64,000 nt of DNA, taken from assembly GCF_913060805.1 (NCBI RefSeq), contig NZ_CAJXTC010000010.1:1-64000 (forward strand). The letters are read 5' to 3'. A model generated the notes under the pieces. It was not told the DNA's origin. It saw nothing but the letters and a program-made list of their open reading frames with translations, and searched no databases. Below are positions 1-64,000 of this stretch, piece by piece (positions within the stretch are counted from its first letter, which is position 1; every line of letters starts with the position of its first letter). The translations under genes and the position numbers were made by a program. This DNA is from an uncultured Draconibacterium sp. Lineage in GTDB: Bacteria > Bacteroidota > Bacteroidia > Bacteroidales > Prolixibacteraceae.

Positions 1-195
1 TTCTGTCATGTAATTTTAATTAAATTAATGAGTTAGACTTTATATTTGTTAAAATTTGCGCGCGCAAAATTATAACTTAATTCTATTAAAACAAAAGATT
101 CGTGTTATTTTATTGAAATAGAGCGAAATTGGACCGTTTTTTAGCTTAAAATACCTTGTGATTAACATAGTTTAGTTTTATGGCCTTATTTTGGA

Positions 196-226
196 TTGCA
201 TTCCGGGTTTCTTTTATTTACTTTTG
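196..226 (+). promoter_or_regulatory. candidate promoter of the rfb operon
   Basis: TTG at 196-198 and TACTTTTG at 219-226 are separated by 20 bases, which fits the Bacteroidota -33 TTG / -7 TAnnTTTG arrangement. Transcription would begin about 40 bases before rfbA. A second isolated TATATTTG lies at 41-48. The rest of 1-272 is AT-rich with nothing recognisable; a CAT at 7-9 could be the start codon of a minus-strand gene lying outside the window. Confidence 0.4.
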
Positions 227-272
227 AAGCCTGATAAAATCAGACAAGCAATACATTAATAAACCATATAAG

Positions 273-1154
273 ATGAAAGGAATAATTTTAGCCGGCGGTT
301 CAGGAACCCGTCTTTATCCAATTACACGTTCAATCTCGAAACAAATAATTCCGGTTTACGATAAACCCATGATTTATTATCCACTATCGGTTTTAATGTT
401 GGCAGGAATTCGTGAGATATTAATTATATCAACTCCCGAAGATATTGGTTTGTATGAGAAATTATTTGGCGACGGTTCGCAACTCGGTCTGAAACTGTCG
501 TATAAAATACAGCCATCGCCCGATGGTTTGGCGCAGGCATTTATTCTTGGCGAAGAATTTATTGGCGACGATAACGTGAGTATGATTCTTGGCGACAATA
601 TATTTTATGGTTATAAATTCAGGAAGATTCTGGAGCAGGCAGCAACATTGGAAGATGGCGCAACTGTTTTTGGATATTACGTGAATGATCCGGAACGATA
701 CGGTGTTGTTGAGTTTGACGAGGCAGGCAAAGTAACAAGTATCGAAGAAAAACCGGACGAGCCAAAATCAAATTACGCGGTAACCGGCCTTTATTTTTAC
801 TCGAACGATGTGGTTGAAAAAGCAAAAGCTTTAAAACCTTCAAAACGCGGGGAGCTTGAGATTACTGACTTGAATCGTATTTACCTCGAAGAAAACCGAT
901 TGAAAGTGAAACTACTTAGCCGTGGATTTGCCTGGTTAGATACCGGAACACACGATAGTTTGCTGCAGGCTTCTAATTTTATTTCAACCATTGAGCAGCG
1001 CCAGGGACTGAAAGTTTCGTGTATCGAAGAAATTGCATGGAAAAAAGGCTACATCAGTACCGAACAATTGATTGATTTGGCCAAGCCACTCAGTAAAAAT
1101 CAATACGGCGAATATTTATTAAAAATCGCCAGCAAAAAAGCATTTACATTTTAA
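273..1154 (+). CDS. rfbA: glucose-1-phosphate thymidylyltransferase
   Basis: Joins glucose-1-phosphate and dTTP to give dTDP-glucose, the first step of dTDP-L-rhamnose synthesis for cell-surface polysaccharide; cytoplasmic. The nucleotidyltransferase signature GGSGTR is at residues 8-13, followed by the [13 protein letters not shown] block, and the metal-binding GDN is at 107-109. The length of 293 residues is normal for RmlA. The ATG at 273 starts directly at the conserved MKGIILAGG. It is the first gene of a tight run with rfbC (6-base gap), rfbD and a phosphohexomutase. rfbB (4,6-dehydratase) is not next to it and must lie elsewhere if the pathway is complete. Confidence 0.97.
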
Positions 1155-1160
1155 TAAGGA

Positions 1161-1724
1161 ATGAATATAGTAGAGACGGGAATCCCCGGATTAGTGGTAA
1201 TCGAGCCGCGGGTGTTTGCGGATGACAGAGGATATTTTTTTGAAACTTTTCACGAAGAAAGATATCGGGAAGCCGGTATCATAAAACCATTTATACAAGA
1301 TAATGAATCGCGCTCAACAAAAGGAGTGGTGCGAGGTTTGCATTATCAATTGGGCGATGCGGCGCAGGCAAAATTAGTACGTGTTGTACAAGGTGCAGTT
1401 TATGATGTTGCCGTTGATTTGCGCAAAGGTTCGCCTACTTTTGGACAGTGGTTTGGCGTTCAACTCGATGAGAATAATAAAAAACAGTTATATGTGCCAC
1501 GTGGTTTTGCTCATGGCTTTTCTGTTTTGAGCGATACCGCTATTTTTACATACAAATGCGACAATTTATATAATCCGGCAACTGAACGCTCGATTAATCC
1601 TTTTGATGAAACAATTGGGATTGACTGGCAGTTAGGTGAAAGTGAGAAAATTGTCTCGGAGAAAGATTTGGCAGGACCAGATTTTGCAGATGCAGAAATG
1701 AATTTTGTTTACGATCAGCAATGA
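1161..1724 (+). CDS. rfbC: dTDP-4-dehydrorhamnose 3,5-epimerase
   Basis: Epimerises dTDP-4-keto-6-deoxyglucose at C3 and C5, the third step towards dTDP-L-rhamnose. The RmlC cupin hallmark RGLHYQ is at residues 58-63, with the catalytic His at 61, and the conserved Tyr of FTYKCD is near 131. The length of 187 residues is typical. The 3' end overlaps the rfbD start by 4 bases (ATGA), indicating translational coupling. Confidence 0.96.
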   Translation: MNIVETGIPGLVVIEPRVFADDRGYFFETFHEERYREAGIIKPFIQDNESRSTKGVVRGLHYQLGDAAQAKLVRVVQGAVYDVAVDLRKGSPTFGQWFGVQLDENNKKQLYVPRGFAHGFSVLSDTAIFTYKCDNLYNPATERSINPFDETIGIDWQLGESEKIVSEKDLAGPDFADAEMNFVYDQQ

Positions 1725-2578
1725 AGATATTAATAACAGGCGCATACGGACAATTGGGCAACGAATTAAACTTGCTCAGTAAAAACTATCCAGATTGGGA
1801 GTTTGTTTTTACTGATGTTGATTCGTTGGATATTACCGATGAAGAACAGTTAAAAAGTTACTTTGCTGATAACAACTTTGAGTTGGTAATAAATTGTGCA
1901 GCTTATACAGCTGTTGACAAAGCAGAGTCGGATTTTGAAACTGCACAAAAAGTTAATGCACTTGCACCTAAATTGCTTGCAAAATATTCGAAAGCTGTTG
2001 GCGCAAAGTATATTCATGTTTCAACCGATTATGTTTTTGCCGGCGATGCACATCTTCCTTATGAAGAAACCGATGCGGTTGCACCAAACGGAGCTTACGG
2101 CAAAACTAAACTCGAGGGCGAGCAAAATTGTCAGGCTGAAAATCCTGAAACAGTGATCATTAGAACAGCCTGGTTGTATTCTGCTTTCGGAAATAACTTT
2201 GTAAAAACCATGCTGCGCCTCGGAAAAGAAAAGGATGAATTGGGCGTGGTTTTCGATCAGGTTGGATCGCCAACTTATGCCGCCGATCTGGCTGCAGCAA
2301 TTTTAAAAGTGGCTGAAAGTGAAAAGTTCGTGCCCGGTATTTATCACTATTCTAACGAAGGAGTGGCCAGCTGGTACGATTTTGCTTTGGCGATTTTCGA
2401 AATTTCAGGAGTTGATTGTAAAGTTAAACCAGTACTTTCGGAGAACTTCCCGACACCTGCAAAAAGACCGGCCTATAGTGTGCTGAATAAAGCAAAAATA
2501 AAAGTAACTTACGAGTTGGAAGTTCCGTATTGGCGCGATAGTTTAAAAATCTGTATAAAACATCTAGAAAGAGAATAA
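1721..2578 (+). CDS. rfbD: dTDP-4-dehydrorhamnose reductase
   Basis: NAD(P)H-dependent reductase for the last step of dTDP-L-rhamnose synthesis. It has an N-terminal Rossmann motif GAYGQLG (residues 7-13), STDYVFAGD in the middle and the short-chain-dehydrogenase Tyr/Lys pair in GAYGKTKLEGE. At 285 residues it is full length. It overlaps rfbC by 4 bases and is followed after 2 bases by the phosphohexomutase, so the four genes are very probably one transcript. Confidence 0.96.
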   Translation: MKILITGAYGQLGNELNLLSKNYPDWEFVFTDVDSLDITDEEQLKSYFADNNFELVINCAAYTAVDKAESDFETAQKVNALAPKLLAKYSKAVGAKYIHVSTDYVFAGDAHLPYEETDAVAPNGAYGKTKLEGEQNCQAENPETVIIRTAWLYSAFGNNFVKTMLRLGKEKDELGVVFDQVGSPTYAADLAAAILKVAESEKFVPGIYHYSNEGVASWYDFALAIFEISGVDCKVKPVLSENFPTPAKRPAYSVLNKAKIKVTYELEVPYWRDSLKICIKHLERE

Positions 2579-2580
2579 TC

Positions 2581-4323
2581 ATGGAAAATCAAGAATTAAT
2601 GGAAGTAAGAGCGAAAGCACAGGAATGGCTTTCGGATACTTACGATGAAGAAACAAGGGCTCAGGTTCAAGCGCTTTTAGATGCTGAAGACCCAACGGAG
2701 CTGATTGATTCTTTTTACCGTAGCCTGGAGTTTGGAACCGGCGGTCTTCGCGGCATTATGGGCGTAGGAACCAACCGTATGAATATCTACACAGTTGGTG
2801 CTGCAACGCAGGGATTAAGTAATTACCTGAAGAAAAATTTTGCTGATCTTGATGAGATAAAAGTGGCTATTGGTCACGATTGCAGAAACAACAGCCGTTT
2901 GTTCTCTGAAACCAGTGCAAAGATTTTTGCTGCCAATGGAATTAAAGCATACTTGTTCGATGATTTACGTCCAACACCTGAGTTGTCGTTTGCTATTCGC
3001 GAACTAGGCTGCCAGAGTGGTATTATTCTTACGGCATCGCACAATCCTAAAGAATACAACGGTTACAAAGCTTATTGGGAAGATGGTTCGCAGATTGTTG
3101 GTCCGCACGACGTAAACATCGTTAACGAGGTTGCCAAAATAAAACCGGAAGATATCAAATTCGATGGACCTGATGAGTTGATCGAAATTCTGGGAGAGGA
3201 AATGGATAACAAATTCCTTGCAGAGGTTAAAAAGGTTTCTATTTCGCCTGACGTTGTTGAACGTCACAAAGACATTAAAATTATTTATACGCCAATTCAC
3301 GGAACAGGAGTGAAGTTAATTCCTGCTGCTTTACGCGAATTTGGTTTCACAAACATCATAAATATTCCTGAGCAGGATGTGGTAAGCGGCGATTTTCCAA
3401 CAGTGGTTTCGCCAAACCCGGAGGAGCCTGCAGCCATGGAAATGGCCATGAAAAAGGCCGCTGAAATTGATGCCGATGTTGTTATGGCTTCCGACCCTGA
3501 TTCTGACCGGATTGGTGTTGTGGTGAAAGACGATAAAGGCGAATACATCATTGTAAACGGTAACCAAACTGCGCTGCTTTTCTTCTATTACATTATTGTA
3601 AAAATGAAGGAAGCCGGCAAACTGAAAGGAAACGAGTTTGTAGTGAAAACAATCGTTTCTACTGAAATGATTGCCGAAGTTGCCCGCCGAAATAACATCG
3701 AATATTTTGATGTGTACACCGGATTTAAATTTATTGCCGAAGTAATTCGCGATAACGAAGGTGTGAAAAAATACATCGGAGGTGGCGAGGAAAGTTTTGG
3801 TTTTATGCCTTCTGATTTTGTGCGCGATAAAGATGCCGTTTCGGCATGTGCCTTAATGGCCGAGATCACTGCATGGGCAATCGATCAGGGCAAAACATTG
3901 TACGAATTACTGCAGGATATTTATCTTGAATATGGTTTCTCGCGCGAGAAAATGAAATATGTGGTTCGTAAAGGAAAGTCGGGTGCCGAAGAAATTCAGC
4001 AGATCATGACTAAATTCCGAAACGATCCGCCAAGAGAATTGGGTGGCTCGCCAATGGAATGGGTAAAAGATTACTCAACCTTGATTGCGAAAAACCTGAT
4101 AACCGGCGAAGAGAAAAAAATCGATCAGAAGATTACTTCAAACGTTTTGCAGTTCTTTACGCAGGACGGAACAAAAATTTCGGTTCGCCCATCGGGAACA
4201 GAGCCTAAAATTAAGTTCTATTTTGAGGTAGCCGGCGAATTGAAAGCACGTGAAGATTTTGATGCTGAAGAGCAAAAAGCCGATGCCAAGATCGATGCAA
4301 TAATGGAAGAACTGGGATTGTAA
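2581..4323 (+). CDS. phosphoglucomutase/phosphomannomutase family protein
   Basis: Alpha-D-phosphohexomutase, probably interconverting glucose-6-phosphate and glucose-1-phosphate and so feeding RfbA two genes upstream. The phosphoserine loop TASHNPKEYNG is at about 151-161 (Ser153), the metal loop DPDSDRIG near 305, the sugar loop GGGEESFGFM near 399 and the phosphate-binding RPSGTEPKIK near the C terminus. The length of 580 residues matches the long PgcA-type enzymes rather than the 450-residue ManB/GlmM type. Substrate preference (glucose, mannose or ribose phosphate) cannot be settled from the sequence. Confidence 0.92.
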   Translation: MENQELMEVRAKAQEWLSDTYDEETRAQVQALLDAEDPTELIDSFYRSLEFGTGGLRGIMGVGTNRMNIYTVGAATQGLSNYLKKNFADLDEIKVAIGHDCRNNSRLFSETSAKIFAANGIKAYLFDDLRPTPELSFAIRELGCQSGIILTASHNPKEYNGYKAYWEDGSQIVGPHDVNIVNEVAKIKPEDIKFDGPDELIEILGEEMDNKFLAEVKKVSISPDVVERHKDIKIIYTPIHGTGVKLIPAALREFGFTNIINIPEQDVVSGDFPTVVSPNPEEPAAMEMAMKKAAEIDADVVMASDPDSDRIGVVVKDDKGEYIIVNGNQTALLFFYYIIVKMKEAGKLKGNEFVVKTIVSTEMIAEVARRNNIEYFDVYTGFKFIAEVIRDNEGVKKYIGGGEESFGFMPSDFVRDKDAVSACALMAEITAWAIDQGKTLYELLQDIYLEYGFSREKMKYVVRKGKSGAEEIQQIMTKFRNDPPRELGGSPMEWVKDYSTLIAKNLITGEEKKIDQKITSNVLQFFTQDGTKISVRPSGTEPKIKFYFEVAGELKAREDFDAEEQKADAKIDAIMEELGL

Positions 4324-4334
4324 TAAAGTTTTTA

Positions 4335-4362
4335 GTGCTAAGCGGCTTTGGCCGTTTAGCGC
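4335..4362 (+). terminator. hairpin after the rfb operon
   Basis: Twelve-base-pair stem (4335-4346 with 4351-4362, one or two G-U pairs) and a TTTG loop, 11 bases after the mutase stop. The T tract that follows is weak (ATTTGTATT), so termination is likely but not assured. Confidence 0.45.
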
Positions 4363-4398
4363 ATTTGTATTAAAATATAAATACCTAAATCAACAAAA

Positions 4399-5151
4399 AT
4401 GAAATTTAAAATTTTCACTGTAGCCTTGCTTTTTGTAGCAGTGTGCGCAGTCGCTCAAGAGGAAAGACCAGAAATGGTTCCTGAAATGACTGAAATCTGG
4501 GATCCTGAAGTACCGGTAATTACACCAGGAGAAACTCCGGCTGATGCACCTTCGGATGCCATTGTTTTATTCGACGGTGTGGATATCGACCGCGAGTGGA
4601 CAAACCAGGATGGTGGCCCTGTTGGCTGGAAAGTAGCCGACGGTTGTGTAACCGTTGAAAGAGGAACCGGAATCATTCAGACAAAACGTTCTTTCGAAGA
4701 TTTTCAATTACACATTGAGTGGAGATCACCCGCCGAAGTAATTGGCGAAAGCCAGGGACGTGGAAACAGTGGTGTTTTCCTTCAGAAACGTTACGAAGTG
4801 CAGGTACTGGATAACTACAACAACCGTACTTACCGCAATGGTCAGGCCGGAAGTTTGTACAAACAACACGCACCGCTGGTAAATGCTTGTAAAGGCCCGG
4901 GCGAGTGGCAAGTGTACGATATTATTTACACTGCACCGCGTTTTAACGACGACGGAACCTATTTTACACCGCCAACCGTTACTGTTCTGCACAATGGTGT
5001 TTTGGTTCAAAACAATTCAAAATTGCGCGGACCAACAGAATACATTGGTATTCCTGAATACAGTGTAGAAAAACACGGTGCCGATGTTATTCAGTTGCAA
5101 GACCACGGAAATCCGGTGAGTTACCGTAATATCTGGATTCGCGAACTGTAG
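4399..5151 (+). CDS. secreted DUF1080 (3-keto-disaccharide hydrolase-like) protein
   Basis: An exported protein of 250 residues with signal peptide MKFKIFTVALLFVAVCAVAQ and one DUF1080 concanavalin-like beta-sandwich (LFDGVDIDREWTNQDGG ... GNSGVFLQKRYEVQVLDN ... GSLYKQ ... WQVYDIIYTAPRF). Members of this family act on or bind oligosaccharides; some hydrolyse 3-keto-glycosides. The GNSGVF and YEVQVLD core segments are intact. It has its own hairpin downstream and no obvious operon partner. The substrate cannot be told from the sequence. Confidence 0.85.
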   Translation: MKFKIFTVALLFVAVCAVAQEERPEMVPEMTEIWDPEVPVITPGETPADAPSDAIVLFDGVDIDREWTNQDGGPVGWKVADGCVTVERGTGIIQTKRSFEDFQLHIEWRSPAEVIGESQGRGNSGVFLQKRYEVQVLDNYNNRTYRNGQAGSLYKQHAPLVNACKGPGEWQVYDIIYTAPRFNDDGTYFTPPTVTVLHNGVLVQNNSKLRGPTEYIGIPEYSVEKHGADVIQLQDHGNPVSYRNIWIREL

Positions 5152-5172
5152 ATGAAATACAAAAGATAAATG

Positions 5173-5203
5173 AAAACCGGGAGTTTGTGCTTCCGGTTTT
5201 TTA
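5173..5203. terminator. bidirectional terminator
   Basis: AAAACCGGGA (5173-5182) pairs with TTCCGGTTTT (5191-5200), with an A tract before and T tract after. It lies between the converging genes ending at 5151 and 5226. Confidence 0.75.
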
Positions 5204-5225
5204 TGAAATAAATAGAGGAGGTGGA

Positions 5226-6506
5226 TTATTCAAACTCTTCAGAAAAAACAAGTTGGTCGTTATTGTCCGACAATTTAGTATAGTCAACAGCACCGCTTCC
5301 GGCGAATCGATATGAAACTCCTTTTAAAGCACCATTACTGTTTTCGTAAGAAGTGGTGTAAATTTCCTCATCATTCAGCAAAACGGTTACGAATTTATTG
5401 CTGATGTCCAGTTTAAGTGAGTTCCAACTATTCAGGTCAGTACCAAATGCCGAAAGATCGTTGTTCGTTCCCATAACATATTCTGTTCCGAATTTCTGAA
5501 AAATACTTCCAATACATCCAGGGTTTGCTAACTGAAGCACATGTCTTCCATATTCAGCAAATATCGATATTTCGCAAATCTGGCAAGCCAGTCCTCCCTC
5601 ATCAATGTTGTTTTTAACCCGTGTTTCAAACGAAAAATTATCACTGTCGCCGTTAAAGTTTTCGTTTACATAGTAAAAGCAAGTTGCATGATTGTTTTTC
5701 GACAAATCGACATGATGGGCTTTAACCGTTTCCGGCGAAATGTATATCTGATTGTTGCCGATGCAATTTTCATTCACATAAATCGGGATCAAATCATTTT
5801 CCGGATTTTGAATGAGCGACAGCCAGCCGTTGGTAGTAATGTAAACCGGTATTTCTTTTACTAACTGATCATTGATCATGATTTTTGCACGATGATAGCC
5901 CGGGTAATAATATACCGAGGTGGAATATTTTTCGTGCCTTTTAATTTCAGCACGTCGGCGGGCATCCCACGATTGCTGAATAAAAGCACTGTCGAAATCA
6001 TACATCGAGATATCGTAATCGAAAATAACCGTATTGGGAACTCCGCTGCTAACATTCGTGCGGCTTGTAAAGCTGGCCTCAGAGTAACTTTGAGCCGGCT
6101 TACTGTTTAAAAGAATAACTGCAAACAGGGCCACAACTATTACAGTAGCCGGGATATAAAGTACGCGTTTCTGAAACTTAAAATTCAGTCTCTTGCTTTT
6201 TCTTGGTGCTACGGGAGAATCAGCATGGTTATCTTTAAAATCGTACCAATCCTTATAATCCAGAAATTGTGCCAGTGCGTTTAGTGTATTTTTTTGCGGA
6301 ATGCGCTGAAACTGGTTTTTAGAAATTCTTTTCAGGGTGGAAACACTCAGATTGATCCCGGTTTTTTCCTGAATCAGAAGGTTCAGATTTTCATAATCGC
6401 GTTGCTGCAATTGTTCCGGATCCTCAACATGCAATTTCTCGGCAATTTGCTGAACAATGATTTTTACGAACTTTTTTTCCTGTTCTGTTTCGTTATACAT
6501 GGTCAT
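5226..6506 (-). CDS. membrane-anchored protein with N-terminal HTH-like region
   Basis: 426 residues, family not recognised with certainty. The first 100 residues are hydrophilic and contain a segment resembling a helix-turn-helix (NLLIQEKTGINLSVSTLKRISK, then LNALAQFLDYKDWYDF). One membrane helix lies at about 116-136 (VLYIPATVIVVALFAVILL). The remaining 290 residues would be periplasmic and beta-rich, ending in a concanavalin/LamG-like fold (NFSFETRVKN ... WNSLKLDISNKFVTVLLND). The layout suggests a one-component sensor linking an extracytoplasmic ligand to DNA, and it is divergently arranged with the secreted sandwich protein at 6650. Function is inferred. Confidence 0.65.
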   Translation of the reverse strand: MTMYNETEQEKKFVKIIVQQIAEKLHVEDPEQLQQRDYENLNLLIQEKTGINLSVSTLKRISKNQFQRIPQKNTLNALAQFLDYKDWYDFKDNHADSPVAPRKSKRLNFKFQKRVLYIPATVIVVALFAVILLNSKPAQSYSEASFTSRTNVSSGVPNTVIFDYDISMYDFDSAFIQQSWDARRRAEIKRHEKYSTSVYYYPGYHRAKIMINDQLVKEIPVYITTNGWLSLIQNPENDLIPIYVNENCIGNNQIYISPETVKAHHVDLSKNNHATCFYYVNENFNGDSDNFSFETRVKNNIDEGGLACQICEISIFAEYGRHVLQLANPGCIGSIFQKFGTEYVMGTNNDLSAFGTDLNSWNSLKLDISNKFVTVLLNDEEIYTTSYENSNGALKGVSYRFAGSGAVDYTKLSDNNDQLVFSEEFE

Positions 6507-6649
6507 TAATTTCTGGTTCCTAAAAATAGTAAGAACGATCGGTTTTCTATGCGTGAATACGTTTTGATTATGTTTTGACTACGGTTTGAACGTTGATTTT
6601 CAGTGTTGTTGCTGAAATTTGTTTCACGAGATTCATAAAAACCAAAGCA

Positions 6650-7735
6650 ATGAAAACATTTGTAACACTACTTTTTATACTTATTAATCTTTCTGTTTCC
6701 GCCCAAGAGCATGTTAGTCTCGACGGAATCGACTGGATCTTGAACGGAAAAGTTGTTAACGAAAATTATAAGGGAAAAGACTGTTTGAAAACCGACGAGG
6801 GAGTTGCCACTGCCAGTGATTTTACATTAAAAAATGGCATTATTGAGTTTAAAATGTGTATCCAACCGGGAAGGGGATTTGCCGGGGTGCGTTTTCGGGG
6901 CGATGGAATGGGAGACACCGAAGAGTTTTACATACGCAAACACCAGAGTGGTAATCCCGATGCCATGCAATACACGCCGGTTTATAACGGTAATGCAGGT
7001 TGGCAACTGTATTACGGCGAAGGTTATGGCGCGGTAAAACAGCATGTTTTTGATGAGTGGTTCCAGGTAAAATTGGTGATATCGGGAAATAGAGGTGAGG
7101 TTTATATTTCGGATATGAAAAAGCCGATGCTGGTTATTCACGAGTTAAAAATGGGCGAACGTCAAGGGAAAATAGCCTTTTACGGGCCGGCCCGTTTTGC
7201 TGATATAAAAATTACTCCATTGGTTTCTCCTGAGTTAAAAGGAGAGTTTAACGAAATAGTTAAAGTGGGTGATGAGGTTATAAAAAGTTACCCGGTTTCT
7301 GAAGTATTTGATGCCGAAAAACTGATCAATGAAAATTTGTTCCCAGCTAATTTTACAAAACAGCTTCAATTCAAAAATTGGGAAACTGAAGCAAATGGAC
7401 TTTTAAATATCTCGAAAACCGCAGCTTTGGCCGAGAAAAAGAATGCAGTTCTTCTGAAAATCACTATTGATTCTGAAACCGACTTGATTAAGATGATGAA
7501 TTTTGGATTTAGCGATGTGGCCAAAATATTTGTAAACGGTAAAGCGGTTTGGTTGGGCGCTGATATTTACCGAAGCCGCGATTATCGTTTTCTGGGAACA
7601 ATGGGGTATTTCGATTCTGTTTACCTCGATTTGAAATCAGGGAAGAATGAGATTCTTGTTCTGGTAGCCGAGAATTTTGGCGGTTGGGGATTTAAAGCCC
7701 GGTTCGAAAACCTGAACGGTATTAAAATTCTGTAA
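6650..7735 (+). CDS. secreted concanavalin-like sandwich protein
   Basis: 361 residues from ATG 6650; an upstream in-frame TTG at 6593 is less likely because the signal peptide (MKTFVTLLFILINLSVSAQ) begins at 6650. The N-terminal half resembles DUF1080/LamG folds (FTLKNGIIEFKMCIQPGRGFAGVRFRG ... FDEWFQVKLVISGNRGEVYI). The C-terminal 140 residues resemble a galactose-binding beta-sandwich (VFVNGKAVWLGAD ... LKSGKNEILVLVAENFGGWGF). Probably a periplasmic or surface carbohydrate-binding or sugar-modifying protein. It is divergent from the membrane HTH-like gene, a possible regulator. Confidence 0.7.
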   Translation: MKTFVTLLFILINLSVSAQEHVSLDGIDWILNGKVVNENYKGKDCLKTDEGVATASDFTLKNGIIEFKMCIQPGRGFAGVRFRGDGMGDTEEFYIRKHQSGNPDAMQYTPVYNGNAGWQLYYGEGYGAVKQHVFDEWFQVKLVISGNRGEVYISDMKKPMLVIHELKMGERQGKIAFYGPARFADIKITPLVSPELKGEFNEIVKVGDEVIKSYPVSEVFDAEKLINENLFPANFTKQLQFKNWETEANGLLNISKTAALAEKKNAVLLKITIDSETDLIKMMNFGFSDVAKIFVNGKAVWLGADIYRSRDYRFLGTMGYFDSVYLDLKSGKNEILVLVAENFGGWGFKARFENLNGIKIL

Positions 7736-7775
7736 TAAAATAAAACCATTGAAATAACCTTTAAAATTTTAAACA

Positions 7776-8462
7776 ATGAACAGAAGACACAGTTTAAAGG
7801 CCGGTGCTGCATTGGTAACCGGACTAACATTAATTCCGGTTGTAAAATCGGCCGGAGAAAACTTAGTCAGCCAAACCGAAGAATCATTTTGGGAGGTAGT
7901 TAAAAACCGTCGCTCGGTGCGTGCTTATAAATCGGATCCGGTGCCGAAAGCTGATTTAGAAAAAATAGTAGATGCAGCACGAATGGCTCCAACAGCGGGC
8001 AACCAGCAACCCTGGAAATTTCTGGTTATTACCGATAAAAAGAAAATTGAAGCATTAAAAGCTGCAAAACTGAAAGAAGCTGAAGCCTATCTTAAAGATG
8101 AGAAAAAGCTGGCAGGCGAAGAGCTGAAGAAGCAACTAAACGAGTATGACAAACAGTTAACAACCGGATATTTGTCGGCGCCGGCTTACATTGTAGTTCT
8201 AACGGATAATAACAGTCGTTATCCGCATTATAACCACTGGGATGGCCCTCTGGCTGCTGCAAATTTAATGCTTGCTGCACGTGCGCTTGGTTATGGAACC
8301 GTTCATATCACCGATTCGTTTTCGGAGGAACTGACCCGAAAAGTATTTAATATTCCTGAAAATTATACGCGTGTTTGTTTTACTCCGGTTGGCGTTCCGG
8401 TAGAATGGCCTGAAAAAGAAAAGCAGGCACTCGGAGATTTTATAGTCAGTAACAGTTTTTAA
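7776..8462 (+). CDS. exported nitroreductase-family flavoprotein
   Basis: Nitroreductase fold (FMN-dependent reductase) of 228 residues. The core begins with WEVVKNRRSVRAYKSDPVPKADLEKIVDAARMAPTAGNQQPW and continues through NHWDGPLAAANLMLAARALGYGT, both typical of the family. The N terminus is a twin-arginine-type leader (NRRHSLKAGAALVTGLTLIPVV), so a folded, FMN-loaded enzyme could be exported by Tat; most family members are cytoplasmic. The electron acceptor is unknown. It is 40 bases after the sandwich protein gene and may be co-transcribed with it. Confidence 0.85.
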   Translation: MNRRHSLKAGAALVTGLTLIPVVKSAGENLVSQTEESFWEVVKNRRSVRAYKSDPVPKADLEKIVDAARMAPTAGNQQPWKFLVITDKKKIEALKAAKLKEAEAYLKDEKKLAGEELKKQLNEYDKQLTTGYLSAPAYIVVLTDNNSRYPHYNHWDGPLAAANLMLAARALGYGTVHITDSFSEELTRKVFNIPENYTRVCFTPVGVPVEWPEKEKQALGDFIVSNSF

Positions 8463-8476
8463 TTTTTAAATAAATA

Positions 8477-8512
8477 AAAAAGCCTGTTCCAACATTCTGG
8501 AACAGGCTTTTT
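8477..8512. terminator. bidirectional terminator
   Basis: A 14-bp stem (8477-8490 with 8499-8512) centred on GCCTGTTCC/GGAACAGGC, flanked by A and T tracts, between convergent nitroreductase genes. Confidence 0.92.
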
Positions 8513-8530
8513 ATAGTATCTATCTATTAA

Positions 8531-9163
8531 TTAGAATTCCATCACAAATTCCTCTTTCGGATTACGAACTTTTTTCATCGACGCTAACCAGTCGCCATCA
8601 TTATCGCGATATCCCAAAGGAAGCATGGTTACACTTTTTAATCCTTTCGATTTTAGATCAAGCAGGTCGTCTAACTCCTCGGTAGTAAAACCTTCCATTG
8701 GCGTACAATCTACTTTTTGCTCAGCGGCTTGTGCAATCGACAATCCAAAACCAATGTAGGCCTGGCGGGCAGTGTGAATAAAGTTTTCTTCAGCCGATTG
8801 AGGTAAATAAGCTGCTTTTAGTTTGTCGGTGTAAGAGCCAAAACGACCGCGAGGTAATCCGCGTTCATCGGTAGTGCGGTTGTAAATCTCATCAATACGT
8901 TCTTCGGTGTAACGATCCCAGGCTGCAAAAACCAACAGGTGCGAACACTCTGCAACTATTTCCTGTCCCCATGCAATCGGAACGATTTTATCCTTCAATT
9001 CCTGGTCGGTGATAACGATTACACGAAACTGCTGTAAACCCGACGAAGTAGGAGCAAGGCGTGCTGCCTCAACAATTTTATCTACATCTTCCTGCGCTAC
9101 TTTTTTTGTGGGGTCGTACTTTTTAGTGGCATATCTCCACTGTAAATTTTCTAATAATGACAT
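8531..9163 (-). CDS. NAD(P)H-dependent nitroreductase, NfsB-like
   Basis: Cytoplasmic FMN oxidoreductase of 210 residues. N-terminal WRYATKKYDPTKKV and AARLAPTSSGLQQFRVIVI carry the FMN-phosphate contacts, and the C terminus has LPLGYRDNDGDW. It resembles E. coli NfsB and YdgI-type enzymes that reduce nitroaromatics, quinones or flavins. It lies 31 bases downstream of the OhrR-type regulator at 9620-9195 on the same strand, so it is probably the gene that regulator controls. Confidence 0.88.
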   Translation of the reverse strand: MSLLENLQWRYATKKYDPTKKVAQEDVDKIVEAARLAPTSSGLQQFRVIVITDQELKDKIVPIAWGQEIVAECSHLLVFAAWDRYTEERIDEIYNRTTDERGLPRGRFGSYTDKLKAAYLPQSAEENFIHTARQAYIGFGLSIAQAAEQKVDCTPMEGFTTEELDDLLDLKSKGLKSVTMLPLGYRDNDGDWLASMKKVRNPKEEFVMEF

Positions 9164-9194
9164 TGTTTAATATTTTGACTTTAATAATTGAAGC

Positions 9195-9620
9195 CTACTT
9201 GGCTCTGTTTAATATTTTAACTACTAAATCTTTTAGCTGCATTAAATCTTCAGGTGTAATTCCCATTGCTTTTACCACTTTTTGCGGAACTTCTGCGGCT
9301 TTGGTTTGTAATTGTTTTCCGCTCTCGGTAAGCGATATTTCAACTACGCGCTCATCGCAACTACTGCGTTTGCGCGAAATCAAACCTTTTGCAGCCATTC
9401 GTTTTAATAAAGGGGTGATCGTTCCATTTTCGAGATTCAATTTGTCACCTATTTCATGCACCTTTTGCGGTTCATTTTCCCACAAAACCATCATCACCAG
9501 GTATTGTGGATAGGTAATGTCAATCTCTTCAAGAATCGGGCGATACACGTTAACGATTTCGCGCGATAAGGCGTAAACTGGAAAACATACCTGACTCTTT
9601 AATTTTAACTCCTCATCCAT
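9195..9620 (-). CDS. MarR-family regulator of the OhrR type
   Basis: DNA-binding repressor of 141 residues with a winged helix (KVHEIGDKLNLENGTITPLLKRMAAKGLISRKRSSCDERVVEISLT). The N terminus LKSQVCFPVYALSREIVNVYRPIL ... YPQYLVMMVLWE is the OhrR signature, and Cys12 is in the place of the peroxide-sensing cysteine. An organic-peroxide or redox sensor is therefore likely. No ohr gene is adjacent; the downstream gene is a nitroreductase. A 12-bp palindrome upstream may be its operator. Confidence 0.88.
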   Translation of the reverse strand: MDEELKLKSQVCFPVYALSREIVNVYRPILEEIDITYPQYLVMMVLWENEPQKVHEIGDKLNLENGTITPLLKRMAAKGLISRKRSSCDERVVEISLTESGKQLQTKAAEVPQKVVKAMGITPEDLMQLKDLVVKILNRAK

Positions 9621-9640
9621 TTATTAAAACTTTTGCTGTA

Positions 9641-9672
9641 CAAATATAGTGCAAAATAAAATCGTGCACGAT
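9641..9672 (-). promoter_or_regulatory. promoter and probable operator of the OhrR-type gene
   Basis: CAAATATA at 9641-9648 is a perfect -7 element (TATATTTG) read on the minus strand, 20 bases from the start codon. Just upstream of it the sequence ATCGTGCACGAT (9661-9672) is a perfect 12-bp palindrome in the -33 area, where an autorepressing MarR dimer would be expected to bind. No good -33 TTG is present. Confidence 0.5.
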
Positions 9673-9710
9673 ATAATGGTATAAAATGTAATGGATTTTA
9701 GAAAAGATTA

Positions 9711-9886
9711 ATATTTCATACCAATCAAGGGTTGAAAAAATTACTGTATAACCTTGATTTTCTCCCTTTTTTACCTCGGTCCTGAAGGAAGAAAGGCAGA
9801 AAATACTTGATCATCCTTTAGGATTTGAGGTAAAATCAAGGATTTTTATACAATCTGTGATTCAACCCTTGATTCGCATATTTCAT
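9711..9886. mobile_element. MITE-like element with terminal inverted repeats and 9-bp direct repeats
   Basis: A 14-bp perfect inverted repeat (AATCAAGGGTTGAA at 9723-9736; its complement at 9861-9874) encloses about 124 bases without an ORF. Three bases outside each arm stands the same 9-mer ATATTTCAT (9711-9719 and 9878-9886), which looks like a target-site duplication. The element would then be 9720-9877 (158 bp). It contains the 92-bp structured repeat listed separately and fills most of the 315-base gap between the OhrR-type gene and the YCII gene. Confidence 0.6.
9756..9847. repeat. 92-bp structured repeat, copy 1
   Basis: Aligns without gaps to 59204-59295, with 82 of 92 positions identical by eye. 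Two hairpins can be drawn: GATTTTCTCCCTTT with the A-rich GAAAGGCAGAAAAT, and CTTGAT with ATCAAG around CCTTTAGG. No coding capacity. Confidence 0.75.
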
Positions 9887-9935
9887 GAATATTTATGAAT
9901 ATAAATGGGGGAATTGTTTTAGAATTAATAGGGAA

Positions 9936-10340
9936 TTATTTAATGACAGTACCTTTTGCGCCCCACCAGTAAAAGGCATTCATTTTTAACCGGTTTGTTT
10001 TAACTGTTGGATCTTCTCCTTCCAGTTTTAAAGCTTCGTCAACTGTTGCCACATCAAAAATTAATAATCCCCGATTATTGCCACCTCCTTCAAACGGACC
10101 GGCTACAATTAGCTTTCCACTTTCAGCCAACTTATTTAGGTGCGCCATGTGCATTTGCTGGTAATAGGCTGCCTCTGTCGAATCTTTACTTTTTGTTTCT
10201 CCACTTTCAAGGAGCATAAAAACATAACGTTTCATGGTGTAGGTGGTGTCGCCTTCGGTGTAGGAGAATTCGCGCTGGTCCTGGGCCGAAACAGCAAAGG
10301 CAAAAGTTAAAAGGCAAAAGGCAAAAACAATTCTTTTCAT
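9936..10340 (-). CDS. exported YCII-domain protein
   Basis: 134 residues with signal peptide MKRIVFAFCLLTFAFAVSAQ followed by a YCII-like (dimeric alpha-beta barrel) domain: YVFMLLESGETK, then QQMHMAHLNKLAESGKLIVAGPFEGGGNNRGLLIFDVATVDEALKLEGEDPTVKTNRL. YCII proteins are usually cytoplasmic and have few known reactions; the His of MAHLNKL is the residue usually thought important. A secreted version is less usual. No function can be assigned. Confidence 0.75.
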   Translation of the reverse strand: MKRIVFAFCLLTFAFAVSAQDQREFSYTEGDTTYTMKRYVFMLLESGETKSKDSTEAAYYQQMHMAHLNKLAESGKLIVAGPFEGGGNNRGLLIFDVATVDEALKLEGEDPTVKTNRLKMNAFYWWGAKGTVIK

Positions 10341-10357
10341 AGTTGACTATTTTGTTT

Positions 10358-10404
10358 AAGGATGCCATCTTTATCTGTTTTATTTAGAGAAAGATGGCAT
10401 CCTT
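10358..10404. repeat. REP-like palindrome, distant copy
   Basis: A perfect 15-bp inverted repeat: AAGGATGCCATCTTT at 10358-10372 and its complement at 10390-10404, around a 17-base loop. It has the same head (AAGGATG-CATCTTT) as the two palindromes that bracket the RAYT gene at 19.3-20.0 kb, with a compensated base change (TC to CC / GA to GG). It lies between the YCII gene and msrA and could also act as a hairpin terminator for msrA, though no T tract follows on that strand. Confidence 0.7.
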
Positions 10405-10486
10405 TCTTTTTTTATGTTATAGATTGTTAGTATTCAGCATTCAGTATTAAATGACTAATAACCAATGACCAGTGATTGATAACACT

Positions 10487-11080
10487 CTACTTTTTCAACT
10501 GGTCTTTAAATATCTTCTTGAATTTCTCCAGTTTTGGAGCCACTACAAACTGGCAATAACCTTGCGATTTATTGCGCGCATAATAATTTATGTGGTAATC
10601 TTCCGCAATGTAAAACTTGTCGAATTCGGTAACTTCGGTAACGATTGGTCTGCTGTAAACTTCTTCCTTTTCAAAAAGATCGATAACACGTTCTGCCACT
10701 TCTTTTTGTTCTTCGTTGTGATAGAATATTGCCGAACGATATTGCGGACCAACATCGTTGCCTTGTCTGTTTAACGTTGTAGGGTCGTGTGTCATAAAAA
10801 ACACTTCCAGAATTTCTGAAAAGCTCACCACCTCCGGATCGAAAGTAATTTGCACTACTTCGGCGTGGCCGGTTGTTCCTTCGCAAACCTCCTTGTACGT
10901 TGGATTTTTTACGTGTCCTCCGCTGTAACCCGGTTTTACATCAACAACTCCTTTTAACTCCAGGTAAATGGCTTCGGTGCACCAAAAGCATCCTCCGCCG
11001 AGTGTGGCTTTCTGCAAATCTTTACTCATACAAGTACTTGAATAAATTAATAGTGTGAATATAACTGCTAGTGTTTTCAT
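10487..11080 (-). CDS. msrA: peptide methionine-S-sulfoxide reductase
   Basis: Repairs methionine-S-sulfoxide. The catalytic motif [12 protein letters not shown] is at about 28-39, with the nucleophilic Cys at 32, followed by [13 protein letters not shown] and [14 protein letters not shown] short hydrophobic N terminus ([20 protein letters not shown]) suggests export to the periplasm. At 197 residues it is a stand-alone MsrA without an MsrB domain. It overlaps the upstream small membrane gene by 4 bases. Confidence 0.95.
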
Positions 11081-11373
11081 TTCTTTTTAGGTATAAATCG
11101 CGAAAACGTTTTTTTCTCAAACTCCCAGGCAAAACGGAATTGTCCAAAAACGGAGGCAATCAGTAAAAATAACACCTGGTAAGCCGGAACTACGGTAACG
11201 ATGTATAGCGGAACTTTTATCCAAAGACTGGTGGTTTCGGTTATGCCGACGAGATCGAAAACTCCTTTGCGCACATACAGCGCAGCACTTCCGGTTATTG
11301 AAAATACAAACAGAATTATTAAAACCTGGAAATTACTGTTCAGGTTCCATTTCTTTTTAAGTCGCTCAAACAT
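11077..11373 (-). CDS. small membrane protein, DUF6787-like
   Basis: 98 residues with two predicted membrane helices ([18 protein letters not shown] and [24 protein letters not shown]) and the C-terminal signature [18 protein letters not shown]. It resembles a short Bacteroidota-restricted family of unknown function (probably DUF6787, not verified). Its stop overlaps the msrA start, so the two are probably translated from one message. Confidence 0.65.
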
Positions 11374-11427
11374 TATCTCACTTTTGCTACTATTAACAAA
11401 AGAGTAGAATGTATGTTTTGTGTTGCT

Positions 11428-12003
11428 TTAAATAATATGGGTTTGGAATATGATGTAACCGTAAATGGCAAAGCGTAAAAAGCGGAATAGGGCATATTTT
11501 AGGTAACGTTTTGATGGGTAGCCGGCCGAACCAACCAGCAGGCTGATAGCAGCCCACGGAAGTGGAGTTAGTGCCGCTACAATAATCAGGAACAAACCAT
11601 ATTTTTTTAGCAATGGCCACTGTTCTTTTAGCAGGGTATTTCTGAAACGTTTAAGCCCGTCGCGGTTGTAGAAAAAGCGGCCAATAAGAAATGTAAGGTA
11701 GCCCATAAAATAGGAGACCGCAGCAAAAAAGGCCAGGTTCAGAAAATAATGCGCAATGGTATCTTTATTGATGGCCCAAATCATAAAAAGTTCGGGCGGA
11801 ATAATACCAAAGAAAAATTCGGATAAACAATACACCAGGTAAACCAACATCGGTTTGGCGTAAATTTTATCCATCCATTCGTCGGGTGCACGCGATATTA
11901 CAAATTCCTTAAAAAGTAAGTAGGCCCCCAAAATTATGAGCAGCCAGACAAATCCTTTCAGACCATTTTTAATTAGAAACTGTATTCGCGGACTTAGATT
12001 CAT
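11428..12003 (-). CDS. VTT-domain (DedA/YqaA-like) membrane protein
   Basis: 191-residue integral membrane protein with about four to five helices. The central FFFGIIPPELFMIWA and the later GRFFYNRDGLKRFRNTLLKEQWPLLKKYGLFLIIVAALTPLPWAAISLLVGSAGYPSKRYL match the VTT/SNARE-associated domain of DedA-like proteins, thought to move or flip lipids. The usual family motif with Pro and Gly after the second re-entrant loop (TPLPWAAISLLVGSAG) is visible. Located 54 bases upstream of the small membrane gene on the same strand. Confidence 0.8.
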   Translation of the reverse strand: MNLSPRIQFLIKNGLKGFVWLLIILGAYLLFKEFVISRAPDEWMDKIYAKPMLVYLVYCLSEFFFGIIPPELFMIWAINKDTIAHYFLNLAFFAAVSYFMGYLTFLIGRFFYNRDGLKRFRNTLLKEQWPLLKKYGLFLIIVAALTPLPWAAISLLVGSAGYPSKRYLKYALFRFLRFAIYGYIIFQTHII

Positions 12004-12096
12004 AGTTGATTTCGTTTACACGGCAATGTACAAAATAAAAGACATGTAGGCAGCCAAAACCATGCCAATGTAACCGATTGGGGAGAAGATTTTTTC

Positions 12097-13365
12097 TTAA
12101 GTTAATTCCACCACGGTAATCTCCGGAGGCATACCAATTCTGCCCGGAAAACCAATGTATCCGAACCCGCGGTTTACATACAGGAATTGTTTTTTCTCTC
12201 GATACAAACCTCCCCAGCGCGGATATTTATATTGTACCGGGCTCCACTTAATTCCGGCACGTTCTATACCAAATTGCATACCGTGCGTGTGGCCTGCAAA
12301 TGTAAGGTCGATGTCGGTAGATTCCAGTACTTCTGCATCCCAGTGCGACGGGTCGTGGCTCATTAAAATTTTGAAGGACTGGCCTTGTGCTTTTTCTGAA
12401 GCTTTTTTCAAATCGCCGTGTTGCGGGAAAGGTGGTTTTCCCCAGTTCTCCACACCAACCAGTGCAATTTCTTCGCCGTTAATGGTTAAGGTTTCTGTTT
12501 CATTCAGCAGCAAACGGAAACCAATTTTCTGATGAAATTTTTTGATGGCAGCCAGGTTTTTTTCTTTGGCAGCCGGTGATTCCCATTCCGAATAATCGCC
12601 GTAGTCGTGATTTCCAAGTACCGAATATTTGCCGATTTTGGCATTCAGCTGCGATAAAACCGATTCCCAACCTTCAGTTTCTTCGGCAAAATTATTTACA
12701 AGGTCGCCAGTGAATAATAGAATATCCGGTTCCTGTTCGTTAATCAGCTCAACAGCTTTTGCCACCTGGTCGAACTTTTTGTTAAAGCTGCCCAGGTGCA
12801 TATCCGATATCTGTACGATTTTTAATCCTTTAAACGATTTTGGCAAATTATCGAAATGCAAACTTTCGCGCATCACGCGGTAATTAAATTTACCTTTTGT
12901 AACGCCATAAAGAATCCCCGCAAACGGAACGGCTGCCAAAACCAATCCCATTTGATATAAAAATTCTGCTCTCTCCATTTTCCTTCCCGAATTATTTCGT
13001 GATAAATCTTTCTTTCTTTTTCCTTTTAACCAGCTGAAAATCTTTTGAAAAATCAGCTGAATATCTTTTAGTAATACAAATACAATAAATACAAATTTCG
13101 GAAAATAGAACAGTGCAAATGCCGATACCAGGTAGCCGGCATAGATGTATGCCTCCGACTGTTTTACATGTTTTATTCCGAACATAAAAAGGCAAAATCC
13201 GCCAAACACAACAACTGAAATTGCCCAAAATACGATGCTTAAGGATTGTTTTATGAATTTTATTTTGAGTTTTGCGAGCAGTGGTTTTATTCCCCGGTAG
13301 GTGTAAATGTCCACCAGCAGCATAAAAATAAACAGGGGAATTAATAACATGGCACTCGCTCTCAT
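12097..13365 (-). CDS. membrane metallophosphoesterase, YkuE-like
   Basis: 422 residues: about four N-terminal membrane helices (1-160), then a calcineurin-type phosphoesterase domain. All metal motifs are present: KIVQISDMHLGSF, FTGDLVNNF, LGNHDYGDY, SHDPSHWD and AGHTHGMQFG. The C terminus NRGFGYIGFPGRIGMPPEITVVEL is typical of YkuE-like phosphodiesterases, some of which act on UDP-diacylglucosamine or other lipids. The active site would face the periplasm or the membrane surface. The substrate is not known. Confidence 0.9.
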   Translation of the reverse strand: MRASAMLLIPLFIFMLLVDIYTYRGIKPLLAKLKIKFIKQSLSIVFWAISVVVFGGFCLFMFGIKHVKQSEAYIYAGYLVSAFALFYFPKFVFIVFVLLKDIQLIFQKIFSWLKGKRKKDLSRNNSGRKMERAEFLYQMGLVLAAVPFAGILYGVTKGKFNYRVMRESLHFDNLPKSFKGLKIVQISDMHLGSFNKKFDQVAKAVELINEQEPDILLFTGDLVNNFAEETEGWESVLSQLNAKIGKYSVLGNHDYGDYSEWESPAAKEKNLAAIKKFHQKIGFRLLLNETETLTINGEEIALVGVENWGKPPFPQHGDLKKASEKAQGQSFKILMSHDPSHWDAEVLESTDIDLTFAGHTHGMQFGIERAGIKWSPVQYKYPRWGGLYREKKQFLYVNRGFGYIGFPGRIGMPPEITVVELT

Positions 13366-13504
13366 AAAATTACCTCATCGTTTTAACTCGTTGCAAATAA
13401 ACAGTTTTATTATTAAAAAGTTTGTAATTCGGGTTGCAAACAAATCACAAAAAATCTTAAATGCGAGCAGAATAAATTGGGGTAGGGAGGAAGTAGGAAC
13501 CTGT

Positions 13505-14236
13505 CTAATCTTCAGAAGCTTCTTCGGTTTTGCTTGAGTCGGCTACCAGACGATTAATTTCTTTTAGCTCATCGGGAGTAAAATGACGGTATTTTCCCCG
13601 TTTTAAATTTCCGAGTTCGATATTCATTATTCGAACTCGTTTCAGGCGGGTAACTTCGTAGCCCAGATGCGTGCACATACGGCGAATCTGGCGGTTTAAA
13701 CCTTGCGTAAGAACAATTTTAAAAGAAAAGTCGTTGATGCGTTCTACCCGGCATTTTTTAGTGATGGTATCTAAAATCGGAACGCCGTTGCTCATTTGAC
13801 GGATAAAAGCCTGTGTGATTTTTCGGTTTACGTTAACAATGTATTCCTTTTCGTGATTGTTTCCGGCGCGAAGAATTTTGTTTACGATGTCGCCATCGTT
13901 GGTCATAAAAATCAGTCCTTCACTGGGTTTATCGAGGCGGCCAATGGGAAATATCCGCTCTGGGAAATTGATGAAATCAACAATGTTGTCTTTTTTGCTG
14001 GTGTCGGTGGTGCAGGTTATTCCAACCGGTTTATGAAAAGCAAGGTAGATATTCGGAACCTCTTTCGTGATCAGTTGTCCATCAACTTCAATACGATCAT
14101 CAGAAGTAACCTGAACGCCAAGCCCGGCAATTTCGCCATTTACTTTTACCTTCCCGCTTTCAATCAGCCGGTCGGCTTCGCGACGCGAACAAAAACCGGT
14201 TTCCGAAATCGCTTTATTTAATCGTTTGCTTTCCAT
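13505..14236 (-). CDS. rluF: 23S rRNA pseudouridine synthase, RluF type
   Basis: An N-terminal S4 RNA-binding domain (RLNKAISETGFCSRREADRLIESGKVKVNG) precedes the RsuA/RluB/E/F catalytic domain, with the catalytic Asp in GRLDKPSEGLIFMTNDGD. In E. coli, RluF modifies 23S U2604, in the peptidyl-transferase region. The length of 243 residues and the motif set (NHEKEYIVNVNR, GLNRQIRRMC) fit RluF better than RluB. The start at 14236 is only 7 bases from a perfect -7 element, so the mRNA may be nearly leaderless. Confidence 0.9.
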   Translation of the reverse strand: MESKRLNKAISETGFCSRREADRLIESGKVKVNGEIAGLGVQVTSDDRIEVDGQLITKEVPNIYLAFHKPVGITCTTDTSKKDNIVDFINFPERIFPIGRLDKPSEGLIFMTNDGDIVNKILRAGNNHEKEYIVNVNRKITQAFIRQMSNGVPILDTITKKCRVERINDFSFKIVLTQGLNRQIRRMCTHLGYEVTRLKRVRIMNIELGNLKRGKYRHFTPDELKEINRLVADSSKTEEASED

Positions 14237-14243
14237 CCGGGGG

Positions 14244-14251
14244 CAAAAGTA
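14244..14251 (-). promoter_or_regulatory. -7 element for rluF
   Basis: CAAAAGTA reads TACTTTTG on the minus strand, a perfect Bacteroidota -7 element. A CAA (TTG) lies 23 bases upstream at 14275-14277, slightly too far for the usual spacing. Transcription would begin almost at the ATG. Confidence 0.4.
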
Positions 14252-14316
14252 GGAAATCTAGCCTGACTAAGTCACAAATTTTCTTTGGGAATAGAATAAT
14301 TTATGAATTAAACAGG

Positions 14317-15753
14317 CTAAAGCCACCATTCAGCTTTCACGCCTAAATAATGTCCCCATTTTTGTTCGCCCACAAATTGTAAATAGGGCGAATACAGGTT
14401 TTCGCTGGCAGCATCGTTGTAGTGCGACAATGAAAAAATAAACCTGAAATGTGGCCGAACACCGGTGCTTTTTTCGCCCGTTGGGGCAAAGGTCGGTGCC
14501 AAACTAATTTTCTGGTAGCAGTACTTCGGATCTTCGCCATCTTTTCGTTGCGAATAGTGAAACTCGCTTAATAAGTGAAACTTATCGGTGACATAATGCA
14601 CATCTCTGAAACCAATTGTCAGATCTTGTTTGTAGTTGTAAACTTCGCGGCCCCAATAGGTTTCGGCCATGCCTTTTGTGTCGGCAGCTCCCTTACTTTG
14701 TGTGAAAATGAGATAGGCATTTAAATTATTTTCCTCGCTGATGTCAAACTTTACCTCATCAACAATTGCCAGGGAATAGGCACCGGAATAGTCGAGTTTA
14801 TCGAGATCGGGAGCACCAAAAGTTATCCATGTTTTTGTTAGACCGCCGTCGCCACCATTAGCGATGCTGGTACCATAACGAACCGCCAAAGTATTGTAGG
14901 CGCCAATTTCAAGAGAAGGCAGGTCGGATTGAAGTTTCAGTCCGTATACAAAACCATGATCAGCAGAGTAGTTCAAAACAACGTCCGCGTTGTCAGTTCG
15001 TGGCTCCGGAATTGGATCGCTCTCTGTTCCTCCCATTCGGTGAAATTCAAATAACCCGGTAAGTTTATTGTTTTCTGACAACTGAAAATCGTGTTCGAGA
15101 ATAAGTACATTCCGTTGGCGAAGCGCAATGTTTGCAACTCCGTCGCCAATATTCAAATAGAAATACGGAGGAACATCGGCAGTTGTATCGGTTGAGGAGA
15201 CAAAAATGGAGGCAAAGCGTGTGTTTTTATACTCAATTCCAAATCCTTGCCCCGAATGATCATCGAAGAAAAAATGGTCGGCAATATGTACTTCGCCTTT
15301 TCGGTACAATCGGGCTCCAATCCAAATACTTAGGTCTTTGCCATTAATGTTGCTGGCTTCTGCATAAATTTCGGGCATGGCAATGGTAAGTCCTCCCAAA
15401 CTGCTGGTTGATGAATTTCCGAAAAGCGATAAACTTTTGGAATAAACGGCAAACCGGGTTTGTACTTTTATTTTAGTGAGGTCGTTTTCGTTAAATGGTT
15501 TAAAATGGAAGGTTGGAACCAGTTCCAGGTAATCTTGTTCTTCAAGGCGGCCACCAATACTTCCCATATTATTCAGGTTGAGTCGCCGGCCAATCGACCC
15601 GCCATTATCGTAATTCCAGTCAACACCTACACGTCCGTAGGTGTCGAAACTGAAACCTGTTTTATCGCCTTGTTCGATGTAGTTTAACTGCCCAATGGAA
15701 ATGATGGGGAGAATTAAAAAGACAGAGAAAAGGATGATGAATTGACGTATCAT
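14317..15753 (-). CDS. LamB-like (maltoporin-type) outer-membrane porin
   Basis: 478 residues with a signal peptide (MIRQFIILFSVFLILPIISIGQ). Features shared with LamB-family sugar porins: N-terminal FSFDTYGRVGVDWN and NNMGSIGGRLEEQDYLEL, the mid-protein SIWIGARLYRKGEVHIADHFFFDDHSGQGFGIE, and the end VRPHFRFIFSLSHYND ... GHYLGVKAEWWL, which closely parallels the LamB C terminus. An 18-stranded trimeric porin for oligosaccharide uptake is likely. LamB porins are less common than SusC/D systems in this phylum. No sugar-utilisation genes are adjacent. Confidence 0.78.
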   Translation of the reverse strand: MIRQFIILFSVFLILPIISIGQLNYIEQGDKTGFSFDTYGRVGVDWNYDNGGSIGRRLNLNNMGSIGGRLEEQDYLELVPTFHFKPFNENDLTKIKVQTRFAVYSKSLSLFGNSSTSSLGGLTIAMPEIYAEASNINGKDLSIWIGARLYRKGEVHIADHFFFDDHSGQGFGIEYKNTRFASIFVSSTDTTADVPPYFYLNIGDGVANIALRQRNVLILEHDFQLSENNKLTGLFEFHRMGGTESDPIPEPRTDNADVVLNYSADHGFVYGLKLQSDLPSLEIGAYNTLAVRYGTSIANGGDGGLTKTWITFGAPDLDKLDYSGAYSLAIVDEVKFDISEENNLNAYLIFTQSKGAADTKGMAETYWGREVYNYKQDLTIGFRDVHYVTDKFHLLSEFHYSQRKDGEDPKYCYQKISLAPTFAPTGEKSTGVRPHFRFIFSLSHYNDAASENLYSPYLQFVGEQKWGHYLGVKAEWWL

Positions 15754-15867
15754 AAGTTGGTTGCGTTTACAGAATTGGATAGTTTAGCTATTAATAGTAA
15801 AAGTTACAACACTTAGCGGAACTAATCAATACCTGATTAGCGTGGAGTACGGTCATGGTTGGGTTAG

Positions 15868-16815
15868 CTATTTCAATAAGCTAATTTCTCCTTTCTTGAG
15901 TTGACGTAATTCCTTTTTCGAAAACTCTGCCGTAATTATCTTTTCGTCGAGTACTGTTTCGTAATACTCGTCGGGAACCAGCGGTTGAACTCCTGATTCG
16001 GTGAAAAACCAGGGTTCGATAAATGCGTAATACTGGAATTTTTCTTTTAGCGTCCTTGGTTTATCCTTTGTTCGTGGGATATCGTTAAGATAATACACCG
16101 AAAATCGTAGTTGGGCCGTTTCAATATCGTATTTTCCCAAAAGCCCCAAAGGAGTATGTGGATAAACGGTTTGCCCTTCTTCTACCCAAATATCACCTTT
16201 GGTAAAACCGGTATAATCTGCCAGCGTTCCGTCAGGATGTTCGATTATAATGTTGTTTTTACTACTTTGGTACGAAACCGAAAAATCTGTGAGGTAGTTA
16301 TTCCCATCATCAATTTTTACAACCTTGCCTTTTCGCGCTGCAAAAACTGTGTCGCCCGGATTTGCCATAAATTGATAAGCATGCCAGTTTTTAGGTTTTT
16401 TCGAACCAAAATATTGATTTCCAAGGTTGGTAAGCGATCGCACTTTATAGGTTTTCTCAACACTCAAAGGCAGTAGATAAGTAAATTCAGGATCGAATTC
16501 AGGTTGGAGTTCACCCCGAATATACCAGTATTTGTATCGGCAGTTTATCGGGCGGCTATTATTTGTCGGTTTTAAACGAAGGAGATTTCGGTTGCTGACA
16601 GATACATTGCCATGAAAACCACTTGAATGTGCATTTTCTATATTTGTAAACCAAAGCTCAATGTAGTAGGTGCCACTTACATTTTTTATGCAATTGAATG
16701 ACATGCTTTTGTCGTCGTTTCGCTCAGAAACAACCTGAATTTTTTTCTCTTGCGCCCAAACGGCAGATTGGATAAGAAACAATACAATAATTAGAAGTGA
16801 TACTTTAGTGCTCAT
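15868..16815 (-). CDS. exported LytM/M23-like protein with degenerate active site
   Basis: 315 residues with signal peptide MSTKVSLLIIVLFLIQSAVWAQ. The mid-region WHAYQFMANPGDTVFAARKGKVVKIDDG ... NNIIIEHPDGTLADYTGF ... WVEEGQTVYPHTPLGLLGKYDIETAQLRFSVYY has the order and glycines of an M23 (LytM) domain. However, the catalytic set is mostly lost: the HxxxD region keeps only the His, the YxH position reads ADYTG and the HxH motif reads QLRF. It is therefore probably a non-catalytic regulator or cell-wall-binding protein, as in EnvC/NlpD-like factors. It is followed by a stand-alone LamB-like gene. Confidence 0.75.
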   Translation of the reverse strand: MSTKVSLLIIVLFLIQSAVWAQEKKIQVVSERNDDKSMSFNCIKNVSGTYYIELWFTNIENAHSSGFHGNVSVSNRNLLRLKPTNNSRPINCRYKYWYIRGELQPEFDPEFTYLLPLSVEKTYKVRSLTNLGNQYFGSKKPKNWHAYQFMANPGDTVFAARKGKVVKIDDGNNYLTDFSVSYQSSKNNIIIEHPDGTLADYTGFTKGDIWVEEGQTVYPHTPLGLLGKYDIETAQLRFSVYYLNDIPRTKDKPRTLKEKFQYYAFIEPWFFTESGVQPLVPDEYYETVLDEKIITAEFSKKELRQLKKGEISLLK

Positions 16816-16864
16816 TATGATTGGGTATAATTTGCACTAAAAATAATAAAACTACTGTAAAATA

Positions 16865-18166
16865 CTAAAGTGCATCAAGCCAATCTTCCATCTTTGTAAT
16901 GGCATACACCATTTTACTGCAATATTTTTTCAGAAATTCTTCGGTTAATGGCAAGTCCTTGTATTCGTTCATTGCTGCTTTCAGAACTGTTTCTCCATCA
17001 AAATCAACATAAGCAATACGGGCAGTTAGCTCCTCAGGCTGGCGACCAAATTCCATTCCCGGCAGGAAAGCAACGCCGGTATCGCGAAGGATTGCTTCGC
17101 ACAATTCAAACGATGTGAGAATGCCTCTAGCTGCCAGCTTTTCGCGGTAAACGCTAAAATTCGGGAACAGGTAAAAACCTCCTTTGGGAGTAGGAACGGT
17201 AATGTATTTTTCGCGTAAACGCATGGCAAAATAGTTTCCAAGCGATTTTAAAATGCGCCGCGAATGATCCAGATATTCGTCAATCTCCGGATGGTCTTCA
17301 AAAGCCGTAACCGCCGCGTATTGTATGGGCGCACTGGTTGAGGTGAAAGTTTCACTTGCCACGGTAGCCATTGCTTTTTGCAGCCATTTTAGGTTCGAAG
17401 GGAAAGTAAATGTGCCGAGACGCCAGCCCCCGGCCCCGGCCCACTTACTCAAACCACTGCTAACAATGGTGCCTTCAGGGTAATATCTTGCTATCGAAAC
17501 ATGGTCGCCGTTGTGATCTAACAGGCTGTATATTTCATCCGAAATAAGAATGATATTATACTTGCGGGCCACTTTGGCTAACTTTTTCAACCAGGCTTCA
17601 GAGTAAGTTGCACCTGTTGGGTTTGATGGGTAGTTTAAAATAACCACACGTGGCCGGTCGGGATCGGAACGACAGATGAGGTCGAGTTTTTCAGGACTCA
17701 GTTTCCATTCGCTCTCTTCCGATGTAGGAACCCAGTTTACATGGCGTCCTGCAATGCGTGCCTGTGGCGAATACGACACCCAGCTTGGTGTTGGTATTAT
17801 GAGCTCGCCGTAATAAACCAGTTGCAGAATAAAAATCAGCTCTTTCGAGCCGGGGCCAATCATAATATCGTCGGCCGTACATTCCAATCCTTGATGGCGG
17901 TAATTGAATTCGGCAATAGCTTCGCGGAGTTTTAGCAATCCCATAACAGGCAGGTAGTCTTTTTGGTGCGCATTTTGGCGCAGAGCTTCCTGTACAATTT
18001 CGGGAACGGGAAAAGGAGATTGGCCAAGTCCAAGCTTGTAAACAGTTTCTCCCTTTTGAATAAGTTCGTTGCTTCGTTCGTTGATCAGCAGTGTTGCCGA
18101 CTGGTTTAAACCTCTAACGTTTAAGTTGAGATTTACAAAGTGTTTGCTTTTTAGTCTTTTTTCCAT
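16865..18166 (-). CDS. PLP-dependent aminotransferase, class I/II
   Basis: Fold-type I aminotransferase of 433 residues. The PLP-binding Lys lies in SSGLSKWAGAGGWRLGTF, with the Asn/Asp/Tyr set in NYPSNPTG and ISDEIYS. It most resembles aspartate/aromatic-type enzymes. An unusual N-terminal extension (KSKHFVNLNLNVRGLNQSATLLINERSNELIQKG) places the usual substrate-binding helix late. No neighbouring biosynthetic gene reveals the substrate. Confidence 0.88.
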   Translation of the reverse strand: MEKRLKSKHFVNLNLNVRGLNQSATLLINERSNELIQKGETVYKLGLGQSPFPVPEIVQEALRQNAHQKDYLPVMGLLKLREAIAEFNYRHQGLECTADDIMIGPGSKELIFILQLVYYGELIIPTPSWVSYSPQARIAGRHVNWVPTSEESEWKLSPEKLDLICRSDPDRPRVVILNYPSNPTGATYSEAWLKKLAKVARKYNIILISDEIYSLLDHNGDHVSIARYYPEGTIVSSGLSKWAGAGGWRLGTFTFPSNLKWLQKAMATVASETFTSTSAPIQYAAVTAFEDHPEIDEYLDHSRRILKSLGNYFAMRLREKYITVPTPKGGFYLFPNFSVYREKLAARGILTSFELCEAILRDTGVAFLPGMEFGRQPEELTARIAYVDFDGETVLKAAMNEYKDLPLTEEFLKKYCSKMVYAITKMEDWLDAL

Positions 18167-18325
18167 CTTGCTGCTATCTTTAATTGTTATTTCAATTCAA
18201 TATGCTGTCAAAAGTAACTCTTGAATATCAAAAAGAAATCAGTTGTTTTGTTTTTGTGGATATATGATTTTAAATTTTAACTTTCTCTTGATATTTGATA
18301 TTTTATGTTCATAGTTTATCGTAAA

Positions 18326-18357
18326 ACAAAAAAGGGAACCATTACTGATTCCCTTTT
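18326..18357 (-). terminator. terminator of the GAF gene
   Basis: Stem AAAAGGGAA (18330-18338) with TTCCCTTTT (18349-18357); on the minus strand it is followed by a T tract (A tract at 18326-18333). It lies 27 bases after the stop of the gene at 18385. Confidence 0.8.
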
Positions 18358-18384
18358 CAATTGTTATTGTATTTTTCTGCTATT

Positions 18385-18846
18385 CTAACTATAAATTAAT
18401 TCCAATATTTTCTCCAGCCAATGCGCATCCACTTCAGTAAAAGATGCTTTTTCCGAGCTGTCGATATCCAAAACACCGATTATTTCACCGGCCTTATTTT
18501 TAAGCGGAACTACGATCTCTGAATTCGAGCGGGCATCGCAGGCAATGTGATCCGGAAAAGCGTGTACATCTTCAACTATTACTGTTTCTTTTTTGTTGTA
18601 GGCAGCCCAGCAGACACCTTTGTCTTTTTCCAGAATCTGGCAGGCAACCGGCCCCTGGTAGGAGTTCACAATCATCTCTCCATCTTCAATCAGGTAGTAT
18701 CCCGTCCAGAAAAAGTAATCCATTTTATGGTGCAAAACGGCAATAATTGTTGCCATTCGCGCCTGTGTATTATTACTTTTTACCACCAGTTCACTCAGCT
18801 GTTTGTAAATCCTTCCGTAACGGCCTTCTTTTTTCCTGTCTTCCAT
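18385..18846 (-). CDS. msrC: free methionine-R-sulfoxide reductase (GAF domain)
   Basis: A single GAF domain of 153 residues that reduces free L-methionine-R-sulfoxide with thioredoxin. The three functional cysteines are at 69, 79 and 103; the spacing of 10 and 24 residues equals that of E. coli fRMsr (84, 94, 118). FWTGYYLI and CDARSNSEIVVPL are also conserved. Together with MsrA at 10.5 kb it covers two branches of methionine-sulfoxide repair. Divergent from the DUF4870 gene. Confidence 0.93.
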   Translation of the reverse strand: MEDRKKEGRYGRIYKQLSELVVKSNNTQARMATIIAVLHHKMDYFFWTGYYLIEDGEMIVNSYQGPVACQILEKDKGVCWAAYNKKETVIVEDVHAFPDHIACDARSNSEIVVPLKNKAGEIIGVLDIDSSEKASFTEVDAHWLEKILELIYS

Positions 18847-18925
18847 TTTAAATTAATTCTGCCTGTTGAAATCTTGCACGAATAAACAAAAAATCATTAG
18901 TTTAGTTGAACTAAAAACTGAAAAA

Positions 18926-19282
18926 ATGCACCGAATAATCGATGATCCGAACGAGCGCCAGTGGGGAATGTTAGTTCATATTGCCGCTTTGGCACTTTTT
19001 ATTTTACCTGTTGCCGGAAATATAATTGGGCCGCTCATTATCTATTTAATGAAAAAAGACGAGTACGAATTTGTGAACGAACAGGGCAAGGAAGTACTAA
19101 ATTTCCAGATCACCTGGTCGATCATCTTTTTTATTTCAATCCTACTTATTATTGTAGGAATTGGCGTTTTAATGTTGGTTGGATTTGGAATAGCCTGGCT
19201 GGTTTTGGTTATTGTGGCTTCGGTTTCGGCAAGTAATGGAACGCCTTACAAATATCCTTTCACCATCCGTTTTTTGCAATAA
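18926..19282 (+). CDS. DUF4870 (Tic20-like) small membrane protein
   Basis: 118 residues starting at ATG 18926 (MHRIIDDPNERQWGM); the in-frame ATG at 18866 would add 20 poorly conserved residues and overlap the divergent gene's leader. It has about three membrane helices (LVHIAALALFILPVAGNIIGPLIIYL; a long central pair) and the family signature EFVNEQGKEVLNFQITW. Function unknown; the Tic20-like fold is structural only. Confidence 0.85.
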   Translation: MHRIIDDPNERQWGMLVHIAALALFILPVAGNIIGPLIIYLMKKDEYEFVNEQGKEVLNFQITWSIIFFISILLIIVGIGVLMLVGFGIAWLVLVIVASVSASNGTPYKYPFTIRFLQ

Positions 19283-19294
19283 TATTAATTGCCA

Positions 19295-19327
19295 AAGGAT
19301 GTAATCTTTCAAAAAGATGACATCCTT
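19295..19327. repeat. REP-like palindrome, left of RAYT gene
   Basis: AAGGATGTAATCTT (19295-19308) and AAGATGACATCCTT (19314-19327) are inverted copies with one mismatch. Five bases separate it from the RAYT stop codon, and it may also end transcription of the convergent DUF4870 gene. Confidence 0.8.
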
Positions 19328-19332
19328 CAATT

Positions 19333-19938
19333 TCATTCAATAACAATTGCTGTTCTTTCGTAATGCATTCCGTTATGGTACGATGCGAAATCTTTCTTGC
19401 CTCCAAATATTTCATGTACTAAATCACGTTTCAACTTTGTAGGATTCTGGGAGCATAGAGCCATAAAAGAACTATAGTTGTATGTTTTGAAATTTTCTGT
19501 TAATCCATGCCGTTCAGGATTGTAATGCACATAAAATATTGCATATTCCAAATAATCTTGCTCTGTAATTTCTAGTCGTTTAAAAGGCCGGTTGAATAAA
19601 CTTCCGGTTCTGCTTTCCTGATTATTAATAGCCATTGAATAACTAACAAACATTTTCCTAAATTGATTGGAAACAATTTTGCCTATTTCGGTTTCATTTT
19701 CAATTCTGTAATCGTTTTGAAAAATGACATCCTTGATTTTTATAACTAAATGAAAATGATTGGGTAAAAGACAATAGGCTAAAATATCGACATATTCTGT
19801 TAAATGTTTTTTTATTAGTGCAAGGAAATGTTGATAGTTCTTTTTCTGTAGGAAAATTCTCTGTCCATTAATTCCTCGGTTGAAAACATGGTAGTAACTT
19901 CCACTCGTAAAGGGTGTTATTGATTTTATTGAAGGCAT
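19333..19938 (-). CDS. REP-associated tyrosine transposase (RAYT, Y1_Tnp)
   Basis: A single-strand DNA transposase-like HUH nuclease of 201 residues, from the ATG at 19938 (MPSIKSITPFTSGSYYHVFNRG). A longer in-frame start at 20010 lies inside the palindrome and is unlikely. The HUH motif is HFH at 61-63 (LLPNHFHLVIKI). The catalytic Tyr is one of those in LEYAIFYVHYNPERHG (about 132-139), preceded by RTGSLFNRPFKR, a RAYT hallmark. RAYTs are IS200-related but usually domesticated, moving or maintaining REP palindromes. Palindromes with the same head lie on both sides of the gene and at 10358. Confidence 0.9.
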   Translation of the reverse strand: MPSIKSITPFTSGSYYHVFNRGINGQRIFLQKKNYQHFLALIKKHLTEYVDILAYCLLPNHFHLVIKIKDVIFQNDYRIENETEIGKIVSNQFRKMFVSYSMAINNQESRTGSLFNRPFKRLEITEQDYLEYAIFYVHYNPERHGLTENFKTYNYSSFMALCSQNPTKLKRDLVHEIFGGKKDFASYHNGMHYERTAIVIE

Positions 19939-19981
19939 ACATAAAGATACGAAAATTATTAACTGAACAGTTCTCATGGAT

Positions 19982-20014
19982 AAGGATGTCATCTTTTTAA
20001 AAGATGACATCCTT
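19982..20014. repeat. REP-like palindrome, right of RAYT gene
   Basis: A perfect 16-bp inverted repeat (AAGGATGTCATCTTTT at 19982-19997, complement at 19999-20014) around a single T, 43 bases upstream of the RAYT start and 30 bases before the hisS promoter. Confidence 0.85.
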
Positions 20015-20044
20015 AAAACTACTGTGTGTTTAAACAGAAATTCT

Positions 20045-20052
20045 TACTTTTG
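20045..20052 (+). promoter_or_regulatory. -7 element for hisS
   Basis: TACTTTTG followed by CAGCC is a perfect Bacteroidota -7 element 23 bases upstream of the hisS ATG. The -33 position has CTG/GTG rather than TTG. Confidence 0.45.
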
Positions 20053-20075
20053 CAGCCTCATAAAATTTTAAAACG

Positions 20076-21437
20076 ATGGCACAGAAACCTTCGATTCCAA
20101 AAGGCACCCGCGATTTTTCACCGTCAGAAATGGTGAGAAGAAATTATATTTTCAATACCATTAAAGATGTTTTTCGTTTGTACGGATTTCAACCCATTGA
20201 AACGCCGGCGATGGAAAACCTCTCCACATTGATGGGAAAATATGGCGAAGAAGGGGATAAACTGTTGTTTAAAATTTTGAATTCGGGCGATTTTATCTCG
20301 AAAGTTCCGCAGGATATGCTGGACGAGAAAAACTCGAACAAGCTTACCACAAAACTTTCGGAAAAAGGATTGCGTTACGACTTAACAGTGCCATTTGCGC
20401 GCTACGTTGTGCAGTATCGTAACGATATCGCTTTCCCATTTAAACGCTACCAGATTCAGCCGGTTTGGCGTGCCGACCGACCTCAAAAAGGTCGTTACCG
20501 CGAGTTTTACCAGTGCGATGTTGATGTGATCGGAAGTAACAGTTTGCTGAACGAAGTGGAGCTGGTACAAATTATCGATGAGGTTTTCCAACGATTGGGA
20601 ATCAATACAACAGTAAAAATCAACAACCGTAAAATTCTAGCCGGAATTGCAGAAGCCATTGGCGAAGCCGACCGAATGGTTGACATTACCGTTGCCATCG
20701 ATAAACTGGATAAAATTGGTTTGGAAAAGGTAAATGCCGAAATGCTGGACAAAGGAATTTCGCAGGAGGCCGTTGATAAACTTCAACCAATTTTAAAGCT
20801 TGAAGGAAGCACAGTCGAAAAGCTGGCGCAGATTGAAACAGTTATTGGCGGAACCGAAATAGGTGCCAAAGGAATTGCCGAAATGCGTACCATGTTTGCG
20901 TACCTTGAAAACGTTGAATTAAATACTACGGTTGAACTCGACCTTACACTAGCACGCGGATTGAATTATTACACCGGTGCTATTTTCGAGGTAAAATCGA
21001 ACGATGTACAAATTGGCAGCATTTGTGGTGGTGGTCGTTACGACGACCTGACCGGAATTTTCGGTATGCCCGATGTTTCTGGTGTTGGTGTGTCGTTTGG
21101 TGCCGAGCGTATTTACGATGTGTTGGTTCAGTTGGATGCTTTCCCGGAAGAGTCGCTGGAAACCACAAAAGCTTTGTTCGTAAACTTCGGAGAGAAGGAA
21201 GAAGCCTACTGTTTGCCAGTTTTGGCTCAGTTGCGTAAAAATGGCGTGAATGCCGAAATCTTCCCCGAAAGCGCCAAAATGAAAAAGCAAATGACGTATG
21301 CCAATCGCAAAGAAATTGCATATGTAATTCTGGCCGGCGATAACGAAATGGCTGCCCAAAAGTTTACGCTTAAAAATATGGAAACCGGGGAGCAGCAATT
21401 AGTTGACGCACAAGAGCTGATAAATATCCTAAAATAG
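20076..21437 (+). CDS. hisS: histidyl-tRNA synthetase
   Basis: Class II aminoacyl-tRNA synthetase charging tRNA-His. [12 protein letters not shown] at the start, class II motif 2 in [26 protein letters not shown], histidine-A loop [14 protein letters not shown], motif 3 [16 protein letters not shown] followed by [15 protein letters not shown], and a C-terminal anticodon-binding domain. 453 residues, full length. Its promoter sits directly after the RAYT palindrome. The 232 bases between hisS and hutH hold no gene I can support. Confidence 0.97.
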
Positions 21438-21669
21438 ATGATCGGATTGTCCGATATTGCCCCAAAATAAATTGAGCAATGATTGCATCGGTTTCAAACA
21501 GACTTGTAAAAACCCTTGGTGGAGATGTACGTTTCCCGTGATAAACGTGCGCAGATGGATTGTAAAAGTTAGCGAGTAGTGAGCGATTTATTAAGGCTCG
21601 ACTCAAATTACAATTTATCGGTTTAACAGTTTAACAATATCTCCATTAAAAATTTTTACAGTTTAAATT

Positions 21670-23172
21670 ATGGCAAACCGTATATTTGAAATAACACCCA
21701 AAAACCTCACTTTCGAAATCATTCAGGATATTCTGGACAACAATGTAAAGCTCAAACTTTCAGAAATATCCGTACAACTTATTCATAAAAGTAAAAAGTA
21801 CCTCGATAATAAACTCGAAAGAGCCGACAAACCACTTTACGGAATTAATACCGGGTTTGGTGCCTTGTGCGATATCGAGATTTCGAAAGATGGCCTGAGC
21901 AAATTGCAGGAAAACCTGGTCGTTTCGCACGCTTGTAATATTGGCCCGGAAATTCCGGCTGACGTTGTTAAACTGATGTTGCTGTTAAAAGCACACGCGC
22001 TTTCAAAAGGTAATTCGGCAGTACAATTGATAACCGTACAGCGAATTCTTGACCTTTTTAATAACGATGTTTTACCGGTTGTTTGCGAGCAGGGATCGCT
22101 TGGAGCAAGTGGTGATTTAGCGCCTTTGGCAAAACTATTTTTGCCACTGCTTGGTTTGGGCGAGGTTAATTTTGAAGGTAAAAAACAACAGGCCGGCAAA
22201 GTGCTTGAAAAGTTGGGGTGGGAGCCAATAAAACTGGAAGCCAAAGAGGGACTTGCCTTGCTGAATGGTACACAGTTTATGAGCGCGCACGCCGTGTTTA
22301 CTTTACTAAAAACCTTCCGAATTATCGATCAGGGAGATATTATCGGGGCACTTTCGCTGGATGCTTTTGATGGTTTGATCGAACCTTTTTCTGAGAACAT
22401 CCAACGTATTCGTCCGCACAAAGGGCAAGCCGAAACGGCAAAGAATTTCAGGAATGTTTTAACCGGCAGCGAAATGCAGGCCAAACCAAAAGCTCACATT
22501 CAGGATCCTTATTCTTTCCGCTGTATTCCGCAGGTTCACGGAGCAGTAAAAGACGCAGTTAATTATGTGGCTAAGGTCATTGAAACAGAAATTAATTCGG
22601 TAACGGATAATCCAACGGTTTTCCCCGATGAAGATTTGATCATTTCAGGAGGGAACTTTCATGGCGAGCCGCTTGCCTTGTCGCTTGATTTTCTGGCTAT
22701 GGCAATAAGCGAATTGGGAAGTATTTCGGAACGAAGAACTTACCGTTTGATTTCGAGCGAACGCGAATTGCCTGAATTTTTGGTTGCTAATCCCGGATTG
22801 AACTCCGGTTTTATGATTCCGCAATATGCCGCAGCGTCGATTGTTAGCCAGAACAAACAGCTGTGTACGCCTTGTGTGGTGGATTCTATTCCATCGTCGA
22901 ACGAGCAGGAAGACCACGTTAGTATGGGCGGAAATGCAGCAACAAAAGCCTTAAAAGTGGTGCTGAATACCGAAAAGATTCTGGCAATTGAATTGTACAA
23001 CGCGGCTCAGGCAATGGATTTTCGTCGGCCAATAAAATCGTCGCCGTTTATCGAACGTTTTATTAAAGAGTACCGCAAAAAGGTAAGTTTCGTTGAGGAA
23101 GACATTGTAATGTACGAAGCGATAAACCTTACCATCGATTTCTTGAATACAACAAAATTCGATCGATTATAA
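21670..23172 (+). CDS. hutH: histidine ammonia-lyase
   Basis: Converts L-histidine to urocanate and ammonia, the first step of histidine degradation. The self-forming MIO cofactor triad Ala-Ser-Gly is at 146-148 in GSLGASGDLAPLA. YGINTGFG (58-65), SVTDNP and SSNEQEDHVSMGGNAA are also conserved. 500 residues, full length. The remaining hut genes are absent from the window, and it stands next to hisS, so its place in catabolism versus another aromatic amino-acid lyase role is not shown by context. Confidence 0.93.
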   Translation: MANRIFEITPKNLTFEIIQDILDNNVKLKLSEISVQLIHKSKKYLDNKLERADKPLYGINTGFGALCDIEISKDGLSKLQENLVVSHACNIGPEIPADVVKLMLLLKAHALSKGNSAVQLITVQRILDLFNNDVLPVVCEQGSLGASGDLAPLAKLFLPLLGLGEVNFEGKKQQAGKVLEKLGWEPIKLEAKEGLALLNGTQFMSAHAVFTLLKTFRIIDQGDIIGALSLDAFDGLIEPFSENIQRIRPHKGQAETAKNFRNVLTGSEMQAKPKAHIQDPYSFRCIPQVHGAVKDAVNYVAKVIETEINSVTDNPTVFPDEDLIISGGNFHGEPLALSLDFLAMAISELGSISERRTYRLISSERELPEFLVANPGLNSGFMIPQYAAASIVSQNKQLCTPCVVDSIPSSNEQEDHVSMGGNAATKALKVVLNTEKILAIELYNAAQAMDFRRPIKSSPFIERFIKEYRKKVSFVEEDIVMYEAINLTIDFLNTTKFDRL

Positions 23173-23210
23173 AAAAAAGGCTGTCTGAAAATCATCAGAC
23201 AGCCTTTTTT
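23173..23210. terminator. bidirectional terminator
   Basis: A 16-bp stem (23173-23188 with 23195-23210), core GGCTGTCTGA/TCAGACAGCC, between convergent hutH and the thioredoxin gene. Confidence 0.93.
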
Positions 23211-23227
23211 ATTTCACACTTTAACGA

Positions 23228-23749
23228 TTAAAGGGCGTCGCTTGTTTGTTGCTTTTTAAGCAATATTGTATTAATGTTTTGTGTAAACATCTTTTTAGTG
23301 TCTTCTTTCGAACGGGCAATACCCGAAGCCATTGTTGGTTTTCCTTCCATCGGAATATAAAGGAAAGCAGGTATGCTTTTTACGCCAAATACAGCAGCTA
23401 ACTCGCGTTCAACTTGCGTATCGATTTTGTAAACGATCACTTCTTCCGAGAATTCAGCTGCCACTTCTTCAAGAATAGGAGCTGCAGTTCGGCAAGGTCC
23501 GCACCAGTCGGCATAAAAATCGATCAGAGCCGGTTTTTCGCCTTTGTATTTCCATTCTTGTGGAGAGTTTTCGTAATCCCATACTTTTTCTAAAAACATG
23601 GCTTTGGTTAGCATGGTGGTGGCTTTTCCTGCCTCCGAAACTGATTTTGTTGGCGCTTCACTATTGTTTTTTTCAGCATTTGCCGTGCACGAGCTATACC
23701 CGAACAACAAAAAAGCAGCCATCATAAGTGTAATAAATCTTGTTTTCAT
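23228..23749 (-). CDS. thioredoxin-family lipoprotein
   Basis: 173 residues. The signal ends in a lipobox (FGYSSC, Cys21), so it is probably attached to a membrane facing the periplasm. The thioredoxin fold carries the active site WCGPC at 82-86 and the cis-Pro in VKSIPAFLYIP. It is likely a periplasmic thiol reductant or oxidant. A perfect TATATTTG -7 element on the minus strand lies upstream at 23797-23804. Confidence 0.9.
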   Translation of the reverse strand: MKTRFITLMMAAFLLFGYSSCTANAEKNNSEAPTKSVSEAGKATTMLTKAMFLEKVWDYENSPQEWKYKGEKPALIDFYADWCGPCRTAAPILEEVAAEFSEEVIVYKIDTQVERELAAVFGVKSIPAFLYIPMEGKPTMASGIARSKEDTKKMFTQNINTILLKKQQTSDAL

Positions 23750-23945
23750 TTTATTCTGTTTTTATTAATATCAAACTGTAATGACAAAAATTTGTTCAAA
23801 TATATATAAATATCTAGATATATGAATTACAAAAGCTATGCCAATTTTTGTCTCCATAAAACTACAACATATTTTAACTATTCAACGCAACCTTTTTTCT
23901 TTTTCATTCGTCTATCAGCTGTGATTAAATTAATTAAAAAGAGTG

Positions 23946-24653
23946 ATGAAAAAATTAGCATTTGGAATTTTAATGGGATTACTGGTAGCTTTTACCAGCT
24001 GTTTAGATGACGACGATGGTTATTCGTTGGGGGATTATTGGGTTGGATTTGGTATTTATAAAGGCGATGGAGCGGGAGCTGTAAGTTTGGTCATGGACGA
24101 TGGTTCTGTTTTGATTCCGGCAGCCTCGTCAAGTCCGGGTTGGTCTTTGGATTTTTCGGATGGCGACCGTGTTCTGGTTAACTATACAATTTTAGATGAA
24201 GACGAAACCAGCAGCTCGGTAGAACGCTACTTTGTTAAGGTAAATGATATCAGTGATGTGCTGATGAAAGGAATTATGGATATTACTGAAGAAAATGCAG
24301 ATAGTATTGGTAACGATCCGATTATTGTTGAAGATGCCTGGATTACCGACAGTTTGCTGAATTTCAGATTGAAATACTGGGGATACAATAATATGCATTT
24401 CCTGAACCTGGTAAAAGAACCGGGAGATTTGACTGCCGACGATCAGCCATTTAAATTGGAGTTACGGCACAACGCAAACGAGGATCCTGAGTCGATTCCA
24501 TACACCGCTTATGTATCGTTTAGTTTGAACAGCTTGCGGTTAAGTGGTTTGGATTCGATACGCTTTGAAGTTACTGCAACAGATTATGAAGGTGTTGCTT
24601 ACCAGGATAGCGGCGTGTTTAATTATAGTAATTTGGAATTACCCACACCATAA
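23946..24653 (+). CDS. NigD-like lipoprotein
   Basis: 235 residues from ATG 23946; an in-frame GTG three bases earlier is the alternative. Lipobox AFTSC, then an acidic DDDDGYSLGDYW tract typical of NigD-type proteins of Bacteroidales, which were named from a bacteriocin-associated gene but have no proven activity. Two beta-rich domains follow. It is monocistronic with its own terminator. Confidence 0.75.
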   Translation: MKKLAFGILMGLLVAFTSCLDDDDGYSLGDYWVGFGIYKGDGAGAVSLVMDDGSVLIPAASSSPGWSLDFSDGDRVLVNYTILDEDETSSSVERYFVKVNDISDVLMKGIMDITEENADSIGNDPIIVEDAWITDSLLNFRLKYWGYNNMHFLNLVKEPGDLTADDQPFKLELRHNANEDPESIPYTAYVSFSLNSLRLSGLDSIRFEVTATDYEGVAYQDSGVFNYSNLELPTP

Positions 24654-24674
24654 AAATTAAACAGTGTAAAACAG

Positions 24675-24705
24675 AAAAGGTGCTCAAAATGAGCACCTTT
24701 TTTTA
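24675..24705. terminator. bidirectional terminator
   Basis: Stem AAAAGGTGCTC (24675-24685) with its complement at 24691-24701, AAAAT loop, T tract after; between convergent genes. Confidence 0.92.
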
Positions 24706-24728
24706 TTTGATAAAAGTTGATTTTTATT

Positions 24729-26138
24729 CTATTCAGGTCGCTGAATCTGTTCGATCAGCATTTCTCTTTTATTTTCGTCGAAACGAGAAAAACCACGATC
24801 GAAAATTTGGTACTCGAAATTAACTTTCGGAGCACTTTTCATAGCTACAACAGGTGTTCCTGTAATATCTTCGATGGCAGCTTTAAACAGCGGGTCGTTT
24901 TTATCTCCAAGCGGGAAGGTGGCGAACAAGTCGTCATCAACCGGAATATCAGGAGCAAAACCATTTTTAAAATCGGTAACACCGGCAGCATTGGCATAAC
25001 GCAAAACAATAGGTTGCAGCCCCCAGTTCGCGATTTCTTCGCTATATGATTCGCTGTAATAATCCTCTGGTCGTAAAGTGATTGATGCGGTATATTTTCC
25101 GTAGGTTGTATCTCCAACTGTTTTCACCTCATTCATGTATGCTCTCAACCCGGTTATAGATAGCTCAGATGCTGAAGCAGTTCCCGATCCGGTGAGGAAA
25201 TAAACATTGTTTAAATCCATTTTAACGGGAACCTGGTTGTCGAAATAAACTTCAACCTGACTCATAATTTGTCTGTCGATAAAGTAGTCCTGGTACTTAT
25301 TGTTCCATTTATAAGTAACAAGAATGCTGTTGTCGTTAACAATATCCACAGGTGCAATACTCGAGCACAAATGTTGTGCAGCCGAAATGGCCCCTCCCGG
25401 GTTATAACGAAGATCGACTACAAGATCTGTAGCTCCCTGGCTTACCAGGCTTGCAAAAGCATTGTCGAGCGCGCTGTTAAAATCAGGAATAAATTGTGCA
25501 TAAAAAATATAGCCAATCTTTCTTCCATCGTGTTCAACAATTTTGGTGGTTAATACGGGATTAAGAGTTAATACTGAAGACGTAAGGCTAAGAGTTGTAT
25601 CGGTGGCAATTCCTTCTTCGGTTAATACGCCAAGCGTTACATCCATGTTGTCGCTGTACAAAAGGTCGGTGTAGTTATTTTCTGTAATATCGGCATTGTC
25701 CATCATTACGAGTAAATCACCACGTTTAACTCCGGCCGCTGAAGCAGGAGTTTCCGGGTAAACATACTCAACGATAGCAAAAATATTACCGGTATTAGAG
25801 AAACGACCAAAGGCCAACGACCAGCCGTATGTTTTTTCAGTACCCTCAAAACTTGCTTCAAGAGCATCAACATCATCAGTTATGTACGACCACTTATCAT
25901 CTACATAAAGCAATTTGTTGAAATAGGCTTTCGGATCGCTTTCGTAGTTATAATCTATATCTGGCAATTCGTCGTACCAGAAATAAATATCATCCATTGC
26001 CTCATAAATGAATTTGTTTACCTTTTTGGCATATTCCGAAGCTTCTGGACCGTCGGGGTTGGGGTCATCTTTTTGGCAGCCAATAAAAACCGCCAAAGCA
26101 AGAAATAACAATAATGTTGTTTTCGCTAAATTTTTCAT
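24729..26138 (-). CDS. S41-family C-terminal-processing peptidase lipoprotein
   Basis: 469 residues from ATG 26138 (MKNLAKTTLLLFLALAVFIGC); the upstream ATG at 26159 would put seven residues before the lipoprotein signal. After the lipobox comes an acidic linker, a PDZ-like region (VYPETPASAAGVKRGDLLVMMDN) and the serine protease core (DLVVDLRYNPGG; TGSGTASASELSITGL with the nucleophilic Ser; Lys in GDTTYGKY). It resembles tricorn/CtpA-like periplasmic proteases of Bacteroidota that trim or turn over envelope proteins. Confidence 0.9.
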   Translation of the reverse strand: MKNLAKTTLLLFLALAVFIGCQKDDPNPDGPEASEYAKKVNKFIYEAMDDIYFWYDELPDIDYNYESDPKAYFNKLLYVDDKWSYITDDVDALEASFEGTEKTYGWSLAFGRFSNTGNIFAIVEYVYPETPASAAGVKRGDLLVMMDNADITENNYTDLLYSDNMDVTLGVLTEEGIATDTTLSLTSSVLTLNPVLTTKIVEHDGRKIGYIFYAQFIPDFNSALDNAFASLVSQGATDLVVDLRYNPGGAISAAQHLCSSIAPVDIVNDNSILVTYKWNNKYQDYFIDRQIMSQVEVYFDNQVPVKMDLNNVYFLTGSGTASASELSITGLRAYMNEVKTVGDTTYGKYTASITLRPEDYYSESYSEEIANWGLQPIVLRYANAAGVTDFKNGFAPDIPVDDDLFATFPLGDKNDPLFKAAIEDITGTPVVAMKSAPKVNFEYQIFDRGFSRFDENKREMLIEQIQRPE

Positions 26139-26213
26139 AATGTATTCTGTTACGTCCACAATTGTTCTACAATCATTCTTTATTAACGCAGTATGAGGCG
26201 TTTTCGTTTATCT

Positions 26214-28298
26214 CTACTGCTTTTTTCCCTTTTTTTCGTCGGGATATTCAATACGGATATGGTAAATATTGATCAGTTTTTCTAAAAGTGTACGTTTAAT
26301 TGTATCTATATCTCTGAATGTCAGATCGGAATCGTCCAACTGTTTATCCTCAATTTTCTTGTCGATCATACTATCGATAAGCGCCTTAAGGTTTTCGTGC
26401 GTTTTTTCTTTCATACTGCGCGATGCAGCTTCAATTCCGTCAACCAGCATAACAACCGCAGCTTCTTTCGAGCGTGGAAGCGGACCAGGATAAATAAAGG
26501 CTTGCTCATCAACTTCCTGATCAGGGTTTTGTTCCTGGTGTTTCAGGTAAAAATATTTTGCTTTTGTGGTACCGTGATGCGTGGCAATAAACTCAATAAT
26601 AACCGCCGGAAGCTTGTGTTTTTGTGCCATTTTTACCCCGTTCTTAACATGGTCGATAATTACTTCTGCACTTTTTAAATTACTTATCCGGTCGTGAGGA
26701 TTCATTCCCATCGCCTGGTTTTCGATAAAAAAGTTGGGGCGGCCAATTTTCCCAATATCATGGTAAAGTGCGCCGGCACGTACCAAAAATGGATTTCCGC
26801 CAATGCGCAGAATAACCTCTTCGGCAAGGTTGGCAATTTGCATCGAGTGCTGAAATGTTCCCGGTGCCTGCTCGGCAAGTTTTCGCAATAGTGGCTGGTT
26901 ACTATCCGAAATTTCTATCAGCGTAACATCAGAAACAAATCCAAAAAGTTTCTCGAAAATATATACCAGCGGGTAAACCAGTAGAATAAGCACACTGCTA
27001 ATGGCAAACCATTTTAGCATCGAATAATCGTAAGATAAAAATGTTCCTTCGTGTATAAGGTTTAGCGCCGTAAAAACAACTACGTAGGTTAAAAATACCC
27101 ACAAGGCCGCCAACACGAGGTGAACGCGGCGATGCATTTTATTCAGGCTAAAAACCGCGATCAGACCTGCCGACACTTGCAGTAGTATAAATTCGTAGTT
27201 ATTGGGAGCGTAAAATCCCATAAGCAGGGTTGTGATGATAAGCGTAAAAATGGCCGTTCGCGAATCGAAAAACGTTCGAATCATAATCGGGAACACCGCC
27301 AACGGAACCATATAAATGTGCAGATTAGGGAAGGTATTTATAAAGTTCGACAGCAGAATTATACCCGCCATCAACATCAGCATAAAACTCAGTTTGTTCA
27401 GGTGCTGAAGAATATCGCGGCGATACAACAAAAGGAACACAAAAATAAAGCTAAGCAGAACCGAAATAAGCAACACTTTTCCGATGGAAACCATGTAGCG
27501 GTTTACATCGTTGCCGCGTTCTTTTTCGTAACTGGCTTTTAATGACTCCAGCATCTGGTATTTTTCGGCATCCACGATTTCGCCTTCCAGCACAATTCGC
27601 TGGCCTTGTTTTACCATGCCGCGTGTAACCGAAATGGATTGTGTTATCTCATCAATCTCTTTCTGACTGGTTTCGTTATCGTACGAAAGGTTGGCTGTTA
27701 TGTACCGTTCAAGATTAAGATCAGTTAGCCACGGAAAATTATTTCCCTCGCTAACCAGTTTTTGCCTTGTGTTGAGTAGTGCGTTGTAAGCCGATTTTTC
27801 AGAGTAAAGCTGATCCACATCTTCTTTCTGCACGGTATTTCCGGTGCGTTTATTTATCTCGTCTTTCCCTTTCAGTTCATCATAAATATCCACCGAAAAA
27901 AGTAGAATTCCGTTGCTATAAAGTTCATCGAGTTTTGTTGATAAAGCTTCAAATATTTTCTTCTTGTTAGTATTTGTGGTGTCAATATCCAGCTCCAGAT
28001 CCTGGCGAAGGCGTGCAATACTTGCAATTTTTTGGGTAGTATCGTTTGAAAAATAGGGAACGAGCGAATTAATCTGTTGCGTTTTTTCGTCATCAAGTTC
28101 ATTTGCCGTTTTTAAAATGGCAAAATCGAAAGGTGCCACAAGGTTTTCGTGTTGCCACGGAAACCCCCGCTGGTACTCGTATTTAAACTTTGGTTCCCCA
28201 GGCAAAATTAAATACAAAGCCACTGCTGTAAGCACAAATAACGAAATCTGCAATAACAGCTTGGTGTAGCTTTTTAGTTTTCTCATTAATTTCTTCAT
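26214..28298 (-). CDS. pgpH: 7TM-HD cyclic-di-AMP phosphodiesterase-like protein
   Basis: 694 residues: one N-terminal helix, an extracytoplasmic 7TMR-HDED-type domain of about 240 residues, seven membrane helices (about 270-460) and a cytoplasmic HD domain with HSMQIANLAEEVILRIGGNPFLVRAGALYHDIGKIGRPNFF and THHGTTKAKYFY. This is the PgpH architecture; PgpH hydrolyses c-di-AMP to pApA in Gram-positives, and Bacteroidota homologues are presumed to do the same. Monocistronic and divergent from the NlpC/P60 gene. Confidence 0.9.
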   Translation of the reverse strand: MKKLMRKLKSYTKLLLQISLFVLTAVALYLILPGEPKFKYEYQRGFPWQHENLVAPFDFAILKTANELDDEKTQQINSLVPYFSNDTTQKIASIARLRQDLELDIDTTNTNKKKIFEALSTKLDELYSNGILLFSVDIYDELKGKDEINKRTGNTVQKEDVDQLYSEKSAYNALLNTRQKLVSEGNNFPWLTDLNLERYITANLSYDNETSQKEIDEITQSISVTRGMVKQGQRIVLEGEIVDAEKYQMLESLKASYEKERGNDVNRYMVSIGKVLLISVLLSFIFVFLLLYRRDILQHLNKLSFMLMLMAGIILLSNFINTFPNLHIYMVPLAVFPIMIRTFFDSRTAIFTLIITTLLMGFYAPNNYEFILLQVSAGLIAVFSLNKMHRRVHLVLAALWVFLTYVVVFTALNLIHEGTFLSYDYSMLKWFAISSVLILLVYPLVYIFEKLFGFVSDVTLIEISDSNQPLLRKLAEQAPGTFQHSMQIANLAEEVILRIGGNPFLVRAGALYHDIGKIGRPNFFIENQAMGMNPHDRISNLKSAEVIIDHVKNGVKMAQKHKLPAVIIEFIATHHGTTKAKYFYLKHQEQNPDQEVDEQAFIYPGPLPRSKEAAVVMLVDGIEAASRSMKEKTHENLKALIDSMIDKKIEDKQLDDSDLTFRDIDTIKRTLLEKLINIYHIRIEYPDEKKGKKQ

Positions 28299-28490
28299 AT
28301 ACCGAATATCGAAATTTTGATTTAAAATACCATCACACTCATCTGCTTCTTTTTGAACCGTCTCTTAATATCTAGTTGACAAATTAGGTTTGCAGATAAG
28401 TTTGTAAAGCCCATTTTTTCTTAGTTTTGTGTTTATACGCTTCAAACAGGAGCTATTCCTGTTTTACAAAATAAAATTAAGAAAATATTG

Positions 28491-29276
28491 ATGAACTACG
28501 GCATTTCCAATTTAAGTATTATTCCGGTTCGGCTCGAGCCTTCGGAAAAAAGCGAAATGGTTACCCAGATTCTTTTTGGCGAACACTTCGAAATGCGCGA
28601 GCAAATGGTGGGCTGGACAAACGTTAAGCTGGCCTACGACGGTTACGAAGGCTGGATTGATACAAAAATGATTACGCCGATAAATGCCCGTACACTAAAC
28701 AAGATTGAAAAGAGCCCAACTGCTGTAACATCCGATATTATTACCATTGTTCCGGTTAACGAAGAGCAAAACCTTATGTTGGCGGCCGGAAGTACTTTGC
28801 CGGTTTGGCGGCCTTACCTAAAACAGTTTTCAGCAGTACAAGACACCTATTTGGCAACTGGTGAAGTAATTTACGGAAAACTTAAAAATCCACGCGAAAT
28901 AGCCATAAAACAGGCATTGAAATATTTTAATGCGCCGTATCTTTGGGGAGGAAGAACTCCTTTTGGTGTTGATTGCAGTGGTTTTACCCAGATTATTTAC
29001 AAGATGATTGGTATTAAATTACCACGCGACGCCAGCGAACAGGTAAAAATGGGAACGGCCATGAGTTTTGTTGATGAGGCTGAACCCGGTGATCTGGCTT
29101 TTTTCGACGATGAGGAAGGAAATATTGTTCATGTGGGAATTATCTGGAAACGAAATAAAATCATTCATGCATCGGGGCAGGTGCGTATCGATAATGTTGA
29201 TCAATTTGGAATTTTTAATATCGATACGCAACGTTATACCCACAAAATGCGTGTAATGAAAAAAATAATAGAATAA
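28491..29276 (+). CDS. SH3-NlpC/P60 endopeptidase, YkfC-like
   Basis: 261 residues from ATG 28491 (a TTG codon directly before it is a weaker start). Two SH3b-like segments (residues 1-130) precede an NlpC/P60 domain with catalytic Cys162 in GVDCSGFTQ, His in NIVHVGIIW and the third polar residue in HASGQVRID. YkfC-type enzymes cleave the gamma-D-Glu-diamino-acid bond of murein peptides. No signal peptide is visible, which suits cytoplasmic recycling of imported muropeptides. A TAGTTTTG -7 candidate is at 28422-28429. A 30-codon gene follows after one base. Confidence 0.9.
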   Translation: MNYGISNLSIIPVRLEPSEKSEMVTQILFGEHFEMREQMVGWTNVKLAYDGYEGWIDTKMITPINARTLNKIEKSPTAVTSDIITIVPVNEEQNLMLAAGSTLPVWRPYLKQFSAVQDTYLATGEVIYGKLKNPREIAIKQALKYFNAPYLWGGRTPFGVDCSGFTQIIYKMIGIKLPRDASEQVKMGTAMSFVDEAEPGDLAFFDDEEGNIVHVGIIWKRNKIIHASGQVRIDNVDQFGIFNIDTQRYTHKMRVMKKIIE

Positions 29277-29277
29277 A

Positions 29278-29370
29278 ATGGAACACATCGAGCTTGTTAT
29301 TTACGTTGCCCTTTTTGTAGCCGCTATTTATCTGGTTGTAAAACACTGGAAAACAGGTCGCAAAAAGTAG
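29278..29370 (+). CDS. 30-residue membrane microprotein
   Basis: A short ORF starting one base after the NlpC/P60 stop codon. It encodes MEHIELVIYVALFVAAIYLV followed by VKHWKTGRKK: two acidic residues, one hydrophobic helix and a strongly basic tail, the classic single-pass N-out/C-in microprotein layout. The tight spacing argues for translational coupling. It resembles FeoB-associated short membrane proteins in layout but lacks their cysteines. No function known. Confidence 0.6.
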   Translation: MEHIELVIYVALFVAAIYLVVKHWKTGRKK

Positions 29371-29486
29371 TGTATGATAATGAGATTGATGTCAGAAAGA
29401 ATAAAATTTGCAGTTTAAAATCTGGTCTGCCAGCAACTTTTACTTTTTCGTTTTAATCCTTATAATTTATCCTTAATCCTTCAAAA

Positions 29487-29900
29487 ATGTATTCCTATAA
29501 ATATCCACGTGCAGCCCTTACTGTTGATGCAATTGTTTTTGTGAAAAGCGAAATAGCTTCTGTATTGCTGATTGAGCGGGGGAGAGAACCTTTTAAAAAT
29601 AAGTGGGCACTGCCCGGAGGTTTTGTAGATATGGACGAAACACTGGAAAAAGCTTGTATTCGTGAGTTGGAAGAAGAAACCGGCTTGCATGTAAAAAAGA
29701 TGCAGCAGTTTCGTACTTACGATGCCATCGACCGCGATCCGCGCCATCGAACTATTTCTGTGGTTTATTCGGTTGAGCTGGAGGAAGTGAAACCGGTAAA
29801 AGGCAGCGATGATGCTGCTCAGGCCAAATGGTTCCCGATTGACGAATTACCCGAATTGGCTTTTGATCACTCCGATATTTTATATGATTTCTTTAAATAA
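29487..29900 (+). CDS. NUDIX hydrolase
   Basis: 137 residues with the complete NUDIX box GGFVDMDETLEKACIRELEEETGL at about 47-70. YPRAALTVDAIVFV at the start and FRTYDAIDRDPRHRTISVVY later resemble the ADP-ribose/NrtR-like group without the DNA-binding tail. It probably hydrolyses a nucleoside diphosphate derivative; substrate unknown. Confidence 0.9.
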   Translation: MYSYKYPRAALTVDAIVFVKSEIASVLLIERGREPFKNKWALPGGFVDMDETLEKACIRELEEETGLHVKKMQQFRTYDAIDRDPRHRTISVVYSVELEEVKPVKGSDDAAQAKWFPIDELPELAFDHSDILYDFFK

Positions 29901-29945
29901 AAATGGCGGAAAAGAACTGTGAAATCTTTACCGCTATTTCTTTTA
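29901..29945. terminator. imperfect bidirectional hairpin
   Basis: AAATGGCGGAAAAG (29901-29914) pairs with CTTTACCGCTATTT (29926-29939) with one mismatch and one G-U, and is followed by CTTTT. It lies between the convergent NUDIX and C69 genes. Confidence 0.6.
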
Positions 29946-29962
29946 ATATTCCTAGAAAGAAT

Positions 29963-31573
29963 CTAGAACTTCCAACGCATATCAACCCAAAGTTTATCGC
30001 CAAGTTCCCACCAGCGGTTTATGGCCGAACCTAACGAAGCGTTGCTGTAATCAGTAAGGTATTCGCGGCACAACTGAGTTGGATTACCGTTAGCTGCATT
30101 TTCCTTATCTTTTTTCAGTAATTCCATCGCACGACTTTCAATAAATTCAGTTTCGTTGAGCACCCGGTTTTCAAAGGCTGTAACTTCCGGTTCAACAATT
30201 TCTTTTCCGGTGCCCCAGTTTACCAATGCCAAACGGTTGGCGCGGGTAAATGCCCACATGGCAGACTGGCGGCTAAAATGTTTATGACCACAATAATTGT
30301 ATGCATCGGGTAAACTCAGGTTGCCACAATAAATGGGTACACGAGGCGAAAGACGTGGAATATCGAGACTAAACCACACTTTTCCGCCAATTTCGTCGGG
30401 CAGGTCATCGCGCAATTGAGCGATCCAAGAATACGAACAATACTGCACAGAAATGGGGCGGTGACGGTAAACGGAATTCTCTTCCAAGGCATTCATTAAA
30501 TCGCGTTTATCTTTTGCCAGCCACGGATGTGCCGCCGGACTGATAATTGTATCTGTCACTTCTTCACCATCATCATTCTTCGTTTTGTGTGCCACTTTCA
30601 GGTTTCGTATCATCTCATATTCCGTACCGTCGTATGTTTGTTTGTATAGTGCAATTACCTCGCTGATATTCACCTTTTTCTCCACTTTTACAGAGAAAGG
30701 CAATTCATCGGCATCGAACTTCAGGTTCAAACCCGGAGCCATTGAGCTCAGTACAAAATACTCCCGAATATCGAATGGTTTCTCTCCACTGTAGGCTTTC
30801 CAGAATTTAAATGTTTCTTTTCCGTCCCACAAACCCAGATTTTTAGCTACCTCAAAAACATTGTCGGAAGCCATGAAATAATCCGGATTGTCCAAATCCA
30901 GTTCGCCAATTCGTGGAATATTTGCTGAAATTCCCACATGATCATCCGGAATTCGCTGGGCCGCCCAAACGCCACCAATTTTATCCGGGCCTTCGCCAAA
31001 AATTTCCAGTTGCCAAACTTCTTTGGTGTCGGCAATGGTTATACATTCCCCGTAATCAGCAAAACCGTATTCTTTAATCAGTTCGCCAATCAGTTTTATG
31101 GCGTCGCGTGCTTTTGTGCAGCGTTGCAGGGCGATACGTTCCAGTTCTTCAATCAGAAAAAGACCGTTTTCGTTGTGCAGTTCTTTGCGGCCGGTAATTG
31201 TCGTTTCGCCAATCGCCAGTTGTTTTTCGTTTATACACGGATATGCAGTGTTCAAATAGGCGTAGGTTTCGCGTGCCTCAGGAATTTCGCCTTTTAATTG
31301 CATGCCGTCCATACTCCATGCGGTGTGCGTGTGCATGGTTCCCCAATAAACTTTGTGGGTTGTGTCGCGGTCGAATTTTTGAGCCGGTACAAAATTTACC
31401 CACGTGCGGTAGTAGGCATCGCAGGTGTGAGCTGTAATGACCGAGCCGTCGTCGGTGGCATCTTTGCCAAACATGATGCTGGTGCAGCTTTCATTCCTGG
31501 TTTCATCGGGTTGGGCAAACAAAAATGATGCTGATGACAGTACCAGCATCACGAGTAAAGATATTCGTAACAT
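29963..31573 (-). CDS. C69-family dipeptidase, exported
   Basis: Ntn-hydrolase of 536 residues with a signal peptide ending near FLFAQ. The nucleophilic cysteine is Cys30 in NESCTSIMFGKDATDDGSVITAHTCD; this Cys must become N-terminal by cleavage, as in Lactobacillus PepD. Conserved blocks TYAYLNTAYPCINEKQLAIGETT and GECITIADTKEVWQLEIFGEGP are present. It would degrade dipeptides in the periplasm. Monocistronic. Confidence 0.9.
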   Translation of the reverse strand: MLRISLLVMLVLSSASFLFAQPDETRNESCTSIMFGKDATDDGSVITAHTCDAYYRTWVNFVPAQKFDRDTTHKVYWGTMHTHTAWSMDGMQLKGEIPEARETYAYLNTAYPCINEKQLAIGETTITGRKELHNENGLFLIEELERIALQRCTKARDAIKLIGELIKEYGFADYGECITIADTKEVWQLEIFGEGPDKIGGVWAAQRIPDDHVGISANIPRIGELDLDNPDYFMASDNVFEVAKNLGLWDGKETFKFWKAYSGEKPFDIREYFVLSSMAPGLNLKFDADELPFSVKVEKKVNISEVIALYKQTYDGTEYEMIRNLKVAHKTKNDDGEEVTDTIISPAAHPWLAKDKRDLMNALEENSVYRHRPISVQYCSYSWIAQLRDDLPDEIGGKVWFSLDIPRLSPRVPIYCGNLSLPDAYNYCGHKHFSRQSAMWAFTRANRLALVNWGTGKEIVEPEVTAFENRVLNETEFIESRAMELLKKDKENAANGNPTQLCREYLTDYSNASLGSAINRWWELGDKLWVDMRWKF

Positions 31574-31677
31574 AGTGCAAAGTTTTGCCCAAATTTAATA
31601 GAAATGACAGGCGGGGCAAATTAATTTGACATTATGTGAAGAATATTCTTAGAATATTGACAAAGTTATTGTTGGTG

Positions 31678-32616
31678 TTAATGCCCGTCAATTCCGTGAA
31701 GCATCAGAAACGAATGCAGCAGTATTTTATGAATTTCGGTTAGATATTCGTTTACGGCTTTTGTACTTCCTGGCAGCGAGAATACCAGTGTTTTGTCTTT
31801 AACTCCCGCAATTGAACGACTGAGTAATGCATTAGGTTTTTCTGCACCGTATTTTAGCCTAATGTGATCCATAATTCCCGGGATCTCCAAATCGATAAAG
31901 TTTGAAATAATAGCCGGAGCAATATCTCGTGGTCCGATTCCGGTGCTTCCGGTTGTGTAAATAATATCGAATCCCTTGTTCACAGCATTTTGTAGTTCTG
32001 TCTCCAAAAGCTCTTTTTCGTCAGGAATTACAGTGCGCGAAGTTTCGCAATTATATGTTTTTGAAGTGAACCAATCTTTGCTCAGTTTTTCGAGTAGTGG
32101 CCCGCTTTTGTCTTTGTAAATGCCATGAAATGCACGATCGCTAAGCGTAATAACTTTAATTTGGAATGTTTTTGGAATATATTCCAGCTCATCGTTTTCC
32201 GAAAGTGTTCCAGGTTTTAGAACCCGGCAGAAAATCCCTTCTTTAGGCATTACACATTTTCCTGCCAGTTGAAAAATCTCACAGTTATCGCCGTGGCATT
32301 TTTTTCCGATTTGTGTTACTTCCAATTCCACATCACCTGCTCTGAACCGATCAAAAGGCATGGTTTTATGCACCACGATTCCTTCGGTTGTAATGTTTTC
32401 GGCAAACTCGCCAAATTTGATCTCACGTCCGAGTTCTCCTTCAAAACTTTTAATGCTCTCCGCAGCCAGCAGACTTATTTGTCGGTGCCATTTTCCGGCA
32501 TGAGCATCGCCTTCAATACCTTCAAGGTTTAGCTTTAATTCTTTGCGCGGAGTTTTTATCGTGCCTTTCTTCTCCGAAATATTCAGTGATTTTATTTTGC
32601 AGGTCTGTGCTTCCAT
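31678..32616 (-). CDS. MOSC domain fused to MogA/MoaB-type molybdopterin adenylyltransferase
   Basis: 312 residues. Residues 1-150 form a MOSC domain (GIEGDAHAG, FAENITTEGI, QIGKKCHGDNCEIF with the conserved Cys), a sulfur-carrier/Moco-binding module. Residues 152-312 form the MogA/MoaB fold (VITLSDRAFHGIYKDKSGP, YTTGSTGIGPRDIAP, PGSTKAVNEYL) that adenylylates molybdopterin before molybdate insertion. Such fusions exist but are not the commonest form. Last gene of the Moco operon, 8 bases after moaC. Confidence 0.9.
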   Translation of the reverse strand: MEAQTCKIKSLNISEKKGTIKTPRKELKLNLEGIEGDAHAGKWHRQISLLAAESIKSFEGELGREIKFGEFAENITTEGIVVHKTMPFDRFRAGDVELEVTQIGKKCHGDNCEIFQLAGKCVMPKEGIFCRVLKPGTLSENDELEYIPKTFQIKVITLSDRAFHGIYKDKSGPLLEKLSKDWFTSKTYNCETSRTVIPDEKELLETELQNAVNKGFDIIYTTGSTGIGPRDIAPAIISNFIDLEIPGIMDHIRLKYGAEKPNALLSRSIAGVKDKTLVFSLPGSTKAVNEYLTEIHKILLHSFLMLHGIDGH

Positions 32617-32624
32617 TTCTGTAG

Positions 32625-33071
32625 TTATATTTTCTCCTTAAAGTCAAGTTTTACGTCTCCCATTACCATGTTTTTGTCAACGGCTTTGCACATATCGTAA
32701 ATGGTTAACAGCGCAACATTCACGGCTGTTAAAGCTTCCATTTCAACGCCGGTTTGCCCAATGCATTTCGTCATGCTTTTTACCAAAACACCATTTTCCT
32801 GAACTTCGGCTTTTACCTCAACTTTGGTAAGTTGCAATGGATGACAAAGCGGAATTAGCCGCGATGTTTCTTTTGCTGCCTGAATTCCTGCGATTTCTGC
32901 AATGGTAATTACATCGCCTTTTTTTATCAGGCTTTCTTTTATCAGCCGAATAGTTTCGGGCTGCAAGGCAATAAAACCCGATGCTTTGGCGGTGCGTACC
33001 TGTTGTGGTTTGTGCCCCACATCCACCATGTTGGCTTTTCCTTCGTCGTTGATATGTGATAATTGGCTCAT
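32625..33071 (-). CDS. moaC: cyclic pyranopterin monophosphate synthase
   Basis: Converts the MoaA product to cyclic pyranopterin phosphate. 148 residues; SHINDEGKANMVDVGHKPQQVRTAKASG at the start and LIPLCHPLQLTKV, GVEMEALTAVNVALLTIYDMCKAVDK at the active site are diagnostic. Stop and start of neighbours are 3 and 8 bases away. Confidence 0.97.
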   Translation of the reverse strand: MSQLSHINDEGKANMVDVGHKPQQVRTAKASGFIALQPETIRLIKESLIKKGDVITIAEIAGIQAAKETSRLIPLCHPLQLTKVEVKAEVQENGVLVKSMTKCIGQTGVEMEALTAVNVALLTIYDMCKAVDKNMVMGDVKLDFKEKI

Positions 33072-33074
33072 ATT

Positions 33075-33875
33075 TTATCCTCCAATATTTGAGAAATCGT
33101 GTGATTCTGTTCCTACTCCTTTTTCCGGTTTGTTTTGCAAAGCCTGGTTGTAGGCTTCTTCAATGCCCAGTTCGCGGGTACTGTAACGCAATCCTGAATG
33201 CAGGCACGGAACGATAAATCCGTCGGCAGTTAAACGCAGACGATTACATATTTTGCAAATGCCGCCTAAACCTCCGTCAACAGCATAAAACTCACCGGTG
33301 CGCAAATCCATCTGACGGATGAAACGCAACTTCAATCCTTTCTTCTGGCAGAATTCCCGTACTTCCTGTTCATCTTCTTCGTTTTCGCCGGGAATGCGTA
33401 CAAAATTTATTTTAACCGGTAAAAGTCCGGCTTCAATTGCCGCGTCTATTCCATGCAGTACATCATCAAGCTCACCAACCCGCGTAATTTTTTTGAATTT
33501 CTCCGGATTCACGGTATCCAGACTGATGTTAACCCTTTTTAATCCGGCAGCTTTTAAAGCCTTGGCATAACGTGGCAAAAGAACGCCGTTTGTTGTCATT
33601 CCAATATCCTCAATTTCCGGAATAGCTGAAAGCATACTTATCAGCTCTGGAAGATCTTTTCGCACCAAGGGTTCCCCTCCGGTAATTCGCAGCTTTTTAA
33701 TTCCAAGTTTTACGCCAGCTTTAACGATGTCAGTAATTTCGTCAAACGAAAGAATGTCCTCGTGCTTTTTTAACGGCAAACCTTCGGCCGGCATGCAGTA
33801 TTCGCAACGGAAATTGCAGCGGTCGGTAACCGAAATACGCAGGTAGTTGATATGTCTGTTAAAGCGGTCGTACAT
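33075..33875 (-). CDS. moaA: GTP 3',8-cyclase, short form
   Basis: Radical-SAM enzyme starting molybdopterin synthesis. From ATG 33875 (MYDRFNRHINYLRISV) it has 266 residues; ATG 33887 is the alternative, and either start overlaps the end of moeA. The N-terminal cluster motif CNFRCEYC follows ITDR-like SVTDR; the second cluster CKICNRLRLTADGFIVPC and the essential GG tail (NIGG) are intact. It is about 60 residues shorter than E. coli MoaA, the loss being between the barrel and the second cluster (RTGEFYAVDGGLGGICKIC). Confidence 0.92.
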   Translation of the reverse strand: MYDRFNRHINYLRISVTDRCNFRCEYCMPAEGLPLKKHEDILSFDEITDIVKAGVKLGIKKLRITGGEPLVRKDLPELISMLSAIPEIEDIGMTTNGVLLPRYAKALKAAGLKRVNISLDTVNPEKFKKITRVGELDDVLHGIDAAIEAGLLPVKINFVRIPGENEEDEQEVREFCQKKGLKLRFIRQMDLRTGEFYAVDGGLGGICKICNRLRLTADGFIVPCLHSGLRYSTRELGIEEAYNQALQNKPEKGVGTESHDFSNIGG

Positions 33876-35034
33876 ATGCAAATTCATCAGTTTGAATGGT
33901 TGAAACTCCCAGTGGCACCTCAAGCAAAGCATTCGCAAAAGCCAGTGCATTTATGTGCGCCGATCCATGAAATGGAATTTCGGAGATGGCTCCATTGGCA
34001 TCAATAACAACCGGAATAATTGCCAAACGATTGGCTCTTTTCCTTTGGAACGTAAAATTCATTCGGGCTTTTATGCGTAATGGTGCATTGTCGGCTCCCA
34101 ATAGTTTGTTGATTACTGGTTTCGCGATCAACTCAAATTGTACGAACGACGAAACCGGATTTCCGGAAAGTCCGAAGACGAACTTGCCATCTTTTTCCGA
34201 AAATGTCATTGGGTTGCCGGGTTTAATGCCGGTGTGATCCCAGTATATTTTAAATCCCTGTTCTTTTAATATCTCCGGAATAAAGTCAAAATCGCCGACT
34301 GATGCTCCGCCGGTAAAAACAATAAAATCGCTTGTTTCCAGTGCTCGGTTAAAACTGCTTGTAAGTAACTCGTAGTCGTCAACAAGCATGAGTTCCTCCA
34401 CAACTTCAAGGTTCATTTTCCTGAGTTGGGTGATCACCTGGCTGGAATTACTGTTTCGTATCTGTCCCGGTTTTGGCGTTTCAGATGGTGGAACCAGTTC
34501 GCTGCCCGTTGCAATTACTGTTACTTTCGGGCGTTTTGAAACCAAAACCTCTGCATAACCTGCGCCGGCAAGTACTGCCATTTGCGGAACATTAATTAGT
34601 GTACCCTTTTTTAGCAGCACTTCACCCTTTTTATAATCTTCGCCCAGGTAACAAATATTTTTCTTTGTTTTGGGGTTAGTACAACGCACTTTATTTTCCG
34701 GAAGTTCTTCGGCATCCTCAACCATAAATACACAATCGCATTCGGACGGAACAGCAGCGCCGGTCATAATTTTCACACACTGGTTTTTCCCAATTTCAAC
34801 AGACGCGATCTTGCCTGCATTTATTACTTCCAGTACTTCCAGCTCCTTGCCAATATCTCCAAGTCGACAGGCATAACCGTCCATTGCCGATTTGTTGAAC
34901 GGTGGCATGTTTAAATCAGCCACCACATTTTCCTGTAGTACCCGGTTAAAAGCATTTTTCAGTTGTACCTTTTCGGTCGGTAAAACTGTTGCTAAATTGC
35001 CGATCAACTGTTGTATTTCTTCAAATTGGTTCAT
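33859..35034 (-). CDS. moeA: molybdopterin molybdenumtransferase
   Basis: 391 residues; inserts molybdate into adenylylated molybdopterin. Characteristic blocks: NMPPFNKSAMDGYACR, IMTGAAVPSECDCVFMVED, IATGSELVPP, RNSNSSQ, FTGGASVGDFDF, GIKPGNPMTFSEKDGKFVFGLSGNPVSSFVQFE. The start overlaps the end of the mobB-like gene by one base and its end overlaps moaA. Confidence 0.96.
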   Translation of the reverse strand: MNQFEEIQQLIGNLATVLPTEKVQLKNAFNRVLQENVVADLNMPPFNKSAMDGYACRLGDIGKELEVLEVINAGKIASVEIGKNQCVKIMTGAAVPSECDCVFMVEDAEELPENKVRCTNPKTKKNICYLGEDYKKGEVLLKKGTLINVPQMAVLAGAGYAEVLVSKRPKVTVIATGSELVPPSETPKPGQIRNSNSSQVITQLRKMNLEVVEELMLVDDYELLTSSFNRALETSDFIVFTGGASVGDFDFIPEILKEQGFKIYWDHTGIKPGNPMTFSEKDGKFVFGLSGNPVSSFVQFELIAKPVINKLLGADNAPLRIKARMNFTFQRKRANRLAIIPVVIDANGAISEIPFHGSAHINALAFANALLEVPLGVSTIQTDEFAYVRPL

Positions 35035-35579
35035 TAGGCGAGTGAAAATTTATTGTTCTTGAGCTGAATTCTATTGTAATCAAATTTAAGGTTTTCTCCA
35101 TCATTTTGCACAATTATTGGATTGTGTATCAGGTGATGTGCTTTTCTTAGAGGAGTTCCCGTTGATTGAATGAAAAAGAACAAACCAGGATTGATTATTT
35201 CGTGTAATCCACCTGACTCACAAACAATGGGTGTTTCAGGTAAATAAGGCGAAAGCTTTTCTAAAGCTTCCGGAAGATACTTAGGTTCGGCCATTACAAA
35301 GAATACCTGCTTTGCACCGGCCTGTAACATCAACGAACTGTCTTTGCCCGTAATTTGCTTCTCCTGCAAAATAACAAAGTGCTTATGTTTTGTAAGCACA
35401 TCATCACTGCTGTGCTCGTGGATATGCGAGGTGATTTTTAATCCGGTAACAGGTAAAGTTTCAGATAGCATTTCGATTACACGACAGGCAAAGTAGGTTT
35501 TTCCCACATTTCTGCCATTACCTGCAATCAACAGCAAGTTCGGATAATCGATTCTGGTATCTTTTTGTACTCGTGTCAT
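35034..35579 (-). CDS. MobB-like P-loop protein
   Basis: 181 residues with Walker A GNGRNVGKT (20-28) and a LKITSHIHEH strand, resembling MobB GTPases that help attach GMP to molybdopterin. It is divergent beyond the P-loop (ESGGL in place of the usual DGYK-like strand), so MobB is a best guess supported by its place as first gene of the Moco operon. The 1-base overlap with moeA shows tight coupling. Confidence 0.7.
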   Translation of the reverse strand: MTRVQKDTRIDYPNLLLIAGNGRNVGKTYFACRVIEMLSETLPVTGLKITSHIHEHSSDDVLTKHKHFVILQEKQITGKDSSLMLQAGAKQVFFVMAEPKYLPEALEKLSPYLPETPIVCESGGLHEIINPGLFFFIQSTGTPLRKAHHLIHNPIIVQNDGENLKFDYNRIQLKNNKFSLA

Positions 35580-35599
35580 TTAAAGCGTTTCAGGGAAGG

Positions 35600-35762
35600 G
35601 AAGGAGCTTCAGTTCGCCCAATGCAAAATCTGCTCGCCTCCTTTCCAATTTACCCCGACCTTGCCGGGATGCGGGAGGACCACCTGTTTCCGGGTAATCC
35701 CATCGGCCGAAATCCCTTGGTATGAACTTTAGGAAGATCAGCTCGGAGCCGGGACAAATATA
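35600..35762 (-). promoter_or_regulatory. promoter and structured leader RNA, Moco/Tuco riboswitch-like
   Basis: A perfect TATATTTG -7 element (CAAATATA at 35755-35762) starts an untranslated leader of about 170 bases in front of a five-gene molybdenum-cofactor operon. The leader is clearly more GC-rich than its surroundings and has several pairable segments: CCCG-loop-CGGG around 35655-35670, CCTCC with GGAGG enclosing it, and GAGCT near its start with AGCTC near its end. It opens with GGCTCCGAGC. Size, position and composition fit a Moco/Tuco riboswitch; I cannot score the covariance model. The rest of the gap 35580-35901 is AT-rich and empty. Confidence 0.55.
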
Positions 35763-35901
35763 GTAAAGAATCTAGATGTTTATATATGATGACAGTGGTG
35801 CTATACAACAGTTCAACTATTTATATTTATTCTAATCGTTTAAAATAAGGAATATGCCAATCAAGTTTATATTTTTATGCTAAATACTAAGACCTTTATT
35901 C

Positions 35902-36723
35902 ATGCTACGATTACTTCTTTTTTCCACTTCTATTCTTTTAACTATTTCAACTGTTTGTGCTCAAAAATTGAAAAAGCGCACTGATAACTATGGGAATTTT
36001 AAGGAGGTTTATCATATTGATAAAGCGACCAAGTTCAGATGTGGCGAGAGTTTTATCGTTCATACCTCAACCAAAGATACGCTGGCAATTGGGAGTTATT
36101 TTAACGCTTCAAAAACAGGTGTGTGGAGGTTTGGAGATAGTAAATCGGGGGAAACCTATATGACTTTTGATTATTCAAACGATAGTTTGATCTATTTAAA
36201 TCAGGAGTTGGTGGCAGATTCGTTTCTGGTGAAAACAGGAGACAACTATGAATTACTAAAGGTTGACCGACAACTTCTTTACATTGGATCGAAGAATGAA
36301 ATTGTACGTTTAATTGGGAAGGATCTTGACGTTCCACGCGAGATTGTGGATGAAGGGAAAGTCGGTTTTTCTTTGCTACAGTATTTAGTTGATGAAAAGG
36401 GTAATCTATCTGGCCCGATGCTTTTGAATGGATTTTGTAATGAAATGGAGCAAAGTATCAATCGAAATGTATCGAGATTGTCGGGAGAATTTTTACCGGT
36501 TATTGTTGATGGAAATCCTGTTGCTTCCACGTTTTTTGTTCGGGTGAATGTTGGACTGAATAAGGAATTATTTTCGGATGGGAAGTCATCTCCTAATGTT
36601 TCGTCAACCGAAAATAGTGCTCCATATATTTTCAATATCGACATCAACTACAGTATTCAAACTCGGATCAAAAAGGTATATCTTGGGACGAAAGTCGTAA
36701 CTACAAGAGATGAAATGAGGTAA
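35902..36723 (+). CDS. exported protein with TonB-C-like domain
   Basis: 273 residues with a signal peptide (MLRLLLFSTSILLTISTVCAQ). The first half has MORN-like strands (GSYFNASKTGVWRFGDSKSG). The second half, VPREIVDEGKVGFSLLQYLVDEKGNLSGPMLLNGFCNEMEQSINRNVSRLSGEFLPVIVDGNPVASTFFVRVNV, resembles the TonB C-terminal fold as found in Bacteroidota 'energy transducer' relatives without a membrane anchor. Role unknown; no operon partners. Confidence 0.65.
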   Translation: MLRLLLFSTSILLTISTVCAQKLKKRTDNYGNFKEVYHIDKATKFRCGESFIVHTSTKDTLAIGSYFNASKTGVWRFGDSKSGETYMTFDYSNDSLIYLNQELVADSFLVKTGDNYELLKVDRQLLYIGSKNEIVRLIGKDLDVPREIVDEGKVGFSLLQYLVDEKGNLSGPMLLNGFCNEMEQSINRNVSRLSGEFLPVIVDGNPVASTFFVRVNVGLNKELFSDGKSSPNVSSTENSAPYIFNIDINYSIQTRIKKVYLGTKVVTTRDEMR

Positions 36724-36796
36724 CTTGTAATTCGGGTGTGAATTCTCTGAGACTGATTTGTGAAATAAATTTTTGGTGCTTGGAGGAGTTTAATGG

Positions 36797-36835
36797 TTCA
36801 GGGGCAGGTTCACTTTGAGTAAACCTGGCCCTGAA
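36797..36835. terminator. hairpin between convergent genes
   Basis: A 14-bp stem with one mismatch (36797-36810 with 36822-36835) directly after the ccsBA stop; T tracts are weak on both strands. Confidence 0.55.
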
Positions 36836-36839
36836 TTAT

Positions 36840-39800
36840 TTAGTCTTCACTAACAACTTCTTCTTCCACAATTGGATTTGTCTTTTCGGAGAAATACGCC
36901 GAAACAATTACCAGCGCAACAACTGCCAATGCAATGTAAACGCCTGAAGGTATTGGAGCCGCTTCGCCCTGCGCATACGAGTGTAAACCCGACAGGTAAT
37001 AGTTTACTCCGAAATAGGTCATTAGTACCGAGCTGATGCCCAAAACTGCAGCCACACTCATGGCAAAACTACCGCGCATTCCCGGAATGCGGTGCATGTG
37101 CGTAATAAAAGTGTACACCAAAACGGTTACCAAAGCCCAGGTTTCTTTCGGATCCCAGCCCCAGTAACGGCCCCAGCTTTCGTTGGCCCAAACACCACCT
37201 AAAAACGAACCCAGCGTAACCATTAATAAGCCAATTATCAAGGCAATTTGGATGATATTAACCAATTCTTTTATGGTGTGGTTGATTCTGTCTGAATTGC
37301 GTCTGTTTCTAAAAATCATTAAAATGAGATTCAGGAAACCAAGCAGCGCACTGATTCCCAAAAATCCGTAGCTGGCTGTAATTACCGCCACGTGAACGAT
37401 TAGCCAGTATGATTTCAGAACCGGTACCAGGTTGGTAATTTCCGGGCTCATCCAGCTCATTCCGGCCACCATCAATGTTAAACCGGCCAGAACCGATGTT
37501 AACGACAGTGTAATTTCTGAACGTTTGGCAAAGATTAAACCGCCAAGTGCAGTTGCCCAACTGATGAATACCATCGATTCGTAACCATTACTCCATGGCG
37601 CGTGCTCCGAAATGTACCAGCGGATACCCAACCCTGCAGTTTCGGCAAGGAATAACAGCAGGATAAAATAGAAGGCAAAATTTTTCAGGAAACTTAATTT
37701 AATGTTCGGATTAAAAAGTGAAATCAACTGCAGCATCAGCAGAATCAAACCGGTGAACATGAAAATCTTTGATAATTTTCCAAAGATGTTCAGGTTATTA
37801 TAGATCACCTCCATTTTTACTTTTGTTGCCGATGGAATGATTTTCGCGCCGATAGTTTCCTGATTTTGCTTCAGGTTGTTCAGCAACTGGTTTGCCGTTG
37901 CCCAATCGCGAATTTGTACCGATTGAAGATAAGCAGAAACCGTTTGTGTTGCGAAATCAGCCTCCTGAGCCGGAAGTTCTTTCGCCTCGTTAATGGAAAC
38001 CCACTTGTGGTTATCGTCGTTGGGTACAGGGAAAATCGTCAGAAAATCGCCGCTAAAAATGGCCATAAGAATATTAACGCGCTCGTCAACATTCATAATC
38101 TCTTTATCGTATTTATTGCGGTGATTACTCTCTTTTGCATAAGCTGCCTGAACCGCAGAGCTTAGTATATAACCGCCCATTTCGCGCGGTCTAACAATTG
38201 AATTAAACGAAGCATATTTGCCACTAATTCCGATTGTTCTGCGCAATTCGGGATTGGCGACTTTTATAATGGCAATATTTTTCCAAAGTTCAGGATTGGC
38301 TTGCATATCCAGAAAAACTTCGGTTGGCGTCAAACCTTCCCAGCTGGTCTTTTTAGCTACTTTTCGTAGTATTTCGGAAGCCAGTGTAGAAACCGGCTCA
38401 ACACGACCTTTTCGGTCCTGAATCAGTAAATGTTCGAACGACTTGGCATGCTCGCTATTCATTGGTGCCGGAGTTGTATTTTGTGCCTGTGCACTAACAC
38501 TCAAGAGCAGACCGGTCACCAAAACAGCAAACAGCTTTTTACGTTTTTCGCGGAGTTGTGCCGATGCTTTCAACAGCGTTTTAAAACGACTGTTTCGGTT
38601 AAACAAAGTCAGCACCATTCCGATAGCCATAATCAGGTAGCCAAAATAAGTTACCGATGTTCCGGCAGAGTCGTGGTTCACCGACAGGATCGTTCCGCGC
38701 TCGTCGGTATCGTACGACGATTGGAAAAAGCGGTATCCTTTGTATTTCAATATATTATTCATAAAAATGCGGAATGGCATTTCCGTGGCGCCGTCTTTTA
38801 AAACAACTTCGCTGGCGTACGACGAAGGGCTCATTGAACCCGGGTAACGCTCGAGCTGGAAATCGTTAAGCTGGATGGCAAACGGTAGTTTTATGATTCG
38901 CGACCCGTACGAAACGGATACATTCATTCCGTCGATAGAGGTGTTGTAAAAATCGCCAACCTGGCCCGTGCGACCATAAACGATCAACTCTTTGCTTTCA
39001 CTGTTTGTTGAAATCGCGGCTTTAAAAGCATCCGGCGGATTCATTGTCTGCGTTGGTTTTTGGTAAGCCAATTGAATCGAGGCGTTTGGAAGAAATTGTT
39101 TAACGGCAAAAGTGAGATTTTTATACGTGTAAGCTTTTTGCGTGTCAACCAGTTTTTGGGTATTTGGCGCAATCAACTCACCGGTGTCGCTCATCATGCC
39201 CGACGCCTCAACAGTGTCGTTAGCCGAAATGTACAGGTTGCCATCTTTTAAACTCAGCTGAACATCGGTATTTGTGTTGTTACCAAATCCTAGCGTTACA
39301 CCGTTTAAATTCTTTGTATTATCGTTTCTAAGCGTAAAGTCTTTTCGCGAAGAGCCATTTACAACCGTAAGCAGCGAAACAATCGGTTCTCCGTTAGGGT
39401 CGAGAACAATGTTTTCAACCGCCGACGGCATAAAATGCTGATTGCTGATGTGGATTGTTTTTCCTTTAAAATGGATGTTATTTGAAAAACGGTTGGCGGT
39501 GTAGGGCGAGAATTTTACTTCGCTTGATTCTTCAACCGTTTCGGTGCCATCAGTTACTTTAACCGTTACATACGATGCTTCGGAAACAATAAAGTCCGAC
39601 GAGCTATTTTCGCGAATATGCATAGTGCCTTCATATCCGTAGTAACGCGTAATCATTGCACCTACACCAATAACGATAAAGGAAATATGAAAAAGCAGTA
39701 TCGACCATTTTTTCCGTGCGATAAGTTTGTATTTAAAAACACTGCCAACAATGTTGATGCAGAGTATAAATAACAGGATTTCGAACCACCTGGAATTGTA

Positions 39801-39932
39801 AATGAGAATTTTTGCAGTAGTGGTGCCATAATCGTTTTCAATAAAAGTGGCATAACCAATGGCTATTGCAAAAATTACCACCAAAATACCGGTAAAAAAC
39901 ATGGAAAAAATAAATGAACTGAGCTTCTTCAT
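36840..39932 (-). CDS. ccsBA: fused cytochrome c biogenesis protein CcsBA (ResB-CcsA)
   Basis: 1030 residues. The N-terminal ResB/CcsB part has membrane helices and a large periplasmic region; the C-terminal CcsA part has several helices and the heme-binding WWD motif WGWDPKETW at about 924-932. The protein delivers heme and attaches it to CXXCH sites of apocytochromes (System II). Such fusions occur in Bacteroidota and Epsilonproteobacteria, often next to the cytochromes they mature, as here. A hairpin separates it from the tetraheme gene, so it may have its own promoter. Confidence 0.93.
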   Translation of the reverse strand: MKKLSSFIFSMFFTGILVVIFAIAIGYATFIENDYGTTTAKILIYNSRWFEILLFILCINIVGSVFKYKLIARKKWSILLFHISFIVIGVGAMITRYYGYEGTMHIRENSSSDFIVSEASYVTVKVTDGTETVEESSEVKFSPYTANRFSNNIHFKGKTIHISNQHFMPSAVENIVLDPNGEPIVSLLTVVNGSSRKDFTLRNDNTKNLNGVTLGFGNNTNTDVQLSLKDGNLYISANDTVEASGMMSDTGELIAPNTQKLVDTQKAYTYKNLTFAVKQFLPNASIQLAYQKPTQTMNPPDAFKAAISTNSESKELIVYGRTGQVGDFYNTSIDGMNVSVSYGSRIIKLPFAIQLNDFQLERYPGSMSPSSYASEVVLKDGATEMPFRIFMNNILKYKGYRFFQSSYDTDERGTILSVNHDSAGTSVTYFGYLIMAIGMVLTLFNRNSRFKTLLKASAQLREKRKKLFAVLVTGLLLSVSAQAQNTTPAPMNSEHAKSFEHLLIQDRKGRVEPVSTLASEILRKVAKKTSWEGLTPTEVFLDMQANPELWKNIAIIKVANPELRRTIGISGKYASFNSIVRPREMGGYILSSAVQAAYAKESNHRNKYDKEIMNVDERVNILMAIFSGDFLTIFPVPNDDNHKWVSINEAKELPAQEADFATQTVSAYLQSVQIRDWATANQLLNNLKQNQETIGAKIIPSATKVKMEVIYNNLNIFGKLSKIFMFTGLILLMLQLISLFNPNIKLSFLKNFAFYFILLLFLAETAGLGIRWYISEHAPWSNGYESMVFISWATALGGLIFAKRSEITLSLTSVLAGLTLMVAGMSWMSPEITNLVPVLKSYWLIVHVAVITASYGFLGISALLGFLNLILMIFRNRRNSDRINHTIKELVNIIQIALIIGLLMVTLGSFLGGVWANESWGRYWGWDPKETWALVTVLVYTFITHMHRIPGMRGSFAMSVAAVLGISSVLMTYFGVNYYLSGLHSYAQGEAAPIPSGVYIALAVVALVIVSAYFSEKTNPIVEEEVVSED

Positions 39933-39969
39933 AATTAGTCGTTGTCTAGTTGTCTGAATTAAACACTAA

Positions 39970-40004
39970 AAAAATTCCTTTGTTTTGAAAACAAAGGAAT
40001 TTTT
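39970..40004 (-). terminator. terminator of the tetraheme gene
   Basis: A 17-bp perfect stem (39970-39986 with 39988-40004), core ATTCCTTTGT/ACAAAGGAAT, with a T tract on the minus strand, 25 bases after the tetraheme stop. Confidence 0.85.
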
Positions 40005-40028
40005 CACAAAACAATAGTTTACAAAATA

Positions 40029-40538
40029 TTAGTTTGTTGTTGTTGGATCGTCGTGAGCAATTACTTTCACAAATTCATCAAAATTCCATGCTTTTTTAGG
40101 AGCAACGTGGCCTTCTGGTTTTTCGCCAAGGTGACAAGCTTTACAGGTTTCTTCTGTTGGATCTGTCATACCTTTTGAAAGTGCCATTTTTTTGTTCTTC
40201 ATAATTGCAGCCGATTTGTAGTGGCTACCAGGTCCGTGACATGATTCGCATGAAACACCTTCGTCGGCTTTAAGACCGGCAAGCAAACCGCTATCAACAG
40301 ATCCGGCAGTTGAGTGGCATTTTAAACATGTTGCGTCATTTTTTTCGTCACCTTGAAGCGCATCCATTGCTTTGGCGTGTGGACCGGCTTCCCAAACTTT
40401 AAACTGCTCGCCTTTGTCGGGCTTGTTATGGCACATTTTACATTTAGCTGCACCAATGTACTTGTAGTTTTGTGCGGTCGCTGCGGTGCTGAAAATGATC
40501 GCAAGACCTAATAGAAACATTAATTTTCTGAAGTTCAT
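40029..40538 (-). CDS. tetraheme cytochrome c, c554-like
   Basis: 169 residues with a signal peptide (MNFRKLMFLLGLAIIFSTAATA) and four c-heme motifs: CKMCH, CLKCH, CESCH (followed by the cytochrome c554 hallmark GPGSHY) and CKACH. A soluble periplasmic electron carrier is most likely, passing electrons between the NapC-type and larger cytochromes encoded directly upstream. Not a catalytic c554 in any proven sense. Confidence 0.92.
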   Translation of the reverse strand: MNFRKLMFLLGLAIIFSTAATAQNYKYIGAAKCKMCHNKPDKGEQFKVWEAGPHAKAMDALQGDEKNDATCLKCHSTAGSVDSGLLAGLKADEGVSCESCHGPGSHYKSAAIMKNKKMALSKGMTDPTEETCKACHLGEKPEGHVAPKKAWNFDEFVKVIAHDDPTTTN

Positions 40539-40614
40539 AATTCTCGTATTAAAATTTATATTACTCGTTATTTGTTAAAAGCTATTATAAAAATAATAAA
40601 TATTGTGCCAAAAT

Positions 40615-42117
40615 CTAGTATAATGCTGTATGACACATTGAACACATCTCCGTTTTCCATGCTTCAGCAATGTCAACAGGGTGCTGGAATTCCAACGCTT
40701 CAAAAGCAGTAGAATACTGCATACTATCCTGAGTTCCCTGTGCTATAATATTGTGGCACAGCGAACAATCTTTCGAAATCGTTCTGTTTTCAGTTGTTGC
40801 ATGGCGGTCGTTATGGCAACGATAACAACCGTCCGATTCCATGTGGCCAATGTTATTTGGATATTCTTTCCAGCTTGCTTTCATGTATGGAAAAATGTTA
40901 TTCGAATAATCGTCCTGAATTGTTGCAATTGCCTGATCGATTTCAGCTTTTTTAGTTTCGTAAACATCAGGGTAACCACTTTCGAACCAATCGGTAACCT
41001 GGTCTTTAATGGCCATCATTGCTGTGTCTTTCGTCGGATAATCCTGGTAAAGCGCCATCATAGCTGCCAGTTTTATAGCAGGAAGCTCGGTTGAAATTTT
41101 ACCTTCTGCCATCGACTGATCGATAAAGTTTTGCGGTGCATTGTAATTGTGCGACGGCCTGTTGTGGCAATCCAAACAATCCATTACCCGTGTTTCCAAC
41201 GAATCAAGTTGTTCTTGTGAAACCATACTCATTTCGTCGGTATAAACGTATTCTTCTCCGGTTTTTGTGTTTGTATATTTTACCCACGGAATGATCTGAC
41301 GTTTCTCGTCGAGCGCTTTGTATTCAATTTTTACCTCGGGGCTAATGTGCTGGTGAATACCTTTAATTACACCCTTAGGAGTAACCTGAGTACTTGTTTT
41401 TACCTGTAAATGAACAATATGCTCGGTGTTCTCTTCATCGGTTAAGAATGAATGTTTTTCACGCATTTTGTTATCGTAGAATTTCTCGGGCCAGTGACAT
41501 TCTTCGCAGGTTTCGCGTGCCGGGCGCAAATTGGCAATTGGAGTAGGGATTGGCTGCGGATATTTATTGGCCAACACCGAATAAACCTGGTACAAACCCG
41601 AAAGTTTACTTTTTACATACCAGCTTGCTCCCGAACCAACGTGGCACTCCACACAAGCAACACGCTCGTGCGACGAACCGTGGTAAGTAACATATTCCGG
41701 CTCCATTACTTCGTGACATAATTTTCCGCAGAATTCTACCGATTCGGTGTAATGAAATGCTTCGTAACTTCCTACCGAAGAAATAATGAGCAAGAAAATT
41801 GTTCCAATGATAAAAATTGTACTGGCGTTACGGGTAGCCTGATTATTAAAATCAAGAATTGGCCAGTTTAAACGTTTGCCTTCTTCTTCAGCCAACCGTG
41901 CTTTTTTACGGTAAATCCGCATTCCGATTGGGATCATGAGCAATCCAACGATCAAAAATGCCGGAAGGATGATGAAGATGATTAAACCAATATATTGCCC
42001 ACCAAATCCGAAAGCAAGATTCAATAGAAATAATGCCAGTATACTGGCGAGATTGAAGACAGCAATAACTGCTCCGGTAATCGATACCCAGTTTCTTATG
42101 GAAGACGGTAATTTCAT
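40615..42117 (-). CDS. NapC/NirT-type membrane multiheme cytochrome c
   Basis: 500 residues: three N-terminal membrane helices (about 10-34, 42-68, 100-118), then a periplasmic NapC/NirT domain and a C-terminal extension. Heme motifs: an unusual CX3CH (Cys130-Gly-Lys-Leu-Cys134-His135) with EVMEPEY after it, then CVECH, CEECH, CLDCH, CYRCH, CSLCH and CSMCH, seven in total against four in ordinary NrfH/NapC. Such proteins take electrons from menaquinol. It lies between the 19-heme and tetraheme genes. Confidence 0.9.
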   Translation of the reverse strand: MKLPSSIRNWVSITGAVIAVFNLASILALFLLNLAFGFGGQYIGLIIFIILPAFLIVGLLMIPIGMRIYRKKARLAEEEGKRLNWPILDFNNQATRNASTIFIIGTIFLLIISSVGSYEAFHYTESVEFCGKLCHEVMEPEYVTYHGSSHERVACVECHVGSGASWYVKSKLSGLYQVYSVLANKYPQPIPTPIANLRPARETCEECHWPEKFYDNKMREKHSFLTDEENTEHIVHLQVKTSTQVTPKGVIKGIHQHISPEVKIEYKALDEKRQIIPWVKYTNTKTGEEYVYTDEMSMVSQEQLDSLETRVMDCLDCHNRPSHNYNAPQNFIDQSMAEGKISTELPAIKLAAMMALYQDYPTKDTAMMAIKDQVTDWFESGYPDVYETKKAEIDQAIATIQDDYSNNIFPYMKASWKEYPNNIGHMESDGCYRCHNDRHATTENRTISKDCSLCHNIIAQGTQDSMQYSTAFEALEFQHPVDIAEAWKTEMCSMCHTALY

Positions 42118-42369
42118 AATTTTTCGTTTATTGGTTTGATGTAAAATCTAGTGATCCAAGATTATAATTTTCCTTTAATTATTCAAGGTCAGGTACTTAT
42201 TTATAAGTTGTCTATATACGCGCTGCTATTTTGAAATTATGTTCTGAACGCGAAGTTTTAACACTTCTACAAAGTTACATATTTGTCATATTTACTGTTT
42301 ATTATACTACTAATCTACTAGGTTAAAGTATTAAAAATTGTATTTTCATTTTTTTCGTTTTTTCGCCAT

Positions 42370-45201
42370 TTAGTGGAAAATTAAAGAGTAAATTATCAGT
42401 AATACCATGATTACGCCGGCGAAAAGTGCGGTGAATCCAAATATTTTTATCGTTCTCATGTGTTCTTTGGTAAACTCTTTTTCAACGCGAACGTCATTGA
42501 TTTTTCCGGATTTTACCAGCTGCTCATATTCGTGCGGACGATCTTTTTTGTATTCTTCCTCAAGAACATAACCGGTGAAAATTACGGTGTCCATCGGGAA
42601 CGATTCCGGACGCAAGTGGGTGTTGAAAAAGTGAATGGTAAAAATAAATCCAACGGCCAGTAAAGCTTCGTCGCTGTGAATGATCTGCGCCACATTAATC
42701 AGCCAGCCAGGCAGGAATTTGGTAAAGAATTCGGGGAACCACAGCATTAATCCGGTTGAGCCGATTACCAGCACTCCCCAGAATACAGCGAAGTAGTCGA
42801 ATTTTTCCCAGTAGGTCCATCGTCCATAATCGGGCCGCGGACCAACACCGATAAACCATTTTATAGAAGCCCAGAAATCGCGAATGTCTTTCCGGTTAAA
42901 CATCAGCGAGTTACTGCTGAATATAAACTTGCTGACTTTAATTCCTTTTTTGAATTTAACTTTCAATAATGCTACCACATGGAAAATAAAATATCCGAAA
43001 GTGATCAGTGCAGCCGTTCGGTGAATAAAGCCGGCAATGTGAGCGCCACCGATGGCTTCAGCCAGATATTGGGCCCAGTCCATGTAGGCAAATTTCAATA
43101 TCATTCCGGTAAGTGCCAGCAGTATAAAACTGATAATTACGAAAATATGGGTAATCCTGTTTTTCTTCTGGAAACGCCTGATATATATCTGTTTACCAAC
43201 TGGTTTTGGCTCTTTTCGTTTTTTGATCATCGCGCCCAGCGAACGAGGAATCCACAACAATGTATGCAGCCCGAAGAAAGCAAACACACTTAAAAGTAAA
43301 CCGGTCATGGCCCAGAAAGTGTAGTACAGCCACGGGAAGTTGCTTTTATCGTAATGTGTGGCGTGTGTCAGGTAACCGGTAAATTTCATGTTGGCATCAG
43401 TATGGCACTTCGAACAGGTTGCAACAATATTCCGTGGACTTATCGTTGATTTCGGGTTGTCCATCCGGTAAATATTGTGTGCTCCGTGGCAGTCGGAACA
43501 ACGGGCCGCTTCAAGATAACCCAGCTGATAAACTTTTCCGTGGTAGGTTTCCAGGTAGGTTTCTGCCAGTTCCTCGTGGCACTGCCCGCACTGCGAGCTA
43601 ATTTCCGACATAAATTTACTTTCATGTACTTCTGAAATATTGTGAGCCGAGTGACAGGTTTCGCAAGTTGGGAATTTCAGTTCTTCGGTGTTGGCGCTAA
43701 TTCCGTGCTCGCTGTCAATGTACTGGTCGTAAATTCCTTTGTGGCAATTTCCACAGGTTTTTGCCAGGTTTGCCGGATTTACCGACGAACGCTCATCTTC
43801 TTCCTTCAGCATAAAGTGTGTGGTGTGGCAGTCGGTACAAATGGCGGCTGCCAACAATCCTTTTTCCTCCAGGCTTCGTCCGTGAACGCTGGTGGAATAG
43901 TCGTAATACGCATCGGTTTCCTTCAGGTTTGTTCCTTCCACTGCCTGTCCGTTTTCCTTATGACATTCGCCACAAAGTTTTGGTACTTCTGAGCGGAAAG
44001 TTGGAGAAGTTTCATCGTCGGACGGAATAACATGGTGCGATCCGTGGCAATCGGTGCAATACGGTGCATTTTCGTGTTTGGCAAAATAGGCTTTTCCGTG
44101 TCCGCTCTGGAAGTAAATATCCGATTCTTCGGCGTGGCAACTCGAGCAGTCCACCTTGTCGGAAGTTTCGCAAGGGCGGGCAATATTGGCCGTTACATCC
44201 GAGTGGCATTTTACACAGGTGATGTTATTATGGGCCGAATTAACAAATTGATTAACATCAACATAAAGCGAAACCTGTTCGTCGTCTACTACTTTGTGAA
44301 TATCTGGTTGCTCGTGGCATTTCAGGCAGGTTTTATCCGATATGTTTTCGATAATATTTTTCAGCTCTACTTTGTGGGGTGGGTGGCAATCGGTACAGGC
44401 CGGAATTGCTCCCGGACTTTTCTCCCAAAGTTCTTTGTTGATTATTTTAATGTGCACATCCTCAATTCGCGCGTGGCATTGCATGCATGTTGCTGCAATG
44501 TTTTTCTCCGAAATGCTGGAGTTCATGTTGGTGTGGGGGAGAATAAGGTGGTTGCCGTGGCAGTTGTTGCAGGTGGCCGTTACCACCAAACCACTGCTGA
44601 ATAATCCTTTTCCGTGGATGCCCTGTGTGTAGTTCTCAACAATGTTGTGCTCGCCAATATTATAGGCACGGGCAACCGGCGCTCCTTCGCGGTGGCAGGT
44701 TCCGCACAACACCGGAATATTCATTTTATAGGTGCGCGATTGCGGATCGGCCGAACTTAGTATCTCGTGCGTTCCATGACATTCGGCGCAGTTAGGCGAA
44801 TTTTTGTCGCCCTCTTCAAAGGCAATTCCATGAACGCCGTCCATGTATTTTGTCATGGCCTCGTCGTGGCAATCGCCGCAATTTACCGGTTGCAGTTTAT
44901 CGGCATGCGGAAATTCCTCGACATCGGCGTCCGTATGGCACGAAATACATTCGAGATAACTGTGTACTGATTTTTCGAGAATACCGGCAGGAATATACCT
45001 CGATACTTCCCGGCCGTTTACAATGGTAAAAAGCTCCGGGTCGTCGTGGCACATGGCACAATCGTCGTTGGATTGTGCCATAATTTTTAATCCGGGCAAC
45101 AGAAACAAACCGACGATTAAAAAGATTTTAACCAGCCCTGAATTTGCTTCGGTGCATACATCGAACAGATTTTTGGCTAAAGTTTTGCTCAAGTACTTCA
45201 T
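42370..45201 (-). CDS. 19-heme cytochrome c fused to a cytochrome b membrane domain
   Basis: 943 residues. A signal/anchor helix lies at about 23-42, then nineteen CXXCH motifs between 48 and 600 (CAMCH, CISCH, CGDCH, CAECH, CGTCH, CNNCH, CMQCH, CTDCH, CLKCH, CVKCH, CSSCH, CTDCH, CGECH, CTDCH, CGNCH, CETCH, CGQCH, CSDCH, CSKCH). Residues 620-943 hold membrane helices with histidines (ITHIF, FIHRTAA, FHVVALL, IIHSDEALLAVGFIFTIHFFNTHLR) resembling a di-heme cytochrome b561/formate dehydrogenase gamma domain. One chain could carry electrons from quinol to a long periplasmic heme wire. Encoded after the b-type gene; an AT-rich 252-base gap separates it from the NapC-type gene. Confidence 0.9.
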   Translation of the reverse strand: MKYLSKTLAKNLFDVCTEANSGLVKIFLIVGLFLLPGLKIMAQSNDDCAMCHDDPELFTIVNGREVSRYIPAGILEKSVHSYLECISCHTDADVEEFPHADKLQPVNCGDCHDEAMTKYMDGVHGIAFEEGDKNSPNCAECHGTHEILSSADPQSRTYKMNIPVLCGTCHREGAPVARAYNIGEHNIVENYTQGIHGKGLFSSGLVVTATCNNCHGNHLILPHTNMNSSISEKNIAATCMQCHARIEDVHIKIINKELWEKSPGAIPACTDCHPPHKVELKNIIENISDKTCLKCHEQPDIHKVVDDEQVSLYVDVNQFVNSAHNNITCVKCHSDVTANIARPCETSDKVDCSSCHAEESDIYFQSGHGKAYFAKHENAPYCTDCHGSHHVIPSDDETSPTFRSEVPKLCGECHKENGQAVEGTNLKETDAYYDYSTSVHGRSLEEKGLLAAAICTDCHTTHFMLKEEDERSSVNPANLAKTCGNCHKGIYDQYIDSEHGISANTEELKFPTCETCHSAHNISEVHESKFMSEISSQCGQCHEELAETYLETYHGKVYQLGYLEAARCSDCHGAHNIYRMDNPKSTISPRNIVATCSKCHTDANMKFTGYLTHATHYDKSNFPWLYYTFWAMTGLLLSVFAFFGLHTLLWIPRSLGAMIKKRKEPKPVGKQIYIRRFQKKNRITHIFVIISFILLALTGMILKFAYMDWAQYLAEAIGGAHIAGFIHRTAALITFGYFIFHVVALLKVKFKKGIKVSKFIFSSNSLMFNRKDIRDFWASIKWFIGVGPRPDYGRWTYWEKFDYFAVFWGVLVIGSTGLMLWFPEFFTKFLPGWLINVAQIIHSDEALLAVGFIFTIHFFNTHLRPESFPMDTVIFTGYVLEEEYKKDRPHEYEQLVKSGKINDVRVEKEFTKEHMRTIKIFGFTALFAGVIMVLLIIYSLIFH

Positions 45202-45364
45202 GCTAAGCGTCTTTAATATAATTACTAAATCCTTCTTCTCAGCCTACCTTGCGAGCCAACTATGCATTATTTGTGTGCTGCTATTTCTGTTCTGTTTTCT
45301 TCCTTCTCCCTTCTGCCTGCTTTGTTTTATTGTTTATTTATGGACTTGCTTTTCTTTGTTCAAT

Positions 45365-45982
45365 TTACACGTGGTGCCATCCGTTTACAATGCTTCTGAA
45401 ATTATCAAGAGGTGACTTGCCAATTGATGCAATGTAAAGATGCACGATTAAGAATATGGAAATAAAGAATCCCATAGCCGAATGCGTTACAGCTGTGATA
45501 AGAACACCGCTGATGTTGTAAATTTTATTGAATATCAGCTCGGGAAACATTAACCCGATACCCGAAATTATTACCAATGGAACAACCAGGTACATAACAG
45601 CGATATAAGTATATTTTTGTAGCGGATTAAATTTACGTTTTTCAGAAAGCGGGTAAGGAGCTTTCATTCCGTGAAACATTCCCCAGGCATAATAGTAGGC
45701 CTGTTTCATTGGGCGTTTCAGAAAGTTCTTAGGTTTAACAATGTAGAATTTCTTGTTGCTTGTAAAAAAGTTTCCGAATAAAAACAGCAAGTAATTCAGC
45801 GTTATAATTACTCCGGCATAATTGTGCACGGTAATAATCAGTTTAAAGCTTATCAGCGATTCTTCAAAACCCGAATTCATACTAATTCCGGTAACGATAA
45901 GAAGAATAATACCCAAGGCGTTTATACCATGCCAAATGCGTAACCAAAGCGGGTAGAAATATATTTTGTTCTCTGAGCTCAT
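45365..45982 (-). CDS. cytochrome b561-like membrane subunit
   Basis: 205 residues, four membrane helices. Candidate heme-b histidines are in LRIWHGINALG (His18), ITVHNYAG, VTHSAMGF and IVHLYIAS. It resembles the b-type subunits of formate dehydrogenase, hydrogenase and thiosulfate reductase, which exchange electrons with menaquinone. It starts 2 bases after the heptaheme stop, so the two probably form a complex. Confidence 0.88.
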   Translation of the reverse strand: MSSENKIYFYPLWLRIWHGINALGIILLIVTGISMNSGFEESLISFKLIITVHNYAGVIITLNYLLFLFGNFFTSNKKFYIVKPKNFLKRPMKQAYYYAWGMFHGMKAPYPLSEKRKFNPLQKYTYIAVMYLVVPLVIISGIGLMFPELIFNKIYNISGVLITAVTHSAMGFFISIFLIVHLYIASIGKSPLDNFRSIVNGWHHV

Positions 45983-45984
45983 TG

Positions 45985-46923
45985 TTATTTCTTTTTGATG
46001 ATGATTCTAAATATTACGTGGATGATAATTCCTGCAAATGCTGCAAAAAAGATGATCAAACTTATCGTTTTTAAAATTGGAATCTGGTGCGATCCAATCA
46101 CGTAATTTTCATTCGAGAGCATTCCGAGCGCTGTTCCGTCTTCGGCTCTTTCCTGCAGGTTTTGGTATTTGTATAACGATGCTTTTAGCAATGAGTTTGC
46201 CGAGTGACATTCGGCACAACGGCGTACTGCTTCTTCTTTTGCAAGAATGTTGTGCGATACCATCAAATCGTCTTCAACTGCAGTGTGGCACTCGATACAA
46301 CGTACATGTTTAAAGTGGAGCTCCTGGTTTGGCAGCCAGTCGTGAATGGTGCCAACGCCAGCTTTAGTATCGCCGGATACCAGACTGAATCTTTTCATAT
46401 CATTATGACACGATAAACACATGTCGTTACTGTTTTCAACAATCTCCATAATACTGCTACTTGTGCGGGCAGTGGTAGAGTAGTAGTGTTGATCGTGACA
46501 TTTTGAACAGGTAAAGTTATCGCCAAAACTCTGGCGGTGTATACTCTTGTTAACTTCTTCGTCTATCTTTTCAAACTCGTATTTTGCAAACGACTCATCG
46601 CCGGCGTGGCAATCCAAACATGTCATCATTGGCTCCAGCTTTAACGATGCAGCATGCGGATAGGTTGTATAGTCGAATGAGTGACAATCCGTGCAGTCGA
46701 AATTTTGATGAACACCTGTACGTAACCGCAAAGTATCGATTATCAGGTATGGATTCATCAGTCGTTTCTCCTCAGTATCCATCATGTCGTTATGAAATGA
46801 ATAGGTTTGCTGAGAGTGACATTTTAAACAATCGTGATTTGCGGGATCATCGTAAAATTGCCCGAAACTCGGTACGGCAATCGCCAAAAGCATCAGGATT
46901 TGTAATGGAATGAAATATTTCAT
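45985..46923 (-). CDS. membrane-attached heptaheme cytochrome c
   Basis: 312 residues with signal peptide (MKYFIPLQILMLLAIAVPSFG), seven CXXCH motifs (CLKCH, CTDCH, CLDCH, CSKCH, CLSCH, CIECH, CAECH) and a C-terminal membrane helix (TISLIIFFAAFAGIIIHVIFRIIIKKK). It is the periplasmic partner of the b-type subunit encoded 2 bases downstream. First gene of the middle transcription unit of the cytochrome cluster, after a terminator. Confidence 0.92.
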   Translation of the reverse strand: MKYFIPLQILMLLAIAVPSFGQFYDDPANHDCLKCHSQQTYSFHNDMMDTEEKRLMNPYLIIDTLRLRTGVHQNFDCTDCHSFDYTTYPHAASLKLEPMMTCLDCHAGDESFAKYEFEKIDEEVNKSIHRQSFGDNFTCSKCHDQHYYSTTARTSSSIMEIVENSNDMCLSCHNDMKRFSLVSGDTKAGVGTIHDWLPNQELHFKHVRCIECHTAVEDDLMVSHNILAKEEAVRRCAECHSANSLLKASLYKYQNLQERAEDGTALGMLSNENYVIGSHQIPILKTISLIIFFAAFAGIIIHVIFRIIIKKK

Positions 46924-46977
46924 GGGTTAAATCGTGTAAATAGATCTGAAGTTTGCAATAACTTTATTGAATGAAAA

Positions 46978-47009
46978 ATGGTAATATCACTTTTTACGGA
47001 TATTACCAT
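46978..47009 (-). terminator. terminator after the DUF5777 gene
   Basis: An 11-bp stem ATGGTAATATC/GATATTACCAT (46978-46988 with 46999-47009) with a T-rich tract on the minus strand. It separates the outer-membrane group of genes from the membrane group. Confidence 0.75.
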
Positions 47010-47035
47010 CTTTATCATTTTTACTTTTTAATCGA

Positions 47036-47932
47036 TTAGAACATCCAGATACGAGTTATGGTAAAACCAACGGCCAATCCTTTATTGGTCCAGTCTTTCT
47101 GGTTATACATCATCGCATCCTGAGGAAGAATACCCTGTGCTGTTCCAACATAAATTTGGAAAGCGTGGGTGAATGTAAAGAATTCAACACCAAATGCTAC
47201 GTTTTCTTTAGCATGTGTAGCCCAGGTATGCTGCTCGGTAATATCTTTAATTTTAAGTGGATTGTCGTAGTTGAAAATAAAAGATCCCTGTGGAGAGAAC
47301 TTAATTTTTCCACTAAAATGAAGACCGATTACATCGTGGTCGTAATCCCAGCCTACCGTATTATAGTGCGAAAAACTGGCACCTGCCTGCAACGATAATA
47401 CATCGCCGAAGTTGCGGGTAACCATAGCTTGCGAGAAATACGAAAGACGGTCGGTGAATCCAAACTGGTATTGAGCCGGTTTGCCTTTTGATTCAACTAC
47501 GTTGCCGGTTCCGAAAGCGCTTTCGTTTCTTCCGTCGATAGCTACATTACCAAATACGGTAAGTGATATTGGCATGCCACTTGTTTTTTGCTGAAGTATT
47601 TTATACTTGGCATTAAAATCAGTGTACATGTTCTTTTTTGTGATTCCCGCGCCGATTTGTAGATTCTTTACAGGTACATAGTTTAGCGCCAATCTTACGT
47701 TGGAGCCCGGAGCATAAATTCCCCACAAGTCAGATTTCCCGTTTTCGAGCGAACCGAATTTGTGTTGAATAATAAATTCCAATGTACGTGCATCAGGAAT
47801 ATAAGAGGTTTGTGCGTCAATCAGTATGCCGCTGTTAAAAGCATATACCGGATCGGCTTCCTCCTCCTGTGCAAACGAATTGGAAAAAGTTACTCCTAAA
47901 ATAATCAGAATCAATATATATTTTTTCATCAT
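47036..47932 (-). CDS. DUF5777-type putative outer-membrane beta-barrel
   Basis: 298 residues with a signal peptide (MMKKYILILIILGVTFSNSFAQ). Alternating beta strands throughout (VRLALNYVPVKNLQIGAGITKKNMYTDFNAKYKIL ... LQAGASFSHYNTVGWDYDHDVIGLHFSGKIKFS) and a terminal aromatic (ITRIWMF) fit an outer-membrane barrel, resembling DUF5777. It is encoded between heme lipoproteins and membrane cytochromes, so it may be the pore through which an outer-membrane cytochrome is wired. That role is inferred. Confidence 0.75.
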   Translation of the reverse strand: MMKKYILILIILGVTFSNSFAQEEEADPVYAFNSGILIDAQTSYIPDARTLEFIIQHKFGSLENGKSDLWGIYAPGSNVRLALNYVPVKNLQIGAGITKKNMYTDFNAKYKILQQKTSGMPISLTVFGNVAIDGRNESAFGTGNVVESKGKPAQYQFGFTDRLSYFSQAMVTRNFGDVLSLQAGASFSHYNTVGWDYDHDVIGLHFSGKIKFSPQGSFIFNYDNPLKIKDITEQHTWATHAKENVAFGVEFFTFTHAFQIYVGTAQGILPQDAMMYNQKDWTNKGLAVGFTITRIWMF

Positions 47933-47948
47933 TAATCAGTTTAGGTTT

Positions 47949-48326
47949 TTAATTGTTTTGAGCTCCTTGAGTGATCCAGGTAAGTACCAATGCCGCTTCT
48001 GCCTCCGAGTATTTAATATGGTTTCCATCAGGGCTTGGTTTGGTGTAAATCAAGCTCGATGCAGGATCAGAAGTGTTTATATAACGGCTGCTATTTAGCG
48101 AATTATAGGCATTCTCAGGAGTAAGGTCTGGATTTTGATTTCCGGTGTAATGGCACGAAGTACATTTTGAATCGAAAATTGGCGCGATTTCCGCAGAAAA
48201 CGATACATCAGGTGCATCGGGATCAGTCGGATCTACCACCTCTTCTTCAACTATCCAATTGTACGCGCAACCACTCATTATTATCGCTAATACGATCAGT
48301 GATAAAAGAGTTTTGAATGTCCTCAT
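47949..48326 (-). CDS. monoheme cytochrome c lipoprotein
   Basis: 125 residues. The lipobox IIMSGC puts a lipidated Cys at 20; one heme motif CTSCH at 55-59 in the context IFDSKCTSCHYTGNQNPDLTPENAY resembles small c-type domains of the planctomycete/DUF1587 kind (EIAPIF...C..CH). It probably sits on a membrane facing the periplasm or the surface. It lies 16 bases upstream of the DUF5777 gene. Confidence 0.85.
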   Translation of the reverse strand: MRTFKTLLSLIVLAIIMSGCAYNWIVEEEVVDPTDPDAPDVSFSAEIAPIFDSKCTSCHYTGNQNPDLTPENAYNSLNSSRYINTSDPASSLIYTKPSPDGNHIKYSEAEAALVLTWITQGAQNN

Positions 48327-48342
48327 GAGTATTGGTTTTTAA

Positions 48343-48377
48343 AAAGTCGGATATAATTTAAAAAGATATCCGACTTT
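48343..48377 (-). terminator. hairpin after the hexaheme gene
   Basis: A 12-bp perfect stem AAAGTCGGATAT/ATATCCGACTTT (48343-48354 with 48366-48377) with a short T5 run on the minus strand; it may only attenuate read-through to the monoheme gene. Confidence 0.6.
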
Positions 48378-48418
48378 GTTATTTTTTCAAATTATTGTAA
48401 AAACAGTAGAGCCGCTTG

Positions 48419-49540
48419 CTATAAACCTAAGGCAGCTTCGGCCTGGTTTAGCAATTGTCTTGCATAACCTGGGTTATGTGCTCCGTGACTCTTGTCTTCC
48501 CATAAGCACATGAAATTCCAAAATGCATCCCATTGGTCTTTTGGTAAAGACGCGTACATAGGATGTACTCCGTCTTCAGCAACGTGGATCGCACCAATTT
48601 CTTCTAAAGCAGCTTCAACAGCAGCCATTCTTGCAGCGATATCAGATTGGATACCTTCAATATCAACTGCGTCACCATGGCAGTTATTACACATATTAAT
48701 TTCAGCAACATAAGAGTGGCCGCTAGCGCCATCTTCACCGTGCATGTGACAATTAATACAAGTGTGGTGTGCTTGCTCAAATGGAGTACCAATTTGAGAA
48801 CCCATATCAGCAGCAATCATATTTGCTTGTGGTCCGTGGTGTGGTCCGGCATGTGTACTGCTGGTGTAAACGTGAGTTAAAGGAACATCAAATACTACTG
48901 TTAATGTATCTTCGGTAGCATTTAAAGTTTTTGATCCATTAGGACCTACGGCACCGTGGAGTTGGTATGACTCAATATCCGCTCCTGTGAACGTGCGAGT
49001 AAATGTTGTTGCTTCTGTTCTATAATAAGAATCTGGAGTAGATCTTGCCTGGTGACAAGTTGCACACAAGTTTGAAGCTTCGTAGTTATAAGTTTTTCCA
49101 TCAATGGCAGCTGATTCAACAAATTCCATACTGTAAAGAGGAGCACTTATACCTTCTTCTAAACTGCTGTGGTTGTTGTGACATGTTGAACACTCAAGCG
49201 GTGCACCAACTGCAGGAGCTATTTCAGCACCTGTTGTAATATAGGTTACATAACCTTCATCCGAGTGACATTGAGCACATCCTGCTCTGGTACCAGCATA
49301 AGAAAATGAAGTTCCAGCTGAGTGTGCGTGTTCTGAAAATGTAGTGGTAATCGCATCCATATTGGATTGTGTGTGACACACTAAACAGGTTTGATTCCCG
49401 TCCATACCATCGGCTCCATCGGCTCCATCAGTTCCATCGGCTCCAGGAAGTCCCATCGGCCCTTCTTTTGTACATGAAGAAAACATGAATGCCAGAATAA
49501 AACCTAGCATGAATAATTTTGAGATAGATTTGTAGTTCAT
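48419..49540 (-). CDS. collagen-like hexaheme cytochrome c lipoprotein
   Basis: 373 residues. The lipobox FMFSSC makes Cys23 the lipidated residue. Residues 27-50 are eight perfect Gly-X-Y triplets (GPM GLP GAD GTD GAD GAD GMD GNQ), a collagen-like stalk. Six c-heme motifs follow, the first at Cys52: CLVCH, CAQCH, CSTCH, CATCH, CINCH, CNNCH. Lipid anchor, trimer-forming stalk and heme head suggest a surface-exposed, possibly trimeric cytochrome that hands electrons outward. It is the first structural gene after the Crp/Fnr regulator. No reductase hallmark such as CXXCK is present. Confidence 0.88.
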   Translation of the reverse strand: MNYKSISKLFMLGFILAFMFSSCTKEGPMGLPGADGTDGADGADGMDGNQTCLVCHTQSNMDAITTTFSEHAHSAGTSFSYAGTRAGCAQCHSDEGYVTYITTGAEIAPAVGAPLECSTCHNNHSSLEEGISAPLYSMEFVESAAIDGKTYNYEASNLCATCHQARSTPDSYYRTEATTFTRTFTGADIESYQLHGAVGPNGSKTLNATEDTLTVVFDVPLTHVYTSSTHAGPHHGPQANMIAADMGSQIGTPFEQAHHTCINCHMHGEDGASGHSYVAEINMCNNCHGDAVDIEGIQSDIAARMAAVEAALEEIGAIHVAEDGVHPMYASLPKDQWDAFWNFMCLWEDKSHGAHNPGYARQLLNQAEAALGL

Positions 49541-49686
49541 AACGTAGTATATTAGGTAATTTATATTTGTTATTACTCTTTGGGAGATAAAAGTACTTCG
49601 ATAACCATTATGAACTTTAGGGGGAACAGTGATATAACAGAATGTGCAAATTGATAATAAGCAAGTCTGGGATTGATATATGTCAA

Positions 49687-50418
49687 TTATCCGTTTTCGC
49701 TAATCGAAACTAGTGAACTTTCGTCTAATATGCTTATTGTATTACCCTTGGTATTAATGTATTTAGAGTCTTTAAATTGGTGAAGAATCCGTACAAAGCT
49801 TTCTTTTGTCATGTTCGACATCTCGGCTAATTCCTGCCGCGTAAGAGGCACCGAAAACTCATCAGAGTTGAAAATTTCGTTCTTTAAATACAGTAAAGTA
49901 TCAGCCACTCTTCCGGGCATATATTTCTGTGTATGGTCGACCAGTTTTTTTAGCAGGTAATTGTTTTGTTTGGTGTGGTTGCGCAGTAATTTAATGGCAA
50001 ACTCGTTGTTCTGCCCAAAAATGCTGGTCAGGTTTGCCGAGTCGATCATACAGCACCTTACTTTGGTAATTGCCGAAACGCTAAAATGCTGGAAGTTTCC
50101 GTTAAAAAGACCTCCTCCGCTGATAAAGTCACCGGCTTTGGCAATACGCACAATTACGTTTTTGCCGTTTGCACTTTCAACATAAAATTTTGCCAGTCCT
50201 TCGTTAATACAAATCACCGAAGTTGAAGCTGTATTTTGTTTGGTGATAGTCTCTCCAACATTATATACAATTTGTCGTTTTTTGTCAATCAGAAAGTCAA
50301 TTTCTTCCTGGTTGAGGGGGGAAAAGATGTTGTTTTTATGTTCTTGTATACACGATTTGCAACCTCCTCCATGAAGCTTACTGCCCTTGTTACAATTTTC
50401 GGTATTGTTATGCGCCAT
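49687..50418 (-). CDS. Crp/Fnr-family transcriptional regulator
   Basis: 243 residues: cyclic-nucleotide-binding-like fold (IVYNVGETITKQNTASTSVICINEGLAKFYVE), dimer helix (about 135-160) and a C-terminal HTH (VPLTRQELAEMSNMTKESFVRILHQFK). The N terminus has cysteines at 9, 20 and 23, with another Cys in SVICINEG, an arrangement compatible with but not proving an oxygen-labile [4Fe-4S] cluster as in FNR. It is 146 bases upstream of the hexaheme gene and points the same way, so it is the likely regulator of the cytochrome cluster. Confidence 0.9.
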   Translation of the reverse strand: MAHNNTENCNKGSKLHGGGCKSCIQEHKNNIFSPLNQEEIDFLIDKKRQIVYNVGETITKQNTASTSVICINEGLAKFYVESANGKNVIVRIAKAGDFISGGGLFNGNFQHFSVSAITKVRCCMIDSANLTSIFGQNNEFAIKLLRNHTKQNNYLLKKLVDHTQKYMPGRVADTLLYLKNEIFNSDEFSVPLTRQELAEMSNMTKESFVRILHQFKDSKYINTKGNTISILDESSLVSISENG

Positions 50419-50725
50419 TTTAAAGTTTTGGTATTTAGTTAATTATCGTTATTAGGTTTCTCTTCTCATAATAATTAGCACAATTCTATTTTTGAACCTC
50501 AACATAGTAAAATATTTCAATATTTAAAAGTGTAGATTATTACTATTTTTAAATGAATTAATGTGAAAATTACTAATAAAAATCGGGAATAAATGAAGAT
50601 GTGTTGGAAAGCAGAACCAGACCTTTCAGTTATGCGATAGTCAGGAGTTACTTATATATTAATATAAGTACGTGCAGAATTTGATATTACACGAGGAAAA
50701 AATGGGGGAGATATTTTGAACTGTT
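50419..50725. other. AT-rich intergenic region
   Basis: 307 bases between the argB stop and the start of the Crp/Fnr gene, both read on the minus strand. The only structure I see is an 8-bp inverted repeat ACTTATAT/ATATAAGT around ATTA at 50650-50669, which might end argB transcription or bind a regulator. No ORF or RNA gene is visible. Confidence 0.5.
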
Positions 50726-51493
50726 TTAGGTAAGGCGGGTACCGCGCCCGGTTGCAATATTTTCGGGGTTGGTGATCAGGATTTCCTGCACACCTTTTGC
50801 TTTTGCCCGGAAACCGTTATCGAGCTTCGGAATCATTCCTTCACTGATGGTACCGTCGGTTTTGTATTCGTCAAATAATTTATAATTCAGATCGTAGATC
50901 ACCGACGCTTCATCGTTTGGATCGCGTAAAACACCCCGTTTTTCGAAACAATAGAAAAGGTAAACTTTAAAGTAGTTCGATAATTCGATGGCTAACTCCG
51001 AAGCAATTGTATCGGCATTGGTATTTAATAACTGGCCTTTTGCATCGTGGGTGAGTGGCGCTACAACCGGAATAACGTTTTCATTTATCAGCATTCGCAG
51101 TTCGCGTGCATTTACATCGTCAACGTCGCCCACAAAGCCATAATCAACATCCTGTACCGGGCGTTTGTGGGCTTTTATTAAACCGAGGTCGGCTCCGGTT
51201 AGTCCCACTGCATTCATGTCTCGCGCCTGTAATCCGGCAACAATCTTCTTGTTCACCAAACCTCCATAAACCATGGTAACCACTTCCAGCATGTCGGCAT
51301 CGGTAATGCGGCGGCCATCAATCATTTTGGTTTCAATTCCAAGGCGCTTTGCAATCTCAGTAGCCGTACGTCCACCTCCGTGAACCAGTAATTTATTTCC
51401 TGAAATTTTACGAAACTGATCGAGCAGAGCGTCTAATGATTCAGGTTCTTCAACTACTTTTCCACCTACTTTAATGATTGTTAGCCTATCCAT
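50726..51493 (-). CDS. argB: acetylglutamate kinase (ArgB)
   Basis: 255-residue amino-acid kinase. KVGGKVVE at the start, LLVHGGGRTATEIAKRLG, GLTGADLG and LNTNADTIASELA are diagnostic. It phosphorylates N-acetylglutamate in arginine synthesis; in some Bacteroidales the arginine pathway uses N-succinyl intermediates, so the acyl group is not certain. No other arg gene is adjacent; it lies 93 bases after hisH with no visible terminator. Confidence 0.92.
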   Translation of the reverse strand: MDRLTIIKVGGKVVEEPESLDALLDQFRKISGNKLLVHGGGRTATEIAKRLGIETKMIDGRRITDADMLEVVTMVYGGLVNKKIVAGLQARDMNAVGLTGADLGLIKAHKRPVQDVDYGFVGDVDDVNARELRMLINENVIPVVAPLTHDAKGQLLNTNADTIASELAIELSNYFKVYLFYCFEKRGVLRDPNDEASVIYDLNYKLFDEYKTDGTISEGMIPKLDNGFRAKAKGVQEILITNPENIATGRGTRLT

Positions 51494-51586
51494 GATTTTG
51501 CTGATTACTTTTTATTTATTGTTTGTTTCGTTTGAAGAACGTTGATTCCGGTTTAAAATTGTTAGTACAAAGTTACGTTAGTGAGC

Positions 51587-52186
51587 TTAGAGTTTTAGAA
51601 AGTTCTCCAATATTTTTGCGCCGATAGTTCCACTTTTTTCCGGGTGAAATTGTGTGGCATAAAAATTATCGCGGTGCAAAGCAGCACTAAACGGAAGAAT
51701 ATAGTCGCAGGTGGCAATGGTATGTTCGCTTTTTTCGGCGTAATACGAGTGCACAAAGTAAACGTATTCGTTTTCCAGCTCGGCCGTAAAAAGGTCGCTT
51801 TTCAGGTCTTTGATGGCATTCCAGCCCATGTGCGGAACTTTGGTAATATATTCTTCGCTTGGTTTTGGAATAAAACGTTTTACTTTCTCATCGAAAATAC
51901 CCAGACATTCGGTATCGTTTTCTTCCGAGTGCGAGCACATCAACTGCAATCCGAGACAAATTCCCAATACCGGTTGCTTCAGCGAAACGATCAGTTCGTC
52001 GAGTTTGTTTTCTCGTAGGTAAGCCATTGTTGTGCTGGCCTCGCCAACTCCCGGAAAGATGACTTTGTCGGCTTTCCGGATCTTGTCGTGATCTGCCGTA
52101 ATTTCGGCATTCACACCCAGTCGGTTAAGCGCATTGTTTACCGATTCAATATTTCCGGCGTTGTATTTTATTATTACAATGTTCAT
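51587..52186 (-). CDS. hisH: imidazole glycerol phosphate synthase, glutaminase subunit
   Basis: 199-residue class I glutamine amidotransferase supplying ammonia to HisF. The nucleophile is Cys77 in GICLGLQLM; the His/Glu pair is in ATQFHPEKSG. KVPHMGWNAI is HisH-specific. hisA, hisF and hisIE, which usually follow, are missing here; the next gene is argB. Confidence 0.96.
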   Translation of the reverse strand: MNIVIIKYNAGNIESVNNALNRLGVNAEITADHDKIRKADKVIFPGVGEASTTMAYLRENKLDELIVSLKQPVLGICLGLQLMCSHSEENDTECLGIFDEKVKRFIPKPSEEYITKVPHMGWNAIKDLKSDLFTAELENEYVYFVHSYYAEKSEHTIATCDYILPFSAALHRDNFYATQFHPEKSGTIGAKILENFLKL

Positions 52187-52188
52187 TT

Positions 52189-52737
52189 TTATTCTTTTAG
52201 TAAAAGATCGATCACTTCCACCATTTCATTGAATTCGTCTTCTTTAAACAGGCGGGTCATGTATACGATCTTACCTGTTTTGTCGATAATCACGTTTCGG
52301 GTAACACCGGCACCTTTTGCGGCAAACGTGTAAAAGATATCAGCGCCCGGATCAAGTGCCAGAGGATAAGTAATTTCCATCGTTTTTTTGAAATCTTTTA
52401 CCTTATCGAGTGGCTCGTCCATGTCAACACCAATCAGCACAAAATCGTCGTTGTTTTTGTGTTTTTGCCAGATCTCTTTTTCAATGTGTGGCATTTCTTT
52501 GCGGCACACCGAACACCAGCTGGCAGTAAATTGCAACATGGTTACTTTGCCTTTTAAATCGGCAGTTGAAACTTTTGTGCCGTCGGTAAGTTCCATGGTA
52601 ATATCGGGCATTTGCTGGCCAATTTTTACGATGTAGCCGTAATCGGCCGGGATTTCTTTTTCCGGAACTGCGCTTAGTTGGGCGAATGCTGACATAGTTA
52701 ATAGTGTTATACTGAGGATGGATAGTAGTTTTTTCAT
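52189..52737 (-). CDS. TlpA-type thiol-disulfide oxidoreductase
   Basis: 182 residues with signal peptide MKKLLSILSITLLTMSAFAQ and a TlpA/ResA-like thioredoxin fold. Active site CSVC at 75-78 in TASWCSVCRKEMPHIEKE, cis-Pro region GAGVTRNVIIDKTGKIVY. Periplasmic. ResA-like proteins reduce apocytochrome c cysteines before heme attachment, so a link to the nearby cytochrome cluster is possible but unproven. It stands 2 bases before hisH inside the his operon. Confidence 0.9.
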   Translation of the reverse strand: MKKLLSILSITLLTMSAFAQLSAVPEKEIPADYGYIVKIGQQMPDITMELTDGTKVSTADLKGKVTMLQFTASWCSVCRKEMPHIEKEIWQKHKNNDDFVLIGVDMDEPLDKVKDFKKTMEITYPLALDPGADIFYTFAAKGAGVTRNVIIDKTGKIVYMTRLFKEDEFNEMVEVIDLLLKE

Positions 52738-52747
52738 ATTTCTTTAT

Positions 52748-52779
52748 TGTTACTGGTTGCTTGTTTCAAGTTACTGGTT
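52748..52779. repeat. tandem GTTACTGGTT motif, left of four-helix gene
   Basis: Two copies of TTACTGGTT (52750-52758 and 52771-52779), the second overlapping the stop codon of the four-helix gene. A related motif in inverted orientation lies on the other side of the gene. Confidence 0.55.
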
Positions 52780-53149
52780 AATGTTTTTCATTCCAGTGTT
52801 TTTCTACGTAGTCAATAAATTTATTTAGTTTTTTGCCTAAAAGTTCATAATCTGCTATCAGATCGTTTAAGCCTTTTGATTCAAAATGAAGTTCATTAAT
52901 CATTGTTAACTGGGAGTTTGCTTCATCACAAGAAGCCAGAGCATCAACCAGAAACCGGATAAAGTCTTGTTTGTATCTGTTTCTGCCATAGCCCTCAACG
53001 ATATTGTCTTTTATGCTTTTTGTTGAGCGTCTGACCTGACTTCCTTGTTCATATAGTTCGTAAGCAGGTAAAGTTAAGGTCATTTTATGAACTTTAATAG
53101 CCAATTGATAGGCGGACTGATAAATTTCTAAATCTCTATAACTCTTCAT
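52778..53149 (-). CDS. four-helix-bundle (S23/IVP-type) protein
   Basis: 123 residues, all helical: SYRDLEIYQSAYQLAIKVHKMTLTLP, YEQGSQVRRSTKSIKDNIVEGYGRNRYKQDFIRFLVDALASCDEANSQL, then a C-terminal helix. This is the family first met as an intervening-sequence protein inside spirochaete 23S rRNA genes and found free-standing and mobile in many Bacteroidota. Function unknown, possibly nucleic-acid-binding. It interrupts the his operon between purU and tlpA. Confidence 0.88.
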   Translation of the reverse strand: MKSYRDLEIYQSAYQLAIKVHKMTLTLPAYELYEQGSQVRRSTKSIKDNIVEGYGRNRYKQDFIRFLVDALASCDEANSQLTMINELHFESKGLNDLIADYELLGKKLNKFIDYVEKHWNEKH

Positions 53150-53185
53150 AATCGTCTATTTTAGTTAATTTTTAAGATTGACTAA

Positions 53186-53211
53186 AACCTGCAACTTGTA
53201 ACCTGCAACTT
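53186..53211. repeat. tandem AACCTGCAACTT motif, right of four-helix gene
   Basis: Two perfect 12-base copies (53186-53197 and 53200-53211). Read on the other strand they are AAGTTGCAGGTT, closely matching the GTTACTGGTT pair on the far side of the gene, so the gene lies between inverted tandem motifs. Confidence 0.6.
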
Positions 53212-53216
53212 TGTTC

Positions 53217-54101
53217 TTAGTTAAACACAACTGTTCGGTTCTTATATACCAAAACTTTGCGCTGAAGGTGTTTGTAAACGGCTTTTGAAAGGACAATCTT
53301 TTCCAGATCGCGGCCTTTGCGAATTAGTTTTTGTACCGTATCAACGTGACTGCAGCGGGTAACGTCTTGTTCAATAATTGGGCCGGCATCAAGATCGGAA
53401 GTTACATAATGGCTTGTTGCACCAATAATTTTAACTCCACGCGTATGTGCAGCATGGTAAGGTTTTGCACCTGCAAATGCCGGTAAGAACGAATGGTGAA
53501 TATTGATCACTTTATTCGGATAGTTCTTCACAAAATCTTCCGACAGAATTTGCATGTAGCGCGCCAGCACTACAAAATCGATGTTGTTTTCCTTTAACAG
53601 TTTTAGCTCAGCTGCTTCCTGCTCGGCTTTGTTCTCCTTATTTATCGGGAAATAGTGAAAATCAATATCAAAACGTTCGGCAACCGGACGCAATGTTTCG
53701 TGGTTACTAATAATCATCGGAATTTCCACATCCCACTCGCCGGCTGTGTAGCGTGCCAGAATATCGAATAAACAGTGTGGCATTTTCGATACAAACAGTG
53801 CCATTCGCGGAACTTCATTCGAAAAGTAGATCTTCCAGTTCATTTGCAGCGGACTGCCAATCAAGGTGTCAAAATATTCACCGATCTTATCGGCAGGAAT
53901 CGCGAAATTTTCCAATTCCCATTCTACCCGCATGTAAAATATCTTTTCCTGGCGATCGACATGCTGATCGAGGTAGAGGATATTTCCTTTGTTTTTATTC
54001 AGAAATTCAGTTACAGTAGCAAGGATTCCTTGTTTATCAGGACAGTGGATTAACAGTATTGCGGTGTCCTTTTTTTCGTGTAGTGTTTTTATTGTTTTCA
54101 T
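53217..54101 (-). CDS. purU: formyltetrahydrofolate deformylase
   Basis: 294 residues: an N-terminal ACT domain (LLIHCPDKQGILATVTEFLNKNKGNILYLDQH) and a C-terminal formyl-transferase fold with the catalytic Asn/His/Asp set (INIHHSFLPAFAGAKPYHAAHTRGVKIIGATSHYVTSDLDAGPIIEQD). It releases formate from 10-formyl-THF to balance one-carbon pools. It is encoded inside the his operon between hisB and the four-helix gene; histidine and purine synthesis are linked through AICAR, so the placement is not senseless. Confidence 0.95.
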   Translation of the reverse strand: MKTIKTLHEKKDTAILLIHCPDKQGILATVTEFLNKNKGNILYLDQHVDRQEKIFYMRVEWELENFAIPADKIGEYFDTLIGSPLQMNWKIYFSNEVPRMALFVSKMPHCLFDILARYTAGEWDVEIPMIISNHETLRPVAERFDIDFHYFPINKENKAEQEAAELKLLKENNIDFVVLARYMQILSEDFVKNYPNKVINIHHSFLPAFAGAKPYHAAHTRGVKIIGATSHYVTSDLDAGPIIEQDVTRCSHVDTVQKLIRKGRDLEKIVLSKAVYKHLQRKVLVYKNRTVVFN

Positions 54102-54106
54102 ATTTT

Positions 54107-54148
54107 ATTAACCGCAGAGTGAGCAGAGAACTACCCAGAGTTGCGCGG
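54107..54148. repeat. CGCAGAG-type degenerate repeat
   Basis: The gap between purU and hisB is almost filled by a run of related 7-mers (CCGCAGAG, GCAGAG, CCAGAG, CGCGGAG). Repeats of this type occur in intergenic DNA of many genomes; no function is known. Confidence 0.4.
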
Positions 54149-54154
54149 AGTTTT

Positions 54155-55276
54155 TTATAATTTTCCTTTTGTCGATGGCAAATCGAAGTTAAACACATCG
54201 CGGCGGATGGCCATTTTTATCGATTTTGCCAGTGCTTTAAAAATCGCTTCAATTTTGTGGTGTTCGTTGGCTCCTTCGGCTTTAATATTCAGGTTACACA
54301 ATGCGGCATCGGAGAACGATTTAAAGAAATGCATAAACATTTCGGTAGGCATGTCGCCCACCATTTCGCGTTTAAAATCGGCATCCCAAACTAACCACGG
54401 ACGTCCTCCGAAATCAATGGCAGCCATTACCAGGCACTCGTCCATTGGAAGGCAAAAACCGTAACGTTCCATGCCCAGTTTATTGCCAACAGCCTTTTTA
54501 AACGCTTCGCCTAAAGCCAGCGCCGTATCTTCAATCGTATGATGTTCATCAACTTCCAAATCGCCTTTTACCTGTATATCGAGATCAACGCCACTGTGTC
54601 GGCCGATTTGTTCGAGCATGTGATCGAAAAATCCCAAACCGGTTGAAATATTGCATACTCCCGAACCATCGAGATTTAAAGAAACTGAAATTGCTGTTTC
54701 TTTTGTGGTTCGCTCAACTTTTGCTGTGCGTTGCGGCGATGCCACACAAGCGTAAATATCGTCCCAGTCATCAGAAATCAAAGCACAAACATCTGCCAGT
54801 CCTTCCTTTTCCAGTTCTTCAACCTGGTCGCCGTTATTAATGAATATACCTTTTGCACCAAGGTTCTTCGCCAGCATAATATCGGTTTTACGGTCGCCGA
54901 TAACAAAACTGTTTGCCAGGTCGTAATCGCCTTCAATGTATTTCGTAAGCATTCCGGTTGCCGGCTTCCGGGTAGTAGAATTATCCTCCGGAAAGTGGCG
55001 GTCGATGCAAATATCGTCGAAAACGACACCTTCGTTTTCAAACGCTTTCAATATAAAATTATGTACCGGCCAAAACGTATCTTCCGGAAACGAATCGGTG
55101 CCCAAACCATCCTGGTTGGTAACCATCACCAGCTCGTAATCCAGGTTATTTGCTATGTAGTGCATATTACGGAAAACCTTCGGAAGGAACTCCAGCTTTT
55201 CAAATGCATCGATTTGTTCGTCAGCAGTTTCGTAATTTAAGGTTCCGTCGCGGTCTATAAACAGTACTTTCTTCAT
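54155..55276 (-). CDS. hisB: bifunctional histidinol-phosphatase / imidazoleglycerol-phosphate dehydratase
   Basis: 373 residues. The N-terminal HAD phosphatase ([12 protein letters not shown], Asp8 and Asp10; [17 protein letters not shown]) removes phosphate from histidinol phosphate. The C-terminal IGPD domain (about 180-373; [49 protein letters not shown]) dehydrates imidazoleglycerol phosphate with Mn. The fused form is as in enteric bacteria and many Bacteroidota. It follows hisC by 5 bases. Confidence 0.97.
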
Positions 55277-55281
55277 CGTTT

Positions 55282-56313
55282 TTAAATTAGTTTTTTTAAC
55301 GCACTCAGCAGGTTTTCGTTTTCCTCCGAATTACCAATTGTTATCCGCAGACTTTCGTCGCACAAATGTACTTTCGAGCGATCGCGAACAATAATGCCTT
55401 CCTCAACCAGGTAGTTGTAAATACCGCGGGCATCGTGCATTTTTACCAGCAGGAAATTTGCCTCGGATGGATAAACTTTAACCACAAACGGAAACTCAAC
55501 AAGCAGCTTTTCCATTTTTTCGCGCTCGGCGATCAATAGTTTCACCCATTTTTGTACGGTAACTTTTTTGTCGAGAAGTTCCATCGCTTTGTCCTGAGTC
55601 AGAATATTCAGATTGTACGGATATTTTATTTTATTCAGCACGCCAATCAATTCTTTGCTTCCAAATGCCATTCCCAAACGAATTCCGGCCATTCCCCAGG
55701 CTTTCGAAAATGTTTGTAGAATTACCAGGTTGGGGTAGTGCTCCAGTTCGGCCATCAGGGTTTTTCCCGGCGCAAAGTCGATATACGCTTCATCAACAAT
55801 TACCAGCCCGTGAAATTGGTTGGCCAACTCCAGCATCGCTTCTTTTTTCAAACTGTTGCCGGTTGGGTTGTTGGGCGAGCATAAAAATATCAACTTGGTA
55901 TTTTTGTCGGTTTCGCCAAGAATGTCGTTAATGTTCAGCTGAAAATCATCAGTTAACGAAACTTTGCGCAATTCAACACCTGAAATATCGGCAGCCACTT
56001 TGTACATGCCGTAGGTTGGGTCGATGGTAACCACATTGTCTTTTCCCGGCTCGCAAAAAGCGCGTATTAGCAAATCGATCGGTTCATCGCTGCCATTCCC
56101 CAGGAAAATACTTTCAGAATCTACCTTTTTTAATACCGCTATTTTTTCTTTTACCAATCGCTGCAAAGGATCGGGGTAACGGTTGTACGGTTCGTTAAAC
56201 GGGTTCTCGTTGGCATCGAGAAAAACCATGGCGTCGCCACTGTATTCGTCGCGTGCCGAAGAGTAAGGCTTCAGGTTTTTTATGTTCTCTCTTAATAAGT
56301 TATTCAGTTCCAT
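55282..56313 (-). CDS. hisC: histidinol-phosphate aminotransferase
   Basis: 343 residues from ATG 56313 ([23 protein letters not shown]). An earlier in-frame ATG at 56349 would add 12 residues translated from a REP-like palindrome and is rejected. The PLP lysine is in [37 protein letters not shown] and CSPNNPTGN are conserved. The gene is followed immediately by hisB and is separated from hisD by the GIY-YIG insertion. Confidence 0.96.
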
Positions 56314-56328
56314 AACATGTGTGACGTC

Positions 56329-56349
56329 ATGCCGAACTTGTTTCGGCAT
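56329..56349. repeat. REP-like palindrome, left of GIY-YIG gene
   Basis: ATGCCGAA (56329-56336) and TTCGGCAT (56342-56349) enclose CTTGT. ACGTC precedes it and CTT follows. The right-hand copy has the same plan in opposite orientation with a different but still self-complementary stem. Confidence 0.8.
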
Positions 56350-56358
56350 CTTGTTTTT

Positions 56359-56646
56359 TTATCTTATATTCCAATATAAATCATTCATATTTGGATTTAC
56401 AGATTTTATTAGGTTGATTTTCCATTGTCTGTGCCAATTCTTCAGTTGTTTTTCCCGATCAATTGCTTGATAAATGTCTGGAAAATCTTCGTAGTACAAC
56501 AAATCTGTAAGTTTATATTTTGATGTAAATTCAGAACCAATTCCATTTTTGTGATCAGCAATTCTGGTTTTAAGATCACTAGTAACGCCAATATAAAATG
56601 TGGTCCTTCTTTCATTGCTCATAATATAAACATATCCTCCTTTCAT
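56359..56646 (-). CDS. GIY-YIG nuclease-domain protein
   Basis: 95 residues forming a minimal GIY-YIG domain: YVYIMSNERRTTFYIGVTSDLKTRIADHKNG with the two Tyr motifs and the catalytic Arg, Glu in the later YYEDFPDIYQAIDREKQLKNWHRQWK block. This is the UPF0213/YhbQ-like short form common in Bacteroidota, probably a DNA nuclease of unknown role. It sits inside the his operon, between hisD and hisC, and is bracketed by inverted REP-like palindromes; the operon otherwise has tight spacing, so it looks inserted. Confidence 0.92.
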   Translation of the reverse strand: MKGGYVYIMSNERRTTFYIGVTSDLKTRIADHKNGIGSEFTSKYKLTDLLYYEDFPDIYQAIDREKQLKNWHRQWKINLIKSVNPNMNDLYWNIR

Positions 56647-56653
56647 AATAAAG

Positions 56654-56674
56654 AACCTGAAACAAGTTCAGGTT
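56654..56674. repeat. REP-like palindrome, right of GIY-YIG gene
   Basis: AACCTGAA (56654-56661) and TTCAGGTT (56667-56674) enclose ACAAG, the reverse complement of the left copy's loop. GACGT follows, mirroring the ACGTC of the left copy. Stem bases differ from the left copy but pairing is kept. Confidence 0.8.
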
Positions 56675-56680
56675 GACGTT

Positions 56681-57967
56681 TTAGTCAGCTAAATATTTAA
56701 GGCGTAAAGTTACAGCATTTTTGTGCGCTTCAAGCTCTTCGGTGGCTGCCATTTTTTCAATTGCCGGGCCAATTGTTAGGAGTCCTTGTTTATCAATCTC
56801 CTGGAATGTTATCTTTTTAAGAAAACTATCCAGGTTTACTCCACTGTACGATCGTGCCCAGCCGTTTGTTGGCAGGGTGTGGTTGGTTCCCGAAGCATAA
56901 TCGCCGGCACTTTCAGGTGTGAATTCTCCCAAAAATACCGAACCGGCGTTGGTAATTTTACCTGCCAGATCCATATAACTCTTTGTGCTTATAATTAAGT
57001 GCTCCGGCGCATATTCGTTGATTAAATCAACACGCTCAGCATCATCCGAAACAACAATTAAAACACTGTTCGAAAGTGCTTTTTCGGCGAGTTCTTTTCT
57101 TGGCAATTGAGCTAGCTGCGTATCAACTTCAGCAACAACTTCTTTCAAAGTTGTTTCGTTATTGGTAACCAGCACCACCTGACTGTCGGCACCGTGCTCG
57201 GCCTGAGACAACAGATCGGAAGCCACAAAAGCCGGGTTTGATGTTTCGTCGGCAACAACGAGTACTTCCGACGGACCCGCCGGCATATCAATCGAAACTT
57301 CGTTCATGCTAACCAACTGTTTGGCAGCAGTTACATATTGATTTCCCGGACCAAAAATTTTATAGGTTTTCGGAACCGTTTCAGTACCGTAAGCCATTGC
57401 TCCGATTGCCTGCACACCGCCCAATTTGTATATCTGAGTTACACCTGCAACTTTTGCAGCATACAAAATTGCCGGATGGATCTCTCCATTTTTATTCGGT
57501 GGCGAACAAAGCACAATCTGTTTACATCCCGAAATTTTTGCCGGAAGTGCCAGCATCAACACCGTTGAAAACAGTGGAGCTGTTCCGCCCGGAATATACA
57601 AACCAACCTTTTCGATGGCTACCGGTTTTTGCCAGCAAGTTACGCCCGGACGGGTTTCCATCTTTTTGACTTCGGGCATTTGAACGCTATGAAAAGCCTT
57701 GATGTTTTCAGCGGCTAAAGCAATTGCATCCTTTAATTCCTGCGAAACTGTGGCTTCTGCTTTGGCAATTTCTTCCTCCGAAACCTCAAAATTATCGACT
57801 TTTACACCGTCAAAACGTTCGGTGTATTCGCGCAATTTTTCATCGCCCTGCTCACGTATTTCAGTTAATATATTTTGCACGCGACCGTACAATTCCGAAA
57901 CATCGAAAAGCGGGCGTTTTAAAATTTCGGTCCAGGTATTTCTGGCCGGATTTATATAAGTTTCCAT
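56681..57967 (-). CDS. hisD: histidinol dehydrogenase
   Basis: 428 residues from ATG 57967 (METYINPARNTWTEIL); the longer frame to 58021 adds 18 residues with no family match. NAD-dependent, Zn enzyme performing the last two oxidation steps to histidine. Diagnostic blocks: YIPGGTAPLFSTVLMLALPA, GVQAIGAMAYGTETVPK, IFGPGNQYVTAAK, DMPAGPSEVLVVAD, LLSQAEHGADSQ, NHTLPTNGWARSYSGVNLDSF. Spaced about 100 bases from hisG. Confidence 0.97.
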   Translation of the reverse strand: METYINPARNTWTEILKRPLFDVSELYGRVQNILTEIREQGDEKLREYTERFDGVKVDNFEVSEEEIAKAEATVSQELKDAIALAAENIKAFHSVQMPEVKKMETRPGVTCWQKPVAIEKVGLYIPGGTAPLFSTVLMLALPAKISGCKQIVLCSPPNKNGEIHPAILYAAKVAGVTQIYKLGGVQAIGAMAYGTETVPKTYKIFGPGNQYVTAAKQLVSMNEVSIDMPAGPSEVLVVADETSNPAFVASDLLSQAEHGADSQVVLVTNNETTLKEVVAEVDTQLAQLPRKELAEKALSNSVLIVVSDDAERVDLINEYAPEHLIISTKSYMDLAGKITNAGSVFLGEFTPESAGDYASGTNHTLPTNGWARSYSGVNLDSFLKKITFQEIDKQGLLTIGPAIEKMAATEELEAHKNAVTLRLKYLAD

Positions 57968-58066
57968 GAAGTCATTTTTTGTTTTTAACCGCAAAGCCTG
58001 ATTGTTGCCCGAAAATAGCAAATTATTGCTTTTGCCTTTTTGAAAGGCAGTGTCAATCGTACAACG

Positions 58067-58924
58067 TTAAAAAATCATTTTCTCAATAGGAACAACCAAA
58101 ATTCCTTCGGCACCGGCTTTTTTCAGTTTGCCAATTACATCCCAAAAGTCGTTTTCCTCAATTACCGAGTGCATCGAGCTCCAGCCTTCTTTTGCCAGCG
58201 GAACCAATGTTGGTGATTTCATTCCCGGAAGCAACGAAGTTATCACTTCAATTTTTTCGTTCGGCACATTCAGAAGAATGTACTTTTTACCTTCAGCACG
58301 TTGTACCGATTCGATTCTGAAAATCAGTTCGTCAAGAATTTCCTGCTTTTCTGCCGAAAGGTTTGGATTGGCAATTAATACAGCCTCCGATTTCATAACA
58401 ACTTCAACTTCTTTCAAACGGTTGCTCACCAACGTTGATCCTGAACTAACGATGTCGAAAATAGCATCGGCCAAACCAATTCCGGGAGCGATTTCTACTG
58501 ATCCGGTAATTACGTGAATCTCTGCATTAATGTTGTTTTCGTCCAGAAATTTTTTCAGGATAACAGGGTAGGAGGTGGCAATTTTTTTGCCGTTGAAGAA
58601 TTCAACTCCTGGATAATCGAGTGACTTTGGAATAGCCAGCGATAATCGGCATTTCGAGAAACCAAGACGTTTGGCAATTACCACGTTTTCGTCTTTCTCG
58701 GCCATTTCGTTTTCGCCTACAACACCAATGTCGGCAACTCCGTCGGCAACGGTTTGCGGAATATCATCGTCGCGTAAAAACAAGGCATCCATAGGGAAGT
58801 TTTTCGCTTCCGATACCAATTTACGTTTACCCACGCTCAATCCGATTCCGGCTTCGTTGATCAGCCCCATTGAGTCTTCATTTAACCTTCCTTTTGTCTG
58901 AATAGCAATTTTGAGTTTTTCCAT
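58067..58924 (-). CDS. hisG: ATP phosphoribosyltransferase, long form
   Basis: 285 residues: first enzyme of histidine synthesis. KIAIQTKGRLNEDSMGLINEAG at the start, GVADIGVVGENEM and the PRPP loop DAIFDIVSSGSTLVSNRLKEVE. The last 75 residues form the ACT-like regulatory domain of HisG-L, which binds histidine for feedback inhibition. First structural gene of the operon, 13 bases after the attenuator terminator. Confidence 0.96.
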   Translation of the reverse strand: MEKLKIAIQTKGRLNEDSMGLINEAGIGLSVGKRKLVSEAKNFPMDALFLRDDDIPQTVADGVADIGVVGENEMAEKDENVVIAKRLGFSKCRLSLAIPKSLDYPGVEFFNGKKIATSYPVILKKFLDENNINAEIHVITGSVEIAPGIGLADAIFDIVSSGSTLVSNRLKEVEVVMKSEAVLIANPNLSAEKQEILDELIFRIESVQRAEGKKYILLNVPNEKIEVITSLLPGMKSPTLVPLAKEGWSSMHSVIEENDFWDVIGKLKKAGAEGILVVPIEKMIF

Positions 58925-58936
58925 GTCTGTTTATAT

Positions 58937-58968
58937 AAAAAAAGGCCTGCCTTTAATGGCAAGCCTTT
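58937..58968 (-). terminator. attenuator terminator of the his operon
   Basis: Minus-strand stem AAAGGCTTGCC/GGCAGGCCTTT (58958-58968 with 58941-58951, one G-U pair), loop ATTAAA, then seven U. It sits between the His-rich leader peptide and hisG, as expected for transcription attenuation. Confidence 0.85.
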
Positions 58969-59001
58969 ATTAATTAATATCGTTGAGTTTGAACAAAACA
59001 A

Positions 59002-59064
59002 TTACAGCCTACCCGATGGTTGGTTTTTCCAATGATGGCCGTGATGTAGTGTTCTTACTGTCAT
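59002..59064 (-). CDS. hisL: his operon leader peptide
   Basis: A 20-codon ORF reading MTVRTLHHGHHWKNQPSGRL, with four histidines in five residues. It lies 78 bases upstream of hisG, and an intrinsic terminator stands between them. Ribosome stalling at CAT CAC GGC CAT CAT when charged tRNA-His is scarce would favour read-through. A promoter with good elements is 17 bases upstream. This follows the enteric hisL principle; I did not work out the competing antiterminator stem. Confidence 0.85.
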   Translation of the reverse strand: MTVRTLHHGHHWKNQPSGRL

Positions 59065-59080
59065 ATCAGTTATTTTGATG

Positions 59081-59110
59081 CAAGTATAGTTATAAAATTG
59101 TATTGAACAA
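59081..59110 (-). promoter_or_regulatory. his operon promoter
   Basis: On the minus strand TTG (59108-59110), 19 bases, then TATACTTG (59081-59088), one mismatch from TAnnTTTG. The transcript would begin about 10 bases before the leader peptide start. Confidence 0.5.
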
Positions 59111-59203
59111 TGTGTATTGGTGTTAATTTAAAATTAAAGTTAAGCGCATACTGAAGTATGTCTGAAATACCTGTAAACCGGCAAGAATATTACAGTGAAA
59201 AAT

Positions 59204-59295
59204 GATTTTCTCCCTTTTGTACCTTGTTACTGAAGAAAGAAAGTGAGAAAATCCTTGATCATCCTTTAGGAGCTGAGGTAAAATCAAGGATTTTT
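59204..59295. repeat. 92-bp structured repeat, copy 2
   Basis: Gap-free match to 9756-9847. Hairpin 1 pairs GATTTTCTCCCTTT with AAAGTGAGAAAATC (one mismatch); hairpin 2 pairs AAATCCTTGAT with ATCAAGGATTT. The flanking 14-bp inverted repeat and 9-bp direct repeat of copy 1 are not seen here. It lies between the his promoter and the GH88/105 gene. Confidence 0.75.
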
Positions 59296-59365
59296 GCCGA
59301 AGAAATAATGATTTATTTTGACGAATACAATCGATTGCATAGATTTGCATCAAACTTAAATCAAC

Positions 59366-60469
59366 ATGTATAAAACGATCATTCTTTTACTTGCCGCGGT
59401 AGTTTTGGGAGGAACAACGCAGGCACAAAAAGCGGGTAACGAAAAGCTTTTTAAAGACAAAACCATTAAAAAAACGATGACAAAGGCGCTGGACTGGCAA
59501 CTGGAGCATCCAAAGCACGCCTTGTACGACTGGACCAACGGTGCATTTTACGCCGGAGTATTTGCAGCGTATGAAACAACCGGCTCGAAAAAAATCTGGA
59601 AAGCCATGTACGAAATGGGAGAGGCCAACGAGTGGAAACCGGGACCGCGTTTGCATCATGCCGACGACCATGTAATTTGCCAGACTTACATTGATATGTA
59701 CCGCGTATCGGGCGAAAAGAAAATGATTGAACCATTTATTGCAACGATGGATGAGTTTATGAAAACGCCTTACGAAGCTGATGGCATTTACGAAAAAACA
59801 TGGTGGTGGTGCGATGCTTTGTTTATGGCTCCACCTGCATTTGTAAAGCTCGGAATTACATTGGACGATGATAAATACCTGAAACTTTCGGATAAACTGT
59901 GGAAAGAAACTTACGATCTGCTTTGGGATAAAGAACACCATTTGTATGCTCGCGATATGAGCTACAAATGGAACGAACCCGGAATTGAAGAAAAGCACGA
60001 AGCCAACGGAAAGAAGATTTTCTGGTCGCGTGGAAATGGTTGGGTAATGGGCGGTTTGGTTCGTGTGTTGAGCGAACTTCCTGAAGACTACCCGAACCGT
60101 GATTTTTACATCCAGAATTATAAAGAAATGGCCGCAAAAATACTTTCGTTGCAACAGGAAGATGGTTTGTGGCGTTCCAGTTTACTTGATCCTGATTCTT
60201 ATCCCGGTGGCGAAGCCAGTGGCTCTGGATTTTTCTGCTATGCATTGGCCTGGGGAATAAACAATGGAATTTTGGATAAAGAAACTTATCTGCCAGCAGT
60301 AGAAAAAGCGTGGGTAGGTTTGAATGGTTTGATTCAACCCGACGGACATGTGGGTTGGTGTCAGCCAATTGGTGCCGATCCACGGAAAAACTTCGAAGCA
60401 GACAGCTGGGAAGTATACGGAACCGGAGCGTTTCTACTGGCCGGCAGCGAAGTGATAAAACTAAACTGA
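59366..60469 (+). CDS. glycoside hydrolase family 88/105 protein, exported
   Basis: 367 residues with a signal peptide (MYKTIILLLAAVVLGGTTQAQ). The (alpha/alpha)6 barrel has YDWTNGAFYAGVFAAY, RLHHADDHVICQTYIDMY, WWWCDALFMAPPAF and SRGNGWVMGGLVRVL, all typical of unsaturated rhamnogalacturonyl/glucuronyl hydrolases (YteR/YesR type). It removes the unsaturated uronic acid left by polysaccharide lyases. No lyase or SusC/D pair is adjacent. Confidence 0.92.
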   Translation: MYKTIILLLAAVVLGGTTQAQKAGNEKLFKDKTIKKTMTKALDWQLEHPKHALYDWTNGAFYAGVFAAYETTGSKKIWKAMYEMGEANEWKPGPRLHHADDHVICQTYIDMYRVSGEKKMIEPFIATMDEFMKTPYEADGIYEKTWWWCDALFMAPPAFVKLGITLDDDKYLKLSDKLWKETYDLLWDKEHHLYARDMSYKWNEPGIEEKHEANGKKIFWSRGNGWVMGGLVRVLSELPEDYPNRDFYIQNYKEMAAKILSLQQEDGLWRSSLLDPDSYPGGEASGSGFFCYALAWGINNGILDKETYLPAVEKAWVGLNGLIQPDGHVGWCQPIGADPRKNFEADSWEVYGTGAFLLAGSEVIKLN

Positions 60470-60489
60470 TCAATCGAATTTCAACAAAT

Positions 60490-60527
60490 AAAAAGGCCGC
60501 TGCAAATCATTCTGCAGCGGCCTTTTT
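60490..60527 (+). terminator. terminator of the GH88/105 gene
   Basis: A 15-bp stem AAAAAGGCCGCTGCA (60490-60504) with its complement at 60513-60527; T tract included. Confidence 0.93.
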
Positions 60528-60563
60528 ACTAAAAGTCTATTCCAAAATTTCGACCCCACCTGG

Positions 60564-60610
60564 CCTCCCCGAAGGGGAGGAAATATCCCCCTTTGGGGGA
60601 TTATAGGGGG
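60564..60610. repeat. GC-rich double-hairpin intergenic repeat
   Basis: Two adjacent hairpins, CCTCCCC-GAA-GGGGAGG (60564-60580) and TCCCCC-TTT-GGGGGA (60586-60600), followed by TTATAGGGGG. Elements of this type are widespread between genes of Bacteroidota; function unknown. Confidence 0.75.
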
Positions 60611-60654
60611 TGTAAGCCAATTAATAGAATTGAACACAAAAACATTGAGTTATT

Positions 60655-61026
60655 TTACTTCACCTTTTTCGCAGTAATTGGCATTTCTCCATCGGGGCTA
60701 TTTACAACTCCTTTCATGGTTTCTCCTTCAACGGTAACTTTCAGCGTAACGTAGCTGTAGTCAACATAAAGGCCAAATTTCAATACACCTTCTTCATAAG
60801 TAACATCTTTCAGATCGATCTTGTAACCGTCTTCCATTTTAGTGTGTCCGGTAAGTTTGCCTTCCTTTTCTTCAATTACAATCGTTCCGGCATTGTAGCC
60901 GTAAGGTGCATTCGGAGCATCGTATTTCCATTCACCAATAACTTCTTTATTGTTCGAAGAATTGCTTGCATTTACTGTAATTGTTGCAGCAAAGAGGACA
61001 AAAACAAAAAACATTAATTTTTTCAT
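60655..61026 (-). CDS. small exported protein of unknown function
   Basis: 123 residues with a signal peptide (MKKLMFFVFVLFAATITVNA) and a beta-rich body (VIGEWKYDAPNAPYGYNAGTIVIEEKEGKLTGHTKMEDG ... VTVEGETMKGVVNSPDGEMPITAKKV) that looks like a small lipocalin-like or DUF-type barrel, common in Bacteroidota. No further function can be read. Confidence 0.75.
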   Translation of the reverse strand: MKKLMFFVFVLFAATITVNASNSSNNKEVIGEWKYDAPNAPYGYNAGTIVIEEKEGKLTGHTKMEDGYKIDLKDVTYEEGVLKFGLYVDYSYVTLKVTVEGETMKGVVNSPDGEMPITAKKVK

Positions 61027-61150
61027 CGTATTAAAATTTAGGTATGAATTTAAATTGCACTTGTTTAGTGTGTTACAAAGATTGGTAGCAACATTTATTT
61101 ATGCAAATTAAAGGGACGAAAACCGCTATTTAGGGATGAAATTTCGGTAG

Positions 61151-61978
61151 TCAGGATAAAACAGTTAAAAGCAGGGGCGAATATTTTTCTGATACAGGAA
61201 CAGTGGTTGCTGAAGAATGGAGGTGAAGACTGAGTTTTTTGTTTTCTTTCTCAACAAAGTCGACATTTTGCGTATTTACGATGAACGAACGATGGCAACG
61301 TAAAATGGATTCAGATCCCAGTTGGCTCTCCATATTTTTCATTGTATTGCGCAAAAGCTTTCGTTGCAATTTTCCTTCCAGTATAAAGTTTACGGTTACA
61401 TAATTATCGGTCGACTCAATGTATAGAAAATCCTTGCTCCGAACCGAAAACCGTGGTTTCCCTTTTTCATCAGTAAAAGTTAAAAGCTGATTTGTGTCGG
61501 TTCCGGAAAGTTTGTTTTTTAGCTGTTCAATTTCTTCGCTGTGCTTTTTATAATAGATCAAAAGAAGCGCAAAAGAGTAGGGAATCAGAATCCCAAGCAC
61601 GGTATATTTTAACGAAAAAAGGAAATCGTTTATAAAGTTGCCAATCGGATTGCCATAAAGAAAAATGTAAACGAGGCTGATCAATACAATCTCAATGAGA
61701 ATCCACAACAAGTAGTTTTTTAGTTTGAATGATTGTTGATGCAGAAATTTGCGAAGTGGAAATTGCGTGAACAAAAGTACCAGCGACGAAATAAAACCAT
61801 AGCTCGAAAGCCGGAGGAATTGAATAATTGGAGAATCGGAATACCAGCGGCCGATATTCCAGGGTTTAAATACATTGATAAAGAATATGCTGAAAACCAG
61901 AACGATAATAACAAGCAGGTACCTGTCTTTTTTTCGGTCGAGCAAACTAAAACTGTTATTCAAAAATTTTAGGTTCAA
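61151..61978 (-). CDS. membrane LytTR-domain transcriptional regulator
   Basis: 275 residues: four membrane helices (about 20-150), a short coiled linker (YYKKHSEEIEQLKNKL) and a C-terminal LytTR DNA-binding domain (FSVRSKDFLYIESTDNYVTVNFILEGKLQRKLLRNTMKNMESQL ... ILRCHRSFIVNTQNVDFVEKENKKLSLHL). Such membrane LytTR proteins act as one-component sensors in Bacteroidota. It is divergent from the propeller lipoprotein gene, a possible target. Confidence 0.9.
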   Translation of the reverse strand: MNLKFLNNSFSLLDRKKDRYLLVIIVLVFSIFFINVFKPWNIGRWYSDSPIIQFLRLSSYGFISSLVLLFTQFPLRKFLHQQSFKLKNYLLWILIEIVLISLVYIFLYGNPIGNFINDFLFSLKYTVLGILIPYSFALLLIYYKKHSEEIEQLKNKLSGTDTNQLLTFTDEKGKPRFSVRSKDFLYIESTDNYVTVNFILEGKLQRKLLRNTMKNMESQLGSESILRCHRSFIVNTQNVDFVEKENKKLSLHLHSSATTVPVSEKYSPLLLTVLS

Positions 61979-62149
61979 AGTCTGACTGTTTATTCGTCAA
62001 TATTAAATGTTTGCTTCATAATTTCAAAAAAACATTTTAATTATTCTGTTGTGGCCGATTCCCAATTAATATTTATTGCTTTGTGCGCTCAAAGGCATGG
62101 TATTTGTCGGAACAGAGCACAATTAAACAATTACAGAAAGATTAAAGTC

Positions 62150-63262
62150 GTGAAACATACAATTACTATTCTATTATTTGCATCGCTGTTTTTTACTTCG
62201 TGCACCGAAAAGCCGGCAGACCAAAGCGGTTTGCCGGAAATTCTGCTGAAAAAATCGCAGGATATTTTACCCATTTCAAGTTTTGTTGAAAATCTGGATT
62301 ACCTGGAATTAAAAGTAAACGAAGCCAAAATTGAGTTTGGCGATATTCTGGATGTTAAAGAGTTGGATGGCGATTTGATCATTCATCAGCGCCGGGCTCG
62401 CGAAATCAGCTTTATCCGCTTTACCCGAAAAGGCGATTTTATAAATACCATTGTAAGCAATAGAGAGGGGAGTGGTAAAATTAAACAACCACTGGATATA
62501 ATTTGCTATCAGAATGATTTTGCTGTATTGGCCGAAGATGGAATTTACATTGTTGGTAAAGACGGTAAATACAAAGCCAAACTAATTGCTGCCAAAATGC
62601 CGGGAACTAAATTCTTTGAATCGAACAACCAGTTTTATGTGGTAAACGATGTTCCTGATTACGGGTTGTACACTGTTTATTCACAAAATGGGAATGCGAA
62701 AAAAGTGTCATTTCCTGAAGATCGACTAAAAGATTTGGGACATTCGAATCTTGCAGTTTCAGGAACGAATAATATTTCACTGGTTTCGTCGTACAGCGAC
62801 ACGGTTTTTGCCTATAATAATTCGGCTTTTCAACCCGAGTATTTAATTGAAAGCGACGGTTACCCATCATTTGCCGAAATGTGGCGAAACACCGGCGACA
62901 AGGACGATATTGAAACGCTGAAATATATTCACAATACGCACCATTCGAAAATTAAAAGCTACTTCGAAAACAGCAATTATATTTTCCTGACCTATTGGCT
63001 GGGCTCGCATCAAACCACTGCCCTGATTAATAAGAACGGTTGGGAAGCTACGTACTTTGCCGAGGCGGTAAATAATATTGATGGTGGAATTTGGGACAAT
63101 CCATCGTTTCTTTCGCAGGCCAACGAGTTGTACATTCCGATTACCGCCTACAAAGTTAGCGGGCACAAAATTTCGGATAAACGTCATAACGAGTTCGAGA
63201 AAGTGCAACTGCATATTGCGGCTACCGGAAATCCGGTTTTAATGCGTTGCCAGCTGAAATAG
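62150..63262 (+). CDS. 6-bladed beta-propeller lipoprotein
   Basis: 370 residues from GTG 62150 (VKHTITILLFASLFFTSC); the upstream GTG at 62051 would place 33 unrelated residues before the lipoprotein signal. Lipobox FFTSC. The body matches the Bacteroidota 6-bladed beta-propeller family (LPISSFVENLDYLELKVNEAKIEFGDILDVKELDGDLIIHQRRAREISFIRFTRKGDFINTIVSNREGSGKIKQPLDI). Surface lipoprotein, probably ligand binding; function not known. Confidence 0.82.
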   Translation: MKHTITILLFASLFFTSCTEKPADQSGLPEILLKKSQDILPISSFVENLDYLELKVNEAKIEFGDILDVKELDGDLIIHQRRAREISFIRFTRKGDFINTIVSNREGSGKIKQPLDIICYQNDFAVLAEDGIYIVGKDGKYKAKLIAAKMPGTKFFESNNQFYVVNDVPDYGLYTVYSQNGNAKKVSFPEDRLKDLGHSNLAVSGTNNISLVSSYSDTVFAYNNSAFQPEYLIESDGYPSFAEMWRNTGDKDDIETLKYIHNTHHSKIKSYFENSNYIFLTYWLGSHQTTALINKNGWEATYFAEAVNNIDGGIWDNPSFLSQANELYIPITAYKVSGHKISDKRHNEFEKVQLHIAATGNPVLMRCQLK

Positions 63263-63263
63263 G

Positions 63264-63884
63264 TTAATCGAAATACGTTTCTGTGCGTTCACCCCGTTTA
63301 TATTCATACATCATTTTTATTTGTGCTTCGTTGTTTCGCGGAAGTGAAAGTGCCGGAAGTTCGTTTTCCTTAAACCAGCCCACGTCGCAGGTTTCCGGCC
63401 CGGTAGAAATGGTGTCACTCTGTTTTTCGCAAAGCAGAAAAATCTTGTAAACGTATTCAAAAGCCGGAGGCATATTTTGTTTTTGCTTGTCCATAATGGC
63501 CAAAAGACGCGTGGCTTTTACCTGTAATCCGGCTTCTTCCATACATTCTTTTTCCGCAACTTCGCCGGGGCTGTAAGCAATATCCGTCCATCCGCCGGGT
63601 AGTGCCCAAAGTTGATCCGCTTTTTCTTGTACCAACAGAATCTCGTCGTTTTCGTTAAAAACGACAGCTCTAACATCCACTTTGGGCGTTCGGTAACCGT
63701 TACGTTCTTCAATAACCGGTATAATATCAGAAACTGGTATGCGGGTGATTTTCTCCAGCATTTCCAGGCAGATATCTCGTATTTCCTGGTAGCGTTCAAT
63801 GTCGTAAGGAATTGTGTTGTATTCCAGCCCAATTTCCGCCAGGGCATGCAGCCGTTTTATTTTCTCGAAATAGTAGTTGCTCAT
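63264..63884 (-). CDS. NUDIX hydrolase with N-terminal extension
   Basis: 206 residues: a helical N-terminal domain (YYFEKIKRLHALAEIGLEYNTIPYDIERYQEIRDICLEML) of the Nudix_N_2 type, then a NUDIX domain with GGWTDIAYSPGEVAEKECMEEAGL (complete box). This layout is typical of enzymes often annotated as ADP-ribose pyrophosphatases; substrate unproven. Convergent with the propeller gene, whose stop is one base away. Confidence 0.9.
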   Translation of the reverse strand: MSNYYFEKIKRLHALAEIGLEYNTIPYDIERYQEIRDICLEMLEKITRIPVSDIIPVIEERNGYRTPKVDVRAVVFNENDEILLVQEKADQLWALPGGWTDIAYSPGEVAEKECMEEAGLQVKATRLLAIMDKQKQNMPPAFEYVYKIFLLCEKQSDTISTGPETCDVGWFKENELPALSLPRNNEAQIKMMYEYKRGERTETYFD

Positions 63885-63940
63885 CTTTTTAATGAATTGA
63901 TTTTGTGTGTTTGAGGTAATCTCTTTTTATACTTAAAACT

Positions 63941-64000
63941 TTACTGTTCTTTTTTTACCAGCATTAGTTTGTTGCCTTCCAGTTCAGAATATCCCTGGTC
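63941..64000 (-). CDS. 3' end of a gene cut by the window edge
   Basis: An open frame runs from the right edge to a TAA at 63941-63943, encoding DQGYSELEGNKLMLVKKEQ. It ends 56 bases before the NUDIX start on the same strand. The pattern (EGNKLML) resembles the last strands of a small lipocalin-like or META-type domain, but 19 residues are too few to assign. Confidence 0.45.
   Translation of the reverse strand, partial: DQGYSELEGNKLMLVKKEQ

Follow-up and report, generated by a model that had tools for sequence, protein, structure and literature searches.

What kind of respiration is encoded by a dense cluster of multiheme cytochrome genes in a marine Bacteroidota bacterium, an uncultured Draconibacterium sp.? 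The window, a 64,000-nucleotide stretch of its genome, contains ten uninterrupted co-directional open reading frames at positions 36840-50418, all on the minus strand. We propose, with moderate confidence, that the cluster serves an anaerobic respiration in which menaquinol is the electron donor and a lipid-anchored multiheme reductase, located at or on the outer membrane, passes the electrons on, probably to metals, humics, or other external acceptors. This suggests that Prolixibacteraceae are able to respire on substrates outside the cell, and provides a testable candidate for the genetic basis of extracellular respiration in Bacteroidota. Reduction of iron and manganese is reported for Labilibaculum (Bacteroidetes) in the available excerpt of PMC5760507. 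No report of metal reduction by Draconibacterium is among the literature matches listed.

Genes and heme motifs of the cluster

The ten genes are separated by intergenic gaps of 2-252 nt:

36840..39932, minus strand: CcsBA (ResB-CcsB fusion) of cytochrome c maturation, with ResB and Cytochrom_C_asm domains
40029..40538, minus strand: tetraheme cytochrome c554-like protein (PF13435, E 1.4e-11), four CXXCH
40615..42117, minus strand: ImcH-type quinol oxidase, NapC/NirT-related (PF03264, E 4.8e-11), 500 aa
42370..45201, minus strand: 19-heme c domain fused to an FdnI/HydC-type cytochrome b, CbcL-like, 19 CXXCH
45365..45982, minus strand: PhsC-like cytochrome b with four transmembrane segments, Ni_hydr_CYTB (PF01292, E 8.6e-24)
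45985..46923, minus strand: heptaheme c-type cytochrome with a C-terminal membrane anchor (hydropathy peak 287-305), seven CXXCH
47036..47932, minus strand: DUF5777 outer-membrane β-barrel (PF19089, E 1.7e-65), 12 predicted strands
47949..48326, minus strand: monoheme c-type lipoprotein (CTSCH at 55, Cys20), partner of DUF5777 according to adjacency counts
48419..49540, minus strand: hexaheme lipoprotein with a collagen-like stalk, six CXXCH, Cys23 behind the signal peptide
49687..50418, minus strand: Crp/Fnr-type regulator with conserved cysteines, cNMP_binding (PF00027) and HTH_Crp_2 (PF13545)

A motif scan of the ten proteins identified 44 c-heme motifs, 43 CXXCH and one CX3CH, distributed among the hexaheme (6), monoheme (1), heptaheme (7), fusion (19), NapC/NrfH-like (7), and c554-like (4) proteins. 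The gene and motif counts agree with the original prediction, and domain matches bear out the two cytochrome b domains, the barrel, CcsBA, and the Crp/Fnr gene that it listed. Both b-type domains are Ni_hydr_CYTB (PF01292). As also predicted, none of the ten proteins contains CXXCK and no molybdoenzyme is encoded in the cluster; both PF00384 matches of the genome are located on other contigs, one of them at C29. Outside the six cytochrome genes, a six-frame search of the whole window (at least 60 codons) found CXXCH in two open stretches:

33078-33950, minus strand: open stretch with one CXXCH
39963-40175, plus strand: open stretch with one CXXCH, antisense within the cluster

Since CXXCH is scarce elsewhere in the window and the same set of genes is found again in relatives, the clustering of heme genes is not a chance arrangement. 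Genes resembling moaC, moaA, moeA, and mobB, named by eye, adjoin the cluster at 32625-35579.

An Fnr-like factor would turn the genes on at low oxygen. In an alignment of 24 sequences, the cysteines of the regulator are conserved at positions 9 (21/24), 20 (23/24), 23 (21/24), 70 (20/24), 122 (18/24), and 123 (23/24), and the protein is possibly an Fe-S redox or O2 sensor. The spacing of these cysteines is unlike that in E. coli FNR, which has four Fe-S cysteine ligands. Heme attachment would be supplied by CcsBA, which matches PF05140 and PF01578 above their cut-offs and TIGR03144 slightly below (179.2 bits, cut-off 187.6).

The suggestion that the combination of parts is undescribed stands within the literature searched, but related cases exist. 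A seven-gene cluster of an anode-enriched Bacteroidetes genome encodes six multiheme cytochromes and a barrel (PMC8258643, in excerpt), and possible pathways of extracellular electron transfer are reported in a Prolixibacteraceae genome (PMC10504345). Compared by description, the Bacteroidetes_1 cluster of the anode biofilm and the cluster studied here have in common their occurrence in Bacteroidetes, six multiheme cytochromes with one barrel, and a proposed function in extracellular electron transfer.

The hexaheme lipoprotein and its possible acceptor

The cluster had been described as lacking a recognizable terminal reductase, a view that profile searches do not support. The best solved match of the hexaheme profile among PDB sequences is OcwA of Thermincola potens (6i5b, E 6.6e-13), followed by a match to NrfA (1oah, E 3.8e-10), and the remote homology extends to octaheme nitrite reductases. 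In a control, the heptaheme profile matched OcwA with an E of only 0.082. The match to OcwA lies around several of the final hemes and the helices of the C terminus, which points, by sequence profile, to an NrfA-type core. A single-sequence search with residues 155-300 did not reach OcwA, and the AlphaFold2 model of the hexaheme protein was poor (mean pLDDT 57), with nothing below E 1 in its Foldseek search. By its profile, the hexaheme lipoprotein is a remote member of the NrfA/OcwA superfamily.

The hexaheme protein has six hemes, a lipid anchor, and a collagen-like stalk, whereas OcwA has nine hemes. The chain has no counterpart of the N-terminal c554-like tetraheme half of OcwA; only one heme precedes the NrfA-like part, and a c554-like protein is encoded by a separate gene of the cluster. 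The CXXCK catalytic heme of NrfA proper is absent from the hexaheme protein and its 15 relatives. Histidines 73, 234, 259, 275, and 355, all outside CXXCH, are conserved in 16 of 16 sequences, and histidine 124 in 15 of 16. The second position of the HH pair at 234/235 is His in ten and Tyr in six of the 16 aligned sequences. This pair may be the counterpart of HH380/381 of OcwA, above the five-coordinate heme. The protein shares 37%, 35%, and 36% identity with its relatives in loci L014, L108, and L109, respectively, whereas the other shared cluster proteins are 78-94% identical. Divergence so much faster than that of its neighbors fits an exposed protein. We propose that electrons exit through this NrfA/OcwA-type lipoprotein, which would act as a terminal reductase at the cell surface.

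Because NrfA is likewise close to the hexaheme family, the acceptor may be soluble. The protein could reduce nitrite, hydroxylamine, NO, or a sulfur oxyanion in the periplasm or at the surface and receive its electrons from the quinol dehydrogenases. Its distant relationship to NrfA, OcwA, and octaheme nitrite reductases is consistent with this, as is the PhsC-like character of the cytochrome b, a match below cut-off. OcwA itself is a cell-surface terminal reductase with an open-site heme that, without CXXCK, slowly reduces nitrite and reacts with hydroxylamine (PMC6703420). However, other parts of the genome already encode an NrfH-NrfA pair (G000:C9) and, at C11, a molybdopterin/Fe-S pair. 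In our judgement, known soluble pathways make do with less than three entry points and a 19-heme domain, and the lipid anchor, collagen-like stalk, and rapid divergence suit an exposed protein. We regard respiration of a soluble acceptor as rather unlikely.

Proposed quinol oxidation at the inner membrane

In the proposed respiration of external acceptors, quinol would be oxidized at one of three inner-membrane entry points: the ImcH-type protein, the CbcL-type fusion, or the heptaheme/cytochrome b pair. Judged from their sequences, three types of quinol oxidase share one cluster. Geobacter is reported, in the excerpt available of PMC12307469, to use three quinol-oxidase types at different redox potentials, and these would stand here side by side in a single cluster.

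The ImcH-type protein has three N-terminal transmembrane peaks (residues 16-34, 43-61, and 94-112), a CX3CH motif near the membrane (CGKLCH, residue 130), and six CXXCH. Members of the ImcH group share 31.5-49% identity with the Geobacter group. The published signature of ImcH is a CX3CH beside the transmembrane region and five to nine CX2CH (PMC6295460). By this signature, the 500-residue protein, with its three N-terminal transmembrane segments, CX3CH, and six CX2CH, is likened to ImcH of Geobacter sulfurreducens; it differs in that its gene shares a cluster with those of further entry points and of the proposed lipoprotein reductase.

The C-terminal half of the fusion matches PF01292 above cut-off and TIGR01583 below it (E 1.4e-10). 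Five hydropathy peaks follow the heme domain, and a sixth segment near 848-870 was recognized by eye. Members of the CbcL/MtrH/MtoC family mostly have six transmembrane segments and three conserved transmembrane histidines. Eight histidines after the last CXXCH of the fusion (613, 646, 685, 727, 741, 842, 857, and 862) are conserved in every one of 78 sequences; only 741 is inside a predicted transmembrane peak, 646 and 685 are at peak edges, and 857 and 862 belong to the segment seen by eye. The fusion and the family, for which 3-23 CX2CH have been published (PMC6295460), have in common a multiheme N-terminal half and a HydC/FdnI-type cytochrome b C-terminal half. Geobacter CbcL has nine motifs, whereas the 19 of the fusion are arranged as 8+8+3, with an internal duplication whose copies align without gaps at 31% identity (E 2e-55). 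Exactly 19 motifs are present in 75 of the 77 full-length relatives, drawn from the best 80 of at least 585; L068 and L078 had no 19-heme reading frame after selection, L061 is split, and 49 weaker matches were set apart from the count. By its layout, the fusion is a putative CbcL-like quinol oxidase.

Among 12 loci examined, some relatives of the fusion have porin-type or large unassigned neighbors. In L044, the relative adjoins an MtrB/PioB match (PF11854, 36.5 bits, cut-off 23) and 8- and 10-heme reading frames. A porin match below threshold is near the relative in L022, and large reading frames without a Pfam match occur among multiheme cytochromes in L025, L029, L049, and L072. A point against the proposed reading is that outside Bacteroidota, with loci grouped by record title, the 19-heme gene mostly lacks the core: the heptaheme gene was found at 3 of 47 such loci, many of which are cut by contig ends. 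Since two parts of the cluster match the published ImcH and CbcL layouts of extracellular electron transfer, and porin-type matches neighbor some relatives, the originally predicted conduit from quinol to the surface is supported.

The third entry point resembles CbcBA of Geobacter sulfurreducens in architecture, with a multiheme c subunit and a separate b subunit. CbcA carries seven hemes. We propose that the heptaheme protein (whose family alignment used 17 of the 23 available sequences) is the periplasmic half and the cytochrome b the membrane half of a CbcBA-like quinol dehydrogenase. The cytochrome b matches PRK15006 with an E of 1.4e-45, yet at 155.8 bits, below the cut-off of 204. Its histidines 18, 53, 167, 181, and 203 are conserved in at least 95% of 31 sequences, and it is probably di-heme. 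No solved chain matched this subunit at E up to 1.

The periplasm would be crossed via the tetraheme c554-like protein, a proposed carrier, or along the 19-heme domain. We speculate that the fusion could be a single-molecule wire, anchored in the inner membrane and spanning to the outer membrane, whose length was set by the octaheme duplication (shorter relatives are 8+3) and whose 19 hemes were kept across many phyla. In Prolixibacteraceae, such a wire would hand electrons over to the OcwA-type lipoprotein via the narrow DUF5777/monoheme pair. It would be long enough to make a soluble periplasmic carrier unnecessary, and the crossing would be unlike any known porin-cytochrome complex. We consider the wire doubtful.

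The chain might also run inward, with Fe(II), metallic iron, or a partner cell reducing the quinone pool. Relatives of CbcL and MtoC are known in Fe(II) oxidizers (PMC6295460), CbcBA is predicted to be reversed in syntrophic sulfate reducers (PMC10553843), and a Prolixibacter strain corrodes iron (PMC4767289). However, quinol oxidation is the only role in which ImcH has been implicated to date (PMC6295460), and the title of PMC8368055 gives nitrite a causal role in Prolixibacter corrosion. An inward direction appears quite improbable.

The proposed outer-membrane step and occurrence in Prolixibacteraceae

For the outward chain that we favor, the only candidate in the cluster for the outer-membrane step is the DUF5777/monoheme pair. 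The AlphaFold2 model of DUF5777 (pLDDT 81.3, pTM 0.78) has 12 strands, and its Foldseek matches are OmpG, COG4313, FapF, NanC, and KdgM. The MtrB barrel is wide. MtrCAB and other porin-cytochrome conduits share with the pair the proposed function of moving electrons across the outer membrane, but they enclose a multiheme wire in a wide barrel, whereas the pair combines a 12-strand barrel with a monoheme partner. We judge the modeled barrel too narrow for an MtrB-type conduit, and we reject that role because of its strand number. The cluster proteins include no MtrB_PioB match and no porin of the width that a multiheme conduit requires.

DUF5777 is present in 68 of 80 Prolixibacteraceae genomes, of which 23 have the 19-heme gene, and in 62 of 148 genomes of the phylum. 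Away from the cluster it has other neighbors (L112, L114-L118), some of them presumably YceI-like, as named by eye. DUF5777 was dropped as a marker of extracellular electron transfer because it is too widespread. Its strand number, wide occurrence, and loci outside the cluster do not support a role of this barrel as surface conduit. No paper on the DUF5777 family was found in the literature searched, and the family gains a likely redox partner in the monoheme lipoprotein.

The heptaheme gene occurs in 59 of the 80 genomes and is within 3 kb of DUF5777 in 58 of them; the one without a nearby DUF5777 is 256 bases from a contig end. The wide occurrence of DUF5777 and its other neighbors elsewhere would agree with a separate surface module of DUF5777, monoheme, and hexaheme proteins (e.g. 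for redox sensing or lipoprotein display) merely sharing the cluster, but this is most improbable given the linkage in 58 of 59 genomes, including six with the ImcH-type gene on another contig.

The ImcH-type gene is present in 53 of the 80 genomes, 52 of which have the heptaheme gene, and all 23 genomes with the 19-heme gene have both. Locus L014, from Draconibacterium sediminis, contains all ten genes. Within one genus, the 19-heme gene is present in 7 of 13 sampled genomes and absent from six. The rest of the cluster was seen in three of these six: L108 and L109 are complete but for the 19-heme gene, and L110 also lacks the c554-like gene. Genomes of the same genus with and without the gene constitute a natural experiment on the value of the long heme domain. 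A tblastn search for 19-heme remnants in the gaps between the cytochrome b and ImcH-type genes of L108, L109, L110, and L122 found nothing convincing. L108 and L109 resemble each other in the spacer next to the ImcH-type gene.

Composition of the cytochrome cluster

The window comes from a 5.48-Mb Prolixibacteraceae assembly, in which it is contig C10. A near relative is Draconibacterium sediminis, whose 19-heme protein (locus L014) is 95% identical to that of the window. The cluster occupies positions 36840-50418 on the minus strand, and its ten genes all match their description in the original prediction. The 44 c-heme sites claimed there are borne out as 43 CXXCH motifs and one CX3CH motif. 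The genes are, in order:

Gene 1, Crp/Fnr regulator
Gene 2, hexaheme collagen-like lipoprotein
Gene 3, monoheme lipoprotein
Gene 4, DUF5777 barrel
Gene 5, heptaheme cytochrome with a C-terminal anchor
Gene 6, cytochrome b
Gene 7, 19-heme-cytochrome b fusion
Gene 8, NapC/NrfH-like heptaheme cytochrome
Gene 9, c554-like tetraheme cytochrome
Gene 10, CcsBA

The ten-gene cluster contains no molybdoenzyme. Just past the CcsBA gene lie moaC, moaA, moeA and mobB-like genes (32625-35579, minus strand; named by eye), and moeA- and mobB-like genes are also present in the congeneric loci L108 and L109.

The cluster is real, conserved and respiratory, and is built from known families in an arrangement that we did not find described. 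Searches, mainly of the open literature and therefore not proof, for ImcH, CbcL or CbcBA in Bacteroidota or Bacteroidetes and for extracellular electron transfer in Prolixibacteraceae or Draconibacterium returned no published description of it. A Bacteroidetes genome from an anode has seven clustered genes, for six multiheme cytochromes and one barrel (PMC8258643), and a Prolixibacteraceae genome has possible extracellular electron transfer pathways (PMC10504345). Fe/Mn reduction is described in Labilibaculum, with no pathway assigned to it (PMC5760507). Most plausibly, the cluster would oxidize menaquinol and pass the electrons on to a surface-type reductase.

Hexaheme lipoprotein and DUF5777 barrel

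The profile of 16 hexaheme lipoproteins, searched against solved chains, matches 6i5b best (E 6.6e-13), followed among NrfA structures by 1oah (3.8e-10) and 6v0a (1.9e-9). The 6I5B entry is OcwA, a terminal reductase on the Thermincola potens cell surface (PMC6703420). Several heme sites are covered by the match, which continues into the C-terminal helices and includes a DxSxGxHN motif there. The control profile of 17 heptahemes has 28pb as its top match (E 3.9e-6) and matches OcwA at only 0.082. It reaches a single NrfA chain (6v0a, 2.6e-5), in an alignment of residues 198-249 that includes two heme motifs. The absence of a terminal reductase, as originally predicted, is therefore true for the CXXCK test alone, and is contradicted by the profile match to OcwA and NrfA.

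In the OcwA and 6v0a alignments, heme 2 of the lipoprotein pairs with the second open heme of OcwA (numbered by counting from alignment fragments) and the catalytic heme of NrfA, but weak additional segments with 1oah and 2j7a (12 bits) shift the pairing by one place. OcwA has a His-His pair above its second open heme (PMC6703420). At HH234/235 of the lipoprotein, the first position is His in 16/16 sequences and the second is His in ten and Tyr in six. Six conserved histidines, H234 among them, lie outside the motifs, against six hemes. Since the structure model of the hexaheme protein is poor, we infer from this count that one heme would be left open.

The lipoprotein is 37% identical to its counterpart in L014, 35% in L108 and 36% in L109, against 78-94%, 80-92% and 79-93%, respectively, for the other cluster proteins (all nine in L014). 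Such rapid change would fit exposure to phages, predators or shifting substrates. It is also possible that the divergence stems from gene exchange. Elsewhere in the genome, an NrfH-NrfA pair is located at L107 (G000:C9) 6695-8317, where the NrfA is truncated because the pair lies at the very end of the contig.

The structure model of DUF5777 has 12 strands (pLDDT 81), and its top Foldseek matches are OmpG, a COG4313 channel, FapF, NanC and KdgM. The TM-scores do not exceed 0.50 when normalized to the query length and reach 0.69 when normalized to that of the target. The predicted 12-strand barrel is judged too narrow to take a multiheme wire. A small heme protein (80-175 aa, same strand, within 1.5 kb) neighbors DUF5777 in 32 of 37 cases, 22 of which were drawn from loci selected by the 19-heme gene. 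The other five comprise two at contig ends, one with a larger heme neighbor and two with none. Among 30 phylum-wide loci with short flanks, 19 have the small heme neighbor, a further three have a heme ORF that differs in size, and the other eight lack a heme neighbor. DUF5777 is therefore often, not always, a redox-linked barrel, and its role is broader than the ten-gene cluster. A literature search covering few subscription journals returned no paper on DUF5777.

Core genes and quinol oxidases

The quinol of Bacteroidota is menaquinol. The pair of heptaheme cytochrome and cytochrome b resembles CbcBA in outline; CbcA has seven hemes. As compared with published descriptions, the 500-aa NapC/NrfH-like protein agrees with ImcH homologs on each defining point, and the 19-heme fusion agrees with the layout of CbcL homologs. 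In the PMC6295460 survey, ImcH homologs have three N-terminal TM segments adjoining an atypical CX3CH, and typical CX2CH motifs (495-519 aa and six CX2CH in the Geobacter group), and CbcL homologs join a multiheme half with 3-23 motifs to a HydC/FdnI-like cytochrome b in one chain. ImcH, CbcL and CbcBA of G. sulfurreducens operate at different potentials (review PMC12307469).

A survey of 80 family genomes found DUF5777 in 68 of them and the heptaheme in 59, compared with 53 for the ImcH-type gene and 23 for the 19-heme gene. All 23 genomes with the 19-heme gene also have the heptaheme and ImcH-type genes, and 52 of the 53 with the ImcH-type gene have the heptaheme. Of the 59 genomes with the heptaheme, 58 have a DUF5777 within 3 kb of it; in the exception, 256 bases separate the end of the heptaheme from that of the contig. 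Loci L108, L109 and L122 lack the 19-heme gene in an otherwise unchanged cluster. The congeneric locus L110 also lacks the c554-like gene, L111 both of these and the ImcH-type gene, and L121 all three and CcsBA within the stretch fetched. The core is therefore formed by the regulator, hexaheme, monoheme, DUF5777, heptaheme and cytochrome b, and the ImcH-type and 19-heme quinol oxidases look like additions to it. An additional monoheme ORF of 140-157 aa separates DUF5777 from the heptaheme in L110, L111, L120 and L121. All three quinol-oxidase types occur together in 17 and the full set of ten genes in seven of 80 loci, which were selected by the 19-heme gene as the best 80 of at least 585 and are frequently cut by contig ends.

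The 19-heme domain and its surroundings

Within the same best 80 of at least 585 relatives, 77 are full-length (at least 40% identity, more than 85% coverage), of which 75 contain 19 CXXCH motifs and two contain 21. Eight of the 18 motif spacings are invariant across all 75. The 80 loci bear 15 group labels, taken from record titles, plus unclassified and FCB records. The constant heme number may mirror a constant length, for instance one that matches how wide the periplasm is. Hemes 1-8 and 9-16 form an internal duplication without gaps (31% identity, E 2e-55). Near the 19-heme genes of L040, L041, L059, L060, L063, L073 and L075 lie seven further c-b fusions, each shorter and with 11 motifs. 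Their alignment to the 19-heme protein starts at about heme 9, and the initial spacings are similar to those of hemes 9-16, whereas the last ones deviate (29 and 42 versus 25 and 30). The shorter fusions look like an 8+3 form and the window protein like 8+8+3. In one genus relative (G079:C1:54659-57489), the protein appears as two overlapping matches, the heme part and the cytochrome b part, and it is split in much the same way in L061.

Gene-by-gene inspection covered 12 loci of 19-heme relatives. An MtrB/PioB match and 8- and 10-heme ORFs adjoin the 19-heme gene in L044, and L022 has a porin match under its cut-off. Large ORFs without a Pfam match lie amid multiheme ORFs in L025, L029, L049 and L072; the last, from Ignavibacteriales, also encodes a collagen-like multiheme lipoprotein close to 14- and 6-heme ORFs. 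The link between extracellular electron transfer and the 19-heme family is contextual, not experimental.

The same genome has a second multiheme locus, L101 (G000:C19), in which a 1282-aa ORF with 52 CXXCH adjoins a 531-aa ORF with 20 CXXCH (8274-12122 and 12104-13699, minus strand), together with a 558-aa ORF without a Pfam match and an Fe-S-like ORF. In L104 (G000:C11, 7688-17651), a 901-aa ORF with 11 CXXCH and a hydrophobic N-terminal half adjoins a Rieske-like ORF and is divergent from a molybdopterin/Fe-S pair and more sulfur-type genes (names mostly by eye). At L050:16633-17868, a single ORF joins a relative of the cluster's cytochrome b to the H-protein domain of glycine cleavage (PF01597, E 1.8e-23).
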